Shown here: positions 1 to 64,000 of the stretch, piece after piece | Layout: each line of letters begins with the position of its first letter | How positions within the stretch are numbered: position 1 is the first letter of the stretch | Source: Planctomycetaceae bacterium | Lineage (GTDB): Bacteria > Planctomycetota > Planctomycetia > Planctomycetales > Planctomycetaceae | Reading direction: 5' to 3' | NCBI GenBank assembly: GCA_021732845.1 | Contig: JAKFUF010000001.1 | Location: 62,001 to 126,000 of the forward strand | Length of the DNA: 64,000 bases | Made by a program: the position numbers and the translations under genes | Notes under the pieces: generated by a model | What the model was told of the DNA's origin: nothing | Databases searched by the model: none | The model's input: only the letters and a program-made list of their open reading frames with translations

Positions 1-774
1 CAGCCGCTGCACCGTTTTCTTCCTCAACTGCAACTGGACCAGCGATTCCAGCAATTGAGCCTTCGCCTGACCCACCTGGGCCGCATCAATCAGGGCGAGC
101 ATTTCGCCGGCCTTAACATCAGCACCCAATCCTTTGAAAACGAAGGCGACCGTGCCGGGAACACGCGTCGTGAGATGAGCCACCCGCGAGGGATCGAACA
201 TCAATTCGCCATTGGCGGAGATGGCGTCCAGCATGGGACGTTCCTGCACCACATCCACATCAATCCCAGACTTCTCCACGCTTTCCGCGGATGAGAACTG
301 CACCCGGCTCGTGTGCATCGTGTTGCGGCTGTTGTTCTCCGGGCGGGCAATCAGTGCGATGGCCTGCGTGGTGTCATATTTCGGAAGCTGCGGAGCATCC
401 TTGACCTGCGCCAGTTCTGGATGGTGGATCACGCATTCGGCCACGCCGTGTTCGCGGCAGAACCCAATCGGCTTGCGTTTCGGCAGCAGATCCTTGACGC
501 ACTCGATGCATTTTGACTCTGGAACGCCGTGTTCCTCGCACCAATCGTCGGCTGGTACGACCGCGGTGCCCGTCAACTCCGAAAGCTTGGGCAGTTTCCA
601 GCCGGTGTGATGGCCGAGGTACATCACGCCGCCGAGCAGCGAGAAGACCACTAGATTGGGCAAGGCGTTCAGCATCTTGTTGAGCCACCGCCCGGAAGTC
701 CCCATTGCCAATCGAGAATCGGGTGAATGGGAGGGGGCGGCCGAGCGCGCAGGCGCAGAAACGGCAGAGGACAT
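1..774 (-). CDS. RND efflux periplasmic adaptor, 3' part off the left edge
   Basis: Reading the minus strand from ATG at 774 gives 258 open codons to base 1, so the C-terminal part is missing. One membrane anchor lies near residues 38-54. It is followed by two Cys/His motifs, DWCEEHGVPESKCIEC and FCREHGVAECVIHHPE, and then the start of a barrel/lipoyl region (VAHLTTRVPGTVAFVFKGLG). Adaptors of this class link an inner-membrane RND pump to a TolC-like outer-membrane channel. The N-terminal Cys/His motifs suggest metal capture, probably of a soft divalent or monovalent ion; this is inference. The Cys-rich secreted protein at 930-1442 lies just upstream on the same strand, as in the other metal loci here. 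Pump substrate cannot be told from the visible part. Confidence 0.85.
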   Translation of the reverse strand, partial: MSSAVSAPARSAAPSHSPDSRLAMGTSGRWLNKMLNALPNLVVFSLLGGVMYLGHHTGWKLPKLSELTGTAVVPADDWCEEHGVPESKCIECVKDLLPKRKPIGFCREHGVAECVIHHPELAQVKDAPQLPKYDTTQAIALIARPENNSRNTMHTSRVQFSSAESVEKSGIDVDVVQERPMLDAISANGELMFDPSRVAHLTTRVPGTVAFVFKGLGADVKAGEMLALIDAAQVGQAKAQLLESLVQLQLRKKTVQRL

Positions 775-929
775 GGAGTTGTCTCCGGCAAATCAGTTGG
801 GAAGGACGCTTGAAGCGTGGCGTCGAATGGCGACAGCGACGCTACGGAGAGTCGGGCGAGAGAACGCGGGCAACGACGATCAATGGAAGACCGTCGAACT
901 TGGCCGGGAACGCCGAGAAGAAGGCTGCA

Positions 930-1442
930 TCAGCAGCGGATATTGACCGTCGACAGCACCATGAGCGCAGCGCTTCGCATCAATGGTGACCTCGGCCACT
1001 CACTTTGAGCTGCATGGCACACTTGGTCATCTGTCGCCAGCAGTGCTGGGACAGACCCCCAGAATTGCAGGGCAGACAACAGATCGTGGCTGACCGTCGA
1101 CCGTCCAACGGAGGCCGTTTGACCGGTTGCCACAAGTTGATGCGTGCATTCACTGGAAATGGAGGCGATTGTCGGGGCTTCGTCCGGTACCGGAGATTGC
1201 GAGTCACCGTCCCCGTCATCACCTTCATGGCCGCATGAGTGCGATCCGCACTTCTCTGGACCATGCCCACAATCTGGATGGGGCGACGGGGGGTGATCGT
1301 CGAGGTGACAGCAGACGCAGGCTTCAGGCCCGGCATCCAGACAGCACATTTCGCCGTCGACCTTGATGCAAAGGTAAACAGCCCTACTGCTTCCGAGAAG
1401 CTGTGTGGCTACCAGCATCAAAATGAACGACAGTTTGAACAT
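930..1442 (-). CDS. Small secreted Cys/His-rich protein heading a metal-efflux operon
   Basis: 170 residues from ATG at 1442; an upstream in-frame TTG exists at 1463, but the ATG has GGGA six bases before it. A signal peptide (MFKLSFILMLVATQLLGSSR) is followed by a Cys cluster (MCCLDAGPEACVCCHLDD) and a His/Cys/Asp-rich stretch (CGHGPEKCGSHSCGHEG). The C-terminal half is unremarkable. No family is recognised with certainty. Position (first gene before an adaptor) and composition recall the small periplasmic proteins that precede czc/cus-type operons, so a periplasmic metal-binding or sensing role is inferred. Similar genes occupy the same place at 7654-8091 and 60065-60586. Confidence 0.6.
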   Translation of the reverse strand: MFKLSFILMLVATQLLGSSRAVYLCIKVDGEMCCLDAGPEACVCCHLDDHPPSPHPDCGHGPEKCGSHSCGHEGDDGDGDSQSPVPDEAPTIASISSECTHQLVATGQTASVGRSTVSHDLLSALQFWGSVPALLATDDQVCHAAQSEWPRSPLMRSAALMVLSTVNIRC

Positions 1443-1550
1443 TACGATCCCAACCTGAATCAACGTCTCGTAATTGTATCGGTCAGTTAGACCCGCTGCA
1501 ATTCGGGAATTTTTCGCAATTTTCCGGTTCCGCGGATTATCCGTACATCT

Positions 1551-1889
1551 TTAACCGCGTGGACTCAGCAGGATCCAGCAGCCAATCGAAACGCCAGCCA
1601 GCATCGCACCCGCAGCCATTGCCGCCCAAAATCCCAAACCGAGCCGTTCAGCAAAGGCCAGTGGGATAAAGAAAGGCAGCCCAAGCGGTACAAGGATCAG
1701 CGTCTCTCGCGCCATGCTCGAAAGGCTCTTGAGATCATGATCGCGAAACCATGCCGCGCCGAATGCCAGAATGCTGACCAAGGGCAGCGTCAAAAGGAAT
1801 GCTCCCAAGCGCGGCGAGCGCCGGGAAACTTCCGACACCGCCAGAATGAGGATGACCGAAATGACAACTCTGAGAATCATCAAGACCAT
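1551..1889 (-). CDS. DUF3147-like small membrane protein
   Basis: 112 residues from ATG at 1889 (GGGG eight bases upstream); another ATG 33 bases earlier would add MFATRLSAGDD. The sequence is almost all hydrophobic with four predicted membrane spans (starting ILRVVISVILILAVSE, then LGAFLLTLPLVSILAF, ETLILVPLGLPFFIPLAF, FWAAMAAGAMLAGVSIGCWI). The motif SRRSPRLGAFLLTLPLVS matches the small integral membrane family DUF3147. Its function is unknown in general. It follows the CzcA pump and lipoprotein on the same strand, so it probably belongs to that metal-efflux operon as its last gene. Confidence 0.65.
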   Translation of the reverse strand: MVLMILRVVISVILILAVSEVSRRSPRLGAFLLTLPLVSILAFGAAWFRDHDLKSLSSMARETLILVPLGLPFFIPLAFAERLGLGFWAAMAAGAMLAGVSIGCWILLSPRG

Positions 1890-2005
1890 GTCATCCCCTG
1901 CTGAGAGACGTGTTGCGAACAATCACAGCGGCGACCAATACGCCCGTTCCCACGCCGCGTCAACGAATTTGCGCGGTGTGGACGCGGACGGTTTCAGACC
2001 AGGGT

Positions 2006-2524
2006 CTAATTGCTCTTCGGGTCGGTGTGAGGCTCTTCTTTGAAATCTCCCGCGTATGGCGTGCCATTGACATCGCCACTGATGGTGCCGGCGAATTCCT
2101 GGACCACGCCCAACTTTTCGTTCTTGCCGACGAAGCGTGAAGACGTGCCTTCCGTTTCCCCTGCGAGTGGCTTCGCGGTCAATTCGATTTGAAACGCAGG
2201 CTCACTGATGGTCAGCAGCAGCTTTCCATCGGCAGTCTTGATCGGCGCGGGCGTCTTTTCGTCGCTCCCAATGACGTAGACCGTCGTCGTCTGCAGTTCG
2301 TGATCGACTGTGAACTCGACGTGGTACTTCCCGCCGCCCCAGTCGGCGAGCGTGCCTTCGTGCGGACCCGCTCCGTGTCCATGACCAGCCTGCCCCACCT
2401 TGGAAGCGGTTGCTGCCGGTGACGCAGGTGCGGTCGTGGCTGGTGGCGCAGACGGCTGACACCCGGCGGAAATTACAACCAGAACCACAGTGGCGATGAA
2501 GTGTTGTCGACAGTTGGGAATCAC
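2006..2524 (-). CDS. Metal-efflux-associated lipoprotein
   Basis: I choose the GTG at 2524. It is preceded by GGAG with eight bases between, and it gives a classic lipoprotein signal ending in the lipobox VISAGC. The alternative ATG at 2620 overlaps the pump stop codon but adds 32 residues before the signal peptide. After the Cys comes a Pro/Ala/Thr-rich linker, a His motif (GHGHGAGPHEG) and a domain of about 110 residues. That domain resembles the N-terminal half of the lipoprotein at 60858-61736: both have HG, then YH.E..., ...D.K, and SRFVGKN or SQFVGTL. It probably binds metal ions at the outer or inner membrane surface as an accessory to the pump encoded upstream. The function is inferred from context. 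Confidence 0.7.
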   Translation of the reverse strand: MIPNCRQHFIATVVLVVISAGCQPSAPPATTAPASPAATASKVGQAGHGHGAGPHEGTLADWGGGKYHVEFTVDHELQTTTVYVIGSDEKTPAPIKTADGKLLLTISEPAFQIELTAKPLAGETEGTSSRFVGKNEKLGVVQEFAGTISGDVNGTPYAGDFKEEPHTDPKSN

Positions 2525-2616
2525 GGGTGAATCTCCAGAAGCAGGTCTTGTTCTGCCCACAGGCAAGAACGGATTTGAAGGGTTCCGGTACTCCCCGGAA
2601 CCAAGTTTTTCATCCA

Positions 2617-5600
2617 TCATTCGAGTCCTCGATTCGGGTTGTCCGGCGAGTTCTCAATTTGGGACAGCTTCACGGCATCCCGACCGCTGAACTTCCAGAA
2701 CAGGCCGGGATGGATCAGGAACTCACAGAATGTGGAGGTGATCAGGCCGCCAAGAATCACCGTGGCCACCGGATACAGGATCTCCCGTCCGGGTTCCTGT
2801 CCGCCGACCACCAGCGGAATCAACCCGATTCCTGCGGTCAGAGCAGTCATCAACACGGGAGCGAGCCGCTCCAGGCTGCCGCGCAGCACCATGTTCTCCG
2901 AAAATTCCTCGCCTTCCTCTTTCATCAAATGGAAGTAGTGAGTGACGAGCAGAATTCCGTTGCGAACGGCGATCCCGCCCAGGGAGATAAAGCCGACGAG
3001 GCTGGCAACGGTGAGCGACTGCTGCGTGATCACGAGCGCCAGCACGCCCCCGATGAAGGCGGTGGGCAGGGCGTTGAGGATTTGCAGGACGATGCGGACG
3101 GACGGATAGAGAATCATCAGCACGACAAACATCCCAACCACCGAGATGGCGGCCAGCACGACGATGAGCGTCGTCGCGCGCCGCTGGCTTTCAAACTGCC
3201 CGCCATACTCGATGAAATATCCTTCAGGAAGCGTGACCTGCCGGCCGACGCGGTTCTGGATCTCGGCAACGGCGCTCGCCAGGTCGCGGTCCTGTGTGTT
3301 GCAGCGGACCACGATTCGGCGGCGGGCGTTTTCGCGGTTGACCGAGTTCGGGCCAACCCCTTCGCCGATGTCCGCCAGTTCCCGCAGCTCAATCTGACCG
3401 CGGTCGTCAGGGAGGTCGATCCGCAGTCTTCCCAGATTTGCATAATCTGTGCGGTAGCTCTCCTCCAACCGCACCAGCAGGTCAAACCGCCGCTGTCCCT
3501 CCAAAACCTGTGAGACCACTTCTCCCTGCAGGGCCGTCTGCAGGACGCGTCCCACGTAAGCCCGCGTCACTCCGTAAAACGCCAGGTCATCCGCCCGCAG
3601 GCGGATGTGGAGTTCTTCCGTCTGCCGTATCGGCTCGATGACCGGGGGGGTGACCCCCGGAACATCCTGCATGGCGGTCTTGATCCGCTCCGCCAGTTGC
3701 AGCAGCACATCCAGGTCGTCGCCGTGAACCTTGATGGCGATCTGGGCATACACCCCCGAGACCATGTGGCTGATCATGTGCGCCAGCGGTTGCTCGACTT
3801 CGATGTCCACGCCGGGCACTTCGCTCCGCAGTTCCTTGAGCAGTTGCTGAAGGATTTCCTCACGGTGCCGGCCGCTGGCAGGGTTGATGCTGAGAATGTA
3901 TTCCCCGGCATTGACCGGCGCGGCATGCTCATCCATCTCGGCCCGTCCCGTACGGCGGACGAAATGCAGGATTTCGCCCTTGGGCCGCTGCTCCGATTTC
4001 TGCATCTGGCGGAACTTGGCGTCGATCAGCCCCGAAGCCTGATTGGAAGCGTCGAGTGATGAGCCCGGCGGAAGCGTCACATTGACCAGGACGCTGCCTT
4101 CATCAAATTGCGGCAGAAAGTCGCGGCCGAGATGCGCCAGCTCCCAGCCGGCAAATGCCACACCCAACCAGGTGATGGCCAGCAGCCACACCGGGTGCGC
4201 CATGCTCAACCGGATCAGGGGGCTGACGAGCGACTTCAACATTCGCAACAGCCAGCCATCCTGCTCGTGATGCGTGGCTCGCGATTGCGGAAGCAAATAG
4301 TACGAAAGAACCGGTGTGACGGTCAGCGACACGATCAGCGAGGCCAGAATCGAAACGATGTACGCCACGCCGAGTGGCGCGAACAGCCGGCCTTCAACAC
4401 CCGACAGGGCAAACAGCGGGAGGAACACCAGGATCACGACCACCGTGCCAAACACGATGGCGCTGCGAATTTCATTGCTCGCCTCATAGACGACCCTTAG
4501 CGCTGGCTTGGGGTTTGGAAGCGCGTTGTTTTCCTTGAGCCGCCGAAAAATATTCTCGACATCCACGATGGCGTCGTCGACCAGTTCGCCCATGGCAACC
4601 GCGATGCCCCCCAGCGTCATCACGTTGATCGACAGATTGGTTCCGGTCACCATGCCGATCATCCGGAACACCAGCGTCGTGATGACCAGCGACAGTGGGA
4701 TGGCCGTCAAGGTGATGAATGTCGTGCGAAAATTCAGGAGGAACAGGAAGAGGATGACCATGACGAGCCCGGCCCCGATCGCCAGCGCTTCGCCCACATT
4801 GAAGATGCCACGGTCGATGAAATTCTTCAGCCGGAAAAGCTCGGAGTTCACGACGACATCCGCCGGCAGGGCCGACTCCACCTCCCGAAATGCGGCGTCA
4901 ATCTTGTCGGTCAAAGTGCGGGTATCAACGTGCGGCTGCTTGGCGATGGTGAAGACCACGCCCGGCCGCCCGTTCACGCTGCCATCCCCACGCTTGAATT
5001 GCGGCCCTTGGACAACCGTTGCCACCTGCCTCAGGAGAATTGTCCGCTGTGGGTGCACCCGAATCGGCACCTTGCGAAGATCATCAATGACGCGTGCCGG
5101 GTCCGGTCCCAGCCGCCCGAGAATGCGGATCGGGCGCTCGGTTTCGCCCTGGACGGCAAAGCCCCCGCTGGTGTTGACGTTGCTGTCCTTGAGCGCCTGT
5201 TCGACCTGTTGCAGCGTCACGCCATATTCGAGCAGAGCCGCGGGATCGATCAGGATTTGGTACTGTTTGCGGGCTCCACCCTGAATGAAGACTTCGGCGA
5301 TGCCGGGGATCTTGAGCAGCCGGGGACGAATGATCCAGTCCGCCGTGGTGCGGAGCGCCATGTGCTGCTCTTCCCCGCTGGGAAAGCTGACCTCGTGCTT
5401 TTCCCCCGCCACTGTGAGCGTCGCGATGCGTTCGGGTGTCTCTCCGGGCATCGGCGCTGAATCGCCCGTCAGCGCCGGTTCGTGCCAGTCGACTTTGTGT
5501 ACCGGAATGGATTCCCAGCTTTGCGGGCGATGGCGGTCCGCGACTTTCCACACGCCAACCTTCGGCCCCGCTGCGCTGGTTGTCAGTTCCGCCAGCCAGC

Positions 5601-6084
5601 CCGTTTTGGCGATCGGCACCAGTTCGCCGCCATGCGGTCCCTGCTGCCGGTAGATGCCGGCAATTACAATCTGACCCATGATCGAAGCGGTTGGCGTCAT
5701 CTGCGGCCGGATCCCCTCCGGCAGCACGTTGGCCACAGTGGTGAGCCGTTCCTGCACGGTCTGCCGTGCGGCACGGACATCGGTGGCCCAGTTGAATTCG
5801 ATGTAAATGACGTTCAGCCCCGCGGTGGTCTGACTGCGGACCGCTTCCACGCCATTTGCCCCCAGCAGCGAGATTTCAATCGGCTGGGTGACGAGCGTTT
5901 CCACCTCTTCGGTCGCCAGGCCCGGGCATTCGGTGATGATCACCACCCGCGGACGATCCAGATCGGGAAACACATCGATCGGCATCTCCGTGGCGAGGTA
6001 GCTGCCATAAAACAGCAGGGCCAGGCTGATGACTACCACCAGCATGCGGTAACGCAGGGCAAACCGAATCACGGCGGTAAGCAT
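2617..6084 (-). CDS. Heavy-metal efflux RND pump, CzcA/CusA family
   Basis: 1155 residues from ATG at 6084 (GAGGAAG just upstream). Inner-membrane proton-driven pump: N-terminal helix, then the family signature MPIDVFPDLDRPRV near residue 34, the TM4 proton-relay motif GGIAVAMGELVDDAIVDVEN, a second porter loop (FLPQFDEGSVLVNVTLPPGS) and the C-terminal membrane bundle. It forms a tripartite system with the adaptor at 6096-7499, 11 bases upstream. It is longer than the roughly 1040 residues usual for the family. The excess lies in the porter domain between IVIAGI (about residue 143) and LRTTADW (about 244), where CzcA proteins normally have about 15 residues and this one has about 100. The acidic TM4 pair suggests a divalent-metal (Zn/Co/Cd/Ni) rather than strictly Cu/Ag pump. 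Substrate is not proven. Confidence 0.95.
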   Translation of the reverse strand: MLTAVIRFALRYRMLVVVISLALLFYGSYLATEMPIDVFPDLDRPRVVIITECPGLATEEVETLVTQPIEISLLGANGVEAVRSQTTAGLNVIYIEFNWATDVRAARQTVQERLTTVANVLPEGIRPQMTPTASIMGQIVIAGIYRQQGPHGGELVPIAKTGWLAELTTSAAGPKVGVWKVADRHRPQSWESIPVHKVDWHEPALTGDSAPMPGETPERIATLTVAGEKHEVSFPSGEEQHMALRTTADWIIRPRLLKIPGIAEVFIQGGARKQYQILIDPAALLEYGVTLQQVEQALKDSNVNTSGGFAVQGETERPIRILGRLGPDPARVIDDLRKVPIRVHPQRTILLRQVATVVQGPQFKRGDGSVNGRPGVVFTIAKQPHVDTRTLTDKIDAAFREVESALPADVVVNSELFRLKNFIDRGIFNVGEALAIGAGLVMVILFLFLLNFRTTFITLTAIPLSLVITTLVFRMIGMVTGTNLSINVMTLGGIAVAMGELVDDAIVDVENIFRRLKENNALPNPKPALRVVYEASNEIRSAIVFGTVVVILVFLPLFALSGVEGRLFAPLGVAYIVSILASLIVSLTVTPVLSYYLLPQSRATHHEQDGWLLRMLKSLVSPLIRLSMAHPVWLLAITWLGVAFAGWELAHLGRDFLPQFDEGSVLVNVTLPPGSSLDASNQASGLIDAKFRQMQKSEQRPKGEILHFVRRTGRAEMDEHAAPVNAGEYILSINPASGRHREEILQQLLKELRSEVPGVDIEVEQPLAHMISHMVSGVYAQIAIKVHGDDLDVLLQLAERIKTAMQDVPGVTPPVIEPIRQTEELHIRLRADDLAFYGVTRAYVGRVLQTALQGEVVSQVLEGQRRFDLLVRLEESYRTDYANLGRLRIDLPDDRGQIELRELADIGEGVGPNSVNRENARRRIVVRCNTQDRDLASAVAEIQNRVGRQVTLPEGYFIEYGGQFESQRRATTLIVVLAAISVVGMFVVLMILYPSVRIVLQILNALPTAFIGGVLALVITQQSLTVASLVGFISLGGIAVRNGILLVTHYFHLMKEEGEEFSENMVLRGSLERLAPVLMTALTAGIGLIPLVVGGQEPGREILYPVATVILGGLITSTFCEFLIHPGLFWKFSGRDAVKLSQIENSPDNPNRGLE

Positions 6085-6095
6085 GGGACTTCCTC

Positions 6096-7499
6096 TCAGT
6101 GAGCGGCGTGGGTGGTGCCGTCCGCATGGACGTGAATGCCGGCGGGAACCCCGCTTGCCTGGGCCTTCAGCACGCGGTTGAGCGAGGCCGCTCCGCTCTG
6201 CGCCAGAAACCAGCCGGGAGAGACGCTGCCGTCGTTTGCCAGCACAATGTGCAGCCGGTCTTCATGCAGGATCCGCACCGGGCGGCGGTCAAACAGATCG
6301 CCGTTCTGGCGGAAGACGTAGGCTTCCGGGCCCTCTCTGACCACTGCCAGTGCTGGCAGCACGATCACATTCTTGAACTCTTCGACGGGGATTTGGAGCC
6401 GCACCCGCTGACCGGGCCGGTAGCGCCAGACAATGAAAGTCTGCCCCTCCTTCTGGTACGACCGCGATTGGTTGGTCAGGGGGATGAAAAAGCTGAACGT
6501 CCGGCTCGCCGAGTCGACGGAATTTGCGAGGTGTCGGATCTCGAATTTTTGATGGAATGGGGGCCAGTGCTGGGTGTCATCTTCGGCGAATTCGACCTCG
6601 ATCGGCCAAGCCTGTTGAGCCGCCTTTTCGAGTGCGGGGGCTTCTCGCTTGAAGGCATGTCCGCAGAGGTAGAGCGAATGATGATTGGCGAGCACGCCCA
6701 GAAGCTGGCCCGCTTGAACCTGCGTTCCCAGGTCGACCTTTAGATCCTGGACTTCGTAAGCCAGCGATTTCTCTCCTTCATCCACCAGATCCCCATTTTT
6801 GGCTTCCACCGTGGCAGTCAGCCTCAGCGCCGGCGGAGCCACGATATCGACAGAGGCGACGAACCGTCCTTCCGTCACCTCGGCAATCTGCGCGGGGTTG
6901 AGCCCCCGCGTCAGCAAATCCTGGCGGTAGCCCTGCATCGCGGCCTGTTGCCGGCGCAATTGCTGGTCGAGATCGATGAGCCGCGCCTGTGGAATTGCCC
7001 CTCCTTCGGCGACCTTGGTCAAACGCTGCTGCTGCTCCCTGATCAGTTCTGTTTCGCGGCTCGCCTTGAACAGTTCCAGTTGCGTGTTTTGAATGTACTC
7101 GCTGGCGAGCCGGAACGTGAACAGCCTGTCGCCTGAGCGGACTGTGTCGCCGGGGAAGGCATGCACCTGGGTGACAACGCCCACGGCGGGCGCTGTCACC
7201 CCACGATCTGAGAACCCCGGACGATCCACAATCTCCCCCGGAATCAAGATGGATCGCCAGTAGGTTTGCAGCTTCACCGGGTGCGAGATCAACTCCAGAT
7301 TCTGCCTGGCCTGGGCGCTGAGTTGCAGGACTTTGACCTCCTGCTGCGGTGCCGGTGCGTTTTTGGCGAGTTGGGGAGCTGCCGCTGGCTGAAACAGCGC
7401 CAAAAGCTGCCCCCGATAGCGCACAGCACCGGCCATCATTCCGGCGACGATGAACAGCGCGAAGATCCATGGACCAACGCGAACGCGGGGTTGCGTCAT
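6096..7499 (-). CDS. RND efflux periplasmic adaptor (HlyD/CzcB type)
   Basis: 467 residues, ATG at 7499. A single N-terminal membrane anchor (GPWIFALFIVAGMMAGAVRY) is followed by the family layout: barrel-sandwich half (GVVTQVHAFPGDTVRSGDRL), an alpha-helical hairpin of about 110 residues rich in Gln, Arg and Leu, the second lipoyl half (VQAGQLLGVL), a beta-barrel domain and a membrane-proximal domain. The C-terminus ends in a His-rich tail (GIHVHADGTTHAAH) that could bind metal. It bridges the pump encoded 11 bases downstream to an outer-membrane channel. No TolC gene lies in this operon, so a channel encoded elsewhere, possibly the one at 23327, would be needed. Confidence 0.92.
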   Translation of the reverse strand: MTQPRVRVGPWIFALFIVAGMMAGAVRYRGQLLALFQPAAAPQLAKNAPAPQQEVKVLQLSAQARQNLELISHPVKLQTYWRSILIPGEIVDRPGFSDRGVTAPAVGVVTQVHAFPGDTVRSGDRLFTFRLASEYIQNTQLELFKASRETELIREQQQRLTKVAEGGAIPQARLIDLDQQLRRQQAAMQGYRQDLLTRGLNPAQIAEVTEGRFVASVDIVAPPALRLTATVEAKNGDLVDEGEKSLAYEVQDLKVDLGTQVQAGQLLGVLANHHSLYLCGHAFKREAPALEKAAQQAWPIEVEFAEDDTQHWPPFHQKFEIRHLANSVDSASRTFSFFIPLTNQSRSYQKEGQTFIVWRYRPGQRVRLQIPVEEFKNVIVLPALAVVREGPEAYVFRQNGDLFDRRPVRILHEDRLHIVLANDGSVSPGWFLAQSGAASLNRVLKAQASGVPAGIHVHADGTTHAAH

Positions 7500-7653
7500 G
7501 GGAGACCTGAATGTGGAAGGGCATGCCAGCCACGGCAGACCCCGGTCGCGTGCGATTCATGCACAGGCGGAGGGCTGCGGCTGCACTCGAAGCAGAAATC
7601 ACCACTGCGGGCGAAGCCGGCGCAGGATGAACCGAGTGAGCGTCTGCTGCCTG

Positions 7654-8091
7654 TCAGATACGCAGCAGGTGCGGCAGGAGTTTCAGCGCAGACCGCGCTT
7701 GTTCGACGGGCGGACCCGAGTTCATTCCGCTCACGGCGATTGAGATCACCGGCGTCCCGAGCAGCCCGACCGATGCGCAGATCGAGCCCAATCGCGCAAG
7801 TTCGGGGAATTGCTCTCGTTCGACGGATGCCATCAGAATTTCATTGCTCACGTAGACCGCGTCTTCATCGTGTGTAGGCGGAGTCTGTGGTGGGATTGCA
7901 GGCGATCCCGATGGCGAACTGTGATGGTCAGGACTGAGCGAATGTGGATGCCCATGACCAGAGAGATGCACATGCGGCCGAGTTGCGTGCTTTGCTTGAT
8001 CCAGGTGGATGTCGCGAGAATGAAAATGCGGCACCACAACTCCCTGCAACAAAAGTTGAATGGTCAGCAGATTCACAAAGACAACTCGCAT
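7654..8091 (-). CDS. Small secreted His-rich protein heading a metal-efflux operon
   Basis: 145 residues from ATG at 8091, which has GGAG eight bases upstream; a TTG at 8112 is possible but less likely. Signal peptide MRVVFVNLLTIQLLLQGVVV, then a His-rich stretch (HFHSRDIHLDQAKH, HVHLSGHGHPHSLSPDHHSS). The rest has no recognised domain. It is the first gene of the minus-strand RND operon, 154 bases ahead of the adaptor. Composition suggests periplasmic binding of Zn, Cu, Ni or Co; the role is inferred only. Compare the genes at 930-1442 and 60065-60586, which are Cys-rich rather than His-rich but sit in the same place. Confidence 0.6.
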   Translation of the reverse strand: MRVVFVNLLTIQLLLQGVVVPHFHSRDIHLDQAKHATRPHVHLSGHGHPHSLSPDHHSSPSGSPAIPPQTPPTHDEDAVYVSNEILMASVEREQFPELARLGSICASVGLLGTPVISIAVSGMNSGPPVEQARSALKLLPHLLRI

Positions 8092-8344
8092 CGCAGTACT
8101 CCACAGTGTCAAGTCTACGAGTTGACCCCGCTGGAGACAAGGAGCTCGTTGACAGGTGGTGCGGCGACTAGCCCTAAAATAAGCGTATTCCCCGACGATT
8201 CTGCCACCAAAACGATGGCAGACCCGTGGCCTGTCGCCATGGCGTCGAAGTGACGGTCTGCGGTGGATTGTTATGGACAGAGGTTCCGTTCTTGGTTTGG
8301 CGTTGGCGGCAAAGGGGTTGGTTGGCGGTTGTCGTAGTCAGGGC

Positions 8345-8384
8345 TGGCTCATCAGGTTGTCGGCCGCACGATCCGGATGAGCCA
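8345..8384 (-). terminator. Inverted repeat just after the IS1380 transposase
   Basis: TGGCTCATCAGG (8345-8356) pairs with CCGGATGAGCCA (8373-8384) with one mismatch, leaving a 16-base loop. It begins five bases past the transposase stop codon on the minus strand. There is no T-run, so it may be a terminator or part of the element's end. Confidence 0.4.
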
Positions 8385-8389
8385 CGGCG

Positions 8390-9907
8390 TCAGCGGAGCA
8401 GCGGGCGGGAGAGGGCGGCGGCTAGGCGGAAGAAGACCGGCTGCCAGTCGTTCCAGGCCAGGAACCGCAGCACCAGTTTGCGGCCGGTCGTCAGCACCTG
8501 GCAGGGGATCAGGAGCCATGTGTTGATGAAGGTGCGGAACTCCATGTTCAGCAGGGTCCGCTTCTGTTCCTGGTGCCTTTCCTTCCAGCGGCCGGTCTCC
8601 GGCAGCCGCAGCGCCATCCAGGCCTTGAGGTTCCAGGCCAGCGACGTGATCAGCATGTAGGCGGCGTTGGACGTCAGGTTGTCCACCGGGGCGTGCAGCG
8701 CGCGGCACGTCTTGAGCTGGGCCACCAGGTTTTCCTGGTTGCAGCGGTCGTTGGCGGAGAACACGACCTGCTCCGCCGTCAGGCTGGTGTCGTTGGTGAT
8801 GTAAAAGAAGTATTCATACCGCTCGAACAGCTTCCCCTGCCGTGGGTCGCTGACAAGGAGCTTCTTGCGGACAATCACCATCCGGTAGGTGTGGCGGCAC
8901 GCCACGGGCCGGTAGTCCATCTCGGCCACCCACTCCTCCAGCAGCCGGATGTCCTCGAACCCCCGAGCCTCCACGATCGGCTGCTTGACCTCGGCCGGCT
9001 TCGCGCGTGGCTCCGTCTTCACCTGGTACTTCGCCGGCCGCTTCAGCTTGTGCCACGCGGATTCCGGCAGGTCTTCGGCCATGGCGTTTACGCTCTTGTT
9101 CCGGTCATAGCCGAACACGAAGAACACGTCGCCCTGCGCGTGCCACCGGTCCAGGTGCGTGGTCTGGGAGAAGTCGGTGTCGCCGCGGAGGACGATGCGG
9201 CGGAAGCCCGCGGCCCGGCACATGTCGATGCACTGGTCAAACTGTGCGGCGGCCCCCTCGTGGCTGGGCCGGTTCCCCGAACGGTTCACAAGCCGCAGCA
9301 CCTCGCCGGTATTGGCCAGCGTCAGCACCAGCGGGTGATACCCCCACACCCCCTTGTACGAGATGTCGATTCCCTGCTTGCACTCGGCTCCGGTCTCCAC
9401 CATCGTCCCGTCGGCCTCGATGCGGGCCTCGTGAAAGAACGCCTCCGGCTGCATGGCCCAGATCCGGCGGCGGCACACATCGAAGGCGGCCTGCAGGCTC
9501 TCCAGGTGGTGCGTCTGGAACCTTCGGCAGAAATCTCCCGCCGTGGTCGGGTCTGGAATCCGTTCCGCCCCCAGCATGTTGAGGTACGCCAGATCCCGCC
9601 GCCGGATTTCCAGATCCTGCAGGCACTGCCCCTGGCAGAAGGCGTTGTAGGCCAGGCTCAGCACATGGTCCGACTCGTGGTACGGCAGATGCATCTTGAA
9701 CAGCTTCAGCCGCGAATTGATGGCTTCCGCCAGGCCCAGCTCCTGCACCAACTGATGCACCAGTCCAATCCCGCCATAGGCGGTGGCCGTCGCCCGCCCC
9801 GCCAGTTCGTAATGCGGCGTGGGACCGCCAATCACCGGCTGCGACATGTCGTCGGGATAGTTCCCCTTGTCGAGCCGCCCCAGAATTTCACGCTTGCGGC
9901 TGTCCAT
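8390..9907 (-). CDS. IS1380-family transposase
   Basis: 505 residues from ATG at 9907, full length for the family and open throughout. DDE transposase of the IS1380 group. Visible features are the N-terminal region with ATAYGGIGLVHQLVQELGL, the first acidic residue in ARIEADGTMVETGAE, a second in IVLRGDTDFSQ, and the C-terminal region with NDRCNQENLVAQLKTCRALH and a conserved NLKAWM. It catalyses cut-and-paste movement of its own element. It separates the metal-efflux operon from the ArsR-led run. I could not identify its terminal inverted repeats or target duplication, so the element limits are uncertain. It is distinct in sequence from the two IS1380 copies at 53783 and 56613. Confidence 0.9.
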   Translation of the reverse strand: MDSRKREILGRLDKGNYPDDMSQPVIGGPTPHYELAGRATATAYGGIGLVHQLVQELGLAEAINSRLKLFKMHLPYHESDHVLSLAYNAFCQGQCLQDLEIRRRDLAYLNMLGAERIPDPTTAGDFCRRFQTHHLESLQAAFDVCRRRIWAMQPEAFFHEARIEADGTMVETGAECKQGIDISYKGVWGYHPLVLTLANTGEVLRLVNRSGNRPSHEGAAAQFDQCIDMCRAAGFRRIVLRGDTDFSQTTHLDRWHAQGDVFFVFGYDRNKSVNAMAEDLPESAWHKLKRPAKYQVKTEPRAKPAEVKQPIVEARGFEDIRLLEEWVAEMDYRPVACRHTYRMVIVRKKLLVSDPRQGKLFERYEYFFYITNDTSLTAEQVVFSANDRCNQENLVAQLKTCRALHAPVDNLTSNAAYMLITSLAWNLKAWMALRLPETGRWKERHQEQKRTLLNMEFRTFINTWLLIPCQVLTTGRKLVLRFLAWNDWQPVFFRLAAALSRPLLR

Positions 9908-10331
9908 GCGACTTTGGATTCACTCGAAATCCTTTTTCGATGACCGGGATGGATGTTAGCAACTACCCATCAGTACCCCGGAAATCGCGGAAGGATTTCG
10001 TTTTTGGCCAGATTCGCGAAATTTTGTTGCGTGGGATATGCTTGGTTCAGGACTAGCTTGCCGATTGAACAGCCGGCACGTCCGCACTTGAGATCGCAAT
10101 GGTCGGGTTTCGTCTGGAAGTTTTTGGGTGGGAATGACGACTTGATCGTCGGACCCCGTTGGTCGAAGTGGTTTGCCAATGGCACGTTCCAGTCGACGTA
10201 TACCATAGAAACAACCACATAGGACTCAGGTTCGTCGCACACTCCGCCCGAGCGAAATTGTCAGAAAGCGCAGCAACCGCTGCCTGTAATTCGCGATGAC
10301 TGAAGTTGACGATGTCTCCAATGTCGATTAG
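9908..10331. other. Gap without a recognisable gene
   Basis: About 420 bases, more AT-rich than the flanks. A 90-codon open frame on the minus strand (10242-9970) has no recognisable domain. The right end of the IS1380 element and the upstream part of the arsR promoter must lie here, but neither is clear. Confidence 0.4.
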
Positions 10332-10351
10332 ATATTCGGAATATCGAATAT
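10332..10351 (+). promoter_or_regulatory. Probable ArsR-family operator
   Basis: A perfect inverted repeat, ATATTCG - GAATAT - CGAATAT, lies 19 bases upstream of the arsR-type start codon and eight bases before its strong AGGAGG ribosome site (10359-10364). AT-rich dyads of this kind next to the regulator's own gene are typical ArsR/SmtB operators. Autoregulation of the downstream run is inferred. Confidence 0.65.
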
Positions 10352-10370
10352 TCGAATCAGGAGGCTCGAC

Positions 10371-10772
10371 ATGACAACCGGGGCCGATTCCCGATCCACG
10401 GCGGAATTGCTGAAAGCGTTTTCTCATCCGACGCGTCTGGCCATCCTGCAGGAATTGTTGGCTGGTCCCAAGTGCGTCACGGACATGGAGGAGTTGCTCC
10501 CCGCGCGGCAAGCCAACATCTCGCAGCATCTGGCCGTGCTGCGTCACGCCCAATTGGTGGACTACGCCCAGGACGGATCGTTGCGGTGCTACTACCTGAG
10601 TCGCCCCAAGTTGGTTGAGGACATGTTGGCGCTGGTCGGTCGCGGCGATCCGGTGGTGAAGCGGACGCCAGCGGAAATCCAAGCGGACAAGGAGCGGTTG
10701 GCCAAGGCCAAGGCATGCGCGACCGACACCAAGACAAAGCCGACCGCTCGCCGGAGGAAGGTCGCACCATGA
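10371..10772 (+). CDS. ArsR/SmtB-family transcriptional repressor
   Basis: 133 residues, ATG at 10371 with AGGAGG six bases upstream. Winged-helix DNA-binding domain: AELLKAFSHPTRLAILQELL, then the recognition helix region RQANISQHLAVLRHAQLVDY and the wing (DGSLRCYYL). It lacks the CVCDL arsenic site of classical ArsR but has Cys35 (PKCVTDMEE), Cys73 (LRCYY) and Cys116. Two or more spaced cysteines without CxC would also suit a thiol or sulfide/persulfide switch, as known for some ArsR-family regulators; that fits the sulfur genes that follow but is inference. The C-terminal 30 residues are Lys/Arg-rich. Its stop overlaps the next gene's start (ATGA), so the two are cotranslated. Confidence 0.9.
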   Translation: MTTGADSRSTAELLKAFSHPTRLAILQELLAGPKCVTDMEELLPARQANISQHLAVLRHAQLVDYAQDGSLRCYYLSRPKLVEDMLALVGRGDPVVKRTPAEIQADKERLAKAKACATDTKTKPTARRRKVAP

Positions 10773-11938
10773 CCGAGCGGGTTTATCTCGACTACAACGC
10801 CACAACTCCCCTCGCGCCTGAGGTTGTCGCGGCGATGTTGCCATACCTCGACGAGGCGTATGGCAATCCTTCGAGTCTGCATTGGGCGGGCCTGCCAGCG
10901 CGGGATGCCGTGGAAATTGCCCGCTCGCAGGTGGCCGCCCTGTTGTGCTGCGACGCCACGGAGATCGTCTTCACGTCGAGTGGGACCGAAGCCAACAACC
11001 AGGTGATCAAGGGGTTGTTCTTTTCCCGCCGCGCCGCGGGAAAGCCCGTTCACGTCATTACCAGCCAGATCGAGCATCCGGCCGTGCTGGAGCCGTGCCG
11101 GTTCATCGAGGGACTGGGTGCCGAGGTCACGCGGTTGCCCGTTGATGGGAGCGGCCGAGTTGATCCCGCTGACATCGCGGCCTCGATCCATCCGCACACC
11201 GCACTGATCTCGATTATGCACGCCAACAACGAGGTGGGGACGCTGCAGCCCATCTTGGAGATTTCACAGATTGCTCACGAGCATGGCATCTTGTGCCATA
11301 CGGACGCCGCCCAGACGGTCGGCAAGATCGCCACGGAGGTCGAAGCCCTCGGGGTCGATCTGCTCTCGGTCGCAGGGCACAAACTGTATGGCCCCAAAGG
11401 GGTCGGGGCGCTGTTCATCCGCGAAGGCGTGGAGTTGGAGCCGCTGTTGCATGGGGCCGGCCACGAAGCCGGGCGTCGTGCGGGAACGGAGAACGTTCTC
11501 GCCATCGTCGGCCTCGGGGCCGCCTGCGAACTCGCTCAAGACTGGATCGACGACGATCAAGTGCGGGTGCTGCGAGACGAGTTGTGGAAGCGGCTTCAAG
11601 ACCAGTTCGGTGATCGCGTCGTCCTGAACGGCCATCCCGAACTCCGATTGCCCAACACGCTCAATGTGAGTTTTCTCGGCCATCACGGTTACGAGATCCT
11701 GGCCCGCCTGCCGAACCTCGCGGCATCTACGGGTTCGGCGTGCCACGCTGGGAGCACGCACATCAGTCCGGTGTTGGAGGCGATGAATACACCTCACAAC
11801 GTTGGCCTCGGGGCTGTGCGATTCAGCCTCGGGCGCACCAGCACGCCAAATGAAATCGAAGCGGTGGTGGAAATGGTCGCTGGCTGCCTCCGAGACACGC
11901 ACTGTTTGCCGATCCCAACCGTTAAGGAGAACGTCTGA
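10769..11938 (+). CDS. Cysteine desulfurase (NifS/IscS class V aminotransferase)
   Basis: 389 residues from ATG at 10769, overlapping the regulator stop by four bases. PLP-dependent enzyme that takes sulfur from cysteine (or selenium from selenocysteine) as an enzyme-bound persulfide, releasing alanine. Visible motifs: N-terminal VYLDYNATTPLAP, the cofactor region SSGTEANNQVIKG, HANNEVGTLQP, the PLP lysine in SVAGHKLYGPKG (Lys205) and the active cysteine in STGSACHAGSTHIS (Cys325). The loop around Cys325 is of the NifS/IscS-like type. No IscU or Fe-S scaffold gene is adjacent. Instead DsrE and rhodanese genes follow in the same run, which suggests supply of persulfide sulfur to that pathway. 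Confidence 0.92.
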   Translation: MTERVYLDYNATTPLAPEVVAAMLPYLDEAYGNPSSLHWAGLPARDAVEIARSQVAALLCCDATEIVFTSSGTEANNQVIKGLFFSRRAAGKPVHVITSQIEHPAVLEPCRFIEGLGAEVTRLPVDGSGRVDPADIAASIHPHTALISIMHANNEVGTLQPILEISQIAHEHGILCHTDAAQTVGKIATEVEALGVDLLSVAGHKLYGPKGVGALFIREGVELEPLLHGAGHEAGRRAGTENVLAIVGLGAACELAQDWIDDDQVRVLRDELWKRLQDQFGDRVVLNGHPELRLPNTLNVSFLGHHGYEILARLPNLAASTGSACHAGSTHISPVLEAMNTPHNVGLGAVRFSLGRTSTPNEIEAVVEMVAGCLRDTHCLPIPTVKENV

Positions 11939-14235
11939 TGTCCCGGTTGAGCATCCACACGGCACTCACGATATTGGCGGTTTGCGTCGCAAACGCGCAC
12001 GCCTCCGAGGAGCTGTTTACGCGCCGCGTGGCTCCGATTCTTTCGGAGCGCTGTGCCGCCTGCCACAACCCCGACAAACGCAGCGGTGGCTTGGACGTGA
12101 CGAGCCGCACTTCGCTGCTGAAGGGAGGCGACAGCGGCGCGGCCATTGCACCCGGAAATCTGAAGAAGTCTTCACTGCTGGAAATGGTGAGTGGCGACGA
12201 GCCGGAGATGCCGAAGAACTCTAAGCCGCTGACGGCAGGTCAACTGGCCGACCTGCGCGCCTGGATCGAAGCCGGAGCCGAATGGCCGGCCGGAGTTCGC
12301 GTGACTGCCGAACTTTGGTCCTTGCGACCCGTTGCCAGGCCGGAAGTCCCGCATGTGGAACACTCGGAATGGGTTGCCACACCGGTCGATGCCTTTGTCC
12401 TGCAACGGCTGGAAGAGTCGTCCTTGAAACCGGCTCCGCGTGCCGACGGAATTACGCTGATCCGCCGTGCGACGTTCGACCTGCACGGGTTGCCTCCGAC
12501 GCCTGACGAGGTCGACGCCTTCCTGGCAGACTCGTCTCCCGACGCCTATGCCCACCTCATCGACCGGCTGCTTAAGTCGCCCCGCTATGGCGAACGCTGG
12601 GGTCGGCACTGGCTCGACCTGGCGAACTACGCCGACTCGCATGGCTTCGAACTGGACTACGCGCGGCCCCATGCGTGGCATTACCGCGACTACGTCATTC
12701 AGTCCTTCAATGGCGACAAGCCCTACGATCAATTCCTGCGCGAACAACTGGCCGGGGACGTGCTCGTTCCAGCCAACCCGGACGCGGTGATCGCCACGGG
12801 CTTTCTGGCCGCCGGTCCGTGGGACTATTCCGGCTATGTGACGGCGATTCAGGGAACAGCCGCCAGCCGAGGGACGCGGCTGCAGGACCTCGACAACATG
12901 CTCACGACGGTCATGACGACGTCCGTCGGCCTGACCGTCGGGTGTGCGAAATGTCACGACCACAAGTTCGATCCGATTCCTCAGAAGGACTATTACAGCC
13001 TGCAGGCTGTCTTTGCAGGAGTTCGTCGCGGAGACCGGATCAGTCGTGGGGACGCGACGGAAGAGCAGGCTCGGCGGATGGAACAGATCCGGCTCGACGT
13101 CCACAAGAAGCGCATCGGGGTTGCGGAGATCGACGCGCTGGATTCCACATCCCTCACCGACGAAAAGGTGCAGAATCGGGTCAAGCTGTGCGCGGAGATC
13201 GCGGCCCTGGAGGCCGAGTACGCGAAACTGCCTGAGGTCGAGTTGACGTATGCCGTCATCCCGGAGTCTCCGTCGCCGACCCACGTCCTGCACCGGGGGG
13301 ATACGGAAGCTCCACGGGATGAGGTGGCTCCCGCCGCATTGAGTGCGGTTCGGGGCCTGCCTGCCGAACTGACTGCGTCAAATACACCCGAAGGGGCGCG
13401 CCGCCTGGCGCTGGCCCACTGGCTCACCGATCCAGCCAACCCGTTGACGGCCCGCGTGATGGTCAATCGACTGTGGCATCACCACTTCGGGCGCGGCCTC
13501 GTAGGCACACCGGGTGATTTTGGCTTCAACGGCGAACGCCCTTCACATCCCGAGTTGCTCGACTGGCTGGCGACCGAGTTTCAACAGCGGAAATGGTCGA
13601 CCAAGGAGATGCACCGTCTCATCATGCTCAGCAGCACGTATCAGCAGTCAGTCCGCCATCATCGGGATGCGGCCGCCGTCGATGCCGCCAACCGACTGTT
13701 GTGGCGGATGAATCGTCGACGGTTGTCGGCCGAGGAAGTACGTGACTCCGTTCTGGTCGTCAGCGGCACGCTGGACCTGACGATGGGTGGCCCCGCCGAC
13801 ATGGCGTTCCGCTACCAGTTCCGCAAGTCGCCCGTCTACGACTATTTCGACAGCACCAATCGCCCGAACCGGCAGCGGCGCTCCGTCTACAACTTTATCG
13901 TCCGCAGCACGCCCAACCCGTTCATGGACGTGCTGGACTTTCCAACGCCGTCGAGTTGCACGCCGGCCCGCAATACGACGAACACCCCCCTGCAGTCGCT
14001 GTCGTTGCTCAATGATCCCTTCGTGATCCAGCAGGCGGACCATTTCGCCGCGCGGCTTGCCAAGGCTCATTCCGACGATGTGCGTGGGCAGGTGAAGTCC
14101 GCGTACCGGCTGGCGTTCGGCCGCGTGCCGTCTCCGACCGAGATCGATCGCGCCTCGGAGTTCATCGCCGAACGGCAGTTGTTCCAGTTCTGCCGGGCCA
14201 TCTTCAACGCCAACGAATTCCTGTACGTCGACTGA
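11938..14235 (+). CDS. Planctomycete PSCyt1/DUF1549/DUF1553 protein
   Basis: 765 residues, start ATG at 11938 sharing one base with the previous stop; AAGGAGA lies just upstream. Signal peptide (TALTILAVCVANAHA), then a cytochrome-c-like motif CAACH in a PSCyt1 domain (LSERCAACHNPDKRSGGLDV). Next is DUF1549, with DGITLIRRATFDLHGLPPT and RYGERWGRHWLDLANYADS, containing a second CxxCH (VGCAKCHDHKFDPI). The C-terminal part is DUF1553 (NPLTARVMVNRLWHHHFGRG, STYQQS, NTPLQSLSLLNDPF). Such proteins are very common in planctomycetes, exported, probably haem-binding, and of unproven function. It always travels with a DUF1501 gene, as here. It is somewhat short for the family (often 800-1100). Why it sits in an ArsR-led sulfur run is unknown. 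Confidence 0.9.
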   Translation: MSRLSIHTALTILAVCVANAHASEELFTRRVAPILSERCAACHNPDKRSGGLDVTSRTSLLKGGDSGAAIAPGNLKKSSLLEMVSGDEPEMPKNSKPLTAGQLADLRAWIEAGAEWPAGVRVTAELWSLRPVARPEVPHVEHSEWVATPVDAFVLQRLEESSLKPAPRADGITLIRRATFDLHGLPPTPDEVDAFLADSSPDAYAHLIDRLLKSPRYGERWGRHWLDLANYADSHGFELDYARPHAWHYRDYVIQSFNGDKPYDQFLREQLAGDVLVPANPDAVIATGFLAAGPWDYSGYVTAIQGTAASRGTRLQDLDNMLTTVMTTSVGLTVGCAKCHDHKFDPIPQKDYYSLQAVFAGVRRGDRISRGDATEEQARRMEQIRLDVHKKRIGVAEIDALDSTSLTDEKVQNRVKLCAEIAALEAEYAKLPEVELTYAVIPESPSPTHVLHRGDTEAPRDEVAPAALSAVRGLPAELTASNTPEGARRLALAHWLTDPANPLTARVMVNRLWHHHFGRGLVGTPGDFGFNGERPSHPELLDWLATEFQQRKWSTKEMHRLIMLSSTYQQSVRHHRDAAAVDAANRLLWRMNRRRLSAEEVRDSVLVVSGTLDLTMGGPADMAFRYQFRKSPVYDYFDSTNRPNRQRRSVYNFIVRSTPNPFMDVLDFPTPSSCTPARNTTNTPLQSLSLLNDPFVIQQADHFAARLAKAHSDDVRGQVKSAYRLAFGRVPSPTEIDRASEFIAERQLFQFCRAIFNANEFLYVD

Positions 14236-14278
14236 CGCCGTCGCGACGCGGGCCGTCAACTTACGCAAGGAGCACTCC

Positions 14279-15745
14279 ATGCCAGACTTTCGACTCTGTG
14301 ATCATCAGCCGCGACTGGTCGACCGACGCAATTTCCTGTCGACCATCGGCGGCGGATTTGGAGGGATGGCGCTTTCCGCCTTGCTGGCCGGGGAGCAACG
14401 CGCGAATGCTGGCGATCTGGATCGGACCCGCCCGGCAGGTGCGTTTCCCAACTTCACTCCCAAGGCGAAGCAGGTCATCCAGATCTTCGTCAGTGGAGCG
14501 ATGAGCCAGATCGACACCTTCGACTACAAGCCGGAACTCGCCAAGTGGGAGGGCAAGGCGTTCGAGCCGGGCGGAAAGGTGGAACTGTTCGAGAGCATTC
14601 CTGGGAAGATGCAGCCGAGCTATTGGCCGTTCCAGCAGCACGGCGAGTGCGGCCGGTGGGTCTCGTCGCTCTTCCCACACCTGGGAACCTGCGTGGATGA
14701 GATGTGCTTCATCCACTCGATGGTCTCCAAGAGCAACGTCCACGGTCCCGCGTTGTTCATGATGAACTCTGGATTCGTCCTGCCCGGCTTCCCGTCGATG
14801 GGCTCCTGGGTGACGTACGGCCTGGGTACGGAGAACAAGAACCTGCCGGCGTTTGTCGTATTGCCTGATCCGCGCGGTTTTCCGATGAACGGACCGATCA
14901 ACTGGGGAACGGGTTTTCTGCCAGCGACCTACCAGGGGACGGCGTTGGCCACGCGCGACTCCATGCCGCCGATTCACAATCTGTTTCCGCCCACTGATCC
15001 GCGCATGTCCCCGGACGCGGAACGCCGCACGCTTGAATTCCTGCGAACTCTGAATGCGGAGCATGCCAGCCAGCGTCCTGGCGACAGCGACCTGGAAGCA
15101 CGGATCAACGCCTACGAACTGGCGGCTCGCCTCCAGCTTTCCGCACCCGAAGCGGTCGACATTTCTCAGGAGAGCGCGGCGGTCCATCGACTCTATGGAA
15201 TCGACGATCCCGCCACTGCGCCGACAGGTCGCCAATGCCTGATGGCCCGGAGGCTGGTCGAACGCGGCGTCCGGTTCGTCCAGGTCTGGTCCGGCGCGCT
15301 GAACGCCGGGTTCCCGCGTCAGAACTGGGACGGTCATGAAGACATGGTCAACAACCACGGGCGCGAGGCGAAACGGTTCGATCAACCGGTCGCCGCGTTG
15401 CTCAAGGATCTCAAGGCCCAGGGAATGCTCGACGAGACTCTCGTGATCTGCACGTCAGAGTTTGGGCGGATGTGTTGTTCACAGGGCGGAAAAGGTCGCG
15501 ACCACAACCCCTTCGCGTTCACGTCCTGGCTTGCCGGCGGCGGAATCAAGGGAGGCACCGCTCACGGGAAGAGCGATGAGTTCGCCTACAAGACCGTCAC
15601 CGATCCCGTCTACTGCTACGACCTGCACGCGACGGCGCTGCACCTGCTCGGCATCGACCATACGAAGCTGACTTACCACCACAACGGAATCGATCGCAGG
15701 CTTACCGACGTGCATGGCCATGTGATTCACGACATTCTGAGCTGA
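14279..15745 (+). CDS. Tat-exported DUF1501 protein
   Basis: 488 residues from ATG at 14279 (AAGGAG nearby). The N-terminus carries a Tat-type signal, DRRNFLSTIGGGFGGMALSA, so it is exported folded. The body has the DUF1501 (alkaline-phosphatase-like superfamily) landmarks: FVSGAMSQIDTFDYKPEL near the start, PSMGSWVTYGLGTENKNLP, VRFVQVWSG, WDGHEDMVNNHGR, and near the end TLVICTSEFGRMCCSQGGKG and GRDHNPFAFTSWLAGGGIKG. It is encoded 43 bases after the PSCyt1 gene and is presumably its partner. Its substrate is unknown. Confidence 0.9.
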   Translation: MPDFRLCDHQPRLVDRRNFLSTIGGGFGGMALSALLAGEQRANAGDLDRTRPAGAFPNFTPKAKQVIQIFVSGAMSQIDTFDYKPELAKWEGKAFEPGGKVELFESIPGKMQPSYWPFQQHGECGRWVSSLFPHLGTCVDEMCFIHSMVSKSNVHGPALFMMNSGFVLPGFPSMGSWVTYGLGTENKNLPAFVVLPDPRGFPMNGPINWGTGFLPATYQGTALATRDSMPPIHNLFPPTDPRMSPDAERRTLEFLRTLNAEHASQRPGDSDLEARINAYELAARLQLSAPEAVDISQESAAVHRLYGIDDPATAPTGRQCLMARRLVERGVRFVQVWSGALNAGFPRQNWDGHEDMVNNHGREAKRFDQPVAALLKDLKAQGMLDETLVICTSEFGRMCCSQGGKGRDHNPFAFTSWLAGGGIKGGTAHGKSDEFAYKTVTDPVYCYDLHATALHLLGIDHTKLTYHHNGIDRRLTDVHGHVIHDILS

Positions 15746-15807
15746 TGCCCTGAGAGTGAAAGGATGATTGATCCATGTTTCAAACTCGTCTCTCGAAGGA
15801 AAACCTC

Positions 15808-16707
15808 ATGTCAATGATTCAGATCGGGCAGTGGATGCCCAAGATGGCGATCCTTGGCGCGACGGTCATGATGGCACTGTCCACCACTGGTTGTTCACGC
15901 GAAGACACTGTCGCAAACGCGAAGGGGAATGCGCACGCCGCCGTGGCGATTCCGCCAACCGATCACGCGAAGTCACAAGATACCGGGACGCCGGTCGGGA
16001 GCGCTGGCGACTTTGACGCGATTCTGAAGAAGTATGTCGATGGTGACTATTTCGACTACGCCGGACTGAAGGCGAGTCCAGACGACTCGAGACGATTCGA
16101 CTCGTTCCTCAGTTGGCAGGCCAAAGCCGATGTCTCGAAAATGTCGCGGGACGACCAGATCGCGTTCTACATCAACGCCTATAACGCTTGCTGCATCAAG
16201 GCCATTCTAGATCACTACCCCGTTAAGACACCCAAAGACATTCCGGGCTTCTTCGATCAGCTCAAATTCGTAGTTGCGGGCGAAAGCCTGACAATCAACG
16301 AAATCGAATACGACCGATTGATCGCGAGATATCAAGACATGCGCGCGCACTTCGCGGTTGTGTGCTCTGATCGGTCTTGCCTCCCGTTGAAACCAGGCGC
16401 GTACACCGGTAAGGCCCTCGACCTGGAACTTGAAGGTGCAGCCACCAAATTCGTGAACAGCCGCCAGCACTTTCGGGTCGACCACGAGAAGAAGGTGGTC
16501 TATGTCTCGAAGATTTTTGACTGGTACGGACAGAAGTTCCTCAAGGATGAAAAGCGGCCTGTTGCGGGCAGCCGGCCGGAACTTTACTTGCTCCAGTGGC
16601 TCGATGACGAGACGCGAAAGCTGCTGGAATCCGGCGAGTACCGGTTGGAGTTCATCGAATGGGACTGGACGCTCAATGAACGCCCCAAGACCAAGGAAAG
16701 CCGCTAG
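15808..16707 (+). CDS. DUF547 lipoprotein
   Basis: 299 residues if started at the ATG at 15808, which has AAGGA eight bases upstream; an ATG at 15775 would add 11 residues. A lipoprotein signal (MPKMAILGATVMMALSTTGC) is followed by a low-complexity linker and the DUF547 domain: FDYAGLKAS, ISFYINAYNA-type motif (here IAFYINAYNACCIKAILDHY), SLTINEIEYDRLI, HFAVVCSDRSCLPL and VYVSKIFDWYGQKF. DUF547 has a papain-like fold relationship in some analyses, but no activity is known to me. It belongs to the ArsR-led run by strand and spacing. Confidence 0.85.
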   Translation: MSMIQIGQWMPKMAILGATVMMALSTTGCSREDTVANAKGNAHAAVAIPPTDHAKSQDTGTPVGSAGDFDAILKKYVDGDYFDYAGLKASPDDSRRFDSFLSWQAKADVSKMSRDDQIAFYINAYNACCIKAILDHYPVKTPKDIPGFFDQLKFVVAGESLTINEIEYDRLIARYQDMRAHFAVVCSDRSCLPLKPGAYTGKALDLELEGAATKFVNSRQHFRVDHEKKVVYVSKIFDWYGQKFLKDEKRPVAGSRPELYLLQWLDDETRKLLESGEYRLEFIEWDWTLNERPKTKESR

Positions 16708-16841
16708 GACTTGACGGCGCTTATCGACGAGGACGGCGTCGCGCCGCACTCGGTGGTCTGTCGAGACGGCCAAGCTGTTGTAGTGGTTCAACTGTTGATG
16801 CTTGGGCACTGCGGAATTCAGAGAATTGTGAGCTGAGCTTC

Positions 16842-17669
16842 ATGGAAACACACAGACCGGGAGATGGAGTGAATGGACACCCGCTATTCGACCACCCGCT
16901 GAATGCGACCAGTCAGTTTCGGGCGGAGGAACTCGTGGCGTCGGTGCGGCGGATCAGGCACCTAGACGGCACTCCTGTTCCGGAGATCTGCATTCTGGAA
17001 TTCGACGGCGACCTGACCGATGCACTGATTGCACGTGGCGAAGCCCGCCCCTTCCCAGAGTGGCCTTGCTTCCACACGGCGATGTGGCTCTGGGAATCAG
17101 GTGATCTGTCCTGTGGGGTCGTGGCGCGAACGATCGGTGGACCGTTTGCCGTACTTGTGGCCGAGCAATTACTGGTGTGCGGCGCTCAAGTGGTCATCGG
17201 CATTACGTCGGCGGGGCGTGTCTCCGACTTCACACCCGTCCCCGGTATTGTCGTTGCGGACAGTGCGCTTCGCGATGAAGGGACGTCAATGCATTACCTG
17301 CCACCCAGTCGCACCGTCGAAGCCGACCGGCAACTGGCGGATGCCCTCGTGAAGAGTCTCGCCACGGAATCATTGCCGCTTGTCCGTGGAACCGTTTGGA
17401 CGACGGATGCCCCCTACCGGGAAACTGCAGAACAACTGCAACGCCACAGCCGCGAAGGAATCCTGGCGGTCGAAATGCAGGCGGCTTCGCTCTTCGCGTT
17501 TGGGCAGCGGCAGGAGTTTCCCGTTGGCCTCGTCGCGCACGTCACAAACGGGGGTGACGAAAACCAGAACTTCGACAAAGGCGGCGGCGACACCGACTAC
17601 CGACTGCTGCAGGCCGTCTGCCGAGGAGCCCGGCGGTTTCTCGATGGGCGTCAGAATCTGCAGCGATGA
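16842..17669 (+). CDS. Nucleoside phosphorylase-family protein
   Basis: 275 residues from ATG at 16842 (weak ribosome site, so the start is uncertain). PNP_UDP_1 fold: glycine-rich phosphate loop near ARTIGGPFAVLVAEQLLVCG, the central GITSAGRVSDF, and the nucleoside/ribose-binding GILAVEMQAASLFAFG near the C-terminus, where the conserved Glu and Met contact ribose. It would cleave a purine or pyrimidine nucleoside with phosphate. In a run with two methyltransferases it could salvage adenosine or methylthioadenosine formed after SAM use; this is inference, and a housekeeping uridine or purine phosphorylase is the alternative. Confidence 0.8.
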   Translation: METHRPGDGVNGHPLFDHPLNATSQFRAEELVASVRRIRHLDGTPVPEICILEFDGDLTDALIARGEARPFPEWPCFHTAMWLWESGDLSCGVVARTIGGPFAVLVAEQLLVCGAQVVIGITSAGRVSDFTPVPGIVVADSALRDEGTSMHYLPPSRTVEADRQLADALVKSLATESLPLVRGTVWTTDAPYRETAEQLQRHSREGILAVEMQAASLFAFGQRQEFPVGLVAHVTNGGDENQNFDKGGGDTDYRLLQAVCRGARRFLDGRQNLQR

Positions 17670-17702
17670 CAATTTCATTCGCATTCCAGAAGGGATCTTC
17701 CG

Positions 17703-18056
17703 ATGGCCAAGTTTTTGTTCATCCTCAATAGCGCGCCGTATGGCAACGAACACTCGTTCAACGGTCTGCGTCTGGCGGACAGTCTTGTTCGACACGAGGG
17801 CAACGATGTCCAGGTCTTCCTGATTGGTGACGCTGCGGCCTGTGCCAAGCGCGGCCAGACGGTGCCGCACGGGTTCTACAACATCGAGTTGATGTTGCAC
17901 CCGATCCTGCGGCACCAAGGGCGGATTGGCGTTTGTGGGTCGTGCATGGACGCCCGCGGAATGACTGACGCGGAACTCGCTGAGGGCTGCCACCGCAGCA
18001 GCATGGAGGAACTCACGAACTGGACGTTGTGGGCGGACAAGGTGCTCGTGTTCTGA
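17703..18056 (+). CDS. DsrE-family sulfur-carrier-like protein
   Basis: 117 residues, ATG at 17703 with AAGGGA upstream. Small alpha/beta DsrE/YchN-type fold: N-terminal strand KFLFILNSAPYGNE, then SFNGLRLADSLV, VQVFLIGDAAACAK and the conserved cysteine loop GVCGSCMDARGM, ending with a strand DKVLVF. Proteins of this family pass persulfide sulfur between enzymes in sulfur oxidation and tRNA thiolation. The gene lies 33 bases after the phosphorylase and 59 before the rhodanese fusion, so a role handing sulfur from the cysteine desulfurase to the rhodanese domain is plausible. No DsrF or DsrH partner is present. Confidence 0.85.
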   Translation: MAKFLFILNSAPYGNEHSFNGLRLADSLVRHEGNDVQVFLIGDAAACAKRGQTVPHGFYNIELMLHPILRHQGRIGVCGSCMDARGMTDAELAEGCHRSSMEELTNWTLWADKVLVF

Positions 18057-18115
18057 CGCACGCTGACGCGGATGCAGCGATTGGGTACGGGGTGGAACTC
18101 GAGAGGGGACTTTTC

Positions 18116-19189
18116 ATGACGGATACGCAAGACAACCCGACGGTATCGATCACGCCGGAGTCGGCCGTGACGCAGATGCGGCAGCAGAATGCCGTGATCA
18201 TCGATGTGCGTGAGCCGCACGAGTACCACCGCGAACATATCGCGGGGGCCTTGTCGCTGCCGCTCGCGGAGCTAACTTCCGAGCAGTTGCCGAACGGGAA
18301 GATGGCCATTCTCTACTGCGGAGCCGGAAAGCGTTCCTGCACCGCCGCCCTGCAATTGAATGCGTCGGGAAACCGAAACGTCGCCATTGTTGAGGGTGGA
18401 ATCGCGGGTTGGAAAGCGGCGGGACTGCCGACGACAAAGTCCTTGCAGGCATTTGCCCCCGAGGAGATCAAGGCCGCAGTTGCAGATCGCTATGGACGCG
18501 TCGCGACAGCGCCCGGCGATAAGTTCAACTTCCCCGTCGGGCGGCGATTCGCCGAAAGCGTCGGCTACGACGCCGCACTCCTGGATCGCCTGCCGCAGGG
18601 CTTGTGGGAGTCGTTCACGGGCGCGGGGAATCCTCAGGCATTCGTGGACGCGCAGCCCGGTGAGACAGTCCTCGATCTGGGCTGCGGAGCCGGACTGGAT
18701 CTGTGTTTGTACGCGCAGAGGGTGGGGCCGACTGGGAAAGTGGTCGGCCTTGATTTGTCGTCAGCGATGCTCGACAAGGCCCGCCATAATCTCGCCGAGG
18801 CGGGGATTGCCAACGTCGAGTGGCTGCATGCGCCGGCCGATGCCATTCCGCTCCCTGACGGTTCCGTCGATCTCGTGACCGCCAACGGCATCTACAACCT
18901 GTCGCCCGACAAGGAAGCCGTCATGCGCGAGGTGACTCGCGTGCTGAAGCCGGGGGGCCGCACGGTTTTTGCGGAGATCGTGCTTAAGAGCGAACTGCCG
19001 TGCGAAGTGCGGCGGGAGATTGACGACTGGTTCCGCTGCATCGGCGGGGCGTTGGTTCAGGAAGACTTTCTGGCGCGCCTCGAACGGAACGGCTTGAGTC
19101 GTCCCCGCGTGCTGTGGGTCGGCCGCAATGCTCGGACTGGGCACGAACTGTCGTTGTGCGCCGTCATTCGCGCGGAGAAGCAACCATGA
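18116..19189 (+). CDS. Rhodanese - SAM-dependent methyltransferase fusion (ArsM-like)
   Basis: 357 residues from ATG at 18116 (GAGAGGGG upstream). The first 105 or so residues form a single rhodanese domain: NAVIIDVREPHEYHREHIAG, active loop LYCGAGKRSC with the catalytic Cys, and VEGGIAGWKAAGLPT. The rest is a class I methyltransferase most like arsenite methyltransferase ArsM: AVADRYGRVA, ETVLDLGCGAGLDLCLYA, VGPTGKVVGLDLSSAMLDKA, INLSPDK-type motif (here IYNLSPDKEAVMREVTRVLK). The paired cysteines that bind arsenic are missing: no Cys after the YG motif, and the usual NC before INLSPDK is NG. Methylation of a thiol, sulfide or selenide instead of arsenite is therefore suspected. Its stop overlaps the dsbB-like start. 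Confidence 0.85.
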   Translation: MTDTQDNPTVSITPESAVTQMRQQNAVIIDVREPHEYHREHIAGALSLPLAELTSEQLPNGKMAILYCGAGKRSCTAALQLNASGNRNVAIVEGGIAGWKAAGLPTTKSLQAFAPEEIKAAVADRYGRVATAPGDKFNFPVGRRFAESVGYDAALLDRLPQGLWESFTGAGNPQAFVDAQPGETVLDLGCGAGLDLCLYAQRVGPTGKVVGLDLSSAMLDKARHNLAEAGIANVEWLHAPADAIPLPDGSVDLVTANGIYNLSPDKEAVMREVTRVLKPGGRTVFAEIVLKSELPCEVRREIDDWFRCIGGALVQEDFLARLERNGLSRPRVLWVGRNARTGHELSLCAVIRAEKQP

Positions 19190-19785
19190 GCAACATCGAG
19201 CTCGTTCCAATCGCGTCCTCCGGTCGCCAACGCCTGGCAATGTGGAATCTCGCCGTGCTCGCGCTGGCCGCAGTCGCCGCTGGCGGCAGCGTGTACTTGA
19301 GCCTCGGGCTTGGTCTCAAAGCCTGCCCGCTCTGTTTCTACCAGCGTTCGTTCGCCATCGCGGCGGTCCTCGTGTTGGCGATGCTGCTCTGGCTGGATGG
19401 CCTCCGTTCATCTCGTGCATGCCTCGTCGCCTTGCCCCTGTCAGCGTGCGGATTGGGAGTAGCGGTGTTTCATGTCTACCTGGTGCAGGTTGGGAAGCTG
19501 GAATGTCCGCCGGCGTTATTCGGCTGGGGAGATGGGCCGATGCAGAGTCTGGCCATCTTTGCCGCGTTGACAATGGTCAGTTTTGCTGGGGCGTGGTCGG
19601 TACGCCTGTCGGAACAGCGTGGCGGATTCCCTGTCATCATGGCCGCCGTGCTCATGGGTGTGGGCGCGAGCTGGGCCTGCATCGCGAGTGCGCCTCCCTT
19701 ACCACCAACTCCAGCTCAACCCTACGACCCGGCCAAGCAGCCGTTCGACATGTGCCGTCCCCCATTCCGTGGAGTTTTGAAATGA
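19186..19785 (+). CDS. DsbB-like disulfide-forming membrane protein
   Basis: 199 residues, ATG at 19186 overlapping the previous stop (ATGA). Four membrane spans and the DsbB signature ACPLCFYQRSFAIAAVLVLA, with the first cysteine pair in CPLC. A later cysteine lies in KLECPPALFGWG, and a C-terminal cysteine in FDMCRPPF. DsbB re-oxidises periplasmic thiol oxidoreductases with quinone. Here it may instead supply an oxidised thiol partner for the sulfur or methylation chemistry of the run. No dsbA is adjacent. Confidence 0.85.
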   Translation: MSNIELVPIASSGRQRLAMWNLAVLALAAVAAGGSVYLSLGLGLKACPLCFYQRSFAIAAVLVLAMLLWLDGLRSSRACLVALPLSACGLGVAVFHVYLVQVGKLECPPALFGWGDGPMQSLAIFAALTMVSFAGAWSVRLSEQRGGFPVIMAAVLMGVGASWACIASAPPLPPTPAQPYDPAKQPFDMCRPPFRGVLK

Positions 19786-20531
19786 TGCGCTGGCTAATCC
19801 TGCTCTACGGTGCAGTCGCCTATGTGACCTTCCTGGCCTCGTTCCTGTACGCCGTCGGTTTCGCTGGCGGGTTGGTCGTTCCGAAGACCATCGACTCCGG
19901 ACCGGAAGCTGCAACAACGACGGCCATTCTGATCAACGTCGCCGTGCTCAGCCTGTTCGCCGTTCAGCACAGTGTCATGGCGCGGCCGTTCTTCAAACGC
20001 TGGTGGACGCAAGTCATTCCACCGGCAGCCGAACGGAGTACTTACGTGCTGGCGAGCAGCCTACTCCTGTTCTTGTTGTACTGGCAGTGGCGACCACTTC
20101 CCGGCGTGGTCTGGAATGTCACGCAGCCCGCCTTGGCCGGCGTGCTGTGGGCGGTCTTCGGAATCGGCTGGTTAATCGTGCTGGTCTCGACGTTCCTCAT
20201 CAATCATTTTGACCTGTTCGGGCTCCGTCAGGTGTTCTTGCATTTCACGGGACGGACCTACACACCGATTCCGTTTCAGACGCCCTGGCTTTACCGCGTC
20301 GTCCGGCATCCCATCATGGTCGGGTTCCTGATTGCGTTTTGGGCCACGCCCACGATGACGCAGGGGCATTTGCTCTTCGCGGCAGTTGTGACCGCCTACG
20401 TGCTGGTGGCCCTGCAACTCGAAGAGCGGGATCTGCGCGCGTACCACGGAGAAACGTATTCCGAGTATCAACGGCAGGTCCGCATGCTGGTGCCGCTCCC
20501 CGGAAATCGCAGCCGGAAACCGGCGGAGTAA
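19782..20531 (+). CDS. mddA: MddA-like methanethiol S-methyltransferase (membrane, ICMT/NnrU type)
   Basis: 249 residues from ATG at 19782, four bases inside the dsbB stop, with GGAG upstream. Six or so membrane spans. Sequence landmarks match the MddA family: FAVQHSVMARPFFKRWWTQV, PPAAERSTYVLASSLLLFLL, WRPLPGVVW, LINHFDLFGLRQVF and the SAM-binding C-terminal part YRVVRHPIMVGFLIAFWATP with LVALQLEERDL. MddA methylates methanethiol to dimethyl sulfide with SAM and can act on methylselenol. It is the clearest functional clue in the run and fits an upstream thiol-producing methyltransferase. Family assignment is from remembered sequence patterns; other isoprenylcysteine-methyltransferase-like proteins are the alternative. 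Confidence 0.75.
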   Translation: MMRWLILLYGAVAYVTFLASFLYAVGFAGGLVVPKTIDSGPEAATTTAILINVAVLSLFAVQHSVMARPFFKRWWTQVIPPAAERSTYVLASSLLLFLLYWQWRPLPGVVWNVTQPALAGVLWAVFGIGWLIVLVSTFLINHFDLFGLRQVFLHFTGRTYTPIPFQTPWLYRVVRHPIMVGFLIAFWATPTMTQGHLLFAAVVTAYVLVALQLEERDLRAYHGETYSEYQRQVRMLVPLPGNRSRKPAE

Positions 20532-20538
20532 CCCGCGC

Positions 20539-21411
20539 ATGTCCAACGAGGTGGAGATCGCCGTACGGCTGGGGTTCTTCGGGGGCGTTCTGCTCGTCAT
20601 GACGCTCTGGGAGTTGTTCGCGCCCCGCCGTCCGCTGACGGTCCGCAAGGCACCCCGCTGGGCCAGCAACCTCGGACTGGTGGTTCTGAATGTCGTCCTG
20701 TCCCGGTTACTCGTCCCGATCACGGCAGTGGCTGCGGCCATCTTCGCCCAATCTCGCGGCTGGGGTGTATTGCATCTGATTGACTGGCCATCGTGGGTTG
20801 AGTTGGCTCTCGCGGTCCTGGCTTTCGATCTCGCGATCTACCTGCAACATGTGATGTTCCATGCCGTCCCCCTGCTGTGGCGGCTGCACCTGGTCCACCA
20901 CGCGGACCTTGACTTCGACGTCACGACGGGGCTGCGCTTCCACACCCTGGAGATTCTGCTATCGGCACTGGTCAAACTGGCGGTCGTGGTGGTGATCGGG
21001 CCATCTGCGGTGGCGGTCGTGATCTTCGAAGTACTCCTGAACGCCACCGCGATGTTCAATCACAGCAACGTCCGGATGCCAGCCTGGCTCGACGCAGCGC
21101 TGCGCTGGCTGGTGGTCACCCCCGACATGCACCGCGTCCACCATTCGGTGATCCGACGCGAGGCCAACAGCAACTTCGGCTTTAACCTGCCGTGGTGGGA
21201 CTTCCTGCTTGGAACTTACCGCGGGCAGCCGCGCGAGGGGCACGAAGCGATGACGATCGGCGTCTCCCACCTCCGCGATGAGTTGGAAGTCGACCGGTTG
21301 CCAAGGATGTTGATCATCCCTTTTCGGTCTCCAGCCGGAACCTATTCGATAGGAAGCGAGAAGGAATCGGAACAACTATCGGCCGGTTCGACTCCGAAAG
21401 ATCCACCATGA
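20539..21411 (+). CDS. Sterol desaturase / fatty-acid hydroxylase family protein
   Basis: 290 residues, ATG at 20539, only seven bases after the mddA-like stop. Membrane di-iron oxygenase family with the expected histidine boxes: YLQHVMFH, WRLHLVHHADLDFD, FNHSNVRMPAW and MHRVHHSVI. The N-terminal region has several membrane spans. It would hydroxylate or desaturate a lipid with oxygen. Substrate is not apparent and its link to the sulfur genes is by operon position only. Its last bases overlap the start of the broken methyltransferase. Confidence 0.88.
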   Translation: MSNEVEIAVRLGFFGGVLLVMTLWELFAPRRPLTVRKAPRWASNLGLVVLNVVLSRLLVPITAVAAAIFAQSRGWGVLHLIDWPSWVELALAVLAFDLAIYLQHVMFHAVPLLWRLHLVHHADLDFDVTTGLRFHTLEILLSALVKLAVVVVIGPSAVAVVIFEVLLNATAMFNHSNVRMPAWLDAALRWLVVTPDMHRVHHSVIRREANSNFGFNLPWWDFLLGTYRGQPREGHEAMTIGVSHLRDELEVDRLPRMLIIPFRSPAGTYSIGSEKESEQLSAGSTPKDPP

Positions 21412-21719
21412 CCCTCTTACTCGATTCCAACCCGGCCCCGCACGTCAATCCCTTCCTCTAACCGGAGTTGGCAGCACGCTATGAGCAGTGGTACTGCGGT
21501 CCGGGATGTCAGGCAGACCAACTTGAAAAGGGCCTGTTGCAAAAGATGTTGCACCGGCTCGGTGACATCCGAACGATCTTGGAGATCGGTTGCGGCACGG
21601 GACATTTCACACGCTGGATGCGGGATCTGAAGTACGAAGTCACGGGACTGGATAGTTCACCAGCCATGCTGCAGCAGGCTCGGGCTCTGGATGGCGGCGT
21701 CTATCCCGGAGCCGCTTGA
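21408..21719 (+). pseudogene. Broken SAM-dependent methyltransferase
   Basis: From ATG at 21408 the frame reads MTLLLDSNPAPHVNPFL, then a TAA at 21459, then PELAARYEQWY continuing in the same frame. The glycine-rich SAM motif is intact (TILEIGCGTGHFTRWM, then VTGLDSSPAMLQQARALDGG). The protein stops after 83 further residues at 21719, so about two thirds of a normal class I methyltransferase is missing. It probably closed the ArsR-led run before truncation. Restart at 21468 could still make the fragment, but a functional enzyme is unlikely. Confidence 0.8.
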
Positions 21720-21817
21720 CCTCAGCAGCGAGATCCTCCCCTGAATGTCCCTGAATGTGGATGCGGTTCCATCCACCGGGAACAGGCTCGTTTCGTGCGC
21801 CCCGGAGCTACGAGATG

Positions 21818-23022
21818 TCAGGCTGGCGGCACAATACTCTGGCCGGATTGCTTCGTGTCCGGCTTCCACAGAAACAATGCCAAGGCCGCGACGGATGTGC
21901 CAATTGCGAACGCAAATGCCCATGCCGGTCCCAGCGGCCACAATGCACCGGCAATCAGTGAAGCGGGGAGGTACACCAACCCTGTCACGAATCCGTAGAT
22001 GCCGATCGCCGTGGCCCGAGTCTCGTCGTCCGCCAGATCGGACAGGTGCGCTTTTGCTTGCCCTTCGTTCATCGCGTAGAACACACCGTACACAACGAAC
22101 ATCGCGCCGACTGCGATTGGCGTTCCCGCCAGCATGAACCCGGCCGCCATTCCGGCATAAGTCAGATACGATGCGACCACGATCATCTTTTGCCCCACGC
22201 GATCGGCCAACCACCCGATCGGCACTGATGAGATCGTGAATACGAGATTGAACAGGCCATAGAGCAATGCCTGATCCTGTGCCGTGACCCCCACAGACTT
22301 CGCCTTCAGAACCCAAAAGGCAAAACTGAAGTACCCGAGAGAGAAGACGGCTGACGAGAAGAGGTAGTGGCGATAAGGTCGTCCCAGCCGATTCCACGCA
22401 TCGCGAATCGTTTGTCGCTGCGGGGTGGCGGCCGCCGGGCGGTCCTTGACAAAAATCCAGAGCACGACCACCGCGAGGATTGCGGGAATCAGGGCTGTCA
22501 GAAACAGGACCTGAAACGTCGCCTGCGTCGCTCCCCCTCGTGCCAGCATGACGTAGGCAACGAATGGACCGAGCACTGCGCCAGCCTTGTCAAAGGCCTT
22601 GTGCAGTCCGAACGAGAATCCACGCCGCCCCCGTGGGCCATCGTCACCAGCATCGCGTCCCGTGGCGCTCCGCGAATCGACTTTCCAAGCCGATCGATCA
22701 CCCGGAAGGCGATGACGCCACCGACCGATACGGACAGGACCAGTAGAGACTTGGACATCGCGGACAGCGTGTATCCCGAGAGCGCGATTCCCTTGCGCCG
22801 ACCAGTGCGGTCCGAGACGTATCCCGACGCCAAGTCGAGCAAAGACGCGGCGAAGTCTGCCAAACCCTCCATGATGCCCAGTAAAACGGCGGACCCGCCG
22901 ATCACACTGACAAAATAAATCGGCAAGACGGCGAAAACAGTTTCTGAGCTGAGATCTGTGAGAAAACTGACGATGCCCAGTGCCACGACACCCCACGGGA
23001 TGTTCCGTTCCGGGTGGAGCAC
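21818..23022 (-). pseudogene. MFS transporter, frameshifted
   Basis: Two overlapping frames together make one 12-span major-facilitator protein. The first runs from ATG at 23022 (ERNIPWGVVALGIVSFLTDL ... RVIDRLGKSIRGAPRDAML) to about 22630. The second resumes with FSFGLHKAFDKAGAVLGPFV and ends at 21818 (KPDTKQSGQSIVPPA). The switch falls in a G-rich stretch near 22625-22640, so one base was lost or gained, or the sequence has an error there. The APRDAM and GLHKAFD motifs fit a family of planctomycete and proteobacterial MFS permeases of unknown substrate. Confidence 0.85.
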
Positions 23023-23041
23023 CGGGCAATTGCGAAGCCAC

Positions 23042-23326
23042 GTTCTGAGACTTCCAAAATCATTCCGATTTCAATGTTCGATGTGAAGATCGTTCCAATT
23101 TCGTCAGGCGATCTGGGTCGCTGCCCGGCGAGTGGCAGACTGTAGCGATTGTACGCGATGTAACGACTCGGCAGGGAACTCGGGCAAAATCCTTGTCAGT
23201 TGTACCGATCTTAACTGTTGCCGTGATTGTTCTGGTTCTGCTGATCGCATCTGCCGAAAGCAGATAAGTCCAACTGTAATGCGGCGCGCAAAATGAGTCT
23301 CTCCGGAATCATCCACGGGTCTGAAA
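23042..23326. other. Divergent intergenic region
   Basis: 285 bases between the MFS gene (minus) and the TolC-like gene (plus). It must carry both promoters. I see no gene and no strong consensus promoter. Confidence 0.4.
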
Positions 23327-24850
23327 ATGCAGGTCACGGCTCAATCCCTCGGTCGCCTGCCGATTCCGCTGCTCCTGGCCGCCGTGGTTTTGAGTAGCAG
23401 TGGATGCCAGACGGCTCGTCGAAAGACAATGACCTCCGTCCCTGCCCGCCCGTCGCAAGGCAAAATTAATCGTAGCGATCAACAGTCCGACATCTCTAAG
23501 GTACAGCCGGCTGGACACACCGACGACGAAGCGCGTCCCGAGGTCATCAGTACGATTCCTCCGACGCCAACTCGTGACGACGATTCTGTCCGAGAGGCTC
23601 CAAGACGACATCCGAATCCCGAACTGCCCACTGACGACCTTTTCGTAACGCTTGACGTTCTGGACGCTTTGACGCTGGCCAGACTTGTCGAGCAACGAAA
23701 CTCGTCGCTCCAGGCGATGTATGCCAGCTGGCAGGCAGCGGCGGCCCGCTACCCGCAGGAGATTGCGCTCGACGATCCCATGCTGGACGTCATGATGGCT
23801 CCCGCAAGTTTTGCGGGGAACAGTAACGTCCAGTCGTCCTGGGCTCTACAAGGATCGCAGAAGCTTCCTTGGAAGGGAAAGCGAGAAGCTCGCGGCAACA
23901 TGGCGAGCCAGAATGCCCAGGCCGCCGCTTTGGATGTGGAAGACACTCGGCTCCAACTGACGCTGGCCTCCCGAGTGGCATTTGCAGATTACTTATTGGC
24001 ACAGCGAACGCAGGAGTTGAACAGTACCGAGATCAAACTGCTGACTGAGCTGAAGGCGGTGGCGTTAACCCGTTACGAGACAAACCAGACTCCCCAGCAA
24101 GATGTGCTGCAGGCGGAAGTGGACCTTTCGGAAGCACGGCGGCGTGGCGTCGAAGCCACTCGAGCCCACCGCGTGGCAGTGGCGAGGATCAACACCTTGC
24201 TTCAAAGGCCGCCCCGCTCCCCCTTGCCGCCCCCATCCGAGACCGATGCCACCGCGGAGTCGCTGCCCGACGATGACGACCTGGCGGCCAGGGCGCTGCA
24301 GCAGCGTCCCGATCTGTCGGCACGGTCCGCCCGAATTGCGGCGGAACAGGCGGCCTACTGTCTCGCGCTGCGGGAATTCTATCCCGACATCGAGGTCTAC
24401 GGCCGTTATGATCGGTTCTGGTTTGATCGAGAACAACAAGGCAGTGTCGGGATCAAGTTGAACTTGCCCATCCAGCGAGATCGCCGCCGCGCCGCGGTCG
24501 AAGAGGCGCTCGCAAAGATTGCGCGCATGCGAGCGGAGTATGAGTCCGATGTGGCGAAGATCCAGTTCGACGTGCAGGCCGCTTCGGCTCGAGTGCAGGA
24601 ATCGCGGCGGACCACGGAGCTGTACTCCACCGAGATTTTAAAGGCCGCTGAGCAGAACGTCGCTTCGGCGCGGGCGGGCTACGAAGCCGGATCAGTCAGC
24701 TTCTTGACGCTGGTTTCCGCTCAGCGCCAGCTCATTGATGCTCGCCAGCGCATGAACGAGGCCCAGGCGGAATACCAGCGGCAATTGGCCGAGCTCGAAC
24801 GGGCGATTGGGGCTCCGCTGGACGTAGAGACGCCGTTTACGCACGAATGA
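23327..24850 (+). CDS. TolC-family outer-membrane efflux lipoprotein
   Basis: 507 residues from ATG at 23327. Lipoprotein signal ending in LSSSGC, then a long polar linker of about 90 residues, and the TolC/OEP repeat pair. Landmarks: ARLVEQRNSSLQAMYASWQA, the barrel segment WALQGSQKLPWKGKREARGN, VLQAEVDLSEARR, RPDLSARSARIAAEQAA, and in the second half FWFDREQQGSVGIKLNLPIQ and ASARAGYEAGSVSFLTLVSA. It forms the outer-membrane channel of the tripartite pump with the adaptor and CusA-like protein downstream, in CusCBA-like order. Confidence 0.92.
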   Translation: MQVTAQSLGRLPIPLLLAAVVLSSSGCQTARRKTMTSVPARPSQGKINRSDQQSDISKVQPAGHTDDEARPEVISTIPPTPTRDDDSVREAPRRHPNPELPTDDLFVTLDVLDALTLARLVEQRNSSLQAMYASWQAAAARYPQEIALDDPMLDVMMAPASFAGNSNVQSSWALQGSQKLPWKGKREARGNMASQNAQAAALDVEDTRLQLTLASRVAFADYLLAQRTQELNSTEIKLLTELKAVALTRYETNQTPQQDVLQAEVDLSEARRRGVEATRAHRVAVARINTLLQRPPRSPLPPPSETDATAESLPDDDDLAARALQQRPDLSARSARIAAEQAAYCLALREFYPDIEVYGRYDRFWFDREQQGSVGIKLNLPIQRDRRRAAVEEALAKIARMRAEYESDVAKIQFDVQAASARVQESRRTTELYSTEILKAAEQNVASARAGYEAGSVSFLTLVSAQRQLIDARQRMNEAQAEYQRQLAELERAIGAPLDVETPFTHE

Positions 24851-25034
24851 GGCCTTCTTCGGAAACACGCCGACAAACTGTTTCGTTTTCAAGCGGACTC
24901 GCGTTGAACCGTGCGGCCCCATAGAATTCTTACCGGCAGCCCCTGTCTGCACCGCCGGGAGTTTTTGTCCGCCCTATCCTGACGGAGATTGTCGTCGGGC
25001 GGTGCGTCCATACTCCACCCTCAGGGGCTGTCTC

Positions 25035-26765
25035 ATGGCCATCAGCCGAACCGTCATCCGCAATGGCATCGGTGCGCTGGTGGTGTTCACGATTGTGCTC
25101 TCGGCCATCGCTTTTTGGCCTGGCCGCGTGCCCCGCCAAGTAGCGGGTGCGGGGATCTGGACGTGCTCCATGCACCCGCAGATCCGCATGGATCATTTTG
25201 ATCGCTGCCCGATCTGTGGGATGGACCTCATCCCGGTGAAGACCAGCACCGGGGGTGCTGTCGACCATACTGAGCATGCGGATCATTTGCAGCTCTCGGC
25301 GCACGCTCGCCAGATGGCGCGCGTGGCGACGACCAAGATCGAACTGCGACCGTTGCAGCGAGAGATTCGCACGGTCGGCAAGATCGAGTTCGACGAGACC
25401 CGCATGGCGCAGATTGCGAGCCGGGTCGATGGCCGCGTGGATCAAGTGTTTGCCGACTTCACCGGCACAATGGTGAAGAAGCAAGACCACCTGGTCAAAC
25501 TCTATAGTCCGGATCTGGTCGCGACCCAGGAGGAGTTCCTCGTGGCGACTCGCCGGGAACAGGAACTCAAATCGAGTACTGGCAGTGCGTTGTCGTTGGC
25601 AGCCAGCGCCAGGCGCAGGTTGCAGCTGTGGGGAGTCACCGACAACCAGATTGCGGAAATCCTCAAGACCGGTCACCCCGAGACGCACATGATTATTCAC
25701 GCTCCGATCGGCGGAACCGTCGTTGAAAAGATGGTTCGCACCGGTCAGTACGTGAAGCAGGGGGACATGCTCTACACGATTGCCGACCTGGACCACGTCT
25801 GGCTGATTGTTGACGTTTATGAAACGGACTTGCCCTGGGTTCGGTTTGGACAGTCGGTGCAAGTGACGCTCGAAGGTGATCCAGCCGTCTCCTTCGTTGG
25901 CCAGGTCGGCTTTATCGAACCGGTCTTGAACGAACAGACAAGAACAGTCCGCATCCGCGTGATCATCAAGAATGAAGACCGAAAACTCAGACCCGGCATG
26001 TTCGCGCAGGCCGTGATTCGGGTGCCCGTCATGCCTGACGGAACACCGGCTCCCACCGGGCTGGAAGGCAAATTCGCCTGCCCAATGCACCCTTATGTTG
26101 TGAGCGACGCGCAGGTTCCTTGCCGGGTCTGTGAAATGTCCTTGGAAAAGATTCCGGGTAAGCCAGTCGACCTGGATCAGCCACCACTCGTCCTGGCTGT
26201 GCCTGCGGAAGCAGTCCTGACGACTGGCCGCCGGCAGTTGGTGTATGCGGTGAAAGGGGATGGCCTTTACCAATTGGTGGAACCGCAACTCGGGCCGCGC
26301 GCCGGCGATTATTACCCAGTACTGCATGGGCTTGCGGCAGGGGATGAGGTGGTCAACCGCGGCAACTTCCTGCTGGATTCGCAGTTTCAGATCTCTGGCA
26401 AACCAAGCTTGTTGTATCCCGAGGGGATGGTCGGTGGCGGACGCGCGGGCCACGATCACGGCGGCGGGACGCTGCCCACAAAAGATCCTGTCAGTTCGTC
26501 ATCTCCGTCGCCGTCTGCCACGGAACAGAATCTCGGCAAATTGCCGCCGGCGGATCGCGAGGCCGCCCGCCAACAGGCCCTTTGCCCGGTGACAGACAAG
26601 CCGCTGGGATCGATGGGGGTGCCAATCAAGCTCGACGTCGAAGGCCGCCCCGTCTTTGTGTGCTGTGCCGGCTGCACGGCCGTCATTCAGAAGGATCCCC
26701 AAGCGATCCTGAAAAAGCTCGCCCTGCCGAAACCGTCCGCGCCACATGGCGGCCACCAGAAATGA
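25035..26765 (+). CDS. CusB-type adaptor with heavy-metal-binding and TRASH-like domains
   Basis: 576 residues from ATG at 25035; an ATG at 25002 is in frame but out of line with the membrane anchor (IGALVVFTIVLSAIAFW). Directly after the anchor is a heavy-metal-binding domain, WTCSMHPQIRMDHF with CPICGMDLIP. The adaptor core follows (VGKIEFDETRMAQIASRVDG, HAPIGGTVVEKMVRTGQYVK, LDHVWLIVDVYETDLPWVRF). A second, degenerate metal motif lies in the middle (FACPMHPYVVSD, CRVCEMSLEKIPG). The C-terminus adds a TRASH/YHS-like module, CPVTDKPLGSMGVPI and FVCCAGCTAVIQKDP, nearly the same as the free lipoprotein at 61785. Cu/Ag is the likeliest substrate for such motifs. Confidence 0.93.
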   Translation: MAISRTVIRNGIGALVVFTIVLSAIAFWPGRVPRQVAGAGIWTCSMHPQIRMDHFDRCPICGMDLIPVKTSTGGAVDHTEHADHLQLSAHARQMARVATTKIELRPLQREIRTVGKIEFDETRMAQIASRVDGRVDQVFADFTGTMVKKQDHLVKLYSPDLVATQEEFLVATRREQELKSSTGSALSLAASARRRLQLWGVTDNQIAEILKTGHPETHMIIHAPIGGTVVEKMVRTGQYVKQGDMLYTIADLDHVWLIVDVYETDLPWVRFGQSVQVTLEGDPAVSFVGQVGFIEPVLNEQTRTVRIRVIIKNEDRKLRPGMFAQAVIRVPVMPDGTPAPTGLEGKFACPMHPYVVSDAQVPCRVCEMSLEKIPGKPVDLDQPPLVLAVPAEAVLTTGRRQLVYAVKGDGLYQLVEPQLGPRAGDYYPVLHGLAAGDEVVNRGNFLLDSQFQISGKPSLLYPEGMVGGGRAGHDHGGGTLPTKDPVSSSSPSPSATEQNLGKLPPADREAARQQALCPVTDKPLGSMGVPIKLDVEGRPVFVCCAGCTAVIQKDPQAILKKLALPKPSAPHGGHQK

Positions 26766-26795
26766 GGCCGCACTCGGCCGACGGAGACGTCCTGC

Positions 26796-29700
26796 ATGAT
26801 CAATCTCGTCATTCGCTGGTGCCTGCAGAATCCGTTTCTCGTCTGCGTGGCCACACTCGTTGCTCTCGGCAGTGGCTGGTATGCACTGCAGCATACCCCC
26901 ATCGATGCGATCCCCGACATCGGTGAGAAGCAGGTGATCGTATTTGCCGACTGGCCCGGCCGCAGTCCGCAAGACGTCGATGACCAGGTGACATACCCGT
27001 TGACCATCGCCCTGGAAGGGACACCGGGCGTCAAGGTGATTCGCTCGGCATCGGGCTTCGGCTTTTCGATGGTGTTCGTGATTTTTCATGACAACATTGA
27101 CTACTACTGGGCGCGGAGTCGGGTGCTTGAACGGATGAATGTCGCCCGCAGTCGCTTGCCCGCCGGTGTCGAACCCGTGCTGGGTCCGGATGCGACGGCA
27201 CTGGGCCAGGTTTACTGGTACACAGTCGAAGGGGAAGGCTTCGACCTGATGGAACTCCGCACGATCCAGGACTGGTACGTGCGTTATCAACTGAATGCGG
27301 TGGAGGGAGTCTCCGAAGTGGCGTCGATCGGTGGCCACGTCAAGCAGTACCAGATCGACGTCGACCCGGTAAAGATGCGGGCGCACGGCGTGACGCTCCC
27401 CGAGATCACGGAGGCGGTCCGTAAGTCGAACATCGATGTCGGAGCCAAGGTTGTCGAGATCAACCAGGTGGAGTTTTTTATTCGGGGCGTCGGCTTTATC
27501 AAGAAAGTCGAGGACCTTGAGAACGTGGTGTTGCGGACATCAGGGGGGACGCCGCTCTACGTGCGCAACGTGGCCAATGTCAGCCTGGGCCCCGACTTCC
27601 GCAGAGGAGCGCTGGATAAGGAAGGGTCGGAAGCAGTTGGCGGCGTGATTGTCATGCGTTACGGCGAGAACCCGCTGACGGTGATCCAGCGCGTGAAAGA
27701 CAAGATTCGTGAGATCGAACCAGGCCTCCCAGAAAAAACCTTGGCGGACGGACGGGTCTCCAAAGTGAAGCTCGTGCCGTTCTACGACCGTACGGACATC
27801 ATCTATGAAACGATGGCGACTTTGCAGGAGGCGCTGACCGAAGAAGCCATCGCGGCCGGCCTGGTCGTGCTCGTCTTCCTGCTGCACATTCGCAGCTCGC
27901 TGGCCATCGTGACCACGCTGCCGTTGTCGGTCGCGTTGTCCTTTCTGGCCATGTACGCCCTCGACATCGACTCGAACATCATGTCGCTGGCGGGCCTCGC
28001 CATCGCCATCGGTGATGTGGCGGACATGGGCGTGATCATGACCGAAAATATCTACCGGCACATCGCCAAAAACGATGGCACCAAGACCTACTATCAATGC
28101 GTCGAAGAGGGCGCGTTTGAGGTCGGCGGCGCAATCATGACGGCGGTCTCGAACACGATCATTTCGTTCATCCCCGTGTTCGCTCTGACGGACCAGGAAG
28201 GCAAGCTGTTTCATCCATTGGCTTATACCAAGACCTTTGCCATTACGGCTTCTGTCATTCTGGCCCTCACGGTCGTCCCTGTCGCGACTTACTACGTGCT
28301 GCGACCCGTATCGTGGTCGCGCCGGAGTTGCTTCACTTTATCTGCGGCCTTGGGATTGGTGGCCTGCCTGCTCAGTGGGATCACCTTTCGATACGGTTGG
28401 TTCCAACAGTCCGCGAATCCGTTGTCGGGGTGGCTCATCGCGGTGGCGCTGGGCATCAGCGTCGGCATGATCGCCTACCGAATGATGCGGGAGCGACTGC
28501 TGCCGATGGAAGAGAACTTCGTGTCGCGAGCGATCTTGTGGATCTACATTCCGACGCTCCGCTGGGTGCTGAACCATAAGAAGACGTTTCTCTCGATTCC
28601 CATCCTGATCTTCTGCTTGGGAGTGCTCACCTGGCAGGGATTCAGCCGACTCGCCAGCCCGATTGAGCAACTCGCGAACGGTGCCGGCCTCAACCTCAAC
28701 CGGTTTACGGTATGGAGCGACCTCAAGCATGCCTTTCCCGGTCTGGGGCGCGAGTTCATGCCGGCCCTGGATGAGGGATCGCTGCTGTATATGCCGTCGC
28801 TGGTTCCAGCGGGGTCGCTCTCGGCTGCGATGGAAGTGATCTCCACGCAGGATCGAGCGATTCGCTCCGTCCCGGAAGTCGAGATCGTGGTGGGCAAGCT
28901 TGGAAGGGCCGAATCGGCCCTGGACCCGGCTCCCGTGGGCATGATTGAAACAGTCGTGCTCCTCAAGCCACAGAGTCAATGGCGGCGACTCCGCGTGGCG
29001 AGATTTTATGACAACTGGCCGGGTTGGCTAAAGCCGCCGGTGCGCTGGTGGTGGCCCGACGAGCGTCCGTTGACGAAGAAGGAGATTCTCGCCGAGTTGC
29101 AGGAGAAGACCGAAATCCCCGGCGTCCTGCCAACTTGGCTCCAGCCGATTCAGACACGGATCGTCATGCTGCAGAGCGGCTTCAGGGCGATGATGGGCAT
29201 CAAGATCTATGGCAATGATCTGCGCGAGATCGAGAAACTCGGGCTGCAACTCGAGCCCATTCTCAAACAGGTCTCCGGGGCCACCGACGTCGTGGCCGAC
29301 CGCATCACCGGCAAGCCCTACATTGAATTTGCCATCGACCGCGAAAAGATCGCCCGTTACGGCGTGAGTATTCGCGATGTGCAGGATGTGATCGAAATTG
29401 CCATCGGCGGCGAAAACCAGACCACCTCGGTCGAGGGCCGCGAACGCTATCCGATTCGCGTACGGTATCCCCGCGAACTCCGCGACAACCTGGAAGACCT
29501 CCATCGAATCCTGGTGCCGGCCGCCAACGGCGCACACGTCCCGATCTCGCAAGTCGCTGACATCCGCTACACGATTGGGCCTCAAGAGATCAAGAGCGAG
29601 AACGCGCTCCTCGTCGGCTATGTGACGATGAACACGCGCGATCGGGACGAGATCAGTGTTGTCGAGGATGCCGATCGGCTGATCCGGGCCAAGATTGCCT

Positions 29701-30386
29701 CGGGGGAAATCAAGTTTCCTCCGGGGTACTACTACAAGTGGGCCGGCCAGTTCGAAAACCAGGTGCGAGCCATGCAGCGACTGTCGTTGCTGCTCCCACT
29801 CTGCCTGGCGGTACAATTGTTGTTGCTCTACCTCGGATTCAACCGCTGGTGGCTCGCACTAATGATTTTCGTCGACATCATCGTCTCCGCATCAGGCGGA
29901 TTCTTGATGCTGGCCTGGTGGGGCTACAACATGAGCGTCGCCGTGTGGGTCGGCTTCATCGCGTTGTTCGGGGTCGCCGAGGACGACAGTGTGCTGATTG
30001 CGACCTACCTCACGCAACTCTTTGAAAAAAAGGAACCCAGAACCATCGCTGAGGTTCGCGACCTCGTCATCGAGGCCGGTTCCAAGCGCATTCGGCCGGC
30101 ACTCATGACGACCGCGACGACCGTGATCGGCTTGATCCCGGTCTTCACCACTGAGGGGCGCGGCTCGGACATTATGCAGCCGATGGCCATTCCCTCAATG
30201 GGAGGGATGCTCATGTCGGGCGTTACCATGTTTATCGTCCCCTGTGTCTTCTGCTGGGTGGAGGAACGAAAGCTCCGGAAGCGCCTGCGAGTCGCTGCCG
30301 ATGCGTTGGCAACGCAGCAAACAACACCAGCGATGCAGACGCTCCCGACCACACCACCTGGTGAGCCCGATGGTAGCCAACCATGA
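26796..30386 (+). CDS. CusA-type Cu/Ag efflux RND pump
   Basis: 1196 residues, ATG at 26796, 30 bases after the adaptor. Family motifs: PIDAIPDIGEKQVIVFADWP, GFGFSMVFVIFHDNIDYYWA, FDLMELRTIQDWYVRYQLNA typical of CusA, TM4 relay GDVADMGVIMTENIYRHIAK, and the porter loop FMPALDEGSLLYMPSLVPAG. The C-terminal bundle ends with GRGSDIMQPMAIPSMGGM. Relative to E. coli CusA (about 1047 residues) it has extra length near the middle, between the two membrane bundles (around SPIEQLANGAGLNLNRFTVW). It exports Cu(I)/Ag(I) with the TolC-like protein and adaptor encoded just upstream. Confidence 0.95.
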   Translation: MINLVIRWCLQNPFLVCVATLVALGSGWYALQHTPIDAIPDIGEKQVIVFADWPGRSPQDVDDQVTYPLTIALEGTPGVKVIRSASGFGFSMVFVIFHDNIDYYWARSRVLERMNVARSRLPAGVEPVLGPDATALGQVYWYTVEGEGFDLMELRTIQDWYVRYQLNAVEGVSEVASIGGHVKQYQIDVDPVKMRAHGVTLPEITEAVRKSNIDVGAKVVEINQVEFFIRGVGFIKKVEDLENVVLRTSGGTPLYVRNVANVSLGPDFRRGALDKEGSEAVGGVIVMRYGENPLTVIQRVKDKIREIEPGLPEKTLADGRVSKVKLVPFYDRTDIIYETMATLQEALTEEAIAAGLVVLVFLLHIRSSLAIVTTLPLSVALSFLAMYALDIDSNIMSLAGLAIAIGDVADMGVIMTENIYRHIAKNDGTKTYYQCVEEGAFEVGGAIMTAVSNTIISFIPVFALTDQEGKLFHPLAYTKTFAITASVILALTVVPVATYYVLRPVSWSRRSCFTLSAALGLVACLLSGITFRYGWFQQSANPLSGWLIAVALGISVGMIAYRMMRERLLPMEENFVSRAILWIYIPTLRWVLNHKKTFLSIPILIFCLGVLTWQGFSRLASPIEQLANGAGLNLNRFTVWSDLKHAFPGLGREFMPALDEGSLLYMPSLVPAGSLSAAMEVISTQDRAIRSVPEVEIVVGKLGRAESALDPAPVGMIETVVLLKPQSQWRRLRVARFYDNWPGWLKPPVRWWWPDERPLTKKEILAELQEKTEIPGVLPTWLQPIQTRIVMLQSGFRAMMGIKIYGNDLREIEKLGLQLEPILKQVSGATDVVADRITGKPYIEFAIDREKIARYGVSIRDVQDVIEIAIGGENQTTSVEGRERYPIRVRYPRELRDNLEDLHRILVPAANGAHVPISQVADIRYTIGPQEIKSENALLVGYVTMNTRDRDEISVVEDADRLIRAKIASGEIKFPPGYYYKWAGQFENQVRAMQRLSLLLPLCLAVQLLLLYLGFNRWWLALMIFVDIIVSASGGFLMLAWWGYNMSVAVWVGFIALFGVAEDDSVLIATYLTQLFEKKEPRTIAEVRDLVIEAGSKRIRPALMTTATTVIGLIPVFTTEGRGSDIMQPMAIPSMGGMLMSGVTMFIVPCVFCWVEERKLRKRLRVAADALATQQTTPAMQTLPTTPPGEPDGSQP

Positions 30387-33120
30387 CGACGCCTGCCCCT
30401 TTGAATTCGACGCCCTAATCCGACTCGTTGGCTATTGTCGTCGCGGCCTGGGGAAGTGACGTCCATCGCGGACTGACCGCCGAAGAAGCCCAGCGACGTT
30501 TCGATTCTCACGGCCCGAATCGTCTGAGCGAAGCACCGCCACGACCGTGGTGGCTTTCGTTCCTGGCTCAGTTCAACGAACTCGTCGTCTGGATCTTGAT
30601 TGCGGCGGCAGTCTTGTCGGGCGTCTTTGGTGACTGGAACGATACGATGGCGATTCTCGCCATCGTCCTGCTGAACGGAGTGTTGGGCTTTGTGCAGGAA
30701 GGTCGCGCGGGACGTGCGTTGGATTCACTGCAACGCATGTCGACCCCCAGCGCCCGTGTCCTGCGGGACGGACAGCTCACATTGGTGAGCTCCGACGGCA
30801 TTGTTCCCGGAGACATTGTCCACCTTGAGGCGGGCGACTTCGTCCCGGCCGACGGGCGGCTGCTGGAGTCTTATGCGTTGGCGGTTCAAGAATCCGCCCT
30901 CACCGGAGAATCGGTCGCGGTCGAGAAGCGCGCCGACGTCGTTCTTCCCGAAGGCACCCCGCTGGCCGACCGAAAGAACATGGCCTTTCTCGCCACGACG
31001 GTGGCCGCCGGACGGGCGGTCCTGTTGATTACGGCGACGGGCATGTCGACGGAATTGGGCCAGATTGCAACCATGTTGACGCACAGCGCGCCCGAGCCGA
31101 CCCCTCTGCAGCGACGATTGGACGAACTGGGCAAGATCCTGCTCGTTGCCTGCCTGTCAATCGTGGCGATCATCTTCGTGTTGCAGCTGCTCCGGGGGGA
31201 ACTTCTCCTGGAAGTGCTGCTACTGGCCATCAGTCTGGCAGTGGCGGCGGTCCCCGAAGGTTTGCCAGCCGTGGTGACCGTGGCCCTGGCCCTGGGGTTG
31301 CAGCGGATGGTACGCCGCAATGCGCTGGTGCGCAAGTTGCCCAGCGTGGAAACCCTGGGCTCTGTGACCATCATCTGTACCGACAAGACTGGGACGTTGA
31401 CACGTAACGAGACGACCGTTTGTGAACTTCTCGTGAATGATGTCCGCTACGAGATCACCGGCGTCTGCTATCTGCCCAAAGGTGAGTTCCATCCCACCGC
31501 ACTTGAGGGAACGACGCCAGCACATCACCCTGCTGAGGCTGAAACGACGGATCTCGATTTCGCAATGACGGTGGGGGCAAGCTGCAACAATGCCCGAGTC
31601 GTTCCTCGTGGTGACGGAACAGAAGCATGGCAGATCATTGGTGACCCAACGGAAGGTGCTCTGGTCGTTGCGGCCCTCAAACGAGGGATCACCGTGACGG
31701 ACACTGACTTGCAGACGCTGTACGAACTCCCCTTCGATTCTGACCGGAAAGTGATGTCGGTGGCCGTGCGACGGTCCGATGGTGCCCATCTGCTGTTCGC
31801 CAAAGGGGCCCCCGAGATGGTACTGGCCAAGTGTGTCTCTGAACGCAGAGAGGGGAAGGCGATCCCATTATCGGCCGTCGAAAATTCTGGCTGGAGCAGA
31901 ATCGCAGCATGGCTTCGCGCGCCCTGCGGGTGCTGACCTTGGCCTATCGCGACAATCCCGAATCGGTTGATAATGGGAGTCAGGAACGCGATCTCGTCCT
32001 GTGTGGCTTGGTCGGCATGATCGACCCACCGCGAGAAGAGGTCGCGGTAGCCGTGGCGCGTTGCCGGCAGGCGGGCATTCGGCCGGTCATGATCACCGGC
32101 GACCACCCGGCAACAGCGCTGGCCATCGCCCGTGAATTGGGGATCGCTGATGCTGACGCTCCTGAAGTTCTGACCGGGCAGGAAGTGGATCAGATGTCGC
32201 AGGTCGAACTCCAGCAGCGCGTCGCGCGTGTCTCGGTTTATGCGCGGGCTACCGAAGCGCACAAGTTGCGAGTCGTTCAAGCCTGGAAAAGTCGTGGGCA
32301 GATTGTGGCAATGACCGGGGACGGCGTGAACGACGCGCCGGCGGTCAAGGCGGCGGATATCGGCATCGCGATGGGGCTCACGGGCACGGATGTCACAAAG
32401 GATGCCTCGGACATGGTCCTGATGGATGACAATTTTGCATCCGTCGTCAATGCAGTCGAAGAGGGACGCGGCATATTCGACAACATTCAGAAGTTCGTGC
32501 ACTTCCTGCTGTCGTGTAATGCCGGGGAAGTCCTGTTCATGTTTTTTTGCCGCTTTGATCGGCTGGCCGGCTCCTTTGCAGCCGATCCAGCTGTTGTGGA
32601 TCAACCTGATTACTGATGGTCTGCCGGCGCTGGCCTTGGCGATGGAGCCACCCGAACCTGATATCATGCGACGTCCCCCACGTCCGCCCAACCAGTCCGT
32701 GATCACGCGTCTGGGGGATTGTGGATCTTGTTTCACGGATGCCTGGTGGCTTCATCATCCCTCGCAGCGTTCTGGATCGTCTATCAGGGGCGTCCTGAGA
32801 ATCTGCCCCATGCTCAATCGACGGCGTTTTGCGTGATGGCCTATACCCAACTGGCCTACGCATTTGCCTGCCGCAGCCAGACTTATACATGGCCGCAACT
32901 GGGTTTCTTGACAAATCCAACGGTATTCTTGGCCGTGACCATTTCTGCGTTGCTGCAGTTCAGTGTCTTGACGATTCCGGTGGCTCGTCCATTCCTGGAA
33001 GTCACGGGCCACCCGGTTCACAAGTGGGTCGTGGTACTCATGGCCTCACTGTTCCCAGTGACGGTGATCGAGGTCGGTAAGCTTCTGAAATTCTATAGCC
33101 CCTGGAATCCAAGCGAAAAG
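30382..33120 (+). pseudogene. Broken cation-transporting P-type ATPase (type II)
   Basis: A recognisable P-type ATPase is spread over several frames. Order of parts: start MTTPAPLNSTP then a stop, with the frame changing near 30415; DVHRGLTAEEAQRRF, ALTGESVAVEKRADVV, PEGLPAVVTVALALG and the phosphorylation site CTDKTGTLT, to about 31890. It then changes frame (SGW/LEQNRSMASRALRVLTLA) to MTGDGVNDAPAVKAADIGIA and [13 protein letters not shown], and changes again in a run of seven T at 32542-32548 to [21 protein letters not shown] fourth change near 32715 leads to HKWVVVLMASLFPVTVIEVG. Four lesions and a C-terminus that runs into unrelated sequence without a stop make function unlikely. Sequencing error at the T-run alone would not repair it. 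Confidence 0.88.
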
Positions 33121-33469
33121 AGAATGCTGTCTGTGAACGCGTGTGTCATGACATTTGGCACCTCATTGAACTCATATTGCGACTGCACCGGGTACACGCC
33201 CCGCGACCTTCAGCAGGTCGGCCTTCACGTAGACAATCTGGTGCTCGCGGTGCCATTCGCTGGGGAAGAAGTTCTTCAATCGATTGGACTGGAATCGAAC
33301 CGGGCAGTCAATAAAGTGGTCGGCGACTGCAGTGCCCAGCAATGTGTGCCAGCCGACATGAGCCACCGTAGCATCATGCCGATCCCCAGCCAGGAACCCC
33401 GCGAGTTCTTTGGCCACCGATATCTACAAAAGCGTCGCCGCCGATCTTCGCCGATCTTCGGAGCCTTTG
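33121..33469. other. Unassigned sequence after the ATPase relic
   Basis: About 350 bases with open frames on both strands but no recognised domain. On the minus strand 33417-33172 reads HTLLGTAVADHFIDC and YVKADLLKVAGRVPGAVAI, a coherent looking but unidentified fragment. Likely debris at the edge of the BREX island. Confidence 0.4.
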
Positions 33470-33600
33470 CGACCACCGTTTGTGCCGTGCTGTGGATCGT
33501 CGGCGAGGGCGCCGCCGATGAAGGCGGTCGGCAAGGCGTTTAGGTTTGCAGCACAATTCGCACCGAGGGGAACAACAACATCAGCACGACGAACATTACG
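33470..33600 (-). pseudogene. Relic of a czcA-type pump gene
   Basis: On the minus strand the bases near 33500-33600 read VMFVVLMLLFPSVRIVLQ and then, after a one-base change and a stop, NALPTAFIGGALA. This matches the intact pump at 2617-6084 (MILYPSVRIVLQ, LNALPTAFIGGVLALV). Only about 100-130 bases are recognisable, so this is a small leftover of another RND pump next to the 3' end of brxL. Confidence 0.7.
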
Positions 33601-33687
33601 TCAGCGCAAGCGTCGGAAAGACGTGGGCTGCCGGGTTTGCTTCAGCGACGTATGACAATGCGAGACCCGGATGTCGCAAGTCAACGA

Positions 33688-35766
33688 TCAGCTGGCACGG
33701 AAAATGTCCACTTTTGTCTCCAGGCATTTTCTCAGCGACAGGTCGTGGACGCCGAGTTCGAACCGGCCTGCGGGCTTCTGGTAGAAGTCCAGGCCCCGGC
33801 CTATCTTGATGGTCCAGCCGTTGTCGATCTGAATCTCGCGGTCGTGCAGTTTGTCATTCAGTTCGATGTGGAGTTCAACATCAAGCTCCAACAGGCTCTG
33901 TTTGAGCTCGTTCCACTTTGCTTCAACTTCAGTCAATTGGATACTGTCGTCGTAACTGGTGATCAGCAAGATTTTCTTGACGGCGCAGTGCTTGACCACC
34001 GCCTCACAGAAGCGGACGAAGTTTTGCACTTGGTGAGTGACGCGGATGTACGGGTCTTCGACGATGATCGCTTTGGCCCCGCGCAGGTAGGGCGCGACCA
34101 GCGATTCGTAGCTATAGCCGGTGTCGCCGTAATGAATGATGAAATGCTTCTCGACGGCCGGGTCGGGTGGCGGGAGGTCCGGCGTCGGATTGGTCGCGAC
34201 GATCGGAGTTGCCACGGGATCCGCCACCACGCGGGCGGGCGGGTCGGAAACTGTGGCTGACTTCTCGCCGGCAGAGAGAGACAACGATGTTCGTTGTGGC
34301 TCCTGAGTCGCTGCGGCGTGCTTGGATTCGGGGCAATAGACGACGATTTCCTGACCGGCGGCGGTGAAGTAGGAGAGGTTGATTCTGGCGAATTCGTCGT
34401 CGGGCTTCCGCTTGTTCATCTGCTCTTTGACCCGCCGTCGACCTTCAATGGCATAGGCGGTGTACTCGTCGAACTCAGCATCGCTCGGCGGACCGTCGGG
34501 ATGCAGGATCTTGAGGAAGGAGCACAGCGTCTTTTTGATCCCCTTTTCATCCCGACCTTCGACGGACCTGCCGAGCTTGACGCGTTGGCTGACTTCTTCG
34601 TAGCGGTTGGTCTTCGAGAACTGATGGTGAAACGCCTCGCACAAATAGTCGGTGATGAAGCCATACCGATCGGTCAGATATTCGGAGCCATTCTTGAGCA
34701 TCTCCCAGCCTGGCAGGTAGCACGCGAATCGGTCCATCACGGCCAGGTCGAACTCTTTGGGCAGCGGCATGAACAGGTCAAACCGGGGAGAGTTCACGAT
34801 CTGGTCGATCGAATGATCGATGTTCCCCACGAACACCATGCTGGCATCGGCGATGACTTCAACGCCGCGGGAGAAGCGGCCGTTCGCCAGGTAGTCCTTC
34901 ATGATCTGGATCGTGTCCGGATCCTTGATCTTGATGCCGGCGACTTCGTCGAAAGCCACGGTGTCCCAAAAACCCACCAGGCCAATCCGGCTTCGGGCGT
35001 TGTTATAGAAGAGGGTCGCCTTCGTCGCCTGGCCACCGCTGATCAACGTCGAATAGGGGGAGAACTCGCTGAAGAAGTAGGACTTTCCAGTTCCACGCGG
35101 ACCGAGTTCGATGAAGTTGAAATTCGGTTCGGTCAGGGGGGCCAGCCGCAGGATAATGTGGAGTTTCTGCCGGGGCGTGAGCTTCGACGGCTCCAGGCCC
35201 ACCGAACGCAGGATCGCGTTCAGCCATTCGTCGCGCGTGAACTGTTTTCGGCCCTCCACATACTGGTCGAAATCAAACCGGGTCAGCTGGATGGGCCGCA
35301 ATTCCTCAATGTAGAAGGCGTAGTTGTCCAGTTCGATTTCGTTGTAGGCGAGGGTGACTTCCGCCCAGATGCCGCCCTCCAGCAGGCGGTTGTTGTCGCG
35401 ATAGAACTTGTCGGCGATGGCGATCCGCTGCGAGTTGAAGTTCTCCAGGGCCGCCCAATGGCGCTTCTCCGCCTCCACATATTTGACATGCACCTTGTCG
35501 ATGAACTTGTGCCGGCCCTTCGTCGCCACCTTCGATTGGGCGGCATTCGCCTCGTCGGCCCGGACATAGTTGTCGTGCAGTGTCTCCACGACTGCTTCCA
35601 GCCCCGTCTGAATCTCCGTGGCGTCGTCACTGGCGCAGTAGCGGGCAAGCAGGAACTCCAAAACGAACGTGGGCACGTTCGTGCCCTTCTTGATCCGGTG
35701 CAGCAGGTCCTTGCGGACCACTTTGCCGGAAAACGTCGTCAGCAGTTTGTCGTCCAGCGCGTCCAT
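33688..35766 (-). CDS. brxL: BrxL-like AAA+ protein with C-terminal MIT_C domain
   Basis: 692 residues from ATG at 35766, five bases after pglZ. The AAA+ core matches BrxL: Walker A GPRGTGKS at 222-229, STLISGGQATKATLFYNNA, Walker B WDTVAFDEVAG near 267-277, FVGNIDHSIDQIVNSPRFDL, and VMDRFACYLPGWEM. The N-terminal 200 residues match the BrxL barrel region. The C-terminus is unusual: from about residue 541 (HFIIHYGDTGYSYESLVAPY, IIVEDPYIR, LHDREIQIDNGW, GRGLDFYQKP) it is an MIT_C-like, phospholipase-D-fold domain. Type 1 BrxL ends in a Lon-protease-like domain, which is absent here. It is the last gene of the operon and probably the effector or DNA-handling motor. Confidence 0.85.
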   Translation of the reverse strand: MDALDDKLLTTFSGKVVRKDLLHRIKKGTNVPTFVLEFLLARYCASDDATEIQTGLEAVVETLHDNYVRADEANAAQSKVATKGRHKFIDKVHVKYVEAEKRHWAALENFNSQRIAIADKFYRDNNRLLEGGIWAEVTLAYNEIELDNYAFYIEELRPIQLTRFDFDQYVEGRKQFTRDEWLNAILRSVGLEPSKLTPRQKLHIILRLAPLTEPNFNFIELGPRGTGKSYFFSEFSPYSTLISGGQATKATLFYNNARSRIGLVGFWDTVAFDEVAGIKIKDPDTIQIMKDYLANGRFSRGVEVIADASMVFVGNIDHSIDQIVNSPRFDLFMPLPKEFDLAVMDRFACYLPGWEMLKNGSEYLTDRYGFITDYLCEAFHHQFSKTNRYEEVSQRVKLGRSVEGRDEKGIKKTLCSFLKILHPDGPPSDAEFDEYTAYAIEGRRRVKEQMNKRKPDDEFARINLSYFTAAGQEIVVYCPESKHAAATQEPQRTSLSLSAGEKSATVSDPPARVVADPVATPIVATNPTPDLPPPDPAVEKHFIIHYGDTGYSYESLVAPYLRGAKAIIVEDPYIRVTHQVQNFVRFCEAVVKHCAVKKILLITSYDDSIQLTEVEAKWNELKQSLLELDVELHIELNDKLHDREIQIDNGWTIKIGRGLDFYQKPAGRFELGVHDLSLRKCLETKVDIFRAS

Positions 35767-35770
35767 AGAA

Positions 35771-38287
35771 TTACACCGTATAGTCGGTTGCCAGTTCGAG
35801 CTTGCTATAGGCGGTCAGCGTGGTTGGGTCGAGGGCTTTGACGGTGAATTTACCCTCGAATTCGACTTCCATCTTGAGTGTGACGGGGATCGACTCGCCC
35901 GGCTTGATGCTGACAGTCCCTGTCGCCGGATTGACCGGGCCGCCGGGCTTCGCCTCACCGACGACATTCCCCTGCTTGTCATGCGCCTCAATCCGCACTT
36001 CAACCGTTGATCCCGACGAGAACAGGTTGCCAGTGGCGACGACCTCCACCACGGGAAAGCGGGTTGTGATCAGTTTGCCACGTTTGTAGTTCAAAGCCAC
36101 CGCCACTGATTGGGCGACATTCTCTTCGACCTCGGTCAAACGCACGGTGATGACCGGAACAACTGCCTCCTGCAACGACGCTCCCCCATGAAAGTACCGC
36201 ACCCCTGCGCGGTACGCGACCATCCCGCGTGGTCCGGCAAGCTGATTGAAGTCGCCGCGGATGCCCAGGTGGCTGGCCGCCAGGGCGAAGTTCGCGGCAT
36301 CGGGTGTACCATTACCGAGTTGACAGCGGTCATGCAGGGACAACCAGCTTCCCGGTGGCTTCTGGCAGACGTCACCCGGTCCTGCAGCACTGTTCAAGAA
36401 GAAGCCGTGATCGGTGACGATGATCGCTTCCTGAAAGCCCAGCGACTTCAGCTTGTGGACCGCGAAGCGAATCTCCTTCAACGAATCCAGGATGATCCGC
36501 AGCGCCATGTCAGGCGTCGATTCCAGGTGGCTGTCGATGGTATTGCTGCGCAGGACCAGCAGCTCCACCGTGGCCGGCGGACCTTGTTTGGAACGCCGGA
36601 AGTCGCCCAGTGGCATTTCTGCAAAGCGCTGTCCGTAACGCCTCTTCAGCAGGTCCATCCGCTGCGTGACCGATGTCAGCGGTTGGTCTCCCAACATCAC
36701 GGTCATCGCGTCATTCCGGTTGACCAGCCGCAATTCCTGGCTGGCCCCCGGCAGAAGGCTGGCCATGCCGACCGGCGTGATGGTGGGCAACTGGGCGAAG
36801 GCGGGCTGCAGTTCCACCTGGCCGTCGTCGGCCAGTTGCTTTTGCAGTTCCAGACCCAGTTCGAACCGCAGCGAGTCGATCAGCAGGACCGCCACGCGTC
36901 GACCCGACTCCTGAAGTTTCGGAGCCACCAGGCGGTCAAAGACCTCGGCATTGGACAATCGACCCGTCGGCGGCCAGCCGGACTTCTCCAGATGACGGAC
37001 AAACGCCTCTTGCACCTGGCCGACCAGCCGGGCGTACGCTGCCCGCGCCTGGGTGATGACGCCATCCAGGGTGTTGTGAACATCGTTGAAGTCGCCAACC
37101 GCTTGTTCAAACTCGCGCTGGCGGCGGTCGACATCGCGCAGTCTGCTGACATAAAAGTCGATCAGCCGGTCCTGGCTGGTGAACTGCGTGGGCAGCTCGC
37201 GGTCGGCATCGCCACAGGCCTCAATCAGGCTAACGGCCGACTGCAACAGCGACCATTGAATCTGGTTTTCACCCCGGCCTCCCCAAACCGAGTGCGTGTG
37301 CCGATGAAAGAGCTGCCGCAGCCGGTCAAAATCTTCGCGGTGGAGCGCAGCCACGCCCTGGGCAAAGAAGGACCGCTCTTCGAACGGGAATGTGACACGC
37401 ACGCCCAGATCATCAATGGCCTGACAGAATGCGGTCAGGTTCATCTCTTTCTCGATGGTCTCGGCCCGTTCGATATACTCCGCCCGTGTCCGCCGGTCGC
37501 TTCGCAGCCGCTCGCACAGGTCCTCCACCAGCGGCCTGGCTTCCGGCGTGGCTCGCGGCACATCCAACAAGGTGCCAGGCAGGTCCGAGGGCAGATCGAA
37601 CACAAATTCGCTGAACAGTACAAACCTCCACAACTCGTCGCCGACCGACGACCAGCTCTTGCCGCGGGTCAACAGTTTGAGCTGCAGCGTGGCGGCGAAC
37701 AGCGCCCGGGCTTCTGGCACCCACGTGTCCTGGCCCTTCAGGGCGACTAACTGGATGTCGGAGGGGGCCAGCAGGGCGAACAGAATGTCGCGGGCCGACT
37801 CGACTTTGAGCAGCGTCTGCAGCGTCGGCCATCCCCCGCCGCCGCTAATGGCATCGATCAATTCCAGGCTGGGGTTCGGCGTCTCCTGAAACAAGCGGCG
37901 AATTTCCGTCGCATGATCAGGCTTCGACTTCAGGCACAGGCTGAGGTACTCATCCCCCGCACCCTGCGGAAAGACGGCACCGCAGACCGTATAGATCGCA
38001 AAGGGGTCGCGCTGTTTGTCTTCATCGGTGAGCGGGGCTGGGGCGGGAACATAGACCAGCAGTGCCGTGACGGCAGACTGGGGCTGCGCCAACATCTGGA
38101 GTGTGGCGAGTGCCAGTTCCCGACTCTCAATGCTGCTCGTGCTGGCATCCACCACGCACCGTTCGGAGCTGGCCAGTTCCATACACAAATCCCGATAGCG
38201 GCGATCGGGATCATAGACCACCAGGACGCCGTTTCCCTGCAGCCGCTTGAGCAGCACTTCCTGCTGGATGAAAGTTTTGAGGGTCAT
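35771..38287 (-). CDS. pglZ: PglZ, alkaline-phosphatase-superfamily BREX protein
   Basis: 838 residues from ATG at 38287. A PglZ domain lies in the second half: metal-binding VAVLLIDSLRFELGLELQKQ near residue 465 and AIIVTDHGFFLNS near 620, followed by a conserved YRAGVRYFHGGASLQEAVVP. The N-terminal 450 residues are helical, with no clear motif. A C-terminal beta-rich extension carries a short sandwich-like region (GSTVEVRIEAHDKQGNVVGE). PglZ is essential in known BREX systems and is thought to form the core complex with PglX, BrxB and BrxC. Start is 276 bases after pglX, the only long gap in the operon. Confidence 0.93.
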   Translation of the reverse strand: MTLKTFIQQEVLLKRLQGNGVLVVYDPDRRYRDLCMELASSERCVVDASTSSIESRELALATLQMLAQPQSAVTALLVYVPAPAPLTDEDKQRDPFAIYTVCGAVFPQGAGDEYLSLCLKSKPDHATEIRRLFQETPNPSLELIDAISGGGGWPTLQTLLKVESARDILFALLAPSDIQLVALKGQDTWVPEARALFAATLQLKLLTRGKSWSSVGDELWRFVLFSEFVFDLPSDLPGTLLDVPRATPEARPLVEDLCERLRSDRRTRAEYIERAETIEKEMNLTAFCQAIDDLGVRVTFPFEERSFFAQGVAALHREDFDRLRQLFHRHTHSVWGGRGENQIQWSLLQSAVSLIEACGDADRELPTQFTSQDRLIDFYVSRLRDVDRRQREFEQAVGDFNDVHNTLDGVITQARAAYARLVGQVQEAFVRHLEKSGWPPTGRLSNAEVFDRLVAPKLQESGRRVAVLLIDSLRFELGLELQKQLADDGQVELQPAFAQLPTITPVGMASLLPGASQELRLVNRNDAMTVMLGDQPLTSVTQRMDLLKRRYGQRFAEMPLGDFRRSKQGPPATVELLVLRSNTIDSHLESTPDMALRIILDSLKEIRFAVHKLKSLGFQEAIIVTDHGFFLNSAAGPGDVCQKPPGSWLSLHDRCQLGNGTPDAANFALAASHLGIRGDFNQLAGPRGMVAYRAGVRYFHGGASLQEAVVPVITVRLTEVEENVAQSVAVALNYKRGKLITTRFPVVEVVATGNLFSSGSTVEVRIEAHDKQGNVVGEAKPGGPVNPATGTVSIKPGESIPVTLKMEVEFEGKFTVKALDPTTLTAYSKLELATDYTV

Positions 38288-38357
38288 GATGAATTTACTG
38301 TCGGGGGATGCCGCGCGATGTGGTCAAACGCTTCAAGGCAATTCGACACGCAGTGCG

Positions 38358-38567
38358 TCACGAATCGAGAAATCCGTAAAGTGGCTTGAACGGCAACTGT
38401 GGGTAGCATTCCATCCCTGCCAGATACGAACGGTTCCGCGTGACCAGCGACGTGGCCACAGCCTCATGGTGTGTTCCGCGGAGCCACGGCGTGAGACAGA
38501 GCAAAACGTGACTCCGCTGCACACACCCTACGGGGTGAGGGCGAACGAAGGTGGGGGTTCTTCTCAT
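38358..38567 (-). CDS. Possible small gene between pglX and pglZ
   Basis: 69 codons from ATG at 38567, overlapping the pglX stop by four bases (ATGA), as coupled genes do. The product (starts MRRTPTFVRPHPVG, ends FKPLYGFLDS) has three Cys in the first half and no recognised domain. The codons look poorer than the flanking genes, and a second frame is also open here, so it may simply be the 276-base spacer. It could be a small coupled BREX component; I cannot tell. Confidence 0.3.
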   Translation of the reverse strand: MRRTPTFVRPHPVGCVQRSHVLLCLTPWLRGTHHEAVATSLVTRNRSYLAGMECYPQLPFKPLYGFLDS

Positions 38568-41500
38568 GCGTCGGTTTCCGCTCCGTCGATTTCGTTACTC
38601 CCCTTCTTCTTCCGTGTCGCCCGTTTCTTGGCGGGCTTGGGCACTTCGACGTACAGGTGTTCCAGGTTGTGGGCGATGGCCAGGGACTTGTCGGTTTTGC
38701 ACTCCTCGGCCACGCGGTCGGGCCAGATGCTGTAGGCGAGTTGCGCCCAGTCGTAGTCGCCGGCTTCCAGGGCGAGCCACGTTTCTTTGAGGGTCTTCTG
38801 CCACTTGGCGAGGCGGAACAGTTTCCAGAGCGGCGCGGCGGTGATCTGCACTCCGTCATTCAGATTCGGCTTCCAGAACCGAGCGATCCGCAGCAATTCG
38901 GCGCGAAACTCATTCAGCTCCAGTTCCAGAGTCGTGAGCTGTTCGAACTCCTTTTCCTCGGCGCTCGACCGCCCCGTCTTTTGCCGTAACCGTGCCGCGT
39001 CGGCGGCGACCTGCTTCAGCTTGGGTTCGACGAAGTCGTTGACGGCGATGTACAGCGTCTGATCGGTGAGTCGGTGGTAGTAGACCCACAGCGTATAGCT
39101 GTTCGACCCAGTGGAGAGCGGCCAATAGACCGGGGCTTGGCGGCGACTTTTGGAATAGTGCTTTAAGTGAAGGGCGAAGAAGTCGGCCGGTTTGCGAAAA
39201 TGCTCTCGCAACGCCTTCACGCCCAGAATCTCGCACGCCTCATGTTCAATCGTTTCGTGAGTATCTGGCCAGATGATTTGAAAGACCTTTTGAACGCCAC
39301 CCTCAATGTCGCGTTGATGGCCAGCGTCATCCACCAGCAACCCGTCCCACGGTATGTCGAGCGGATAACGAGAGTCTCCAGTAGCTTTCTGCCGTGCCTG
39401 ATCGCTCTCAGTGAGTGGCAAATTCTGCTCGTTTTGCAGCATCCCCGGCGGGCAGACGGGCAGCGGATCAAACGGATCTGGCACCAGCGGGGCCGAATGC
39501 TCACCGGTGGCGTAGCGGATGTCCCAGCGACCGAAGCTGCAGCCGAGGGCGTAGGCCAACAAATCGGCGGTGAGCGCGGGTGCGTCGGCTGTAGCAACCT
39601 CCTGTTCCTCGTCTTCACTGCTTTCGGATTCGACATGGTCAATGGCTTCAGTGTCGAGCGTAGCAATCAAAGCGGTGCGGTCCGCATCGTCGAGGCCATA
39701 GAGACGAAATGCGAGATTGTCAATTTCGGTCTGTACGGCGGCGACGGATTCCCCGCACGCACGCGCATATACAGCCCTTCTCGCGACGCGTTCGGCTAGA
39801 GTGCTGCCTGTAGCTGCGAGCAGTGCAGGGAAAACGAAGGCATGAGAAGTGGAGTCTGATAGTTTCAGACTGCGTTTCTCGGTCCAAGCCTGATGAGAGA
39901 GTTCCCCCAGTCGTTTTCCTTCTTGGACTGCGATATTTGGTAATGGCAACTTCTGAAGAACCCCGACTACAAATTCAGGAAAGCCGAATCGACCAAGCAG
40001 GATCTTGAAGAGATAGTCGAATACTGACGCGGCAGTCAGGCCAAGGAGCGCCAAGAGGTCGGATGTAGGAGCAAGAATAGCGTAACCACGGACTGTGAAG
40101 ATCGAGCCTGCGGGCATTACTTGAGGTGAGAAGGCTTTGGCACGGAGCGGCCACGTTATTCCTGGCAGGAAATACAATTCGTAATTTGACGGCTGTTCAC
40201 TGCTGCGCCCTGGCCGCCCAAGAAAGCCAGCAAAGGTATTTCGCTTGTCGTGCCAGTGCGCCACTAGCGGCAGGTCGTTGTAAAACGGCGAATAGGCACC
40301 GCCCTTCACATAGGTCCGCCAAGTTCCATTTAGTGGGAACGTATTACATTCCCAAAATGCTCGAAGATAACGAAAATCGTCGCTTGTCTGCCCCCCTGCT
40401 CGAACGACACGATCACCTGCCTCGAACTGCGGCAACTCAGCGAAGAGACGATGAAACGTTGTCCCAATCCAGTAAGTAAATGGGCTTCCCGGGACTTTGT
40501 TAAAGCGGCTCGGATCGCAAATGAAAACCTGCTTAGTACTATACCCGCGAACCGCCTCTAAGAGACTCGCGCCTTTATCAGTTTCTCCAAGTGCCCTGAC
40601 ACATACGAGCGGCGGGAAAAATTGCTCCGCCGGCGTGGCGACTTTTTTCACAGAGAGCCATCGTGGCGCAAATCGGACTGTGTGACCCGAATCGCGTTGT
40701 ACGAATCCTTGGACTGCGAGGTCTTCTAGCTCAGCAACTGCCTGGTGGCGCTTGAGTCCGCCACGGGCGGCCTGCCATTTCGGAAGGCTGAAGCGGCCCT
40801 GCTTGTCCCGCTTAACCTTTTCTAGCACGTGAACGAGTGAAAGAGTCAGGTCGCGGGCTTCCTGCACGGAGAGGCTGCGGAGAACGTAGGCAGCGACTTC
40901 TACCATCGCATCCAGCACGCCGCTGCCAAGGTCGGCGAGGGCAATCGGCCGAAACAGCCGGAGGACAACGCGGGTCCGCCAGTCTTCGCTCTGGCCGAGA
41001 AAGAAGCCGGTCCGGGAACTAATGATGCCCAGATACCCGGCGGGGATGAGCCGGGCATGAAAGCACTCGACGAACGCCTTGTAGACATCGCCCTTGGTGT
41101 CGCCGTACGTCTCGTCGATATACGGCTTGGAGGGCAGGCTGCCATCGCCGAACGGAGGATTCATCAACGCCACGTCGTACCGTTCCCGGCACAAGTCCAC
41201 GAACGCGAAGCCGCGAGCGGCGTCGTTGGCAAACAACCGACGCTGGTAGCCGCCACCCTGTTCGGCGGATTCCGCGTAGGCCCGCAGTGCGTCATACAGC
41301 AGTTTCTCAGCATCGTCCCAGAACGACGCGTCGGTGATGCCTCGGGTCAGGTCGAGGGTCTGCTGCACCGCCTTGGGCTCGGAAGCGAACAGCGACAGCT
41401 GCCGGGCGGCCGGGCGTTCGAGCCACTGCCGCTTGGCTTGGGCGACCTCGTCAGCGATCTCTTCTTCAATCTTGAGCAGCGACCCAGCCTCTCCGGCGAG

Positions 41501-43225
41501 CTTCATCGACTCGAAGACCCTCCGCACGAGGCCAGCGAGGAACTGTCGCTCGGAGTTGCCCGAGAGGTGCTGGGCGATGAACTCTTCGAGGAACGCTGTT
41601 TCGCCCGGCATTGGCTCGGCGCAGGCGATGTTCGATCGCCGGATTTGCGGCCGGACCTGGGGCTTGATCCCCTGGCCCTGCCAACTCTTCTGCGCTCTGA
41701 GCCACAGCGACAGACCCGCGATTTGCACGGCGCGTCGATCAATGTCGATGCCGTGAATGTTGTGTTCGATGATCAGCCGGGGCACGTCCTGCAGAAATTC
41801 GGCATATGCTTCCTCACGCGTCGGCGAGGGCCGCGTCTCCAATTCAAAACAACCGGCCAGTTCCAGGAACAAGCATCCGGTGGAGGCCGCAAACCAATGC
41901 TCACGCATCGCCCGCACGTAGTCGAACTCGACCAGGGGCAAAACGAGGCTGAAGGCCTGTCGGGTGGCAACCTGCGAAGGGTGATAAATCAGCGGACGTC
42001 CGGCAACCGCCCCGTCATGGTAGCGTAATAAAGCGACCACCGCCTCCTCAGCCCGCATCGTGCGCCCGGACGCAGAACAGGCAACCGTCGCCTCACGCCG
42101 CAGCCGGACGCTCTCGGGGACCGCGATCTGCGAGGAGCTGTCGCACCAGCCATAGTCGCGCGCCAATTGGTCGCCAAGTTGCTCAATGTGCCACGCCTCC
42201 TCATAGATCCGTTCAAACAGATCGAAGGCGTACAGCCCGAAATGCATTGAGCCACAGGCGGGGTCGATCATCTTGATCTTCCGCGGATCCTTCAGCGCGC
42301 GATGCGGAATGTGGACCGGCTGGTTCAACAACTCTTCCTGCGACAGGTCGGCGGCAGACTCGGACGGTACCGGCGGCCGCTCGCCTTCCTTGAGGAAGAT
42401 CTCGTGCGGACGACGGACCAGATACCGGCAGGACTCTTTCAGGCTGGTCTGCCCCTGCGTCATTTCGTACCAGATCCGGCCAAGCGTGTTGTCGGTCAGG
42501 AATTCGACGACGTATCGGGGCGTAAAAAACTGATTACGGACGGCCAGCTCGCGGCTGTTGCGCGGGGCGGCGGAATCGTCCCGCATCTTCTTCCGCTCGT
42601 CCTTGGAATTGAAATACTGGTAGATCCAGCCGATCGTCTCGTCCTCGTCCCACAGGGTCTCGAGGTCGGGGTGGTTAATTTGCTCCAACAACAGCAACAG
42701 TGCGGACTCGCGGGGGAACAACCGACCGCTGGGGCTGAACCGGTCGAACAGCACCGCAACGTCCATGGCGAATTCGTCGAACAAGCTGAACAAGTAACAG
42801 CGGTAGGCGTCGCCCGTCTCGCCCAGTGACGGGCCCGCCAGGCGGGCATAGAGCTGAAACCCCTTCGATTGATACCCCTGGCGGACCGATCCAATCAGCA
42901 GGTCGCGGGCCTCGGCCATCCGCAGAGCGCACAGCCGGTTGAGGACCGTAAACGCCTGTTCGCGGACAATCCGCTCGACCGTGGCTCGGCGGTCGTTGCC
43001 GGGGCTGGTGGACAGGTAATGCTCCAACATCTCCCGCAGCAGACGCGCGGTCTGGCGGCGGCCGTCGTCGAGCCGCGGAAGCTGCGACAGCTCGGCCACT
43101 TCGCCCGTGACGGGGTTCATGCCGTATTCGTGCTGCAATTGCCGTGTGAATTCTTCGGTCAGCAGCGCGCGGGAGGCGGCCACAAATTTCTGCAAACGAT
43201 TGCGCGTCGGTTGGTCAAAAGCCAT
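38564..43225 (-). CDS. pglX: PglX, adenine-specific DNA methyltransferase of BREX
   Basis: 1553 residues from ATG at 43225, seven bases after brxC. N6-adenine methyltransferase: SAM motif I in IDPACGSMHFGLYAFDLF near residue 320, and the catalytic NPPFGDGS near 688. Upstream is the YVVEFLTDNTLGRIWYE helper region and downstream a long target-recognition part (around FNKVPGSPFTYWIGTTF and FPEFVVGVLQKLPLPNI). It marks host DNA so that BREX tells self from phage. It is longer than the roughly 1200 residues of type 1 PglX in E. coli; the extra 300 residues are C-terminal (DDADRTALIATLDTEA onward, to a Lys-rich KKRATRKKKG tail). No frameshift or stop interrupts it, although such genes are often phase-variable. 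Confidence 0.92.
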   Translation of the reverse strand: MAFDQPTRNRLQKFVAASRALLTEEFTRQLQHEYGMNPVTGEVAELSQLPRLDDGRRQTARLLREMLEHYLSTSPGNDRRATVERIVREQAFTVLNRLCALRMAEARDLLIGSVRQGYQSKGFQLYARLAGPSLGETGDAYRCYLFSLFDEFAMDVAVLFDRFSPSGRLFPRESALLLLLEQINHPDLETLWDEDETIGWIYQYFNSKDERKKMRDDSAAPRNSRELAVRNQFFTPRYVVEFLTDNTLGRIWYEMTQGQTSLKESCRYLVRRPHEIFLKEGERPPVPSESAADLSQEELLNQPVHIPHRALKDPRKIKMIDPACGSMHFGLYAFDLFERIYEEAWHIEQLGDQLARDYGWCDSSSQIAVPESVRLRREATVACSASGRTMRAEEAVVALLRYHDGAVAGRPLIYHPSQVATRQAFSLVLPLVEFDYVRAMREHWFAASTGCLFLELAGCFELETRPSPTREEAYAEFLQDVPRLIIEHNIHGIDIDRRAVQIAGLSLWLRAQKSWQGQGIKPQVRPQIRRSNIACAEPMPGETAFLEEFIAQHLSGNSERQFLAGLVRRVFESMKLAGEAGSLLKIEEEIADEVAQAKRQWLERPAARQLSLFASEPKAVQQTLDLTRGITDASFWDDAEKLLYDALRAYAESAEQGGGYQRRLFANDAARGFAFVDLCRERYDVALMNPPFGDGSLPSKPYIDETYGDTKGDVYKAFVECFHARLIPAGYLGIISSRTGFFLGQSEDWRTRVVLRLFRPIALADLGSGVLDAMVEVAAYVLRSLSVQEARDLTLSLVHVLEKVKRDKQGRFSLPKWQAARGGLKRHQAVAELEDLAVQGFVQRDSGHTVRFAPRWLSVKKVATPAEQFFPPLVCVRALGETDKGASLLEAVRGYSTKQVFICDPSRFNKVPGSPFTYWIGTTFHRLFAELPQFEAGDRVVRAGGQTSDDFRYLRAFWECNTFPLNGTWRTYVKGGAYSPFYNDLPLVAHWHDKRNTFAGFLGRPGRSSEQPSNYELYFLPGITWPLRAKAFSPQVMPAGSIFTVRGYAILAPTSDLLALLGLTAASVFDYLFKILLGRFGFPEFVVGVLQKLPLPNIAVQEGKRLGELSHQAWTEKRSLKLSDSTSHAFVFPALLAATGSTLAERVARRAVYARACGESVAAVQTEIDNLAFRLYGLDDADRTALIATLDTEAIDHVESESSEDEEQEVATADAPALTADLLAYALGCSFGRWDIRYATGEHSAPLVPDPFDPLPVCPPGMLQNEQNLPLTESDQARQKATGDSRYPLDIPWDGLLVDDAGHQRDIEGGVQKVFQIIWPDTHETIEHEACEILGVKALREHFRKPADFFALHLKHYSKSRRQAPVYWPLSTGSNSYTLWVYYHRLTDQTLYIAVNDFVEPKLKQVAADAARLRQKTGRSSAEEKEFEQLTTLELELNEFRAELLRIARFWKPNLNDGVQITAAPLWKLFRLAKWQKTLKETWLALEAGDYDWAQLAYSIWPDRVAEECKTDKSLAIAHNLEHLYVEVPKPAKKRATRKKKGSNEIDGAETDA

Positions 43226-43231
43226 GCGGCA

Positions 43232-46200
43232 TCAGTCCTGGTGTAGCTTCAAGGTGACTTCAAGGTGCGCATATCCGGCGCTCTGCTGCTGCAACTCCTG
43301 AAACAGGTCGATCACCTGACCGAGGGCGGCCAAAGTGGTTACGATCTGCGGCAGTTTCACTTCTTTCTTGAACGTCGTTTTGCCAGCCTTCTTCGCGTCT
43401 TCCAGTTCGCGCTGCCGCTTTTCGTCCGCCTCACGCCCCCGCTCCAGCCGCCGAGACTGACCCGTCGCCTCCACACTCTTTTTCAGGCTACGGACACGGC
43501 CGGCGAGTTCGTATTCCTGATTCAACAGATGCTTCAGGCCGCCGAGGTCTGGGCTAGCGGGAGCCACCAGTTCTTCCAGCGACGACAGCGATTTGGACTG
43601 CTCCTCCTGAGTCAGCTCGGCCCATTCCGGCAGACGCTGCAGATCGAGTTCAGCATTCCTGAGGCTGTTGGTCAACGCGTCAGCCATCCGCCGCGCCGCC
43701 CCGCTGGTCTGCGACTTAATGTCGGTCAGCAGCGTGCTCAAATCGGCCGAGTGCTTGTGGAAGCCGGGCTGTTTAAGGCATTCACCAAGCTGCAACAGGT
43801 CGTCGGCCAATTCCCCTTTCAGTGTCCCTGGCACCCCCGAGTTCGGCAGCGATTCGATCTGTTGACGATGAAGTTGCAGGTCCTGGATCGTGGCTTCGAG
43901 CCCGTTCTTGAAGGCCGCCTCCACATCCGCGGCCCATTTCAGATCGGTGTACAGCGACGAATCCGCTGCACCCAGACGTTGCGGAGCGTCGGAGGCATCG
44001 GCCAACATGATGTCGGCCAGCTCCTGGTTGAGCGCCCTCACGGTTTCTGCCCCCGGCAGCCCCATCGTCCCCAGCTTTTCGACCAGGGGACCGAACCGAT
44101 GCTGAAACTGCGGGAAGTGTTTCGCCGCCGTCTTGCTGATTTCATTCTCCAGCGGGATGACCTGATCCCCCACCAGGTCGGTCAACCGTTCCGTCGCCCG
44201 CGCCAACATGTCCATGGCCGGGGGATTGTTGCGTAGCGCGACTCCGACCGTTTTGAACTTGTTGTTGGTGCTGAGGCAGTCGATCGCCTGCTGCCCGTTG
44301 ACGGTGATCGCCCGACCGGACGCCTTCAGCGTGATCTCGCCGGCAAGCAACATCGCGGCGATCAGGTACCGCAGCGTATCTTGCGACCAGCCAAACGGAG
44401 CCTCGGTGAAATGACCGAGGAGCCGCTTGCCATCGACGCTGCCGGTGCGGTCGATGAAGTCGCGAATGCTTACCAGCGCCTTGTGGCCGGTGTTGATCCG
44501 CGGGGTGCCGCCCACCACCTGCACCAACCCGAGGGGATCAAGCGCCGCGGTCACCGCCTTGAGATTGTTCAGACGCAAAAACTTTTCGGCGAGGCCGGTG
44601 TCGGCCCGCACTTCAGCCTCACCGTAACGGTCGAACACCTGTTTGGCGACGCCAGCCAGGTACTTCTTCGCCGCTTCCAACAAATCCGGGTCCAGCACTT
44701 CGGCGGCCGTGGATTCCCCACGAAAGATAAACCCACCCTGTGCCAGCGACGTTTTGAGCACCTGCTGCAGTTCCCCGCCCAACCGGGCGGCGCGATCGGT
44801 CTGGGCGTGGCAGTAGTCCCGCACCTCTTCGTCGGGATCGTTCCGGTTGCGCTGCACTATTTCGTTGCAGCGAAAGATTTCGAGGACTTTGTCGTCAGCG
44901 TCGGGAACCGCCCGTCCCAGCAGGAAGATGGTGTTCTGACTGGTGCGTTGGCGGGATTCTTCCAAGAGCCGCGAGCGGGCAGTGTCAAAATCGTGCGGGG
45001 GGACGAACTCCACAACGGTCTGGATGGTTTCACGCTCACCCGCCAGGCCAACGGGCAGGGTGCCGGTCACGAGCTTCAGGCCAGACGTGACTGCCAGCGT
45101 GCCGTGCAGTTTCGTCGCTGGCAACGGATCAAACGCTTCACGCAATCGTTCGCTGAGAATGCGGCGGGTTTCCGGCGTGCGCATCGAGAGATGAGCCCGT
45201 TCCACGTCGATGTCATTCAGCTTTTCACTGAAGAAGCAGAGGTTGCCATCCTTCTCGCCGAACGGAACGAGGGGGTCGCTGATCAGTTCCTTGATGGCGG
45301 CTTCTGTGGCGTCACGGCGAGAAGGTGCGTCGACACCGGGGTGCATCAGACTGGTCACGTTCTGAGCCAATACCGGCATGTTGCCCAGAATCTGCAGCAC
45401 CGCCACGGTCTTGGCGACATCCTGATGCAGGGTCAAATCTGGAAACCGCAGCAACGCTTTCCCCACAGCCTTGTGAACGGACGGGAACGCGCGGCGGATG
45501 TCCTTTTCCAGCGAGTCGTACAGCGTGGCCGTTGTGGCCAGCCACCCCACGGATTGATTTGCGACGGGCTCCTGCCCCTCGACCCCCTCAACGAGGATGT
45601 CCTGGATCACCTTGATGGCCGACCGCAGGCCGACACCGCCGGTGGACTTCGCCAGAGCCCCGAGAAGGTGCAGCAGGATGTCGAAGTGCGCCGGCAGAAA
45701 CGGATACAAATTGACGAACGTTGTCTTGTCGAAATCCGCATCGTAGAAACGGGCGTCCTGCAGCTTGGTGTTGTGCCGCAGCTCCTGCCCATGTTTTTCG
45801 AACCGCTCGGCGAGAGCTTTGTCACCTGCGGGAGATTTGCCAAGCAGGCGGCGATAACAGATCTCCCGAATGTCGCTCGATTCCAAGTCGACCTGAATCG
45901 GAAACCGATCTTTAAGCCGGTGCAGTTCCGGGGAATTCAACGCCGCACGCGGATCGTCCGCAGTCAGCGTCTGCTGGGCGGTGCCGACAATCCAGACCTT
46001 TCCCTGGCCGATATTCTTAAGATTCTTCGCCAAACCGTCCAGATTCAAAATCAGGTTTTGACGCGAGCCGACGTACTGGCCGACTTCATCAATGATGAAG
46101 ATGATGACCTGTTTGCCGGTCTTCTCCCGGACAATTTCGATCATCTCTTTGACGCGTTCATTCTCAAACACCTTGAAGTCAGCGGATTCGGTGGAAAACG

Positions 46201-46900
46201 CGGTAGGCGTTTTGAACAACGCGGGATACAGCACATGCGCAATCTCGGGAATCAGGCTGTCGATGACCAGCGGATCGTTTTGAACTTCGTTCCAGGGCAA
46301 CCCCGCGTCGGCTTGAATTCGGTCTAAGAATTCCTGGTAACGGCCGTCCTTCCGCAGACGGCGTTCCAGTGTGGCGACTTTCAAATTGCGCGAATAGCCG
46401 GCCCACTGCAGCGCCTTGTAATACATAACCGTGGAGACCTCCTCCATGGTGGCCCCGGCCAGCATTTCGCTGGCCAAGTCCAGCAGTACGACGGCGGCTG
46501 GATATTTCCGCGCGACCGTCCCCAGCAGCGCCCGAGTCTGGGGCTTCTGCAGGCGGTCCTGCAGATGGGTTATAAATGGCTTGTGGTCAATGGTCACACT
46601 CTCGTCGAGCGCCAGGCCCAAGTACTTCGTGAACGAACTCTTGCCCGAACCATAGAAGCCGGAAACCCACACCCCAATTTCGTTCTCACCGCCGCTGTCG
46701 AGGGCATACTGCATCTTGGACAGCAGTTTTTCCAACTGTGCTTCGATGCTTTCCGTGGCGATGTACTCGGAGATCTCAGCCTTTAGCCTCAACTCCTGGG
46801 ACGCACCATAGGTGATCACCTTTTCGATCGACCGGTAAATGTTTTTGGCAGGATCAAAGAGATCTTTGATGGTCTTTGCATTCGGTTGTTTGGCGGGCAT
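43232..46900 (-). CDS. brxC: BrxC, P-loop ATPase of BREX
   Basis: 1222 residues from ATG at 46900. N-terminal DUF6079-type P-loop: Walker A GFYGSGKSSFTKYLGLAL at residues 81-98 and Walker B VIIFIIDEVGQYVGSRQN near 265-282, with the BrxC helper motif VWIVGTAQQTLTADDPRAAL. The middle is helical. The last third is coiled-coil-like, with Glu/Lys/Gln-rich stretches and a basic EEDLQ-type C-terminus (KKAGKTTFKKEV). Large AAA-like ATPase that builds the core complex, possibly ORC-like, with BrxB and PglX. It is 24 bases after brxB. Confidence 0.93.
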   Translation of the reverse strand: MPAKQPNAKTIKDLFDPAKNIYRSIEKVITYGASQELRLKAEISEYIATESIEAQLEKLLSKMQYALDSGGENEIGVWVSGFYGSGKSSFTKYLGLALDESVTIDHKPFITHLQDRLQKPQTRALLGTVARKYPAAVVLLDLASEMLAGATMEEVSTVMYYKALQWAGYSRNLKVATLERRLRKDGRYQEFLDRIQADAGLPWNEVQNDPLVIDSLIPEIAHVLYPALFKTPTAFSTESADFKVFENERVKEMIEIVREKTGKQVIIFIIDEVGQYVGSRQNLILNLDGLAKNLKNIGQGKVWIVGTAQQTLTADDPRAALNSPELHRLKDRFPIQVDLESSDIREICYRRLLGKSPAGDKALAERFEKHGQELRHNTKLQDARFYDADFDKTTFVNLYPFLPAHFDILLHLLGALAKSTGGVGLRSAIKVIQDILVEGVEGQEPVANQSVGWLATTATLYDSLEKDIRRAFPSVHKAVGKALLRFPDLTLHQDVAKTVAVLQILGNMPVLAQNVTSLMHPGVDAPSRRDATEAAIKELISDPLVPFGEKDGNLCFFSEKLNDIDVERAHLSMRTPETRRILSERLREAFDPLPATKLHGTLAVTSGLKLVTGTLPVGLAGERETIQTVVEFVPPHDFDTARSRLLEESRQRTSQNTIFLLGRAVPDADDKVLEIFRCNEIVQRNRNDPDEEVRDYCHAQTDRAARLGGELQQVLKTSLAQGGFIFRGESTAAEVLDPDLLEAAKKYLAGVAKQVFDRYGEAEVRADTGLAEKFLRLNNLKAVTAALDPLGLVQVVGGTPRINTGHKALVSIRDFIDRTGSVDGKRLLGHFTEAPFGWSQDTLRYLIAAMLLAGEITLKASGRAITVNGQQAIDCLSTNNKFKTVGVALRNNPPAMDMLARATERLTDLVGDQVIPLENEISKTAAKHFPQFQHRFGPLVEKLGTMGLPGAETVRALNQELADIMLADASDAPQRLGAADSSLYTDLKWAADVEAAFKNGLEATIQDLQLHRQQIESLPNSGVPGTLKGELADDLLQLGECLKQPGFHKHSADLSTLLTDIKSQTSGAARRMADALTNSLRNAELDLQRLPEWAELTQEEQSKSLSSLEELVAPASPDLGGLKHLLNQEYELAGRVRSLKKSVEATGQSRRLERGREADEKRQRELEDAKKAGKTTFKKEVKLPQIVTTLAALGQVIDLFQELQQQSAGYAHLEVTLKLHQD

Positions 46901-46924
46901 GGTGTAATTGCTCTCGGGATGCGG

Positions 46925-47500
46925 TCAGCCGCCGACGTGAACTGAACGATAATTGCCGTCCTCGGGATAGAACCCCAGGAACTTCAGCCGAGTTTTTCCG
47001 GTTCGTTCGCCCGGATAAAAGAAAACGGTCGGGACTTTGGTCTGGCCGTACAGCTGGCTTTCCACCGCCCCGATTCTCATGTACGGATGCAAGGCTTCCA
47101 GATCCGTGATCAGGACAATGGCATTCGTACGGGTCGCGAGTTCCTGCAGCACCGACTCCAAACGCTTCTGCAAGGCGCCGTTCGTGACGAGGGTGTTGGC
47201 CAGCGATTGATTGGTCTTGAGCCACGCGGTGGGTGCCTTGCGATCTTCCGCGAGCCAGATTCTTCTCAGTGGTGCCTTACGGAAGACTTCGTCGATTTCT
47301 TCGGCAATCGAGAAGCGGCGGACGTCCCAACCGTCGTTTCGCAGCCGGGCCGACCAGGCGGGCAAGGCGCGCTTGGCCTCCAGGATCTCACTGGGAGGGA
47401 ACACGAGATAATAGATCGGCTCAAAGCTGGCGTGGCTCAAATCGCGACCGCGGCGGATTCGATCCAGCAGCTCGCTGAAGTTGTTATTGAGCGAAGACAC
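46925..47500 (-). CDS. brxB: BrxB (DUF1788)
   Basis: 191 residues from ATG at 47500, overlapping the end of brxA by 17 bases. DUF1788 signature throughout: SFEPIYYLVFPPSEILEAKR, then VLITDLEALHPYMRIGAVES and the strongly conserved end VPTVFFYPGERTGKTRLKFL with GFYPEDGNYRSVHVGG. BrxB is a small structural core protein of BREX that links BrxC and PglZ. Length is normal for the family. Order and overlap are as in type 1. Confidence 0.95.
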   Translation of the reverse strand: MSSLNNNFSELLDRIRRGRDLSHASFEPIYYLVFPPSEILEAKRALPAWSARLRNDGWDVRRFSIAEEIDEVFRKAPLRRIWLAEDRKAPTAWLKTNQSLANTLVTNGALQKRLESVLQELATRTNAIVLITDLEALHPYMRIGAVESQLYGQTKVPTVFFYPGERTGKTRLKFLGFYPEDGNYRSVHVGG

Positions 47501-48266
47501 GAATCAGCTCCTCCCAGCTCTTGATCCGCCATTCAATCCGCAGCAGGCCGCTGGCGCTTTGCACCAGGAAATACCCCTGCAGTGCCAGCCGCTTGAGTTC
47601 GTTCACCACATCCGCCCGGTCCATCCCGAATAGGCTCCAGACGCAGTCCCCCACGACGAGACTCTCGCCGGCACCAGCCTCATGCAGTTCGTACGCCAAC
47701 ACGATGGCAACGCGGGCCTCGATGCGGTACGGCAGGATGCGGCGTTCGCGCCGAGTGCCGGATTCAAGCAGCCCGAAGTCGCTGCAACATCCCGTCAGGT
47801 ATCCGGCCATCCTCCGAATCGTGCTGTCGGACCACGTCTGTTTCATCCGGCCATCTTGATTTGCACGAACAACAAACTCCCGCGCCTGCGTGTTCGTGAG
47901 CGTGACACGGCCGGCGGAATAGGCCGTCCAATACACGTCCCGCACGAAGTCGCGCAGGATGGAATTCGCCCGACAGGTGGCAATGAAGTGCAGTTGATCC
48001 AATTCACGCTTGGACAGCACCGGCGACAAAGCCTTCAACCGCACCGCGGTCTCGCCGCCATCGCGCAGGTAGCGTGGGGCGAAGCATTCAATGACGAAAT
48101 TCCGCAGCCGCCGCGCGGACATGTTGGGAAATCTCCCTGACTTCAGGGCGATGGCGTTCAAGGCTGGTGCCGTCATGCCGGGTGCCCAGAGATCAAGCAG
48201 CGACCACGCCTCCGCGATCACTCCCAGCCCCGCCTGCAGATTTGCATTGTAAGGCTCGGTGGTCAT
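47484..48266 (-). CDS. brxA: BrxA (DUF1819)
   Basis: 260 residues from ATG at 48266, overlapping the brxE-like stop (ATGA). DUF1819 family: EAWSLLDLWAPGMTAPALNA, then RLRNFVIECFAPRYLRDG, KRELDQLHFIATCRANSILR, TWSDSTIRRMAGYLTGCCSD and a C-terminal winged-helix-like part (RADVVNELKRLALQGYFLV). BrxA is a small DNA-binding core protein of BREX. The family is usually about 200 residues, so this one is a little long. It starts the conserved type 1 order brxA-brxB-brxC-pglX-pglZ-brxL. Confidence 0.92.
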   Translation of the reverse strand: MTTEPYNANLQAGLGVIAEAWSLLDLWAPGMTAPALNAIALKSGRFPNMSARRLRNFVIECFAPRYLRDGGETAVRLKALSPVLSKRELDQLHFIATCRANSILRDFVRDVYWTAYSAGRVTLTNTQAREFVVRANQDGRMKQTWSDSTIRRMAGYLTGCCSDFGLLESGTRRERRILPYRIEARVAIVLAYELHEAGAGESLVVGDCVWSLFGMDRADVVNELKRLALQGYFLVQSASGLLRIEWRIKSWEELIRVFAQ

Positions 48267-48772
48267 TGTTGATCGGAAAAGAATGGATAGGCCTGAACTC
48301 CCCGATCAAATGCCTGAAGGTAGTGCGCCGCCACAGTTCGCCATGCACTGCTGCCACGAACATCGGTCAACGAACCGGCACGCACTGCCCCGTCGGGGGC
48401 TTCTTTGGTCGGCACAGCCATTTCCCGCAGGCTCGCCAATGCCACCTCACGATTCTTCACGCTCCCTGTCAGCGTTTCACGGATGGAGGGCTCCACGACG
48501 AGGCGATGCACCACCTGTTCAAGATCCTCCGGAAGTCGAAACAGGTGACAAACGTCGCCTACGCCGATGTGGTCGTCATGCAACAGTGCCGCAGCTCGCG
48601 AAAGACCCGCATACTGCGCCAGGAGCTGAGTCCTGGGAAACACAGGTGCCAAAAAGGCATTGCAACCTGGTCCAAAGAAGGAACTCTTCCACCAGGCAAA
48701 CTGATCCTTCTCTCCCAAGAAACCAACAAGCAACCGCAGTTCAGCCAAGGATGTCAAAGCACTCAATTGCAA
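48263..48772 (-). CDS. brxE: BrxE-like protein, first gene of the BREX operon
   Basis: 169 residues if the TTG at 48772 is the start; in-frame TTGs at 48766, 48757 and 48748 are also possible, and none has a good ribosome site. Landmarks: LAELRLLVGFLGEKDQFAWW, FLAPVFPRTQLLAQYAG and HDDHIGVGDVCHLFRLPEDL, which fit the BrxE family as I remember it. BrxE is described for type 6 BREX and not for the standard type 1 set. It overlaps brxA by four bases, so it belongs to the operon. Name is by pattern recognition only; an unrelated small accessory protein is the alternative. Confidence 0.65.
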   Translation of the reverse strand: MQLSALTSLAELRLLVGFLGEKDQFAWWKSSFFGPGCNAFLAPVFPRTQLLAQYAGLSRAAALLHDDHIGVGDVCHLFRLPEDLEQVVHRLVVEPSIRETLTGSVKNREVALASLREMAVPTKEAPDGAVRAGSLTDVRGSSAWRTVAAHYLQAFDRGVQAYPFFSDQQ

Positions 48773-49058
48773 ATTGCACCCTCAATCATGGGGAACAGTG
48801 TCACAGCAAAACCGCGATTTGAGATCTCCGCCGTCGCTTGGACATCGCGACAGCCACTCTACGGCAACGGGCAACGGTCAACAAGGGGATGGCGTTGCTG
48901 GAAAACGGGGGCGGAGAACGACGTTTGGGCGAAGCGGCGGGGCTCCCGTCGCCGCACTGGGAAGGTCCGACATCGACCTTGTGCCACGGTTCGGCAGGAG
49001 CCGCCTGGCCTGCTCAGCTATGAGACACCGGTCAGGCAGACGCGGGAGGCGCTGTTCT
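48773..49058. other. Upstream region of the BREX operon
   Basis: 286 bases that must hold the BREX promoter on the minus strand. I see no WYL-type or other regulator gene and no convincing promoter. The plus strand has short open frames without recognised domains. Confidence 0.35.
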
Positions 49059-49197
49059 CGCGGTGGACCAACACTTTCTGGTCGAACTCGTCGCGGAGTA
49101 CGAGGACACCCGAGCCGTCCACTTCGCCGACACCGGGCTGTTCATCTATGCCACGCCCAATGTTCAGTTCGACGTCCGAATCGGGCGGCGGGTGTGA
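49059..49197 (+). pseudogene. C-terminal remnant of an outer-membrane transporter
   Basis: The plus strand reads AVDQHFLVELVAEYEDTRAV, then HFADTGLFIYATPNVQFDVR and a stop at 49195-49197. The ending DTGLFxxxTPNxQxDVR is typical of the last beta-strands of the phenol-degradation-type transporter family. No start or N-terminal part is present, so it is a 3' fragment left next to the transposase relic. Confidence 0.5.
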
Positions 49198-49266
49198 GCG
49201 TCTGGAATCTTGGTTGAATGCGGTTTGTCTGTTGACCGTGGATGGCGTGAGTGATCTGTGGGCGGA

Positions 49267-50570
49267 TCAGGCGGCGTGGCGTTTGGCGCGGTTCATCCAG
49301 AAGGATTGCCAGACGGTGGATTCGCTGCAGATCATGGCGCGGACGTGGCTGACGGCGTTGGTGCCGTACTCCCTCCACCGCATGCCGCCGCCGTCCAGGC
49401 GGTGGTTGATCACGGTTTTGCAGGCGGATTCGATGTTGCCGGAGCCGATCTGCCAGCCCGCCTTCACGTAGGCCGGGTAGTCCATGCTGTACAGGTTGCC
49501 GGCCACATAGTTTCTCAGGAGACGAAAGGACTCCTTCGCGGCCGCGCCGGCCGACCCCAGGTCCAGCGTGTCGAGGGTCTTGAGCAGCGTCTCCCCGCCC
49601 TCATGCTTGGCGATGTGGCACCACGCGCTGGCCTGCCGGGCTCGTTCCTCCTCGTCTTTGAGCCACTCCCGGCTGAAGGCCTCCAGGTGTTCGGTCAGAT
49701 GATAGAAGTCGAGGATCAACACCTTTTTGGCGGAGAATCCCGACAGACAGTGCGTCTCCAGACTTTCGGCCAATCCGTTGCCGCCATCCGTCAGTCCGAT
49801 GATGACCTCCGCGGTCTCCAGATGCACGGACCCGGCCATCTGCCGCAGGCGTCGCCCCGCTTCGGCAATCTCCATCAGCCCGGCGCAGTAGCGGGCTTGT
49901 GACCGCGGTGACTTCGGTTCAAAACCAGCCGCCGCGTCCAGCCTCGCCACTTCCAGTGGGGCTTTTGTGGCGGTTGGTTATGGTTCATCGTCTTTTGCGG
50001 GCTGCGGGACGGGGTTGAAGACCTCCGCCACCCACACCACGCGGGCCTCCGCCTTTTCGCCATTCGGTCCCTGCTGGCGACCCCCCGTGGCATCCATGCT
50101 CAGGTACGCGCACCGCCGGCCTTCCGCGTCCTGATGCCAGTCCCACGCCGCTTCGGAAGCCACGGATCGCCGGCGGACATCGCCTGGTCGATCTCCTGTC
50201 CGATCTTCTCGGTGGTGCGCTGCACTGTGGATTCCGACAGCAGCACGCCGGACAGGGTGTGCACCACCTGCTCAGAACCTTCCTTGAAGGCCGCCGAGAG
50301 GCCGCCCGCCATCGTGACCACCTGCTGCACCGCAGGTGTCAGCTTTCCCAGCAGGCCCAGCTCATCATCCGTCGGGAACCAGCCGGCCGCGCAGTGTTTG
50401 CACCAGTAATAGGCGCGGCAATACCGCCCTTGCCCGGACAGATCTCCGTGCGTGATTTGCTGAACCTTCCAACCATTCTGTCTCCACCCACCTGCCGACA
50501 TGCTCCGGGTCAAGTTTGCGTTTTGCCCTCGGCTTAAACCGCGGACTTGGAGCGGGTCCAAATACATCAC
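49267..50570 (-). pseudogene. ISKra4-family transposase, broken in three frames
   Basis: The minus strand carries one transposase split in three. 50570-50160 has the N-terminal part (QQITHGDLSGQGRYCRAYYW and SESTVQRTTEKIGQEIDQAM). 50163-49978 in another frame has CAYLSMDATGGRQQGPNGEK, the first catalytic region, ending at a stop after PQPAKDDEP. 49950-49267 has the rest (EVIIGLTDGGNGLAESLETH, VLILDFYHLTEHLEAFSREW, and AGWQIGSGNIESACKTVINH). The last motif is typical of ISKra4. The relic lies between the BREX island and a broken esterase. Terminal repeats were not found. Confidence 0.82.
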
Positions 50571-50838
50571 CAGCGTGACAAGGCGGCATTCTCGGCTTCG
50601 CCCTTCCCTAGCAGGCTCGCCATGTCGACCGGCCGTATCGAGTTCGTCATCCTACGGACTGGCCAATCGTCCACCGCTGCTCCCCACCCCGCCTCACGAC
50701 GACGCAGTTGCGGTCGACTACAGGATCAAACTTAAACCTCCTGACAGGGACTTTCACCCTCCCGATTCAGCAAACTTGCAAGCGCACCAGGGTCCGCTTC
50801 GCGGACCGAGGGCGATCTTTTTCTTCACGCATCGTTGG

Positions 50839-51531
50839 TCATGGATCGGGGTGCGGACCCAAGGTGCTCATGGAGTTGAACCAGCGAACCGCCGCGACAA
50901 GCTCAGGCGACCAGAAATCGAGCGTGTGACCGCGTCCCGTTCATGGAACTGCACCGGCGTTCGCGCCCGCTTGAGCTCACGCGTCAACCGGAGCATGTTC
51001 TTCCGAATCGATCGTTCCGGGCCAATGTTCCCTCCGGCAATGTAAATGGACGGGTGAGGGTCGTCCGCCGCGGGCAGAGGCAGCGGACCGAAGGCCGGCA
51101 CAGAAAAGGCGATCGCCGCGGCGAACTGCCGGGGATGCCTGAAAGCCACGGCCAGCGCGAATGCGCCGCCATTCGAGAAGCCACAGACGCAGCTTCTCTC
51201 ATGGTCAGGCGACGTTCCGAACTTCTCGCCCGCCCAGCACCGCACCCGCTCCACGAAGAACTGCTCATGCTCCAGGAAGAGTGCGTCGGCACTCGGCAGG
51301 TATTCCTCGGCACACCGCCGTCGCGCTGTGGACACCGATTAGGACCGGCAGGTCGGCGTCGGGCAAGGAGCCCTGCAGGCTTTCGGAAAACTGCTCAACG
51401 ATCTGGTCATTGGTACAGTACACAACCCACTGGGCCGCCGTGGCTCCGGCCCTCGGAACGGCGGCTGTGACCCATCGGTGGCCGCCAGCCTCGTTGGCCG
51501 GAACACGCTGATGTTGAATCTCAAAGGCCAT
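50839..51531 (-). pseudogene. Broken serine esterase (alpha/beta hydrolase)
   Basis: Three frames make one hydrolase. From 51531: VPRAGATAAQWVVYCTNDQI and LPVLIGVHSAT. After a shift near 51330: AEEYLPSADALFLEHEQFFV and the nucleophile elbow CVCGFSNGGAFALAVAFRHP with the active Ser in GFSNGG. After a second shift near 50935: GHTLDFWSPELVAAVRWFNS with the active His, ending at 50839. It resembles enterochelin-esterase or esterase-D-like proteins. Two frameshifts make it nonfunctional as read. Confidence 0.75.
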
Positions 51532-51563
51532 GGCGGAACGCGGTTCACACCTGTGAACGCCAT

Positions 51564-51591
51564 CAGCCCGATGGCAATTGCCACCGGGCTG
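51564..51591 (-). terminator. Strong hairpin after the porin gene
   Basis: CAGCCCGATGGCA pairs with TGCCACCGGGCTG with one mismatch and a two-base loop, 36 bases past the porin stop on the minus strand. No T-run follows. A smaller dyad, GTTCAC-ACCT-GTGAAC, lies at 51543-51558. Confidence 0.6.
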
Positions 51592-51626
51592 AGTGCATCG
51601 GTTTCAAATCTGAGTCGCTTCGCAGA

Positions 51627-53072
51627 CTAGTAGGAGATCACGAGGTCGGTGCCGAGAATCGTCTGGTGGCTCTTGTTTCCATCGTCGTACGGTTTGAGGC
51701 CGGCGGCGTTGGTTGTGTCGCTCCAGTCGAACCGCAGGTTCGGCCGGATCATCACGTTGTTCATCGGTGTCCACTTCGGTCCGACAGTGATCTGGTAGAA
51801 GTTTCCATCGAAACCTGAACGGGCGGTGCTCAGGCCACGGATTGGCGAAGGCGCGTTGGTCGGCAGGAAGCCACCGACGCGGAATCCCCCGTCGTCACGG
51901 AACCACTCGAAGTTGGCACCCCAGGTCACCTTGTCGCTGGACTGGTAGAACAGGTACTGGTTGACGCCGTACCACTGGGCCGAGCCGCCGTTGGCGAGGG
52001 CGTTGTCTTGGTGGCCGAAGTCCGACTGGAAGACGTATTTCAGCTTGTCCGACAGCGTGTGGTAGAAGACGAACGTCTGCAAGTAGCGGGAACTGTAGGT
52101 TCCGGACTGGTTGGCCTCGTTGCTCCACATGTTCGAGTAGCCGATCGATGACTTGTCATTGATCGTCCAACTCGCCACGGCGAGAGAGCCCAGGTTGGGG
52201 CTGGTCCCGGCGTTGCTGCGGTCGAAGCTGTCCCAGCCCCGGATGACACCGCCGCCCAAGCTCAGCTTGTCGCTGACGGCCCAGGTGGTCAGGGTGCCAG
52301 TGTGGGTGAACGGCTCGCCGTATTGGAAGGTGTAAGGCAGGCTGTTGAAGAAATTGGCCCCGGAATCGACGGTGAAATAACCACAGGGCGTGATGAAGTG
52401 ACCGATCTTGGTCTTGGTGTCCTTGTAGGCAATTTCCGCATAGAACTGCGGAATCGCCAGGGCGTAGAAGCTGCTGCCCTTGTTGATGTTGTCTTCCAAG
52501 CCGCCAGCGGTGTCGAACCGGGCGTTCGTACCGTAGAGCAGGTCAGCGCGGCCGCCGATGTCCCAGTCAGAAGTCTCGGTGGAGGTGGACTTCTCAATCC
52601 AGTTGTAGGCCTGATTGAGCTGGTACTCATTCGAGCGGTCGGTCCAGGTGACCGGGCCGTTGAACCGGTCACTCGGGCTGTCGAAGTTGAACGTGTAACT
52701 CTGAATGAAGTTACCGCCAAACTTAATGTTGTTGGACTCGGCCCAGCTCCCCTTGGGGGCCAGCCAGTTGTTGATCGTGAACGGCTCGTCGGAAACCGTG
52801 GCGGGTTCCCAAGGATCAATTTCAGCGGCTGGTTCGGCGGGAGCTTCTTCCGCAGCCTGGGTCTGTTGAATGTAAGACGTTCCCGAAGGCGCATAGTCGG
52901 CCCGGAAGACAATCGGGGCACTGTGGCTCGTCTGCATCACCGGCCGTCGCGGCGCGCTCATGGCCGCCGGCCGGCAAATGTCTTCCGCATTGGCGCCGCC
53001 CGAGCAGAATCCTGCTGCCGCCAGCAAGACGGTGGCCTGAGCCCACGCTCGTACGCTGCTGTACACTTTCAT
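51627..53072 (-). CDS. Outer-membrane beta-barrel porin (OmpL-like BBP2 family)
   Basis: 481 residues from ATG at 53072, with AAGGGA upstream. Signal peptide (ATVLLAAAGFCSGGANA), then a Pro/Ala/Glu-rich linker to about residue 100 and a beta barrel of alternating residues: FGGNFIQSYTFNFDSPSDRF, WDIGGRADLLYGTNARFDTA, and the strongly conserved FAEIAYKDTKTKIGHF-type strand, then TPCGYFTVDSGANFF. Many Asn/Asp/Gly turns and a final strand HQTILGTDLVISY. This matches the OmpL-like porin-2 family common in planctomycetes. Likely a general outer-membrane pore, substrate unknown. It is intact, unlike its neighbours. Confidence 0.85.
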   Translation of the reverse strand: MKVYSSVRAWAQATVLLAAAGFCSGGANAEDICRPAAMSAPRRPVMQTSHSAPIVFRADYAPSGTSYIQQTQAAEEAPAEPAAEIDPWEPATVSDEPFTINNWLAPKGSWAESNNIKFGGNFIQSYTFNFDSPSDRFNGPVTWTDRSNEYQLNQAYNWIEKSTSTETSDWDIGGRADLLYGTNARFDTAGGLEDNINKGSSFYALAIPQFYAEIAYKDTKTKIGHFITPCGYFTVDSGANFFNSLPYTFQYGEPFTHTGTLTTWAVSDKLSLGGGVIRGWDSFDRSNAGTSPNLGSLAVASWTINDKSSIGYSNMWSNEANQSGTYSSRYLQTFVFYHTLSDKLKYVFQSDFGHQDNALANGGSAQWYGVNQYLFYQSSDKVTWGANFEWFRDDGGFRVGGFLPTNAPSPIRGLSTARSGFDGNFYQITVGPKWTPMNNVMIRPNLRFDWSDTTNAAGLKPYDDGNKSHQTILGTDLVISY

Positions 53073-53532
53073 TATTCAGTCCCTTGAATTGGCTAGAGAT
53101 CCACGGGATGTTTTCGGCGAACATCCTGACCATGTGTCCCAAACAGAATGCGCGTTCCGACAGAATCTCTGTGGGAGACACCGCAGGGAGCGTCCCTGGC
53201 GGCACGGCTACCGAACATGTTTGGGAAACTTCGCCTGAGCCCTGAGCGCGGCGGGCTTTGGTCGTACCCGAAGTATCGGAAACACTCGGGTTTCCGCTTG
53301 CAGCGAATGCGCACGGCATGCCGTGGTCAACGCCTGCGTTACGATCCCTACAGCCGTCAAAGTTTGCCAATGTGATGGCGGGAAGTCGCTGTCGCATCGA
53401 GCCAAACCAACCGGCAGCCGTGGCTCAGAACCCGGCCCCAACACGGATGAATGCAGCGTAGAGTCAATTCTCAATGATACTTACGGCAATCCGGGAGTGC
53501 CGGCGGTGCGGGATCGGCTCAATCGCCGCCAG
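53073..53532. other. Porin promoter region, no gene seen
   Basis: 460 bases upstream of the porin. Open frames exist on both strands but none shows a recognisable domain. Presumably holds the porin promoter. Confidence 0.4.
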
Positions 53533-53629
53533 CTCAAAATTCTTGGACAGGATGCGAAAGGATTTAAGAGGATGGGTTGGTTCAGCAGCATCTTTTTCAT
53601 CCTTTCGTATCCTGTCTAAAAATTGTCTT
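53533..53629. repeat. Imperfect inverted repeat, dispersed-repeat-like
   Basis: GACAGGATGCGAAAGGAT (53546-53563) pairs with ATCCTTTCGTATCCTGTC (53599-53616) with one mismatch. Weaker pairing (AAAATTCTTG against AAAAATTGT) extends the arms to about 28 bases each, and the loop is about 35 bases. The wording CAGGAT...AAAGGAT is of the short dispersed repeats seen between genes in many planctomycete and other genomes. Confidence 0.7.
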
Positions 53630-54064
53630 TTGAATTTAGAACTTGCTGCCCGCAGCGCGAACGGGGGAGGCCGTGGACTGCGGACGCCTCTGCCCGTCAC
53701 AAAAAGCATCGACTTCACGGGATTGCGCCACTCGTCTTCGCCCGGGGCAATTCTGGACTTGCGCCGGAGAACGCAGTCTTAACCTGAATTGCGCACCGTG
53801 TCTCAACGAGAACGCCTCCTCGTGCGTATCAAGTGGTTGTTAGAGCATCACTTAACAACGCACGGGAGGCGGACTGTGGTGAACACGGAGTGTACACGTC
53901 AGTTGGAGCTGTTTGAAGTCGGTGCGCAGCAGGTGACGATGAGCTTTGAGGGTGGCTCGATTGTCAGCGATGCGGGGATGCTGTCGATTGCGGAGCTCGA
54001 CCAGAAACTGGGAATCCTCGCCGAAGCAGCGCGGCGGCTGCCTGATCCGCGGTCGCAGTCGCTA

Positions 54065-55496
54065 GTTCAGCAAATCTCAAACAGGGTTTCATCATGGCGT
54101 GACTCATCTTATGCTTCCTGAATCCTCAATTTCGAGGGGGGAGGCGAGCCATGCCAGGGAAGGCATCGAAGGTCACGATCACTGAAAAGCAGCAGGTTGT
54201 CCTGGAGGAGCTGAGCCGGTCGCGGACGTTGTCCAGGGTGGTTGTCCAGCGGGCCATGATCGTGCTGCTGGCGTTTCAGGGGCTGCTGAACGAGGAGATC
54301 GCGCCGCAGGTTGGGATCAACCGGCAGCAGGTCGGTGTCTGGCGGCAGCGGTGGCATGACGCCTGGGACGCGCTGTGCGTGTGGGAATGCTCCGAGCCCC
54401 GGAGGCTGCGCGGGGCGATCCTGGAAATCTTCAAGGATGCACCGGGACGGGGGTCTCCCGGCAAGTTCACCGCCGAGCAGGTGGCCCAGATCGTGGCCGT
54501 GGCCTGCGAATCGCCCGAACTGTCCGGCCGTCCGATCACCAAGTGGACGCACCGGGAGCTGCGGGATGAAGTCATCAAGCGAAAGATCGTGCCGTCGATC
54601 TCCGTCGCCCAGATTGGGCGCTACCTGAGGCAGGCTGCGGTGCAGCCGCACCGCACCAAGATCTGGCTGACGACGACGGAGAAGGATCCGGAGAAGTTCC
54701 AGCGTGAGGTCGAGGCTGTGTGCCAGACCTACCTGGAGGCTCCGGCGCTGTCCGCGGCCGATGGAACCCACACGGTGAGCGTGGATGAAAAGACCAGCAT
54801 TCAGGCGCTGGAACGGACTGCGCCCGAGAAGCCGACACAGCCGGGCAGCGTTGCCAAGCAGGAGCACGAATACAAGCGTCACGGCACGACCACGCTGACG
54901 GCGGGGCTGGACATCGTGACCGGCGAGATCGTTTCGCCTACGCTGGAAGGCACGCGCACCGAGGAGCAGTTCGTCGCCCACATCGAGCGGACGGTGAACA
55001 CAGACCCCGAGGCGAACTGGGTGTTTGTCGTCGACAGGCTCAACACGCATGTCTCGGAGAGTCTCGCCATGTGGGTGGCCAAGCAATGCGGCCTGGAGTT
55101 GGATCTGGGAAAAAAAGTGAATTCGGCATCCTGAAATCCATGGCCACCCGGATGGAGTTCCTGGCGGATCTGAGCCACCGCATCCGCTTCGTTTATGTCC
55201 CGAAGCACAGCTCGTGGCTCAACCAGATTGAGATCGTTTTCGGCGTGGTCCAGAAGAAATGCCTGCGTGGGGGCAGCTTCACCTCGGTTGCCGATCTGGA
55301 GTCAAAACTTTCGCAGTTCATCACCTATTACAATGGCACAATGGCGCATCCGTTCAACTGGACCTACACTGGAAAGCCACTGCAAAAGGCTCACCGCGCC
55401 AAGTTCATCCCCCCGCACCGACATCCCAAACCGGGTAACAGACGCACAGTTGGCGAAACATCGGCTCCAAGATCGATTGTTTGAGATTTGTTGAAC
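54065..55496 (+). mobile_element. IS630-family element with TA duplication
   Basis: Terminal repeats: left GTTCAGCAAATCTCAAACA (54065-54083) and right TGTTTGAGATTTGTTGAAC (55478-55496), 19 bases with one mismatch. TA lies on both sides (54063-54064 and 55497-55498), the TA target duplication of the IS630/Tc1 group. Total 1432 bases. It sits inside the IS1380 transposase gene and removing it with one TA restores that frame. Confidence 0.92.
54151..55484 (+). CDS. IS630-family transposase, made by -1 frameshift
   Basis: First frame: ATG at 54151 to TGA at 55134, with the helix-turn-helix part TLSRVVVQRAMIVLLAFQGL and the first two catalytic acids (VSVDEKTSIQALE and FVVDRLNTHVSESLAM). Second frame, read from about 55111 to 55484, holds FVYVPKHSSWLNQIEIVFGV with the catalytic Glu. 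The two meet at a run of seven A (GGGAAAAAAAGTG, 55110-55116), a classic -1 slippage site, giving a DDE protein of about 440 residues. The frame change is likely programmed, as in other IS630 elements. The coding part lies within the complete element described separately. Confidence 0.85.
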
Positions 55497-55627
55497 TAGT
55501 CACGCATTCGGTCGTGCGGATCCTGCGGCAGCAGGTGTTCCAGATTCTGGCGGGTTACCCCGACGGCAATGACGCGCAGCTGCTGCGGGACGACCCGCTG
55601 TTCAAGACGATTGCCGGCGTCGACCCG

Positions 55628-55905
55628 CGCGAGGACTGCGCATGGAAGAAGTTCTCGATGTGTACGCACGGCCATACGATGCCTTGTACCCCGTGCTGTG
55701 CATGGATGAACAACCAATCCAGCTGCTGAAAGAGACACGATCACCGATCGCCGGTACAAAGCGCCATGCACGTCGCGTGGACTATGAGTATGAGCGGGCG
55801 GGGACGGCGAGCATTTTCATGTTCTGCGAACCACTCTCTGGATGGCGGCAAGTGTCAGTCCGCGCGCGACGGACGAAGGTGGACTGGGCGCAGGAGGTCG
55901 CCGAA
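55628..55905 (+). pseudogene. Fragment of a second IS630-type transposase
   Basis: Reads MEEVLDVYARPYDALYPVLC, DEQPIQLLKETRSPIAG, RRVDYEYERAGTASIFMFCE and WRQVSVRARRTKVDWAQEVA. This is the central DDE part of an IS630 transposase different from the one at 54151. Both its ends are cut: the IS1380 fragment on the left and a short ISAzo13 piece on the right. Confidence 0.8.
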
Positions 55906-55953
55906 TTCCTGCTTGAAAAGATACTTGTTCGCCGCGTTGCTGCCGCCGCAGTC
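55906..55953 (-). repeat. 48-base ISAzo13-type piece, inverted copy of 59055-59103
   Basis: CCTGCTTGAAAAGATAC...TTGCTGCCGCCGCAGTCG matches the reverse complement of 59055-59103 with about three mismatches. On the minus strand it reads DCGGSNAANKYLFKQE, as in the ISAzo13 relic (DCGGSNAANRYLFKQD). Confidence 0.75.
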
Positions 55954-56612
55954 GTTTGAGTATGTCCCGGCCCGGCTGCATGCGCTCAAAAGCCGGGAGG
56001 GAAAGGTGCAGGAGTCTGCCACCGGCCTGTATCCCCACGCCGGGTTCTTGAGCATGTTTCATTACCTGCGGCGCTATCCTTCGACGGAGACCAATCGGAA
56101 CCGGCTGCGGGCGAGAATGTTCTACCAGCACTTCTTGGGCGTCGATGTCATGCAGCTCGCACCTCGGGCAACCGACGCCTCCGCGGTGGCGGCCAAGTAC
56201 AGGATCCCCACGATGGAGGCCGCGGACTGCGTGGTCTGCCACAGGACGATTGACCCCGTCGCGGGTGTGTTTCAGGATTTCAACTTCGAAGGTGCCGTCG
56301 GACCCCGCAAGGCTGGCTGGCACACGGACATGTTTGAAGCCGGCTTCGAGGGCGAGACGATGCCCGCCGCCGAGCGCTGGCGGGCACCACAATGGCTGGC
56401 CGAACGCGCAGTCCGGGACCCCCGTTTTCCGCCCGCCATGGTGGAGCATGTCTACCACATCCTCTTCGGCCGGAAGGTTCTGCAGCCCCGGACGACATCG
56501 AAGATCCGCTGTTCGGGGCGCGGCGACGCGGATTTTTAGCCCAGCGGAAACTGATTGAAGATGTCGCCCGCCGCTTCGCCGAGTCAAACTTCAATCTCAA
56601 GGTGGCCATTAA
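55954..56612 (+). pseudogene. Planctomycete cytochrome-type (DUF1588/DUF1592-like) relic, 5' part
   Basis: Reads YVPARLHALKSREGKVQESA, AGFLSMFHYLRRYPSTETNR, RLRARMFYQHFLGVDVMQLA and DCVVCHRTIDPVAGVFQDFN with a haem-type CxxCH (CVVCH). One frameshift near 56490 leads to PDDIEDPLFGARRRGFLAQR and RRFAESNFNLKVAI. There the gene is cut by an IS1380 copy, and it continues after that copy at 58418. N-terminal part is missing. Similar planctomycete proteins carry several such domains, so this is the C-terminal region of a larger gene. Confidence 0.8.
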
Positions 56613-58413
56613 CCCGCATTGCGCACCGCTGTTTTAGCCGAAGTTATGGTCTGTGTGGAGATCGGGGCGGATTGGCGGGTTTTCCTTCAGGGACTGAAGC
56701 CGGCCGCCGGTGATGGCCGCGCATGGGGATCTGGTGGCTCAAATTCCCGATTTTGACCCCTGGCGTCGCAGGCCGTCGCCAGGGACCGCCGCGAATGCGG
56801 CCGGGCGGAATCGTGGTCGTTTATTTGAGCGAAAGGCCCGGCGCGTGCGGCGGATCAGCTGTTCCCCGGGCCGCCAGCAGGAACTCGCGCTGCAGAGCCG
56901 CGCGAACCTCGCAGGCAAACTGGCTGACGGCTGCGCAGACACGCTGGAACACACCCTGGAAGGTCCAGGACGACGAGAGGCGAAACCAGATTCTGCGGAC
57001 GCTGGTCTCCACCAGCGCGCCCACCTTGAACAGCCGCGCCTGGGGCGGTGGGCAGTTCGGCCTTCGCAATCTCCGGCACCGCCGCGCAGGCCTCCCGGAA
57101 CAGCACCCAGAGGGCGTAGCCCAGAACATGAATCAGCAGCTTCTGGGCGTTGTTCAGGAACCGGCAGCTGGAGAGCCGGTCGATCCCCAGCCCCTGTTTC
57201 AGCTCCCCAATCGAACGTTCGGGAACATCGCCACGGCGGCAGTAGAAGTCTTCGTACACGGCGCGCGCATCCTCGGTCATGTTTGTCACCACAAAGCGGC
57301 GGTTGGCCTCCTTGGTCTGCGTGGTTTCCAGTTTGGCGATGACCCGCCGTGGCCTGGTCCACGTTCCGGCCTGATAGTCGTTGAAGTCCAGAAAATCGCG
57401 GTACGGCTCACCGTAGGCCCATGTCACGATGGCGACGCGGTGCATTCCGGCCTTCGTGCGGCGTTTCAGCACTTCATTGGCGGAATATCCCAGGGCATAG
57501 GTGAGGCCGGCCTGCTCGCAGTATTCGTACACCTGCGGTCCGCCCACGCCACAGTCTCCGCGAACGAGGATCGGGACCTCCGGCCAGACGCCCCGCAGGT
57601 GTTCGACGATCTCCCGCAGGATGTCCGCAACACCGTACGCTGCGCCGGCGTTTCCCGCCCGGAGCCACGCGGCCAGCGGCATGCCGCTTTGGCCCTCGAA
57701 AACCAGCACGGGGAAGTACTGGTTCTGATCGTAGTGTCCGTGCCACAGCGTGAGCTGCTGGCGGCCATGTGCGGGGTCGTCGGTGGGGTCGACATCGAGA
57801 ATGATCTGTTCGGGACGGACCCGCCGCGTGCGGATGTACAAATCAACCAGATATTTGTTCATTTGAACCAGGCGGTCGATCTGCGCCTGACGCTGCTCGA
57901 AGATCACGGGGCGGTCCTCCAGCGGCAGCTCACCGTCACGCCGCGTGTAGGCGTTCAGAAAGCGGTTGCAGGTGGATCCGCTGGCCAGGGGCGACTCCGG
58001 ATCGGGGGAGACGCCGGCCAGTGTCTGGAACAGCGGATCATTCCGCAGCCACTGGGCGTCATTGCCGTCGAAGTATCCGCCCAGCGCCTGGTACACGCGT
58101 TGGGTCAGCAGCTGCTCGACGGTGTGCGTGATCAGGTCCTGGTCGCGCGGGTCGGGGAAGCATTTCGCCGCGCCCGCCAGCACACCCAGTTCCAGGTCCA
58201 GTTTGCGGACCGCCAGCAGCCCCGCATCCGTGACCACCTGGCCGCCCTCGAAGTCCACCGTGACCTGCTGCTTCTCCACTTCAAACAGCGCCTGCTGCGA
58301 CATACACTCTGTCGTTGACATCTGAGCCTCCTGCGGACATCCAAGTATCCTTTTGACAACTACTTAGATGCTCAGGAGGCTCTTTTATTCCAAAAAACCG
58401 TGCGCAATCCGGG
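56613..58413 (-). mobile_element. Complete IS1380 element with TTAA duplication
   Basis: Ends CCCGCATTGCGCACCG (from 56613) and CCGTGCGCAATCCGGG (to 58413) are inverted repeats with a mismatch or two. TTAA flanks both sides (56609-56612 and 58414-58417), a 4-base target duplication as expected for IS1380. Length 1801 bases. It lies precisely inside the cytochrome-type relic, whose frame is restored (VAIKVLIGSDFYQADG) when it is removed with one TTAA. Confidence 0.9.
56855..58321 (-). CDS. IS1380-family transposase
   Basis: 488 residues, start ATG at 58321 region (MSTTECMSQQALFEVEKQQV). Family landmarks: VDFEGGQVVTDAGLLAVRKL, PDPRDQDLITHTVEQLLTQR, YFDGNDAQWLRNDPLFQTLA, EQIILDVDPTDDPAHGRQQL with the first acids, and VPILVRGDCGVGGPQVYEYC with another. 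The C-terminal part has SIGELKQGLGIDRLSSCRFL with the catalytic Glu. The last 45 residues (APGAAVQGGRAGGDQRPQNL onward) look unlike IS1380 and may be a frameshifted tail. Close kin of the broken copy at 53783. Probably still active or recently so, given the clean target duplication. Confidence 0.9.
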   Translation of the reverse strand: MSTTECMSQQALFEVEKQQVTVDFEGGQVVTDAGLLAVRKLDLELGVLAGAAKCFPDPRDQDLITHTVEQLLTQRVYQALGGYFDGNDAQWLRNDPLFQTLAGVSPDPESPLASGSTCNRFLNAYTRRDGELPLEDRPVIFEQRQAQIDRLVQMNKYLVDLYIRTRRVRPEQIILDVDPTDDPAHGRQQLTLWHGHYDQNQYFPVLVFEGQSGMPLAAWLRAGNAGAAYGVADILREIVEHLRGVWPEVPILVRGDCGVGGPQVYEYCEQAGLTYALGYSANEVLKRRTKAGMHRVAIVTWAYGEPYRDFLDFNDYQAGTWTRPRRVIAKLETTQTKEANRRFVVTNMTEDARAVYEDFYCRRGDVPERSIGELKQGLGIDRLSSCRFLNNAQKLLIHVLGYALWVLFREACAAVPEIAKAELPTAPGAAVQGGRAGGDQRPQNLVSPLVVLDLPGCVPACLRSRQPVCLRGSRGSAARVPAGGPGNS

Positions 58414-58417
58414 TTAA

Positions 58418-58508
58418 GGTGCTCATCGGCTCGGACTTCTACCAGGCCGACGGCCTGGCAACGGTCGCTGCACAGCCGCACCGGCAGGCGGAACTCGACG
58501 ACGTGGGA
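58418..58508 (+). pseudogene. Cytochrome-type relic, 3' part after the IS1380 copy
   Basis: Continues the frame from 56612 as KVLIGSDFYQADGLATVAAQ, PHRQAELDDVG, then gives way to ISAzo13-type sequence. DFY.ADGL is a landmark of the DUF1592-type C-terminal region. Confidence 0.7.
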
Positions 58509-59225
58509 ATTGCCGGGCGTGCGCACCGCCGGCGATCCGGACGACGAGTAGACGCTGTTCACGGACCTGTCGCCGCGAACGCTGGCGGAGAAGGTCACGG
58601 ACATGGGCACGCGGGTGTCGCCCCACACCGTCACGGCGTGGCTCGACGACCTGGGCATGGGTCTGCACAAGATCCAGAAGGCGATGGCGGGCGGGGAATA
58701 CCCGACCGCGACGCGCAGTTTCAACGCATCCAGGAGCTGATGAACCTCTACTGGAACGGCGGGAATCCGGTGTATTCCATCGACACGAAGGCCAAGGAAC
58801 ACCTCGGGTTCCTGTACCGCGCGGGGCGTGTCCGGTCGGAATCGCCGCTGCTGGCGTTCGATCATGAATTCTCCACCCGGGCGACGGGCGTGGTGATTTC
58901 CCACGGGCTCTATGATGTCTTTGAGAACCACGGGCACATCAACCTGGGTCTGAGCCACGACACGACGGCGTTCGCCTGTGACAGTTTCCGCTGGTACTGG
59001 AACGAGATCGGCCGGAAGGCATATCCCAAGGCCACCTCGATCCTGTGGCTGTGCGACTGCGGCGGCAGCAACGCGGCGAACAGATATCTTTTCAAGCAGG
59101 ATCTGCAGGACCTTGTGAACGACATCGGAATCGAGATCCGCGTGGCTCACTATCCCCGCTACTGCTCGACCCGCACAGGCCAGCATTGGCATCAAGATGC
59201 TCGGTTTGTCTGCAGACTCCCCTGA
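58505..59225 (+). pseudogene. ISAzo13-family transposase relic
   Basis: First part, in one frame: ELPGVRTAGDPDDE, a TAG, then LFTDLSPRTLAEKVTDMG and VSPHTVTAWLDDLGMGLHKI. After a frameshift near 58690: AQFQRIQELMNLYWNGGNPV, SIDTKAKEHLGFLYRAGRVR, DVFENHGHINLGLSHDTTAF and LCDCGGSNAANRYLFKQDLQ, ending at HYPRYCS. These are the hallmarks of ISAzo13 transposases. The N- and C-terminal parts are missing. Confidence 0.82.
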
Positions 59226-59503
59226 CTCAGTCATCGTTTATCGCAAGGTTATTAATATTGATCGAAATTGACTTGAGCCGCGCCGTCAAATCGATCCTTG
59301 ATTTGTCAAACCTGCAACGGGGATGCCTTCCGCACTTGAGACGCGAGGAGCTGTAATCTGTCGCAAACGTCGATGGGTCATGTTCTTACGAAGTATCTCG
59401 TCGTCGTAATATTGCGCGGCACAGTCGTTGCTATAATATCTATAAATTTGTCCGAGCCATCGCTGGGACGACTCAACATGGACAACCCAACAGGTACAAA
59501 ATC
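59226..59503 (+). promoter_or_regulatory. AT-rich leader with a TATAAT box
   Basis: 278 bases, AT-rich for the window, ending in TTGCTATAATATCTATAAATTT (TATAAT at 59432-59437), about 70 bases before the Gly/Tyr-rich gene. No good -35 is visible. Probably its promoter. Confidence 0.45.
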
Positions 59504-59824
59504 ATGCGAAGATTCTTACTGTTGATGGCCGTTGTCAGTGGCCTGGCATGGGCCGGGACGGCCGCGAACGCTCAGGGGTACGGTGGTCATCATCATCATG
59601 GAGGATACGGCGGCGGTTATGGTAGCAGCTATGGACACGGCGGGGGTCACGGCTACGGAAACAGTTACGGTGGCTACGGTGGTTACCGAGGCGGTTACGG
59701 GAGTAGCTACGGCGGCGGCTACGGCAGCTATGGTGGCGGATACGGCGGTGGCGGGTATGGCGGTGGCGGGTATGGCGGCGGCGGGTATGGCGTCGGATAC
59801 TACCGCGGAGGATGTGGGTGGTAA
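59504..59824 (+). CDS. Small secreted Gly/Tyr/His-rich protein
   Basis: 106 residues from ATG at 59504. Signal peptide MRRFLLLMAVVSGLAWAGTA with cleavage near ANAQ, then a repeat-rich mature part of about 80 residues. It begins with GYGGHHHHGG, continues with GGY and GYG units (for instance GGYGGGGYGGGGYGGGGYG) and ends with RGGCGW. Such sequences are disordered and sticky; His4 and many Tyr could bind metal or support cell-surface assembly. No family function is known. Its own terminator and promoter suggest a single-gene unit upstream of the third metal locus. Confidence 0.75.
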   Translation: MRRFLLLMAVVSGLAWAGTAANAQGYGGHHHHGGYGGGYGSSYGHGGGHGYGNSYGGYGGYRGGYGSSYGGGYGSYGGGYGGGGYGGGGYGGGGYGVGYYRGGCGW

Positions 59825-59845
59825 CCATAGAAGCGGTGCAGCACG

Positions 59846-59884
59846 AACGGTCCTGCGGCGATCTTGCCCCGGGACCGTTTTCCA
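59846..59884 (+). terminator. Rho-independent terminator
   Basis: AACGGTCC (59846-59853) pairs perfectly with GGACCGTT (59872-59879) and is followed by TTTCC. It sits 22 bases after the Gly/Tyr-rich gene. Confidence 0.7.
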
Positions 59885-59973
59885 TGCGCAGACTTGGGGC
59901 TCATTTGCAGGGAGCGTCAAGTGAATGCATCCGATCCTTCGTCTCCAAAATTGAAGATCCTTAAGAATTGGGG

Positions 59974-60001
59974 CTGACCAAAATGAAATCGCTGGTATAA
60001 T
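59974..60001 (+). promoter_or_regulatory. Candidate sigma-70-like promoter
   Basis: CTGACC (59974-59979), 16 bases, TATAAT (59996-60001), about 64 bases before the Cys-rich gene. The -10 is perfect, the -35 moderate. Confidence 0.5.
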
Positions 60002-60064
60002 TTCGCCGTTCACGCGACATCACTCACTCTGCATCCCTCACTCTGCCGGATTTCAGACACAGCC

Positions 60065-60586
60065 ATGTTCCGGATCGCACTCACCGCCTTCATGATCTTG
60101 CAGTCGCTCACGGGGATGAACCCGTGTTGCTGTAAGACAGCGCGGTTGGGATTCGTCATGCGGGTGACAACCGGGGTGAAGCACGATGTTCCGTTGTGCT
60201 GTAGCGGTGCAGTGGCCACAGGTTCGCAGGAGCGGTTGGCGGACGGGTCCGACGATAGCCGACAAGTCGTCGGTCAACAAATCGACATGGTACAAAACGA
60301 CGGGCAGGAAGCAGGCGGCGTGGTGCCGGTTTCACGGTCACCCGTGCCGCGAGAGCGTTGCAAATGTGAAAAACTCCAATGCAATGCGGTGCCGTCGCCA
60401 GAACCTAGTTCCATCGTTCAGTCGCAAAGTTCGTGGCTGGATGAATTGGTGCTGAGCCTGGCCGCGACCGAGTTCTTGGTAGAGGTACCTTGTACCTCCC
60501 AGATGGCGGTGCATCCCGATGGGACGCTGCCCGCGACACGTTCGGGTCGAGAGATCCGCGTCGCGCTAAATTCTTGGCAGTGCTAA
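60065..60586 (+). CDS. Small secreted Cys-rich protein heading a metal-efflux locus
   Basis: 173 residues from ATG at 60065. Signal-like N-terminus (MFRIALTAFMILQSLTGMNP) and then CCCKT, LCCSG and, further on, RCKCEKLQCNAV. The rest has no recognised domain. It occupies the same place as the genes at 930-1442 and 7654-8091: a short exported Cys or His-rich protein just ahead of metal-efflux genes. Probable metal-binding or sensing role, inferred from composition and context. Confidence 0.6.
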   Translation: MFRIALTAFMILQSLTGMNPCCCKTARLGFVMRVTTGVKHDVPLCCSGAVATGSQERLADGSDDSRQVVGQQIDMVQNDGQEAGGVVPVSRSPVPRERCKCEKLQCNAVPSPEPSSIVQSQSSWLDELVLSLAATEFLVEVPCTSQMAVHPDGTLPATRSGREIRVALNSWQC

Positions 60587-60857
60587 CTGCCGTTTCTCGT
60601 CAGGTCTGAGCAGTGAGTCTCGGTTCCAACCGATCTCCGTTCGCCTGATCCTGTGCGTTCCAAAGAGATGCCGTCACGCTGCGGTTGGCTGACCTGCCCT
60701 CCCTGGTTTGCCCGTCCTGCGGATGCTGCGCTGCCTCACCCGCGCTTCGCCGCTGAGTGTTCCTGATTCGCGCCATGGCGTCGCCGTGCGCCGCGGGTTC
60801 CGTGACTGACAATGCTTCGAGAATCGGCACCGCTTTGCGGGCCGGAAAGGATCAATC

Positions 60858-61736
60858 ATGAATTCTCCCAAGACTTGGATCGCCGCTGGCATGGCCATGA
60901 GCGTCGTCGCGTTCATTGGCGGCTGCGGAGATCGCGGTGCCGGTTCGATACCTGCATCCCACGAATCTGCCGCCTCGACGGCCCCACCTCCGCCGGCAGC
61001 CAGTCCGTCACTGGCGGTGAATGCCGAAGAGCACGGTCACAAAGCCGGGGCTCACGGCGGCATCATGATTTCACTGGGACGCGACAGCTACCACGCGGAG
61101 GCCGTGTTCGAGAAGGGCGGCCTGCTGCGAATCTACACGCTCGGCAAGGACGAATCGCGGGTGATTGATGTCGACAAGCAGACGCTCAAGGGGTTCGTGA
61201 AGGCGGAAGGGGACACCGACGCCCAACAGTTCACGCTGGCTGCCGAGCCACAGGACGGGGACGCCGAGGGGCGGACATCGCAGTTTGTGGGCACGCTGCC
61301 GAAGGGGCTGTGGGGCCTGAGTCTGGATGTGACCATCCCCAACATCGTGATCTCCGGCGAGCGGTTCCGGCTGGGCTTCAAATCCAAGCCGGCGGAGCAC
61401 GACGAGGGGATGCCCGGCAAGGTTTCTGACGATGCAGAACGCCAGCTCTACCTGACACCCGGCGGGAAGTACACGGCGGAAGACATTAAGGCCAATGGCA
61501 ATGTCACCGCGACGGTCAAGTTCAAGGGGCTCAAATCGTCACATGACATGTCCCCGAAACTGGGTGACAAGATTTGCCCGATCACAAAAACCAAGGCCAA
61601 TCCAGACTTCACCTGGATCGTCGGCGGGAAGAGCTACGAGTTCTGCTGCCCGCCCTGTGTGGATGAGTTCGTCAAGATGGCCAAATCCATGCCGGACGAG
61701 ATCAAGCCGCCGGAAGATTTTGTCAAACGCCAATAG
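60858..61736 (+). CDS. Metal-binding lipoprotein with TRASH-like C-terminus
   Basis: 292 residues from ATG at 60858. Lipoprotein signal ending FIGGC, then a linker and a His motif (HGHKAGAHGG). The middle domain (GRDSYHAEAVFEKGG, RTSQFVGTLPKGLWGLS) resembles the lipoprotein at 2006-2524. The C-terminus adds a TRASH/YHS-type module: GDKICPITKTKANPDFTWIV followed by YEFCCPPCVDEFVKMAKSMP, with CPIT and CCPPC supplying the metal ligands. Probably binds Cu, Ag or Zn at the membrane and hands it to the efflux adaptor downstream. Family function is inferred. Confidence 0.75.
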   Translation: MNSPKTWIAAGMAMSVVAFIGGCGDRGAGSIPASHESAASTAPPPPAASPSLAVNAEEHGHKAGAHGGIMISLGRDSYHAEAVFEKGGLLRIYTLGKDESRVIDVDKQTLKGFVKAEGDTDAQQFTLAAEPQDGDAEGRTSQFVGTLPKGLWGLSLDVTIPNIVISGERFRLGFKSKPAEHDEGMPGKVSDDAERQLYLTPGGKYTAEDIKANGNVTATVKFKGLKSSHDMSPKLGDKICPITKTKANPDFTWIVGGKSYEFCCPPCVDEFVKMAKSMPDEIKPPEDFVKRQ

Positions 61737-61784
61737 CCTGGGCCGGACCGAAGTCCCGTTCATCTCCCATCAGAATGGAATCCA

Positions 61785-62156
61785 ATGAGTCCTCAATTGC
61801 TGTCCACCGCAGCCATCGCCCTGTTTGCCCTGTGCCTCGCCGGCTGTGGCTCGCCCCAGAACAGTGCTCCGTCCACAGCGGCACAAGAGCACGCCGAACA
61901 CGAGGGCACCGCAGAGCGGCAGGCGAATTTCGCAAAGCTCAGCGATGAAGACCGCTCCCTGGCAGAAGCTCAGGGGTACTGCGCCGTGACCTCTGACCCA
62001 CTGGGTTCGATGGGACCGCCGCTCAAGCTGACCCTCAAGGATCAGCCAGTCTTTTTGTGCTGCAAAGGCTGCGTGAACAAGGCCCGTTCGAATCCCGACA
62101 ATACCCTCGCCAAGGTCGAGCAGCTCAAGGCGAAGGTGAAAGTGGAAGGCCACTAA
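61785..62156 (+). CDS. Small lipoprotein with TRASH/YHS-like metal-binding module
   Basis: 123 residues from ATG at 61785, 48 bases after the previous gene. Lipoprotein signal ending CLAGC, a short linker with HAEHEG, then the module YCAVTSDPLGSMGPPLKLTL and PVFLCCKGCVNKARSNPD. This is the same CxVT...PLGSMG...CCxGC module that ends the CusB-type adaptor at 25035, here free and membrane-anchored. It probably binds soft metals as part of the efflux locus. Confidence 0.75.
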   Translation: MSPQLLSTAAIALFALCLAGCGSPQNSAPSTAAQEHAEHEGTAERQANFAKLSDEDRSLAEAQGYCAVTSDPLGSMGPPLKLTLKDQPVFLCCKGCVNKARSNPDNTLAKVEQLKAKVKVEGH

Positions 62157-62189
62157 ACCTCGTTCGTGACGAAAAGCGGAATTTCGCCA

Positions 62190-62312
62190 CAGAGGACACA
62201 GAGTTCACAGAGTCTGAGGGGCAGATCATCCGCGGAAAGATGCAACAGGTGGAATGCCAATCCGCGCCGCGCTGAGACTCCTTTTCTCCTCTGTGAATCT
62301 CTGTGGTGATTT
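62190..62312. repeat. Inverted repeat of the CACAGAG type
   Basis: CCACAGAGGACACAGAGTTC (from 62190) and CTCTGTGAATCTCTGTGG (about 62295-62312) are inverted relatives of one another; the left arm has an extra GACACAG. They flank a spacer of about 80 bases between genes. ACAGAG/CTCTGTG repeats of this kind are widespread intergenic dispersed repeats. Confidence 0.6.
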
Positions 62313-62391
62313 TCATGCGGTGAATTTCTGCGAGCCTGCGTTGAGTGGAATGAAACTCCGGCCTCGAAAACGAATGCGGCGGTATTAGATC

Positions 62392-64000
62392 ATGCGTGAG
62401 CAACTTCATGGTGTCGGCCTGCGGTGGTGTGTGCTGGTACTCGCAACGGCCGTGACCCCGGTGTTTGGGCACGAAGGCCACCAGCCGCTGCCCACGAAGG
62501 GTGTGCAGATTGACCTCAAGACGGGGCAGCTGACGCTCAGCCGGGCGGCGCGAGAGGTGCTGGATGTCAAAACGACCGAGGTCGAGAGCCGGCCGGTGGC
62601 GGGGGGCGTTAAGGCTTACACGACTGTCGTGTCCCCCTGGACACAGCGGGCTTACGTCACCTCGAGGCGGTCTGGGCGGATCACAAAGCTTCATGTCCGG
62701 CCAGGCGATACGGTCAGTGCGGGGCAGGTGCTCGCTGAGATCGACAGCCTCGACCTGCATGAGCTGCGGCTGGACTATCAAAAGACACTGAACGAGCTGG
62801 AGCTGTCGGCCAAGATCCTGGAATCGCTGGCCCCCGCCGTGAAGGTGGGGTCTGTGCCGGCACAACGGCTTGTGGAGGCGGAGAACACGCACGAGCAGTC
62901 TCAGAACGCGCTCGATGTCCTGCGGGCGAAGGCTGCCGGGCTGGGTGTGCCCGAAACGGACCTCAGTCTAGCCGTCAAAGGGGACGCGCCACCCTTGCGG
63001 CTGCCGCTTGTCAGCCTGATTGGCGGCGTGGTCGTGCATGCCGATGTGGCCGTCGGCAAGTTCGTGGAGCCCACCGAACACCTGTTCGAGATTGTCGACA
63101 CGTCGCGCGTGTGGGTCAAAATTGGCGTGCTGGAACAGGATCTCCACCGCGTCCAGGAGGGCCAGACCGTCAAGCTCACGTTTAATGGGCTGACTGGTAA
63201 AACCTTTGAGGCGAAGGTGGACAAGATTGGGCTGCTGCTCGATCCGCGGACGCATCAGGGCCTTGCCTGGGCGGAGATCGAAAACAGCGCCACGGGCCGG
63301 CGGCTGCTGCCGGGCATGAATGGCCAGGCCGAGTTCATTCTTCCGGGGCGCGCGACGGGCTTAAGCGTCCCCGTCGCTTCCGTGTTCAGCGATGGGGCCG
63401 AACGCTATGTCTTCGTCGAGGAGTCATCAACCAGGGAAAGCTCCGAATACCGCAAGAAGCCCGTGGTGATCGGCAGGCAGACGCGCGACCGGGCGGAACT
63501 CATTGCCGGGGATCTGTTTCCCGGAGACCGGGTGGTGACGCGCGGCGGGCACGAATTGTCGAGCCTGTTCTTTCTGGGCGTCCTGCGGATCAGCCCCGGC
63601 ACCGCCCGAAGCATCGGCCTGAAGGTCGAGGCGGTGTCGGAACACAGCGTGGAACAGATCCTGCGGTTCGACGGCGCGCTCGACGTTCCGCCGCAGCGCC
63701 GCACATCCGCATCGTCCCAGCTGGCAGGTGCGCTGCACGAGATCCGGGTGGACCGCGGGCAACAGGTCAAGGCGGGTGACATCCTCGCGGAGGTCTCCAC
63801 GCGGGAGCTTCAGGACATTCAATTGGAACTGCTCAAGGCGCACCTCGACGGAGCCATGTGGCGGGCCACCTTCAAGCGGCTGCGGGCCGCGGGCGATGCC
63901 GTGTCGCGGCGCAGCGTGCTGGAAATGGAAAGCCGCGTCAAGACGCTCGAAGCCCAGTCCGCCAACCTGCGTCAAAAACTGCTGACCCTCGGCCTGTCGT
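62392..64000 (+). CDS. Double-length RND adaptor, C-terminus off the right edge
   Basis: ATG at 62392, 536 codons open to the edge. Signal peptide (VLVLATAVTPVFG) and HEGHQP motif, then a complete adaptor: VKAYTTVVSPWTQRAYVTSR, GRITKLHVRPGDTVSAGQVL, helical hairpin, LRLPLVSLIGGVVVHADVAV, and a barrel to AELIAGDLFPGDRVVTRGGH near residue 390. A second adaptor-like unit then begins (GLKVEAVSEHSVEQILRFDG, ALHEIRVDRGQQVKAGDILA, LQDIQLELLKAHLDGAMWRA) and is cut by the window end. Two tandem lipoyl/hairpin units in one chain are unusual. Together with the two lipoproteins upstream it forms a metal-efflux locus whose pump should lie to the right. Confidence 0.88.
   Translation, partial: MREQLHGVGLRWCVLVLATAVTPVFGHEGHQPLPTKGVQIDLKTGQLTLSRAAREVLDVKTTEVESRPVAGGVKAYTTVVSPWTQRAYVTSRRSGRITKLHVRPGDTVSAGQVLAEIDSLDLHELRLDYQKTLNELELSAKILESLAPAVKVGSVPAQRLVEAENTHEQSQNALDVLRAKAAGLGVPETDLSLAVKGDAPPLRLPLVSLIGGVVVHADVAVGKFVEPTEHLFEIVDTSRVWVKIGVLEQDLHRVQEGQTVKLTFNGLTGKTFEAKVDKIGLLLDPRTHQGLAWAEIENSATGRRLLPGMNGQAEFILPGRATGLSVPVASVFSDGAERYVFVEESSTRESSEYRKKPVVIGRQTRDRAELIAGDLFPGDRVVTRGGHELSSLFFLGVLRISPGTARSIGLKVEAVSEHSVEQILRFDGALDVPPQRRTSASSQLAGALHEIRVDRGQQVKAGDILAEVSTRELQDIQLELLKAHLDGAMWRATFKRLRAAGDAVSRRSVLEMESRVKTLEAQSANLRQKLLTLGLS

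Follow-up and report, generated by a model that had tools for sequence, protein, structure and literature searches.

Among the proteins closest to the one described here are the arsenite methyltransferases of the ArsM/AS3MT type. CmArsM binds As(III) via C72, C174, and C224 (PMC4211708), and these three cysteines are conserved in all ArsM of PMC5552862, where the entry rule was the presence of at least three out of four, C44 included. On the sulfur side, SAM-dependent methylation of H2S and methanethiol (MeSH) has been described for MddA, MddH, and MddM1/M2, and both compounds are methylated by SAM methyltransferases of the UbiE/UbiG type (PMC12904073). TPMT methylates hydrosulfide, polysulfides, and GSSH in a SAM-dependent manner (PMC13089183). 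A rhodanese-methyltransferase fusion or a desulfurase-methyltransferase fusion was not reported in the literature searched, which covered few subscription journals.

The window, i.e. the whole stretch of 64,000 nucleotides from a Planctomycetaceae bacterium that was analysed here, encodes a fusion of a rhodanese to an ArsM-like methyltransferase (MT) within a run of 11 same-strand genes that extends from 10371 to 21411. The spacing of the genes ranges from -4 to 134 bases, with 4-base overlaps of MT/DsbB and DsbB/MddA, and suggests that the run is co-transcribed; a scan for promoters and terminators stayed at chance level. The genes are given below in their order, with the two domains of the fusion protein on lines of their own.

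10371..10772, plus strand: ArsR/SmtB-family regulator, first of the run (PF01022; 71% to the ArsR encoded ahead of the MT in L039)
10769..11938, plus strand: NifS-type cysteine desulfurase with Cys loop ASTGSACH and PLP lysine AGHKLYG (PF00266, E 2.7e-74; 71% to the NifS adjoining the same MT in L038)
11938..14235, plus strand: PSD1-type planctomycete cytochrome/DUF protein, type named from sequence, overlapping the NifS stop (72% to the PSD1 protein that precedes the MT in L080)
14279..15745, plus strand: DUF1501-type protein, type named from sequence (82% to the protein encoded ahead of the MT in L080)
15811..16707, plus strand: DUF547 protein; start uncertain, 15775 possible (PF04784, E 8.9e-22)
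16842..17669, plus strand: PNP/UDP phosphorylase-superfamily protein (PF01048, E 6.7e-26; matches to MTA and uridine phosphorylases; Omnitrophota have homologues next to the MT)
17703..18056, plus strand: DsrE-family sulfur carrier with CGSC motif (PF02635, E 2e-23; in Omnitrophota the homologue, with CGSC conserved, immediately precedes the MT)
18116..19189, plus strand: rhodanese-MT fusion protein, 357 amino acids (ORF translation, domain matches, predicted structure)
18149..18430, plus strand: rhodanese domain, residues 12-105, active-loop Cys68 with codon 18317-18319 (PF00581, E 1.8e-17; YgaP-type PDB matches)
18458..19186, plus strand: ArsM-fold MT domain, residues 115-357, with RNARTGH at 337-343 (alignments, predicted structure)
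19186..19785, plus strand: DsbB-family membrane protein, start overlapping the MT stop (PF02600, E 1.2e-8; homologues beside Cys- and Sec-type MT loci L039, L097, and L101)
19782..20531, plus strand: MddA, methanethiol S-methyltransferase (NCBIfam NF045656, 364.9 bits against an equivalog cut-off of 270; profile positions 2-238 of 238)
20539..21411, plus strand: fatty-acid hydroxylase-family membrane protein, last of the run (PF04116, E 1.7e-27; homologues in L039, L097, and L101)

Cys35 and Cys73 of the regulator are invariant among planctomycete orthologues, and GPKCVTD replaces the CVC motif by which arsenic-sensing ArsR proteins are known; the orthologues carry CVT at this position, and CVM in L080. 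A BigR/SqrR identity of the regulator found no support, as relatives reached 45.8 and 59.6 where the cut-off is 155. The Cys loop and the PLP lysine of the desulfurase are kept in all complete desulfurases of relatives. As a guess, the phosphorylase could clear SAM by-products by SAH/MTA-type nucleoside processing. Elsewhere, the window holds the BREX defence genes BrxL, PglZ, PglX, BrxC, BrxB, and BrxA (33688-48266, minus strand; strong PADLOC matches) and two RND-type heavy-metal efflux gene sets that are Cus-like by sequence (2006-7499, minus strand, and 23327-30386, plus strand).

The fusion ORF is real and its match lies far beyond chance. A preliminary description, made from the sequence, had proposed an added N-terminal rhodanese with an active-loop Cys, and this was borne out: residues 14-102 match PF00581 at 64.1 bits (gathering score 22.2), and the loop YCGAGKRS, CGAGKR with Cys68, satisfies the CxxGxR active-loop pattern. 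The likeness of the other half to ArsM, claimed in the same place, also held. SAM-methyltransferase profiles match residues ~177-309, the closest solved structures are those of ArsM (5evj and 4fr0), and the predicted MT domain superposes on CmArsM 4fr0 with a Z of 25.3 over 206 residues at 31% identity. Most of the predicted MT domain had a pLDDT >90; the rhodanese half was of low confidence and is unreliable because there were no rhodanese rows in the alignment. The window protein has the fold, SAM motifs, and NLSPDK motif of ArsM/AS3MT, and the nearest NCBIfam profiles bear the name arsenite methyltransferase. However, it scored 199.9 bits against PRK11873, below the curated cut-off of 263, shows no match beyond CmArsM residue 281, and differs from ArsM in its N-terminal rhodanese and its sulfur-gene neighbourhood.

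A further difference lies in the arsenic-binding cysteines, of which the window protein keeps one out of four. C44 of CmArsM has no Cys counterpart (KFNFPVG), C72 corresponds to Ala170 (FTGAGNP, codon 18623-18625), and C174 to Gly258 (ANGIYNLSPDK, codon 18887-18889), with Gly at this site in all Cys-type family members listed, while C224 is retained as Cys308 (DWFRCIGGAL, Cys codon TGC at 19037-19039). The alignments to CmArsM therefore agree with the preliminary description on the missing Cys after the YG motif and on NG in place of NC in the NCVINLSPDK motif; its general statement that the arsenic cysteines are lacking is correct for C44, C72, and C174 and wrong for C224, which it had missed. 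Cys308 is invariant (27/27 family members), the sole other invariant Cys being Cys190 of the SAM motif. Cys348 is found in 25 of the 27 members and replaced by Ser in two; an alternative arsenite site made of Cys308 and Cys348 was weighed and not adopted, and the solved-structure profile alignment stopped before that strand. Conservation of Cys308 and the RNARTGH tail across two phyla indicates that the site is under selection, and the reading as an ArsM that has simply lost its activity was rejected. The same genome encodes a separate, classical ArsM-like protein with YGCG, SNC, and SGC cysteines at the C72, C174, and C224 sites (L007; contig C181, 694-1872, minus strand) and a DUF547 gene nearby.

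The MT family of the window is distinct and sharply bounded. Profile A1, built from the first seven members and searched over 397 genomes of the class, returned 13 loci at 377 bits or more, followed by a gap down to 221 bits, and the family was also present in 11 of 193 genomes of an Omnitrophota phylum sample. It comprises 27 rows from Planctomycetota and Omnitrophota with the invariant Cys308 and RNARTGH tail, and in most of its members the MT stands alone, without a rhodanese. In a quick tree of 78 rows with SH-aLRT support and without bootstrap, the 27 members form one group (support 100), the classical Cys/Cys ArsM make up one side of a branch with a support of 96, and relatives containing an in-frame UGA fall elsewhere; the order of these three groups was weakly supported. 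L040, titled Planctomycetales bacterium, falls within the Omnitrophota branch and is probably a mislabelled MAG.

Among the relatives, a NifS-type desulfurase and the same MT occur as a single protein in three distinct genes: L078/L079 (633 amino acids), L083 (646), and L084 (647).

7352-9253, minus strand: NifS-MT fusion gene in L078
7208-9109, plus strand: NifS-MT fusion gene in L079
7873-9813, minus strand: NifS-MT fusion gene in L083
8338-10281, minus strand: NifS-MT fusion gene in L084

L078 and L079 stem from genomes classed as different species (G602 and G480), and the 9.3 kb around the fusion gene are 99.96% identical, owing to a recent transfer or to assembly contamination; they were counted once. 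In L083 and L084, MddA directly follows the fusion gene. L078/L079 have a short fusion junction in which the start region of the unfused sister is preserved, L083/L084 have longer linkers, and the two pairs lie apart on the tree, which suggests two separate NifS-MT fusion events. NifS is also adjacent to the MT in L073, L075, L077, and L082 and lies in the same run in L080; among the 13 planctomycete loci, it is absent from L074 and L081 and truncated in L076. The gene orders are ArsR-NifS-MT in L073 (with MddA 2.2 kb further on) and L077, ArsR-NifS-rhodanese-MT in L075 and L082, ArsR-NifS-PSD1-DUF1501-rhodanese-MT in L080, MT-MddA in L081, and ArsR-MT-DsbB-fatty-acid hydroxylase in L074. The free-standing rhodaneses of L075, L080, and L082 were first counted as sulfur donors and then dropped: unlike the fused domain in the window, they start with a signal-peptide-like sequence and are therefore probably not cytoplasmic donors. 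Most of the Omnitrophota loci read have DsrE ahead of the MT, and a PNP-type phosphorylase is often encoded after it. One Omnitrophota genome has an ArsP_1 permease (PF03773; L111, 5608-6660, plus strand) that overlaps the MT gene by 4 bp, and a sulfur reading leaves this neighbour unexplained.

Linkage to MddA was counted from two class-wide searches using hits at E 1e-50 or better only, with the omission of a few low-scoring rows that had at least two in-frame stops or whose UGA match was weak. Of 33 loci of the Gly258 type, in Cys or Sec form, 12 had MddA within 5 kb, compared to none of the 94 other ArsM-like loci (Fisher p = 1.7e-8, without correction for relatedness), where 'other' was set by score and absence of an in-frame UGA and not by individual reading. 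Split by type, the linked loci were 5 of 13 from the window's own family (p 1.2e-5) and 7 of 20 with UGA. Genomes having MddA account for 27 of the 94 other loci. Eight of the 13 family loci are without MddA nearby, and in some genomes of the class that carry the family no MddA scores over the threshold.

These UGA (Sec) relatives are reportedly dealt with by Haft and Tolstoy in a 2025 mSystems paper. UGA occupies their C224 site and Gly, in one case Ala, their C174 site, which fits the selenoproteins of the 'UxxG' type that a 2026 review lists among arsenite methyltransferases (PMC13188914). The loci L096-L102, with Gly at the C174 site, adjoin MddA, and the name given to such selenoproteins is possibly wrong. 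Selenoproteins of this kind (profiles NF041537, NF041536, and NF047649) share with the window protein Gly at C174, V/L/A at C72, and a single Cys/Sec at C224 (UxxG resembling CIGG); likewise, MddA lies beside the UGA relatives, and two of their loci (L097 and L101) hold DsbB and fatty-acid hydroxylase homologues. In contrast, the window family has Cys instead of Sec, a clade of its own, and the RNARTGH tail, and the window protein, with its Cys codon, scored 229.7, 206.4, and 213.2 bits, far under the respective cut-offs of 510, 575, and 460. No SelD over the family cut-off was found in the window's own genome, which is 95.7% complete.

A sulfur substrate is supported because MddA, DsrE, and the NifS-type desulfurase share the run and because the same MT is fused to a desulfurase in relatives. 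The preliminary description had argued for a sulfur or selenium substrate handed over within one protein; sulfur was strengthened by this evidence, and selenium was weakened by the lack of a SelD over the cut-off. The best explanation, to which I would assign a probability of roughly 0.6, is that the window protein is an S-methyltransferase fed with persulfide or sulfide by donor handover, yielding methanethiol that MddA would turn into dimethyl sulfide. Leaving handover aside, a sulfur substrate is somewhat more probable, and a handover of sulfur from the rhodanese to the MT within one protein is plausible.

I infer the substrate, persulfide relay, role of Cys308, and product as follows. The cysteine desulfurase of the run (10769-11938) would take sulfane sulfur from cysteine, and Cys68 of the fused rhodanese would carry it as a persulfide, probably with DsrE relaying, to the ArsM-fold domain. 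There, Cys308 as the single retained thiol would stand where ArsM holds arsenic beside SAM; sulfide or a persulfide bound to Cys308 would be methylated by SAM, and reduction would release methanethiol to be converted into dimethyl sulfide by MddA, encoded two genes downstream. By analogy, I favour an MT that would work like the Mdd kind of sulfide/methanethiol methylation. Compared by description, MddH, MddM1, and MddM2 are soluble H2S/methanethiol S-methyltransferases with the proposed reaction (PMC12904073) and, like the window MT, belong to SAM-dependent class I, but MddM1/M2 are UbiG/UbiE-family enzymes of ~200 residues without carrier domains, whereas the window MT is ArsM-type with what would be dedicated sulfur donors. 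MddA is encoded in the run as the proposed next step of the pathway but belongs to an unrelated membrane family (NnrU/PEMT-like). Hydropersulfide methylation by TPMT is a precedent for methylating HS-, polysulfide, and GSSH, although this enzyme is mammalian, takes free substrates, and comes from a different family (PMC13089183).

Several observations stand against the best explanation: most family loci have no MddA nearby, an ArsP_1 permease overlaps the MT gene in L111, the free-standing rhodaneses are probably not cytoplasmic donors, the residue kept as Cys308 serves ArsM as an arsenic ligand, and regulators of the ArsR family frequently lie upstream. Arsenic or another metalloid could still be the substrate if a smaller set of thiols (Cys308 together with Cys348 or with a small thiol) sufficed to bind As(III) or MAs(III), with the sulfur carriers providing thiols or thiolating the arsenical. 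Besides the regulators, the ArsM fold with its retained C224 equivalent and the naming of the nearest NCBIfam profiles fit such a role, as does the overlapping ArsP_1 permease in L111. Arsenic is nonetheless unlikely: C44, C72, and C174 are lost, against the at-least-three-of-four rule (PMC5552862), Cys348 is Ser in two members, the PRK11873 cut-off is missed, the regulator has CVT and not CVC, a classical-cysteine ArsM is separately present in the genome, and the linkage is with MddA, desulfurase, and DsrE.

Alternatively, the window protein may be an ordinary thiol methyltransferase that acts on free H2S or alkyl thiols, with the rhodanese and desulfurase raising local sulfide or serving unrelated sulfur homeostasis. 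Here, the sulfur substrate is the same as in the best explanation and only the interdomain handover is dropped. This would agree with the known Mdd enzymes, which take free H2S and MeSH without carriers (PMC12904073), and with the family members in which the MT is found alone, but the MT is repeatedly fused to or tightly paired with sulfur-donor enzymes, apparently more than once, which makes this improbable.

Selenium is less likely. Cysteine desulfurases and rhodaneses are able to handle selenium, and the desulfurase could be a selenocysteine lyase, with the rhodanese carrying a perselenide, the MT forming methaneselenol, and MddA forming dimethyl selenide. Sister MTs with Sec at the Cys308 site also adjoin MddA, and a part of PMC13089183 describes methylation of selenite-derived anions by TPMT. 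However, besides the SelD result, the family has Cys and not Sec, and Sec in a sister enzyme is uninformative on its substrate. Finally, the acceptor might be a lipid or another metabolite, produced with the participation of DsbB and the fatty-acid hydroxylase, onto which sulfur would be transferred and then methylated. The genes of both partners recur beside Cys- and Sec-type MTs (L039, L097, and L101), but this reading is very doubtful, since the assigned role of MddA in methanethiol methylation requires no lipid acceptor, and no acceptor gene was identified.

Extending the S-methyltransferase reading to the whole clade of the ArsM fold with Gly at C174 and, at C224, a single Cys or Sec, selenoproteins named arsenite methyltransferases included, is more tentative: these could be persulfide S-methyltransferases, fed by desulfurase, rhodanese, or DsrE, that turn protein-bound persulfide into methanethiol for MddA in a channelled pathway from cysteine to dimethyl sulfide.

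If true, the proposed function of the window protein would give the MddA route to dimethyl sulfide a soluble, donor-coupled first step, in which sulfur becomes methanethiol, in Planctomycetota and Omnitrophota. It would also present a methyltransferase that draws its sulfur from protein-bound persulfide rather than from free sulfide. Relatives annotated as arsenite methyltransferases, including the selenoproteins with Gly/Sec sites, may not act on arsenic, which would affect arsM surveys conducted without a cysteine check.
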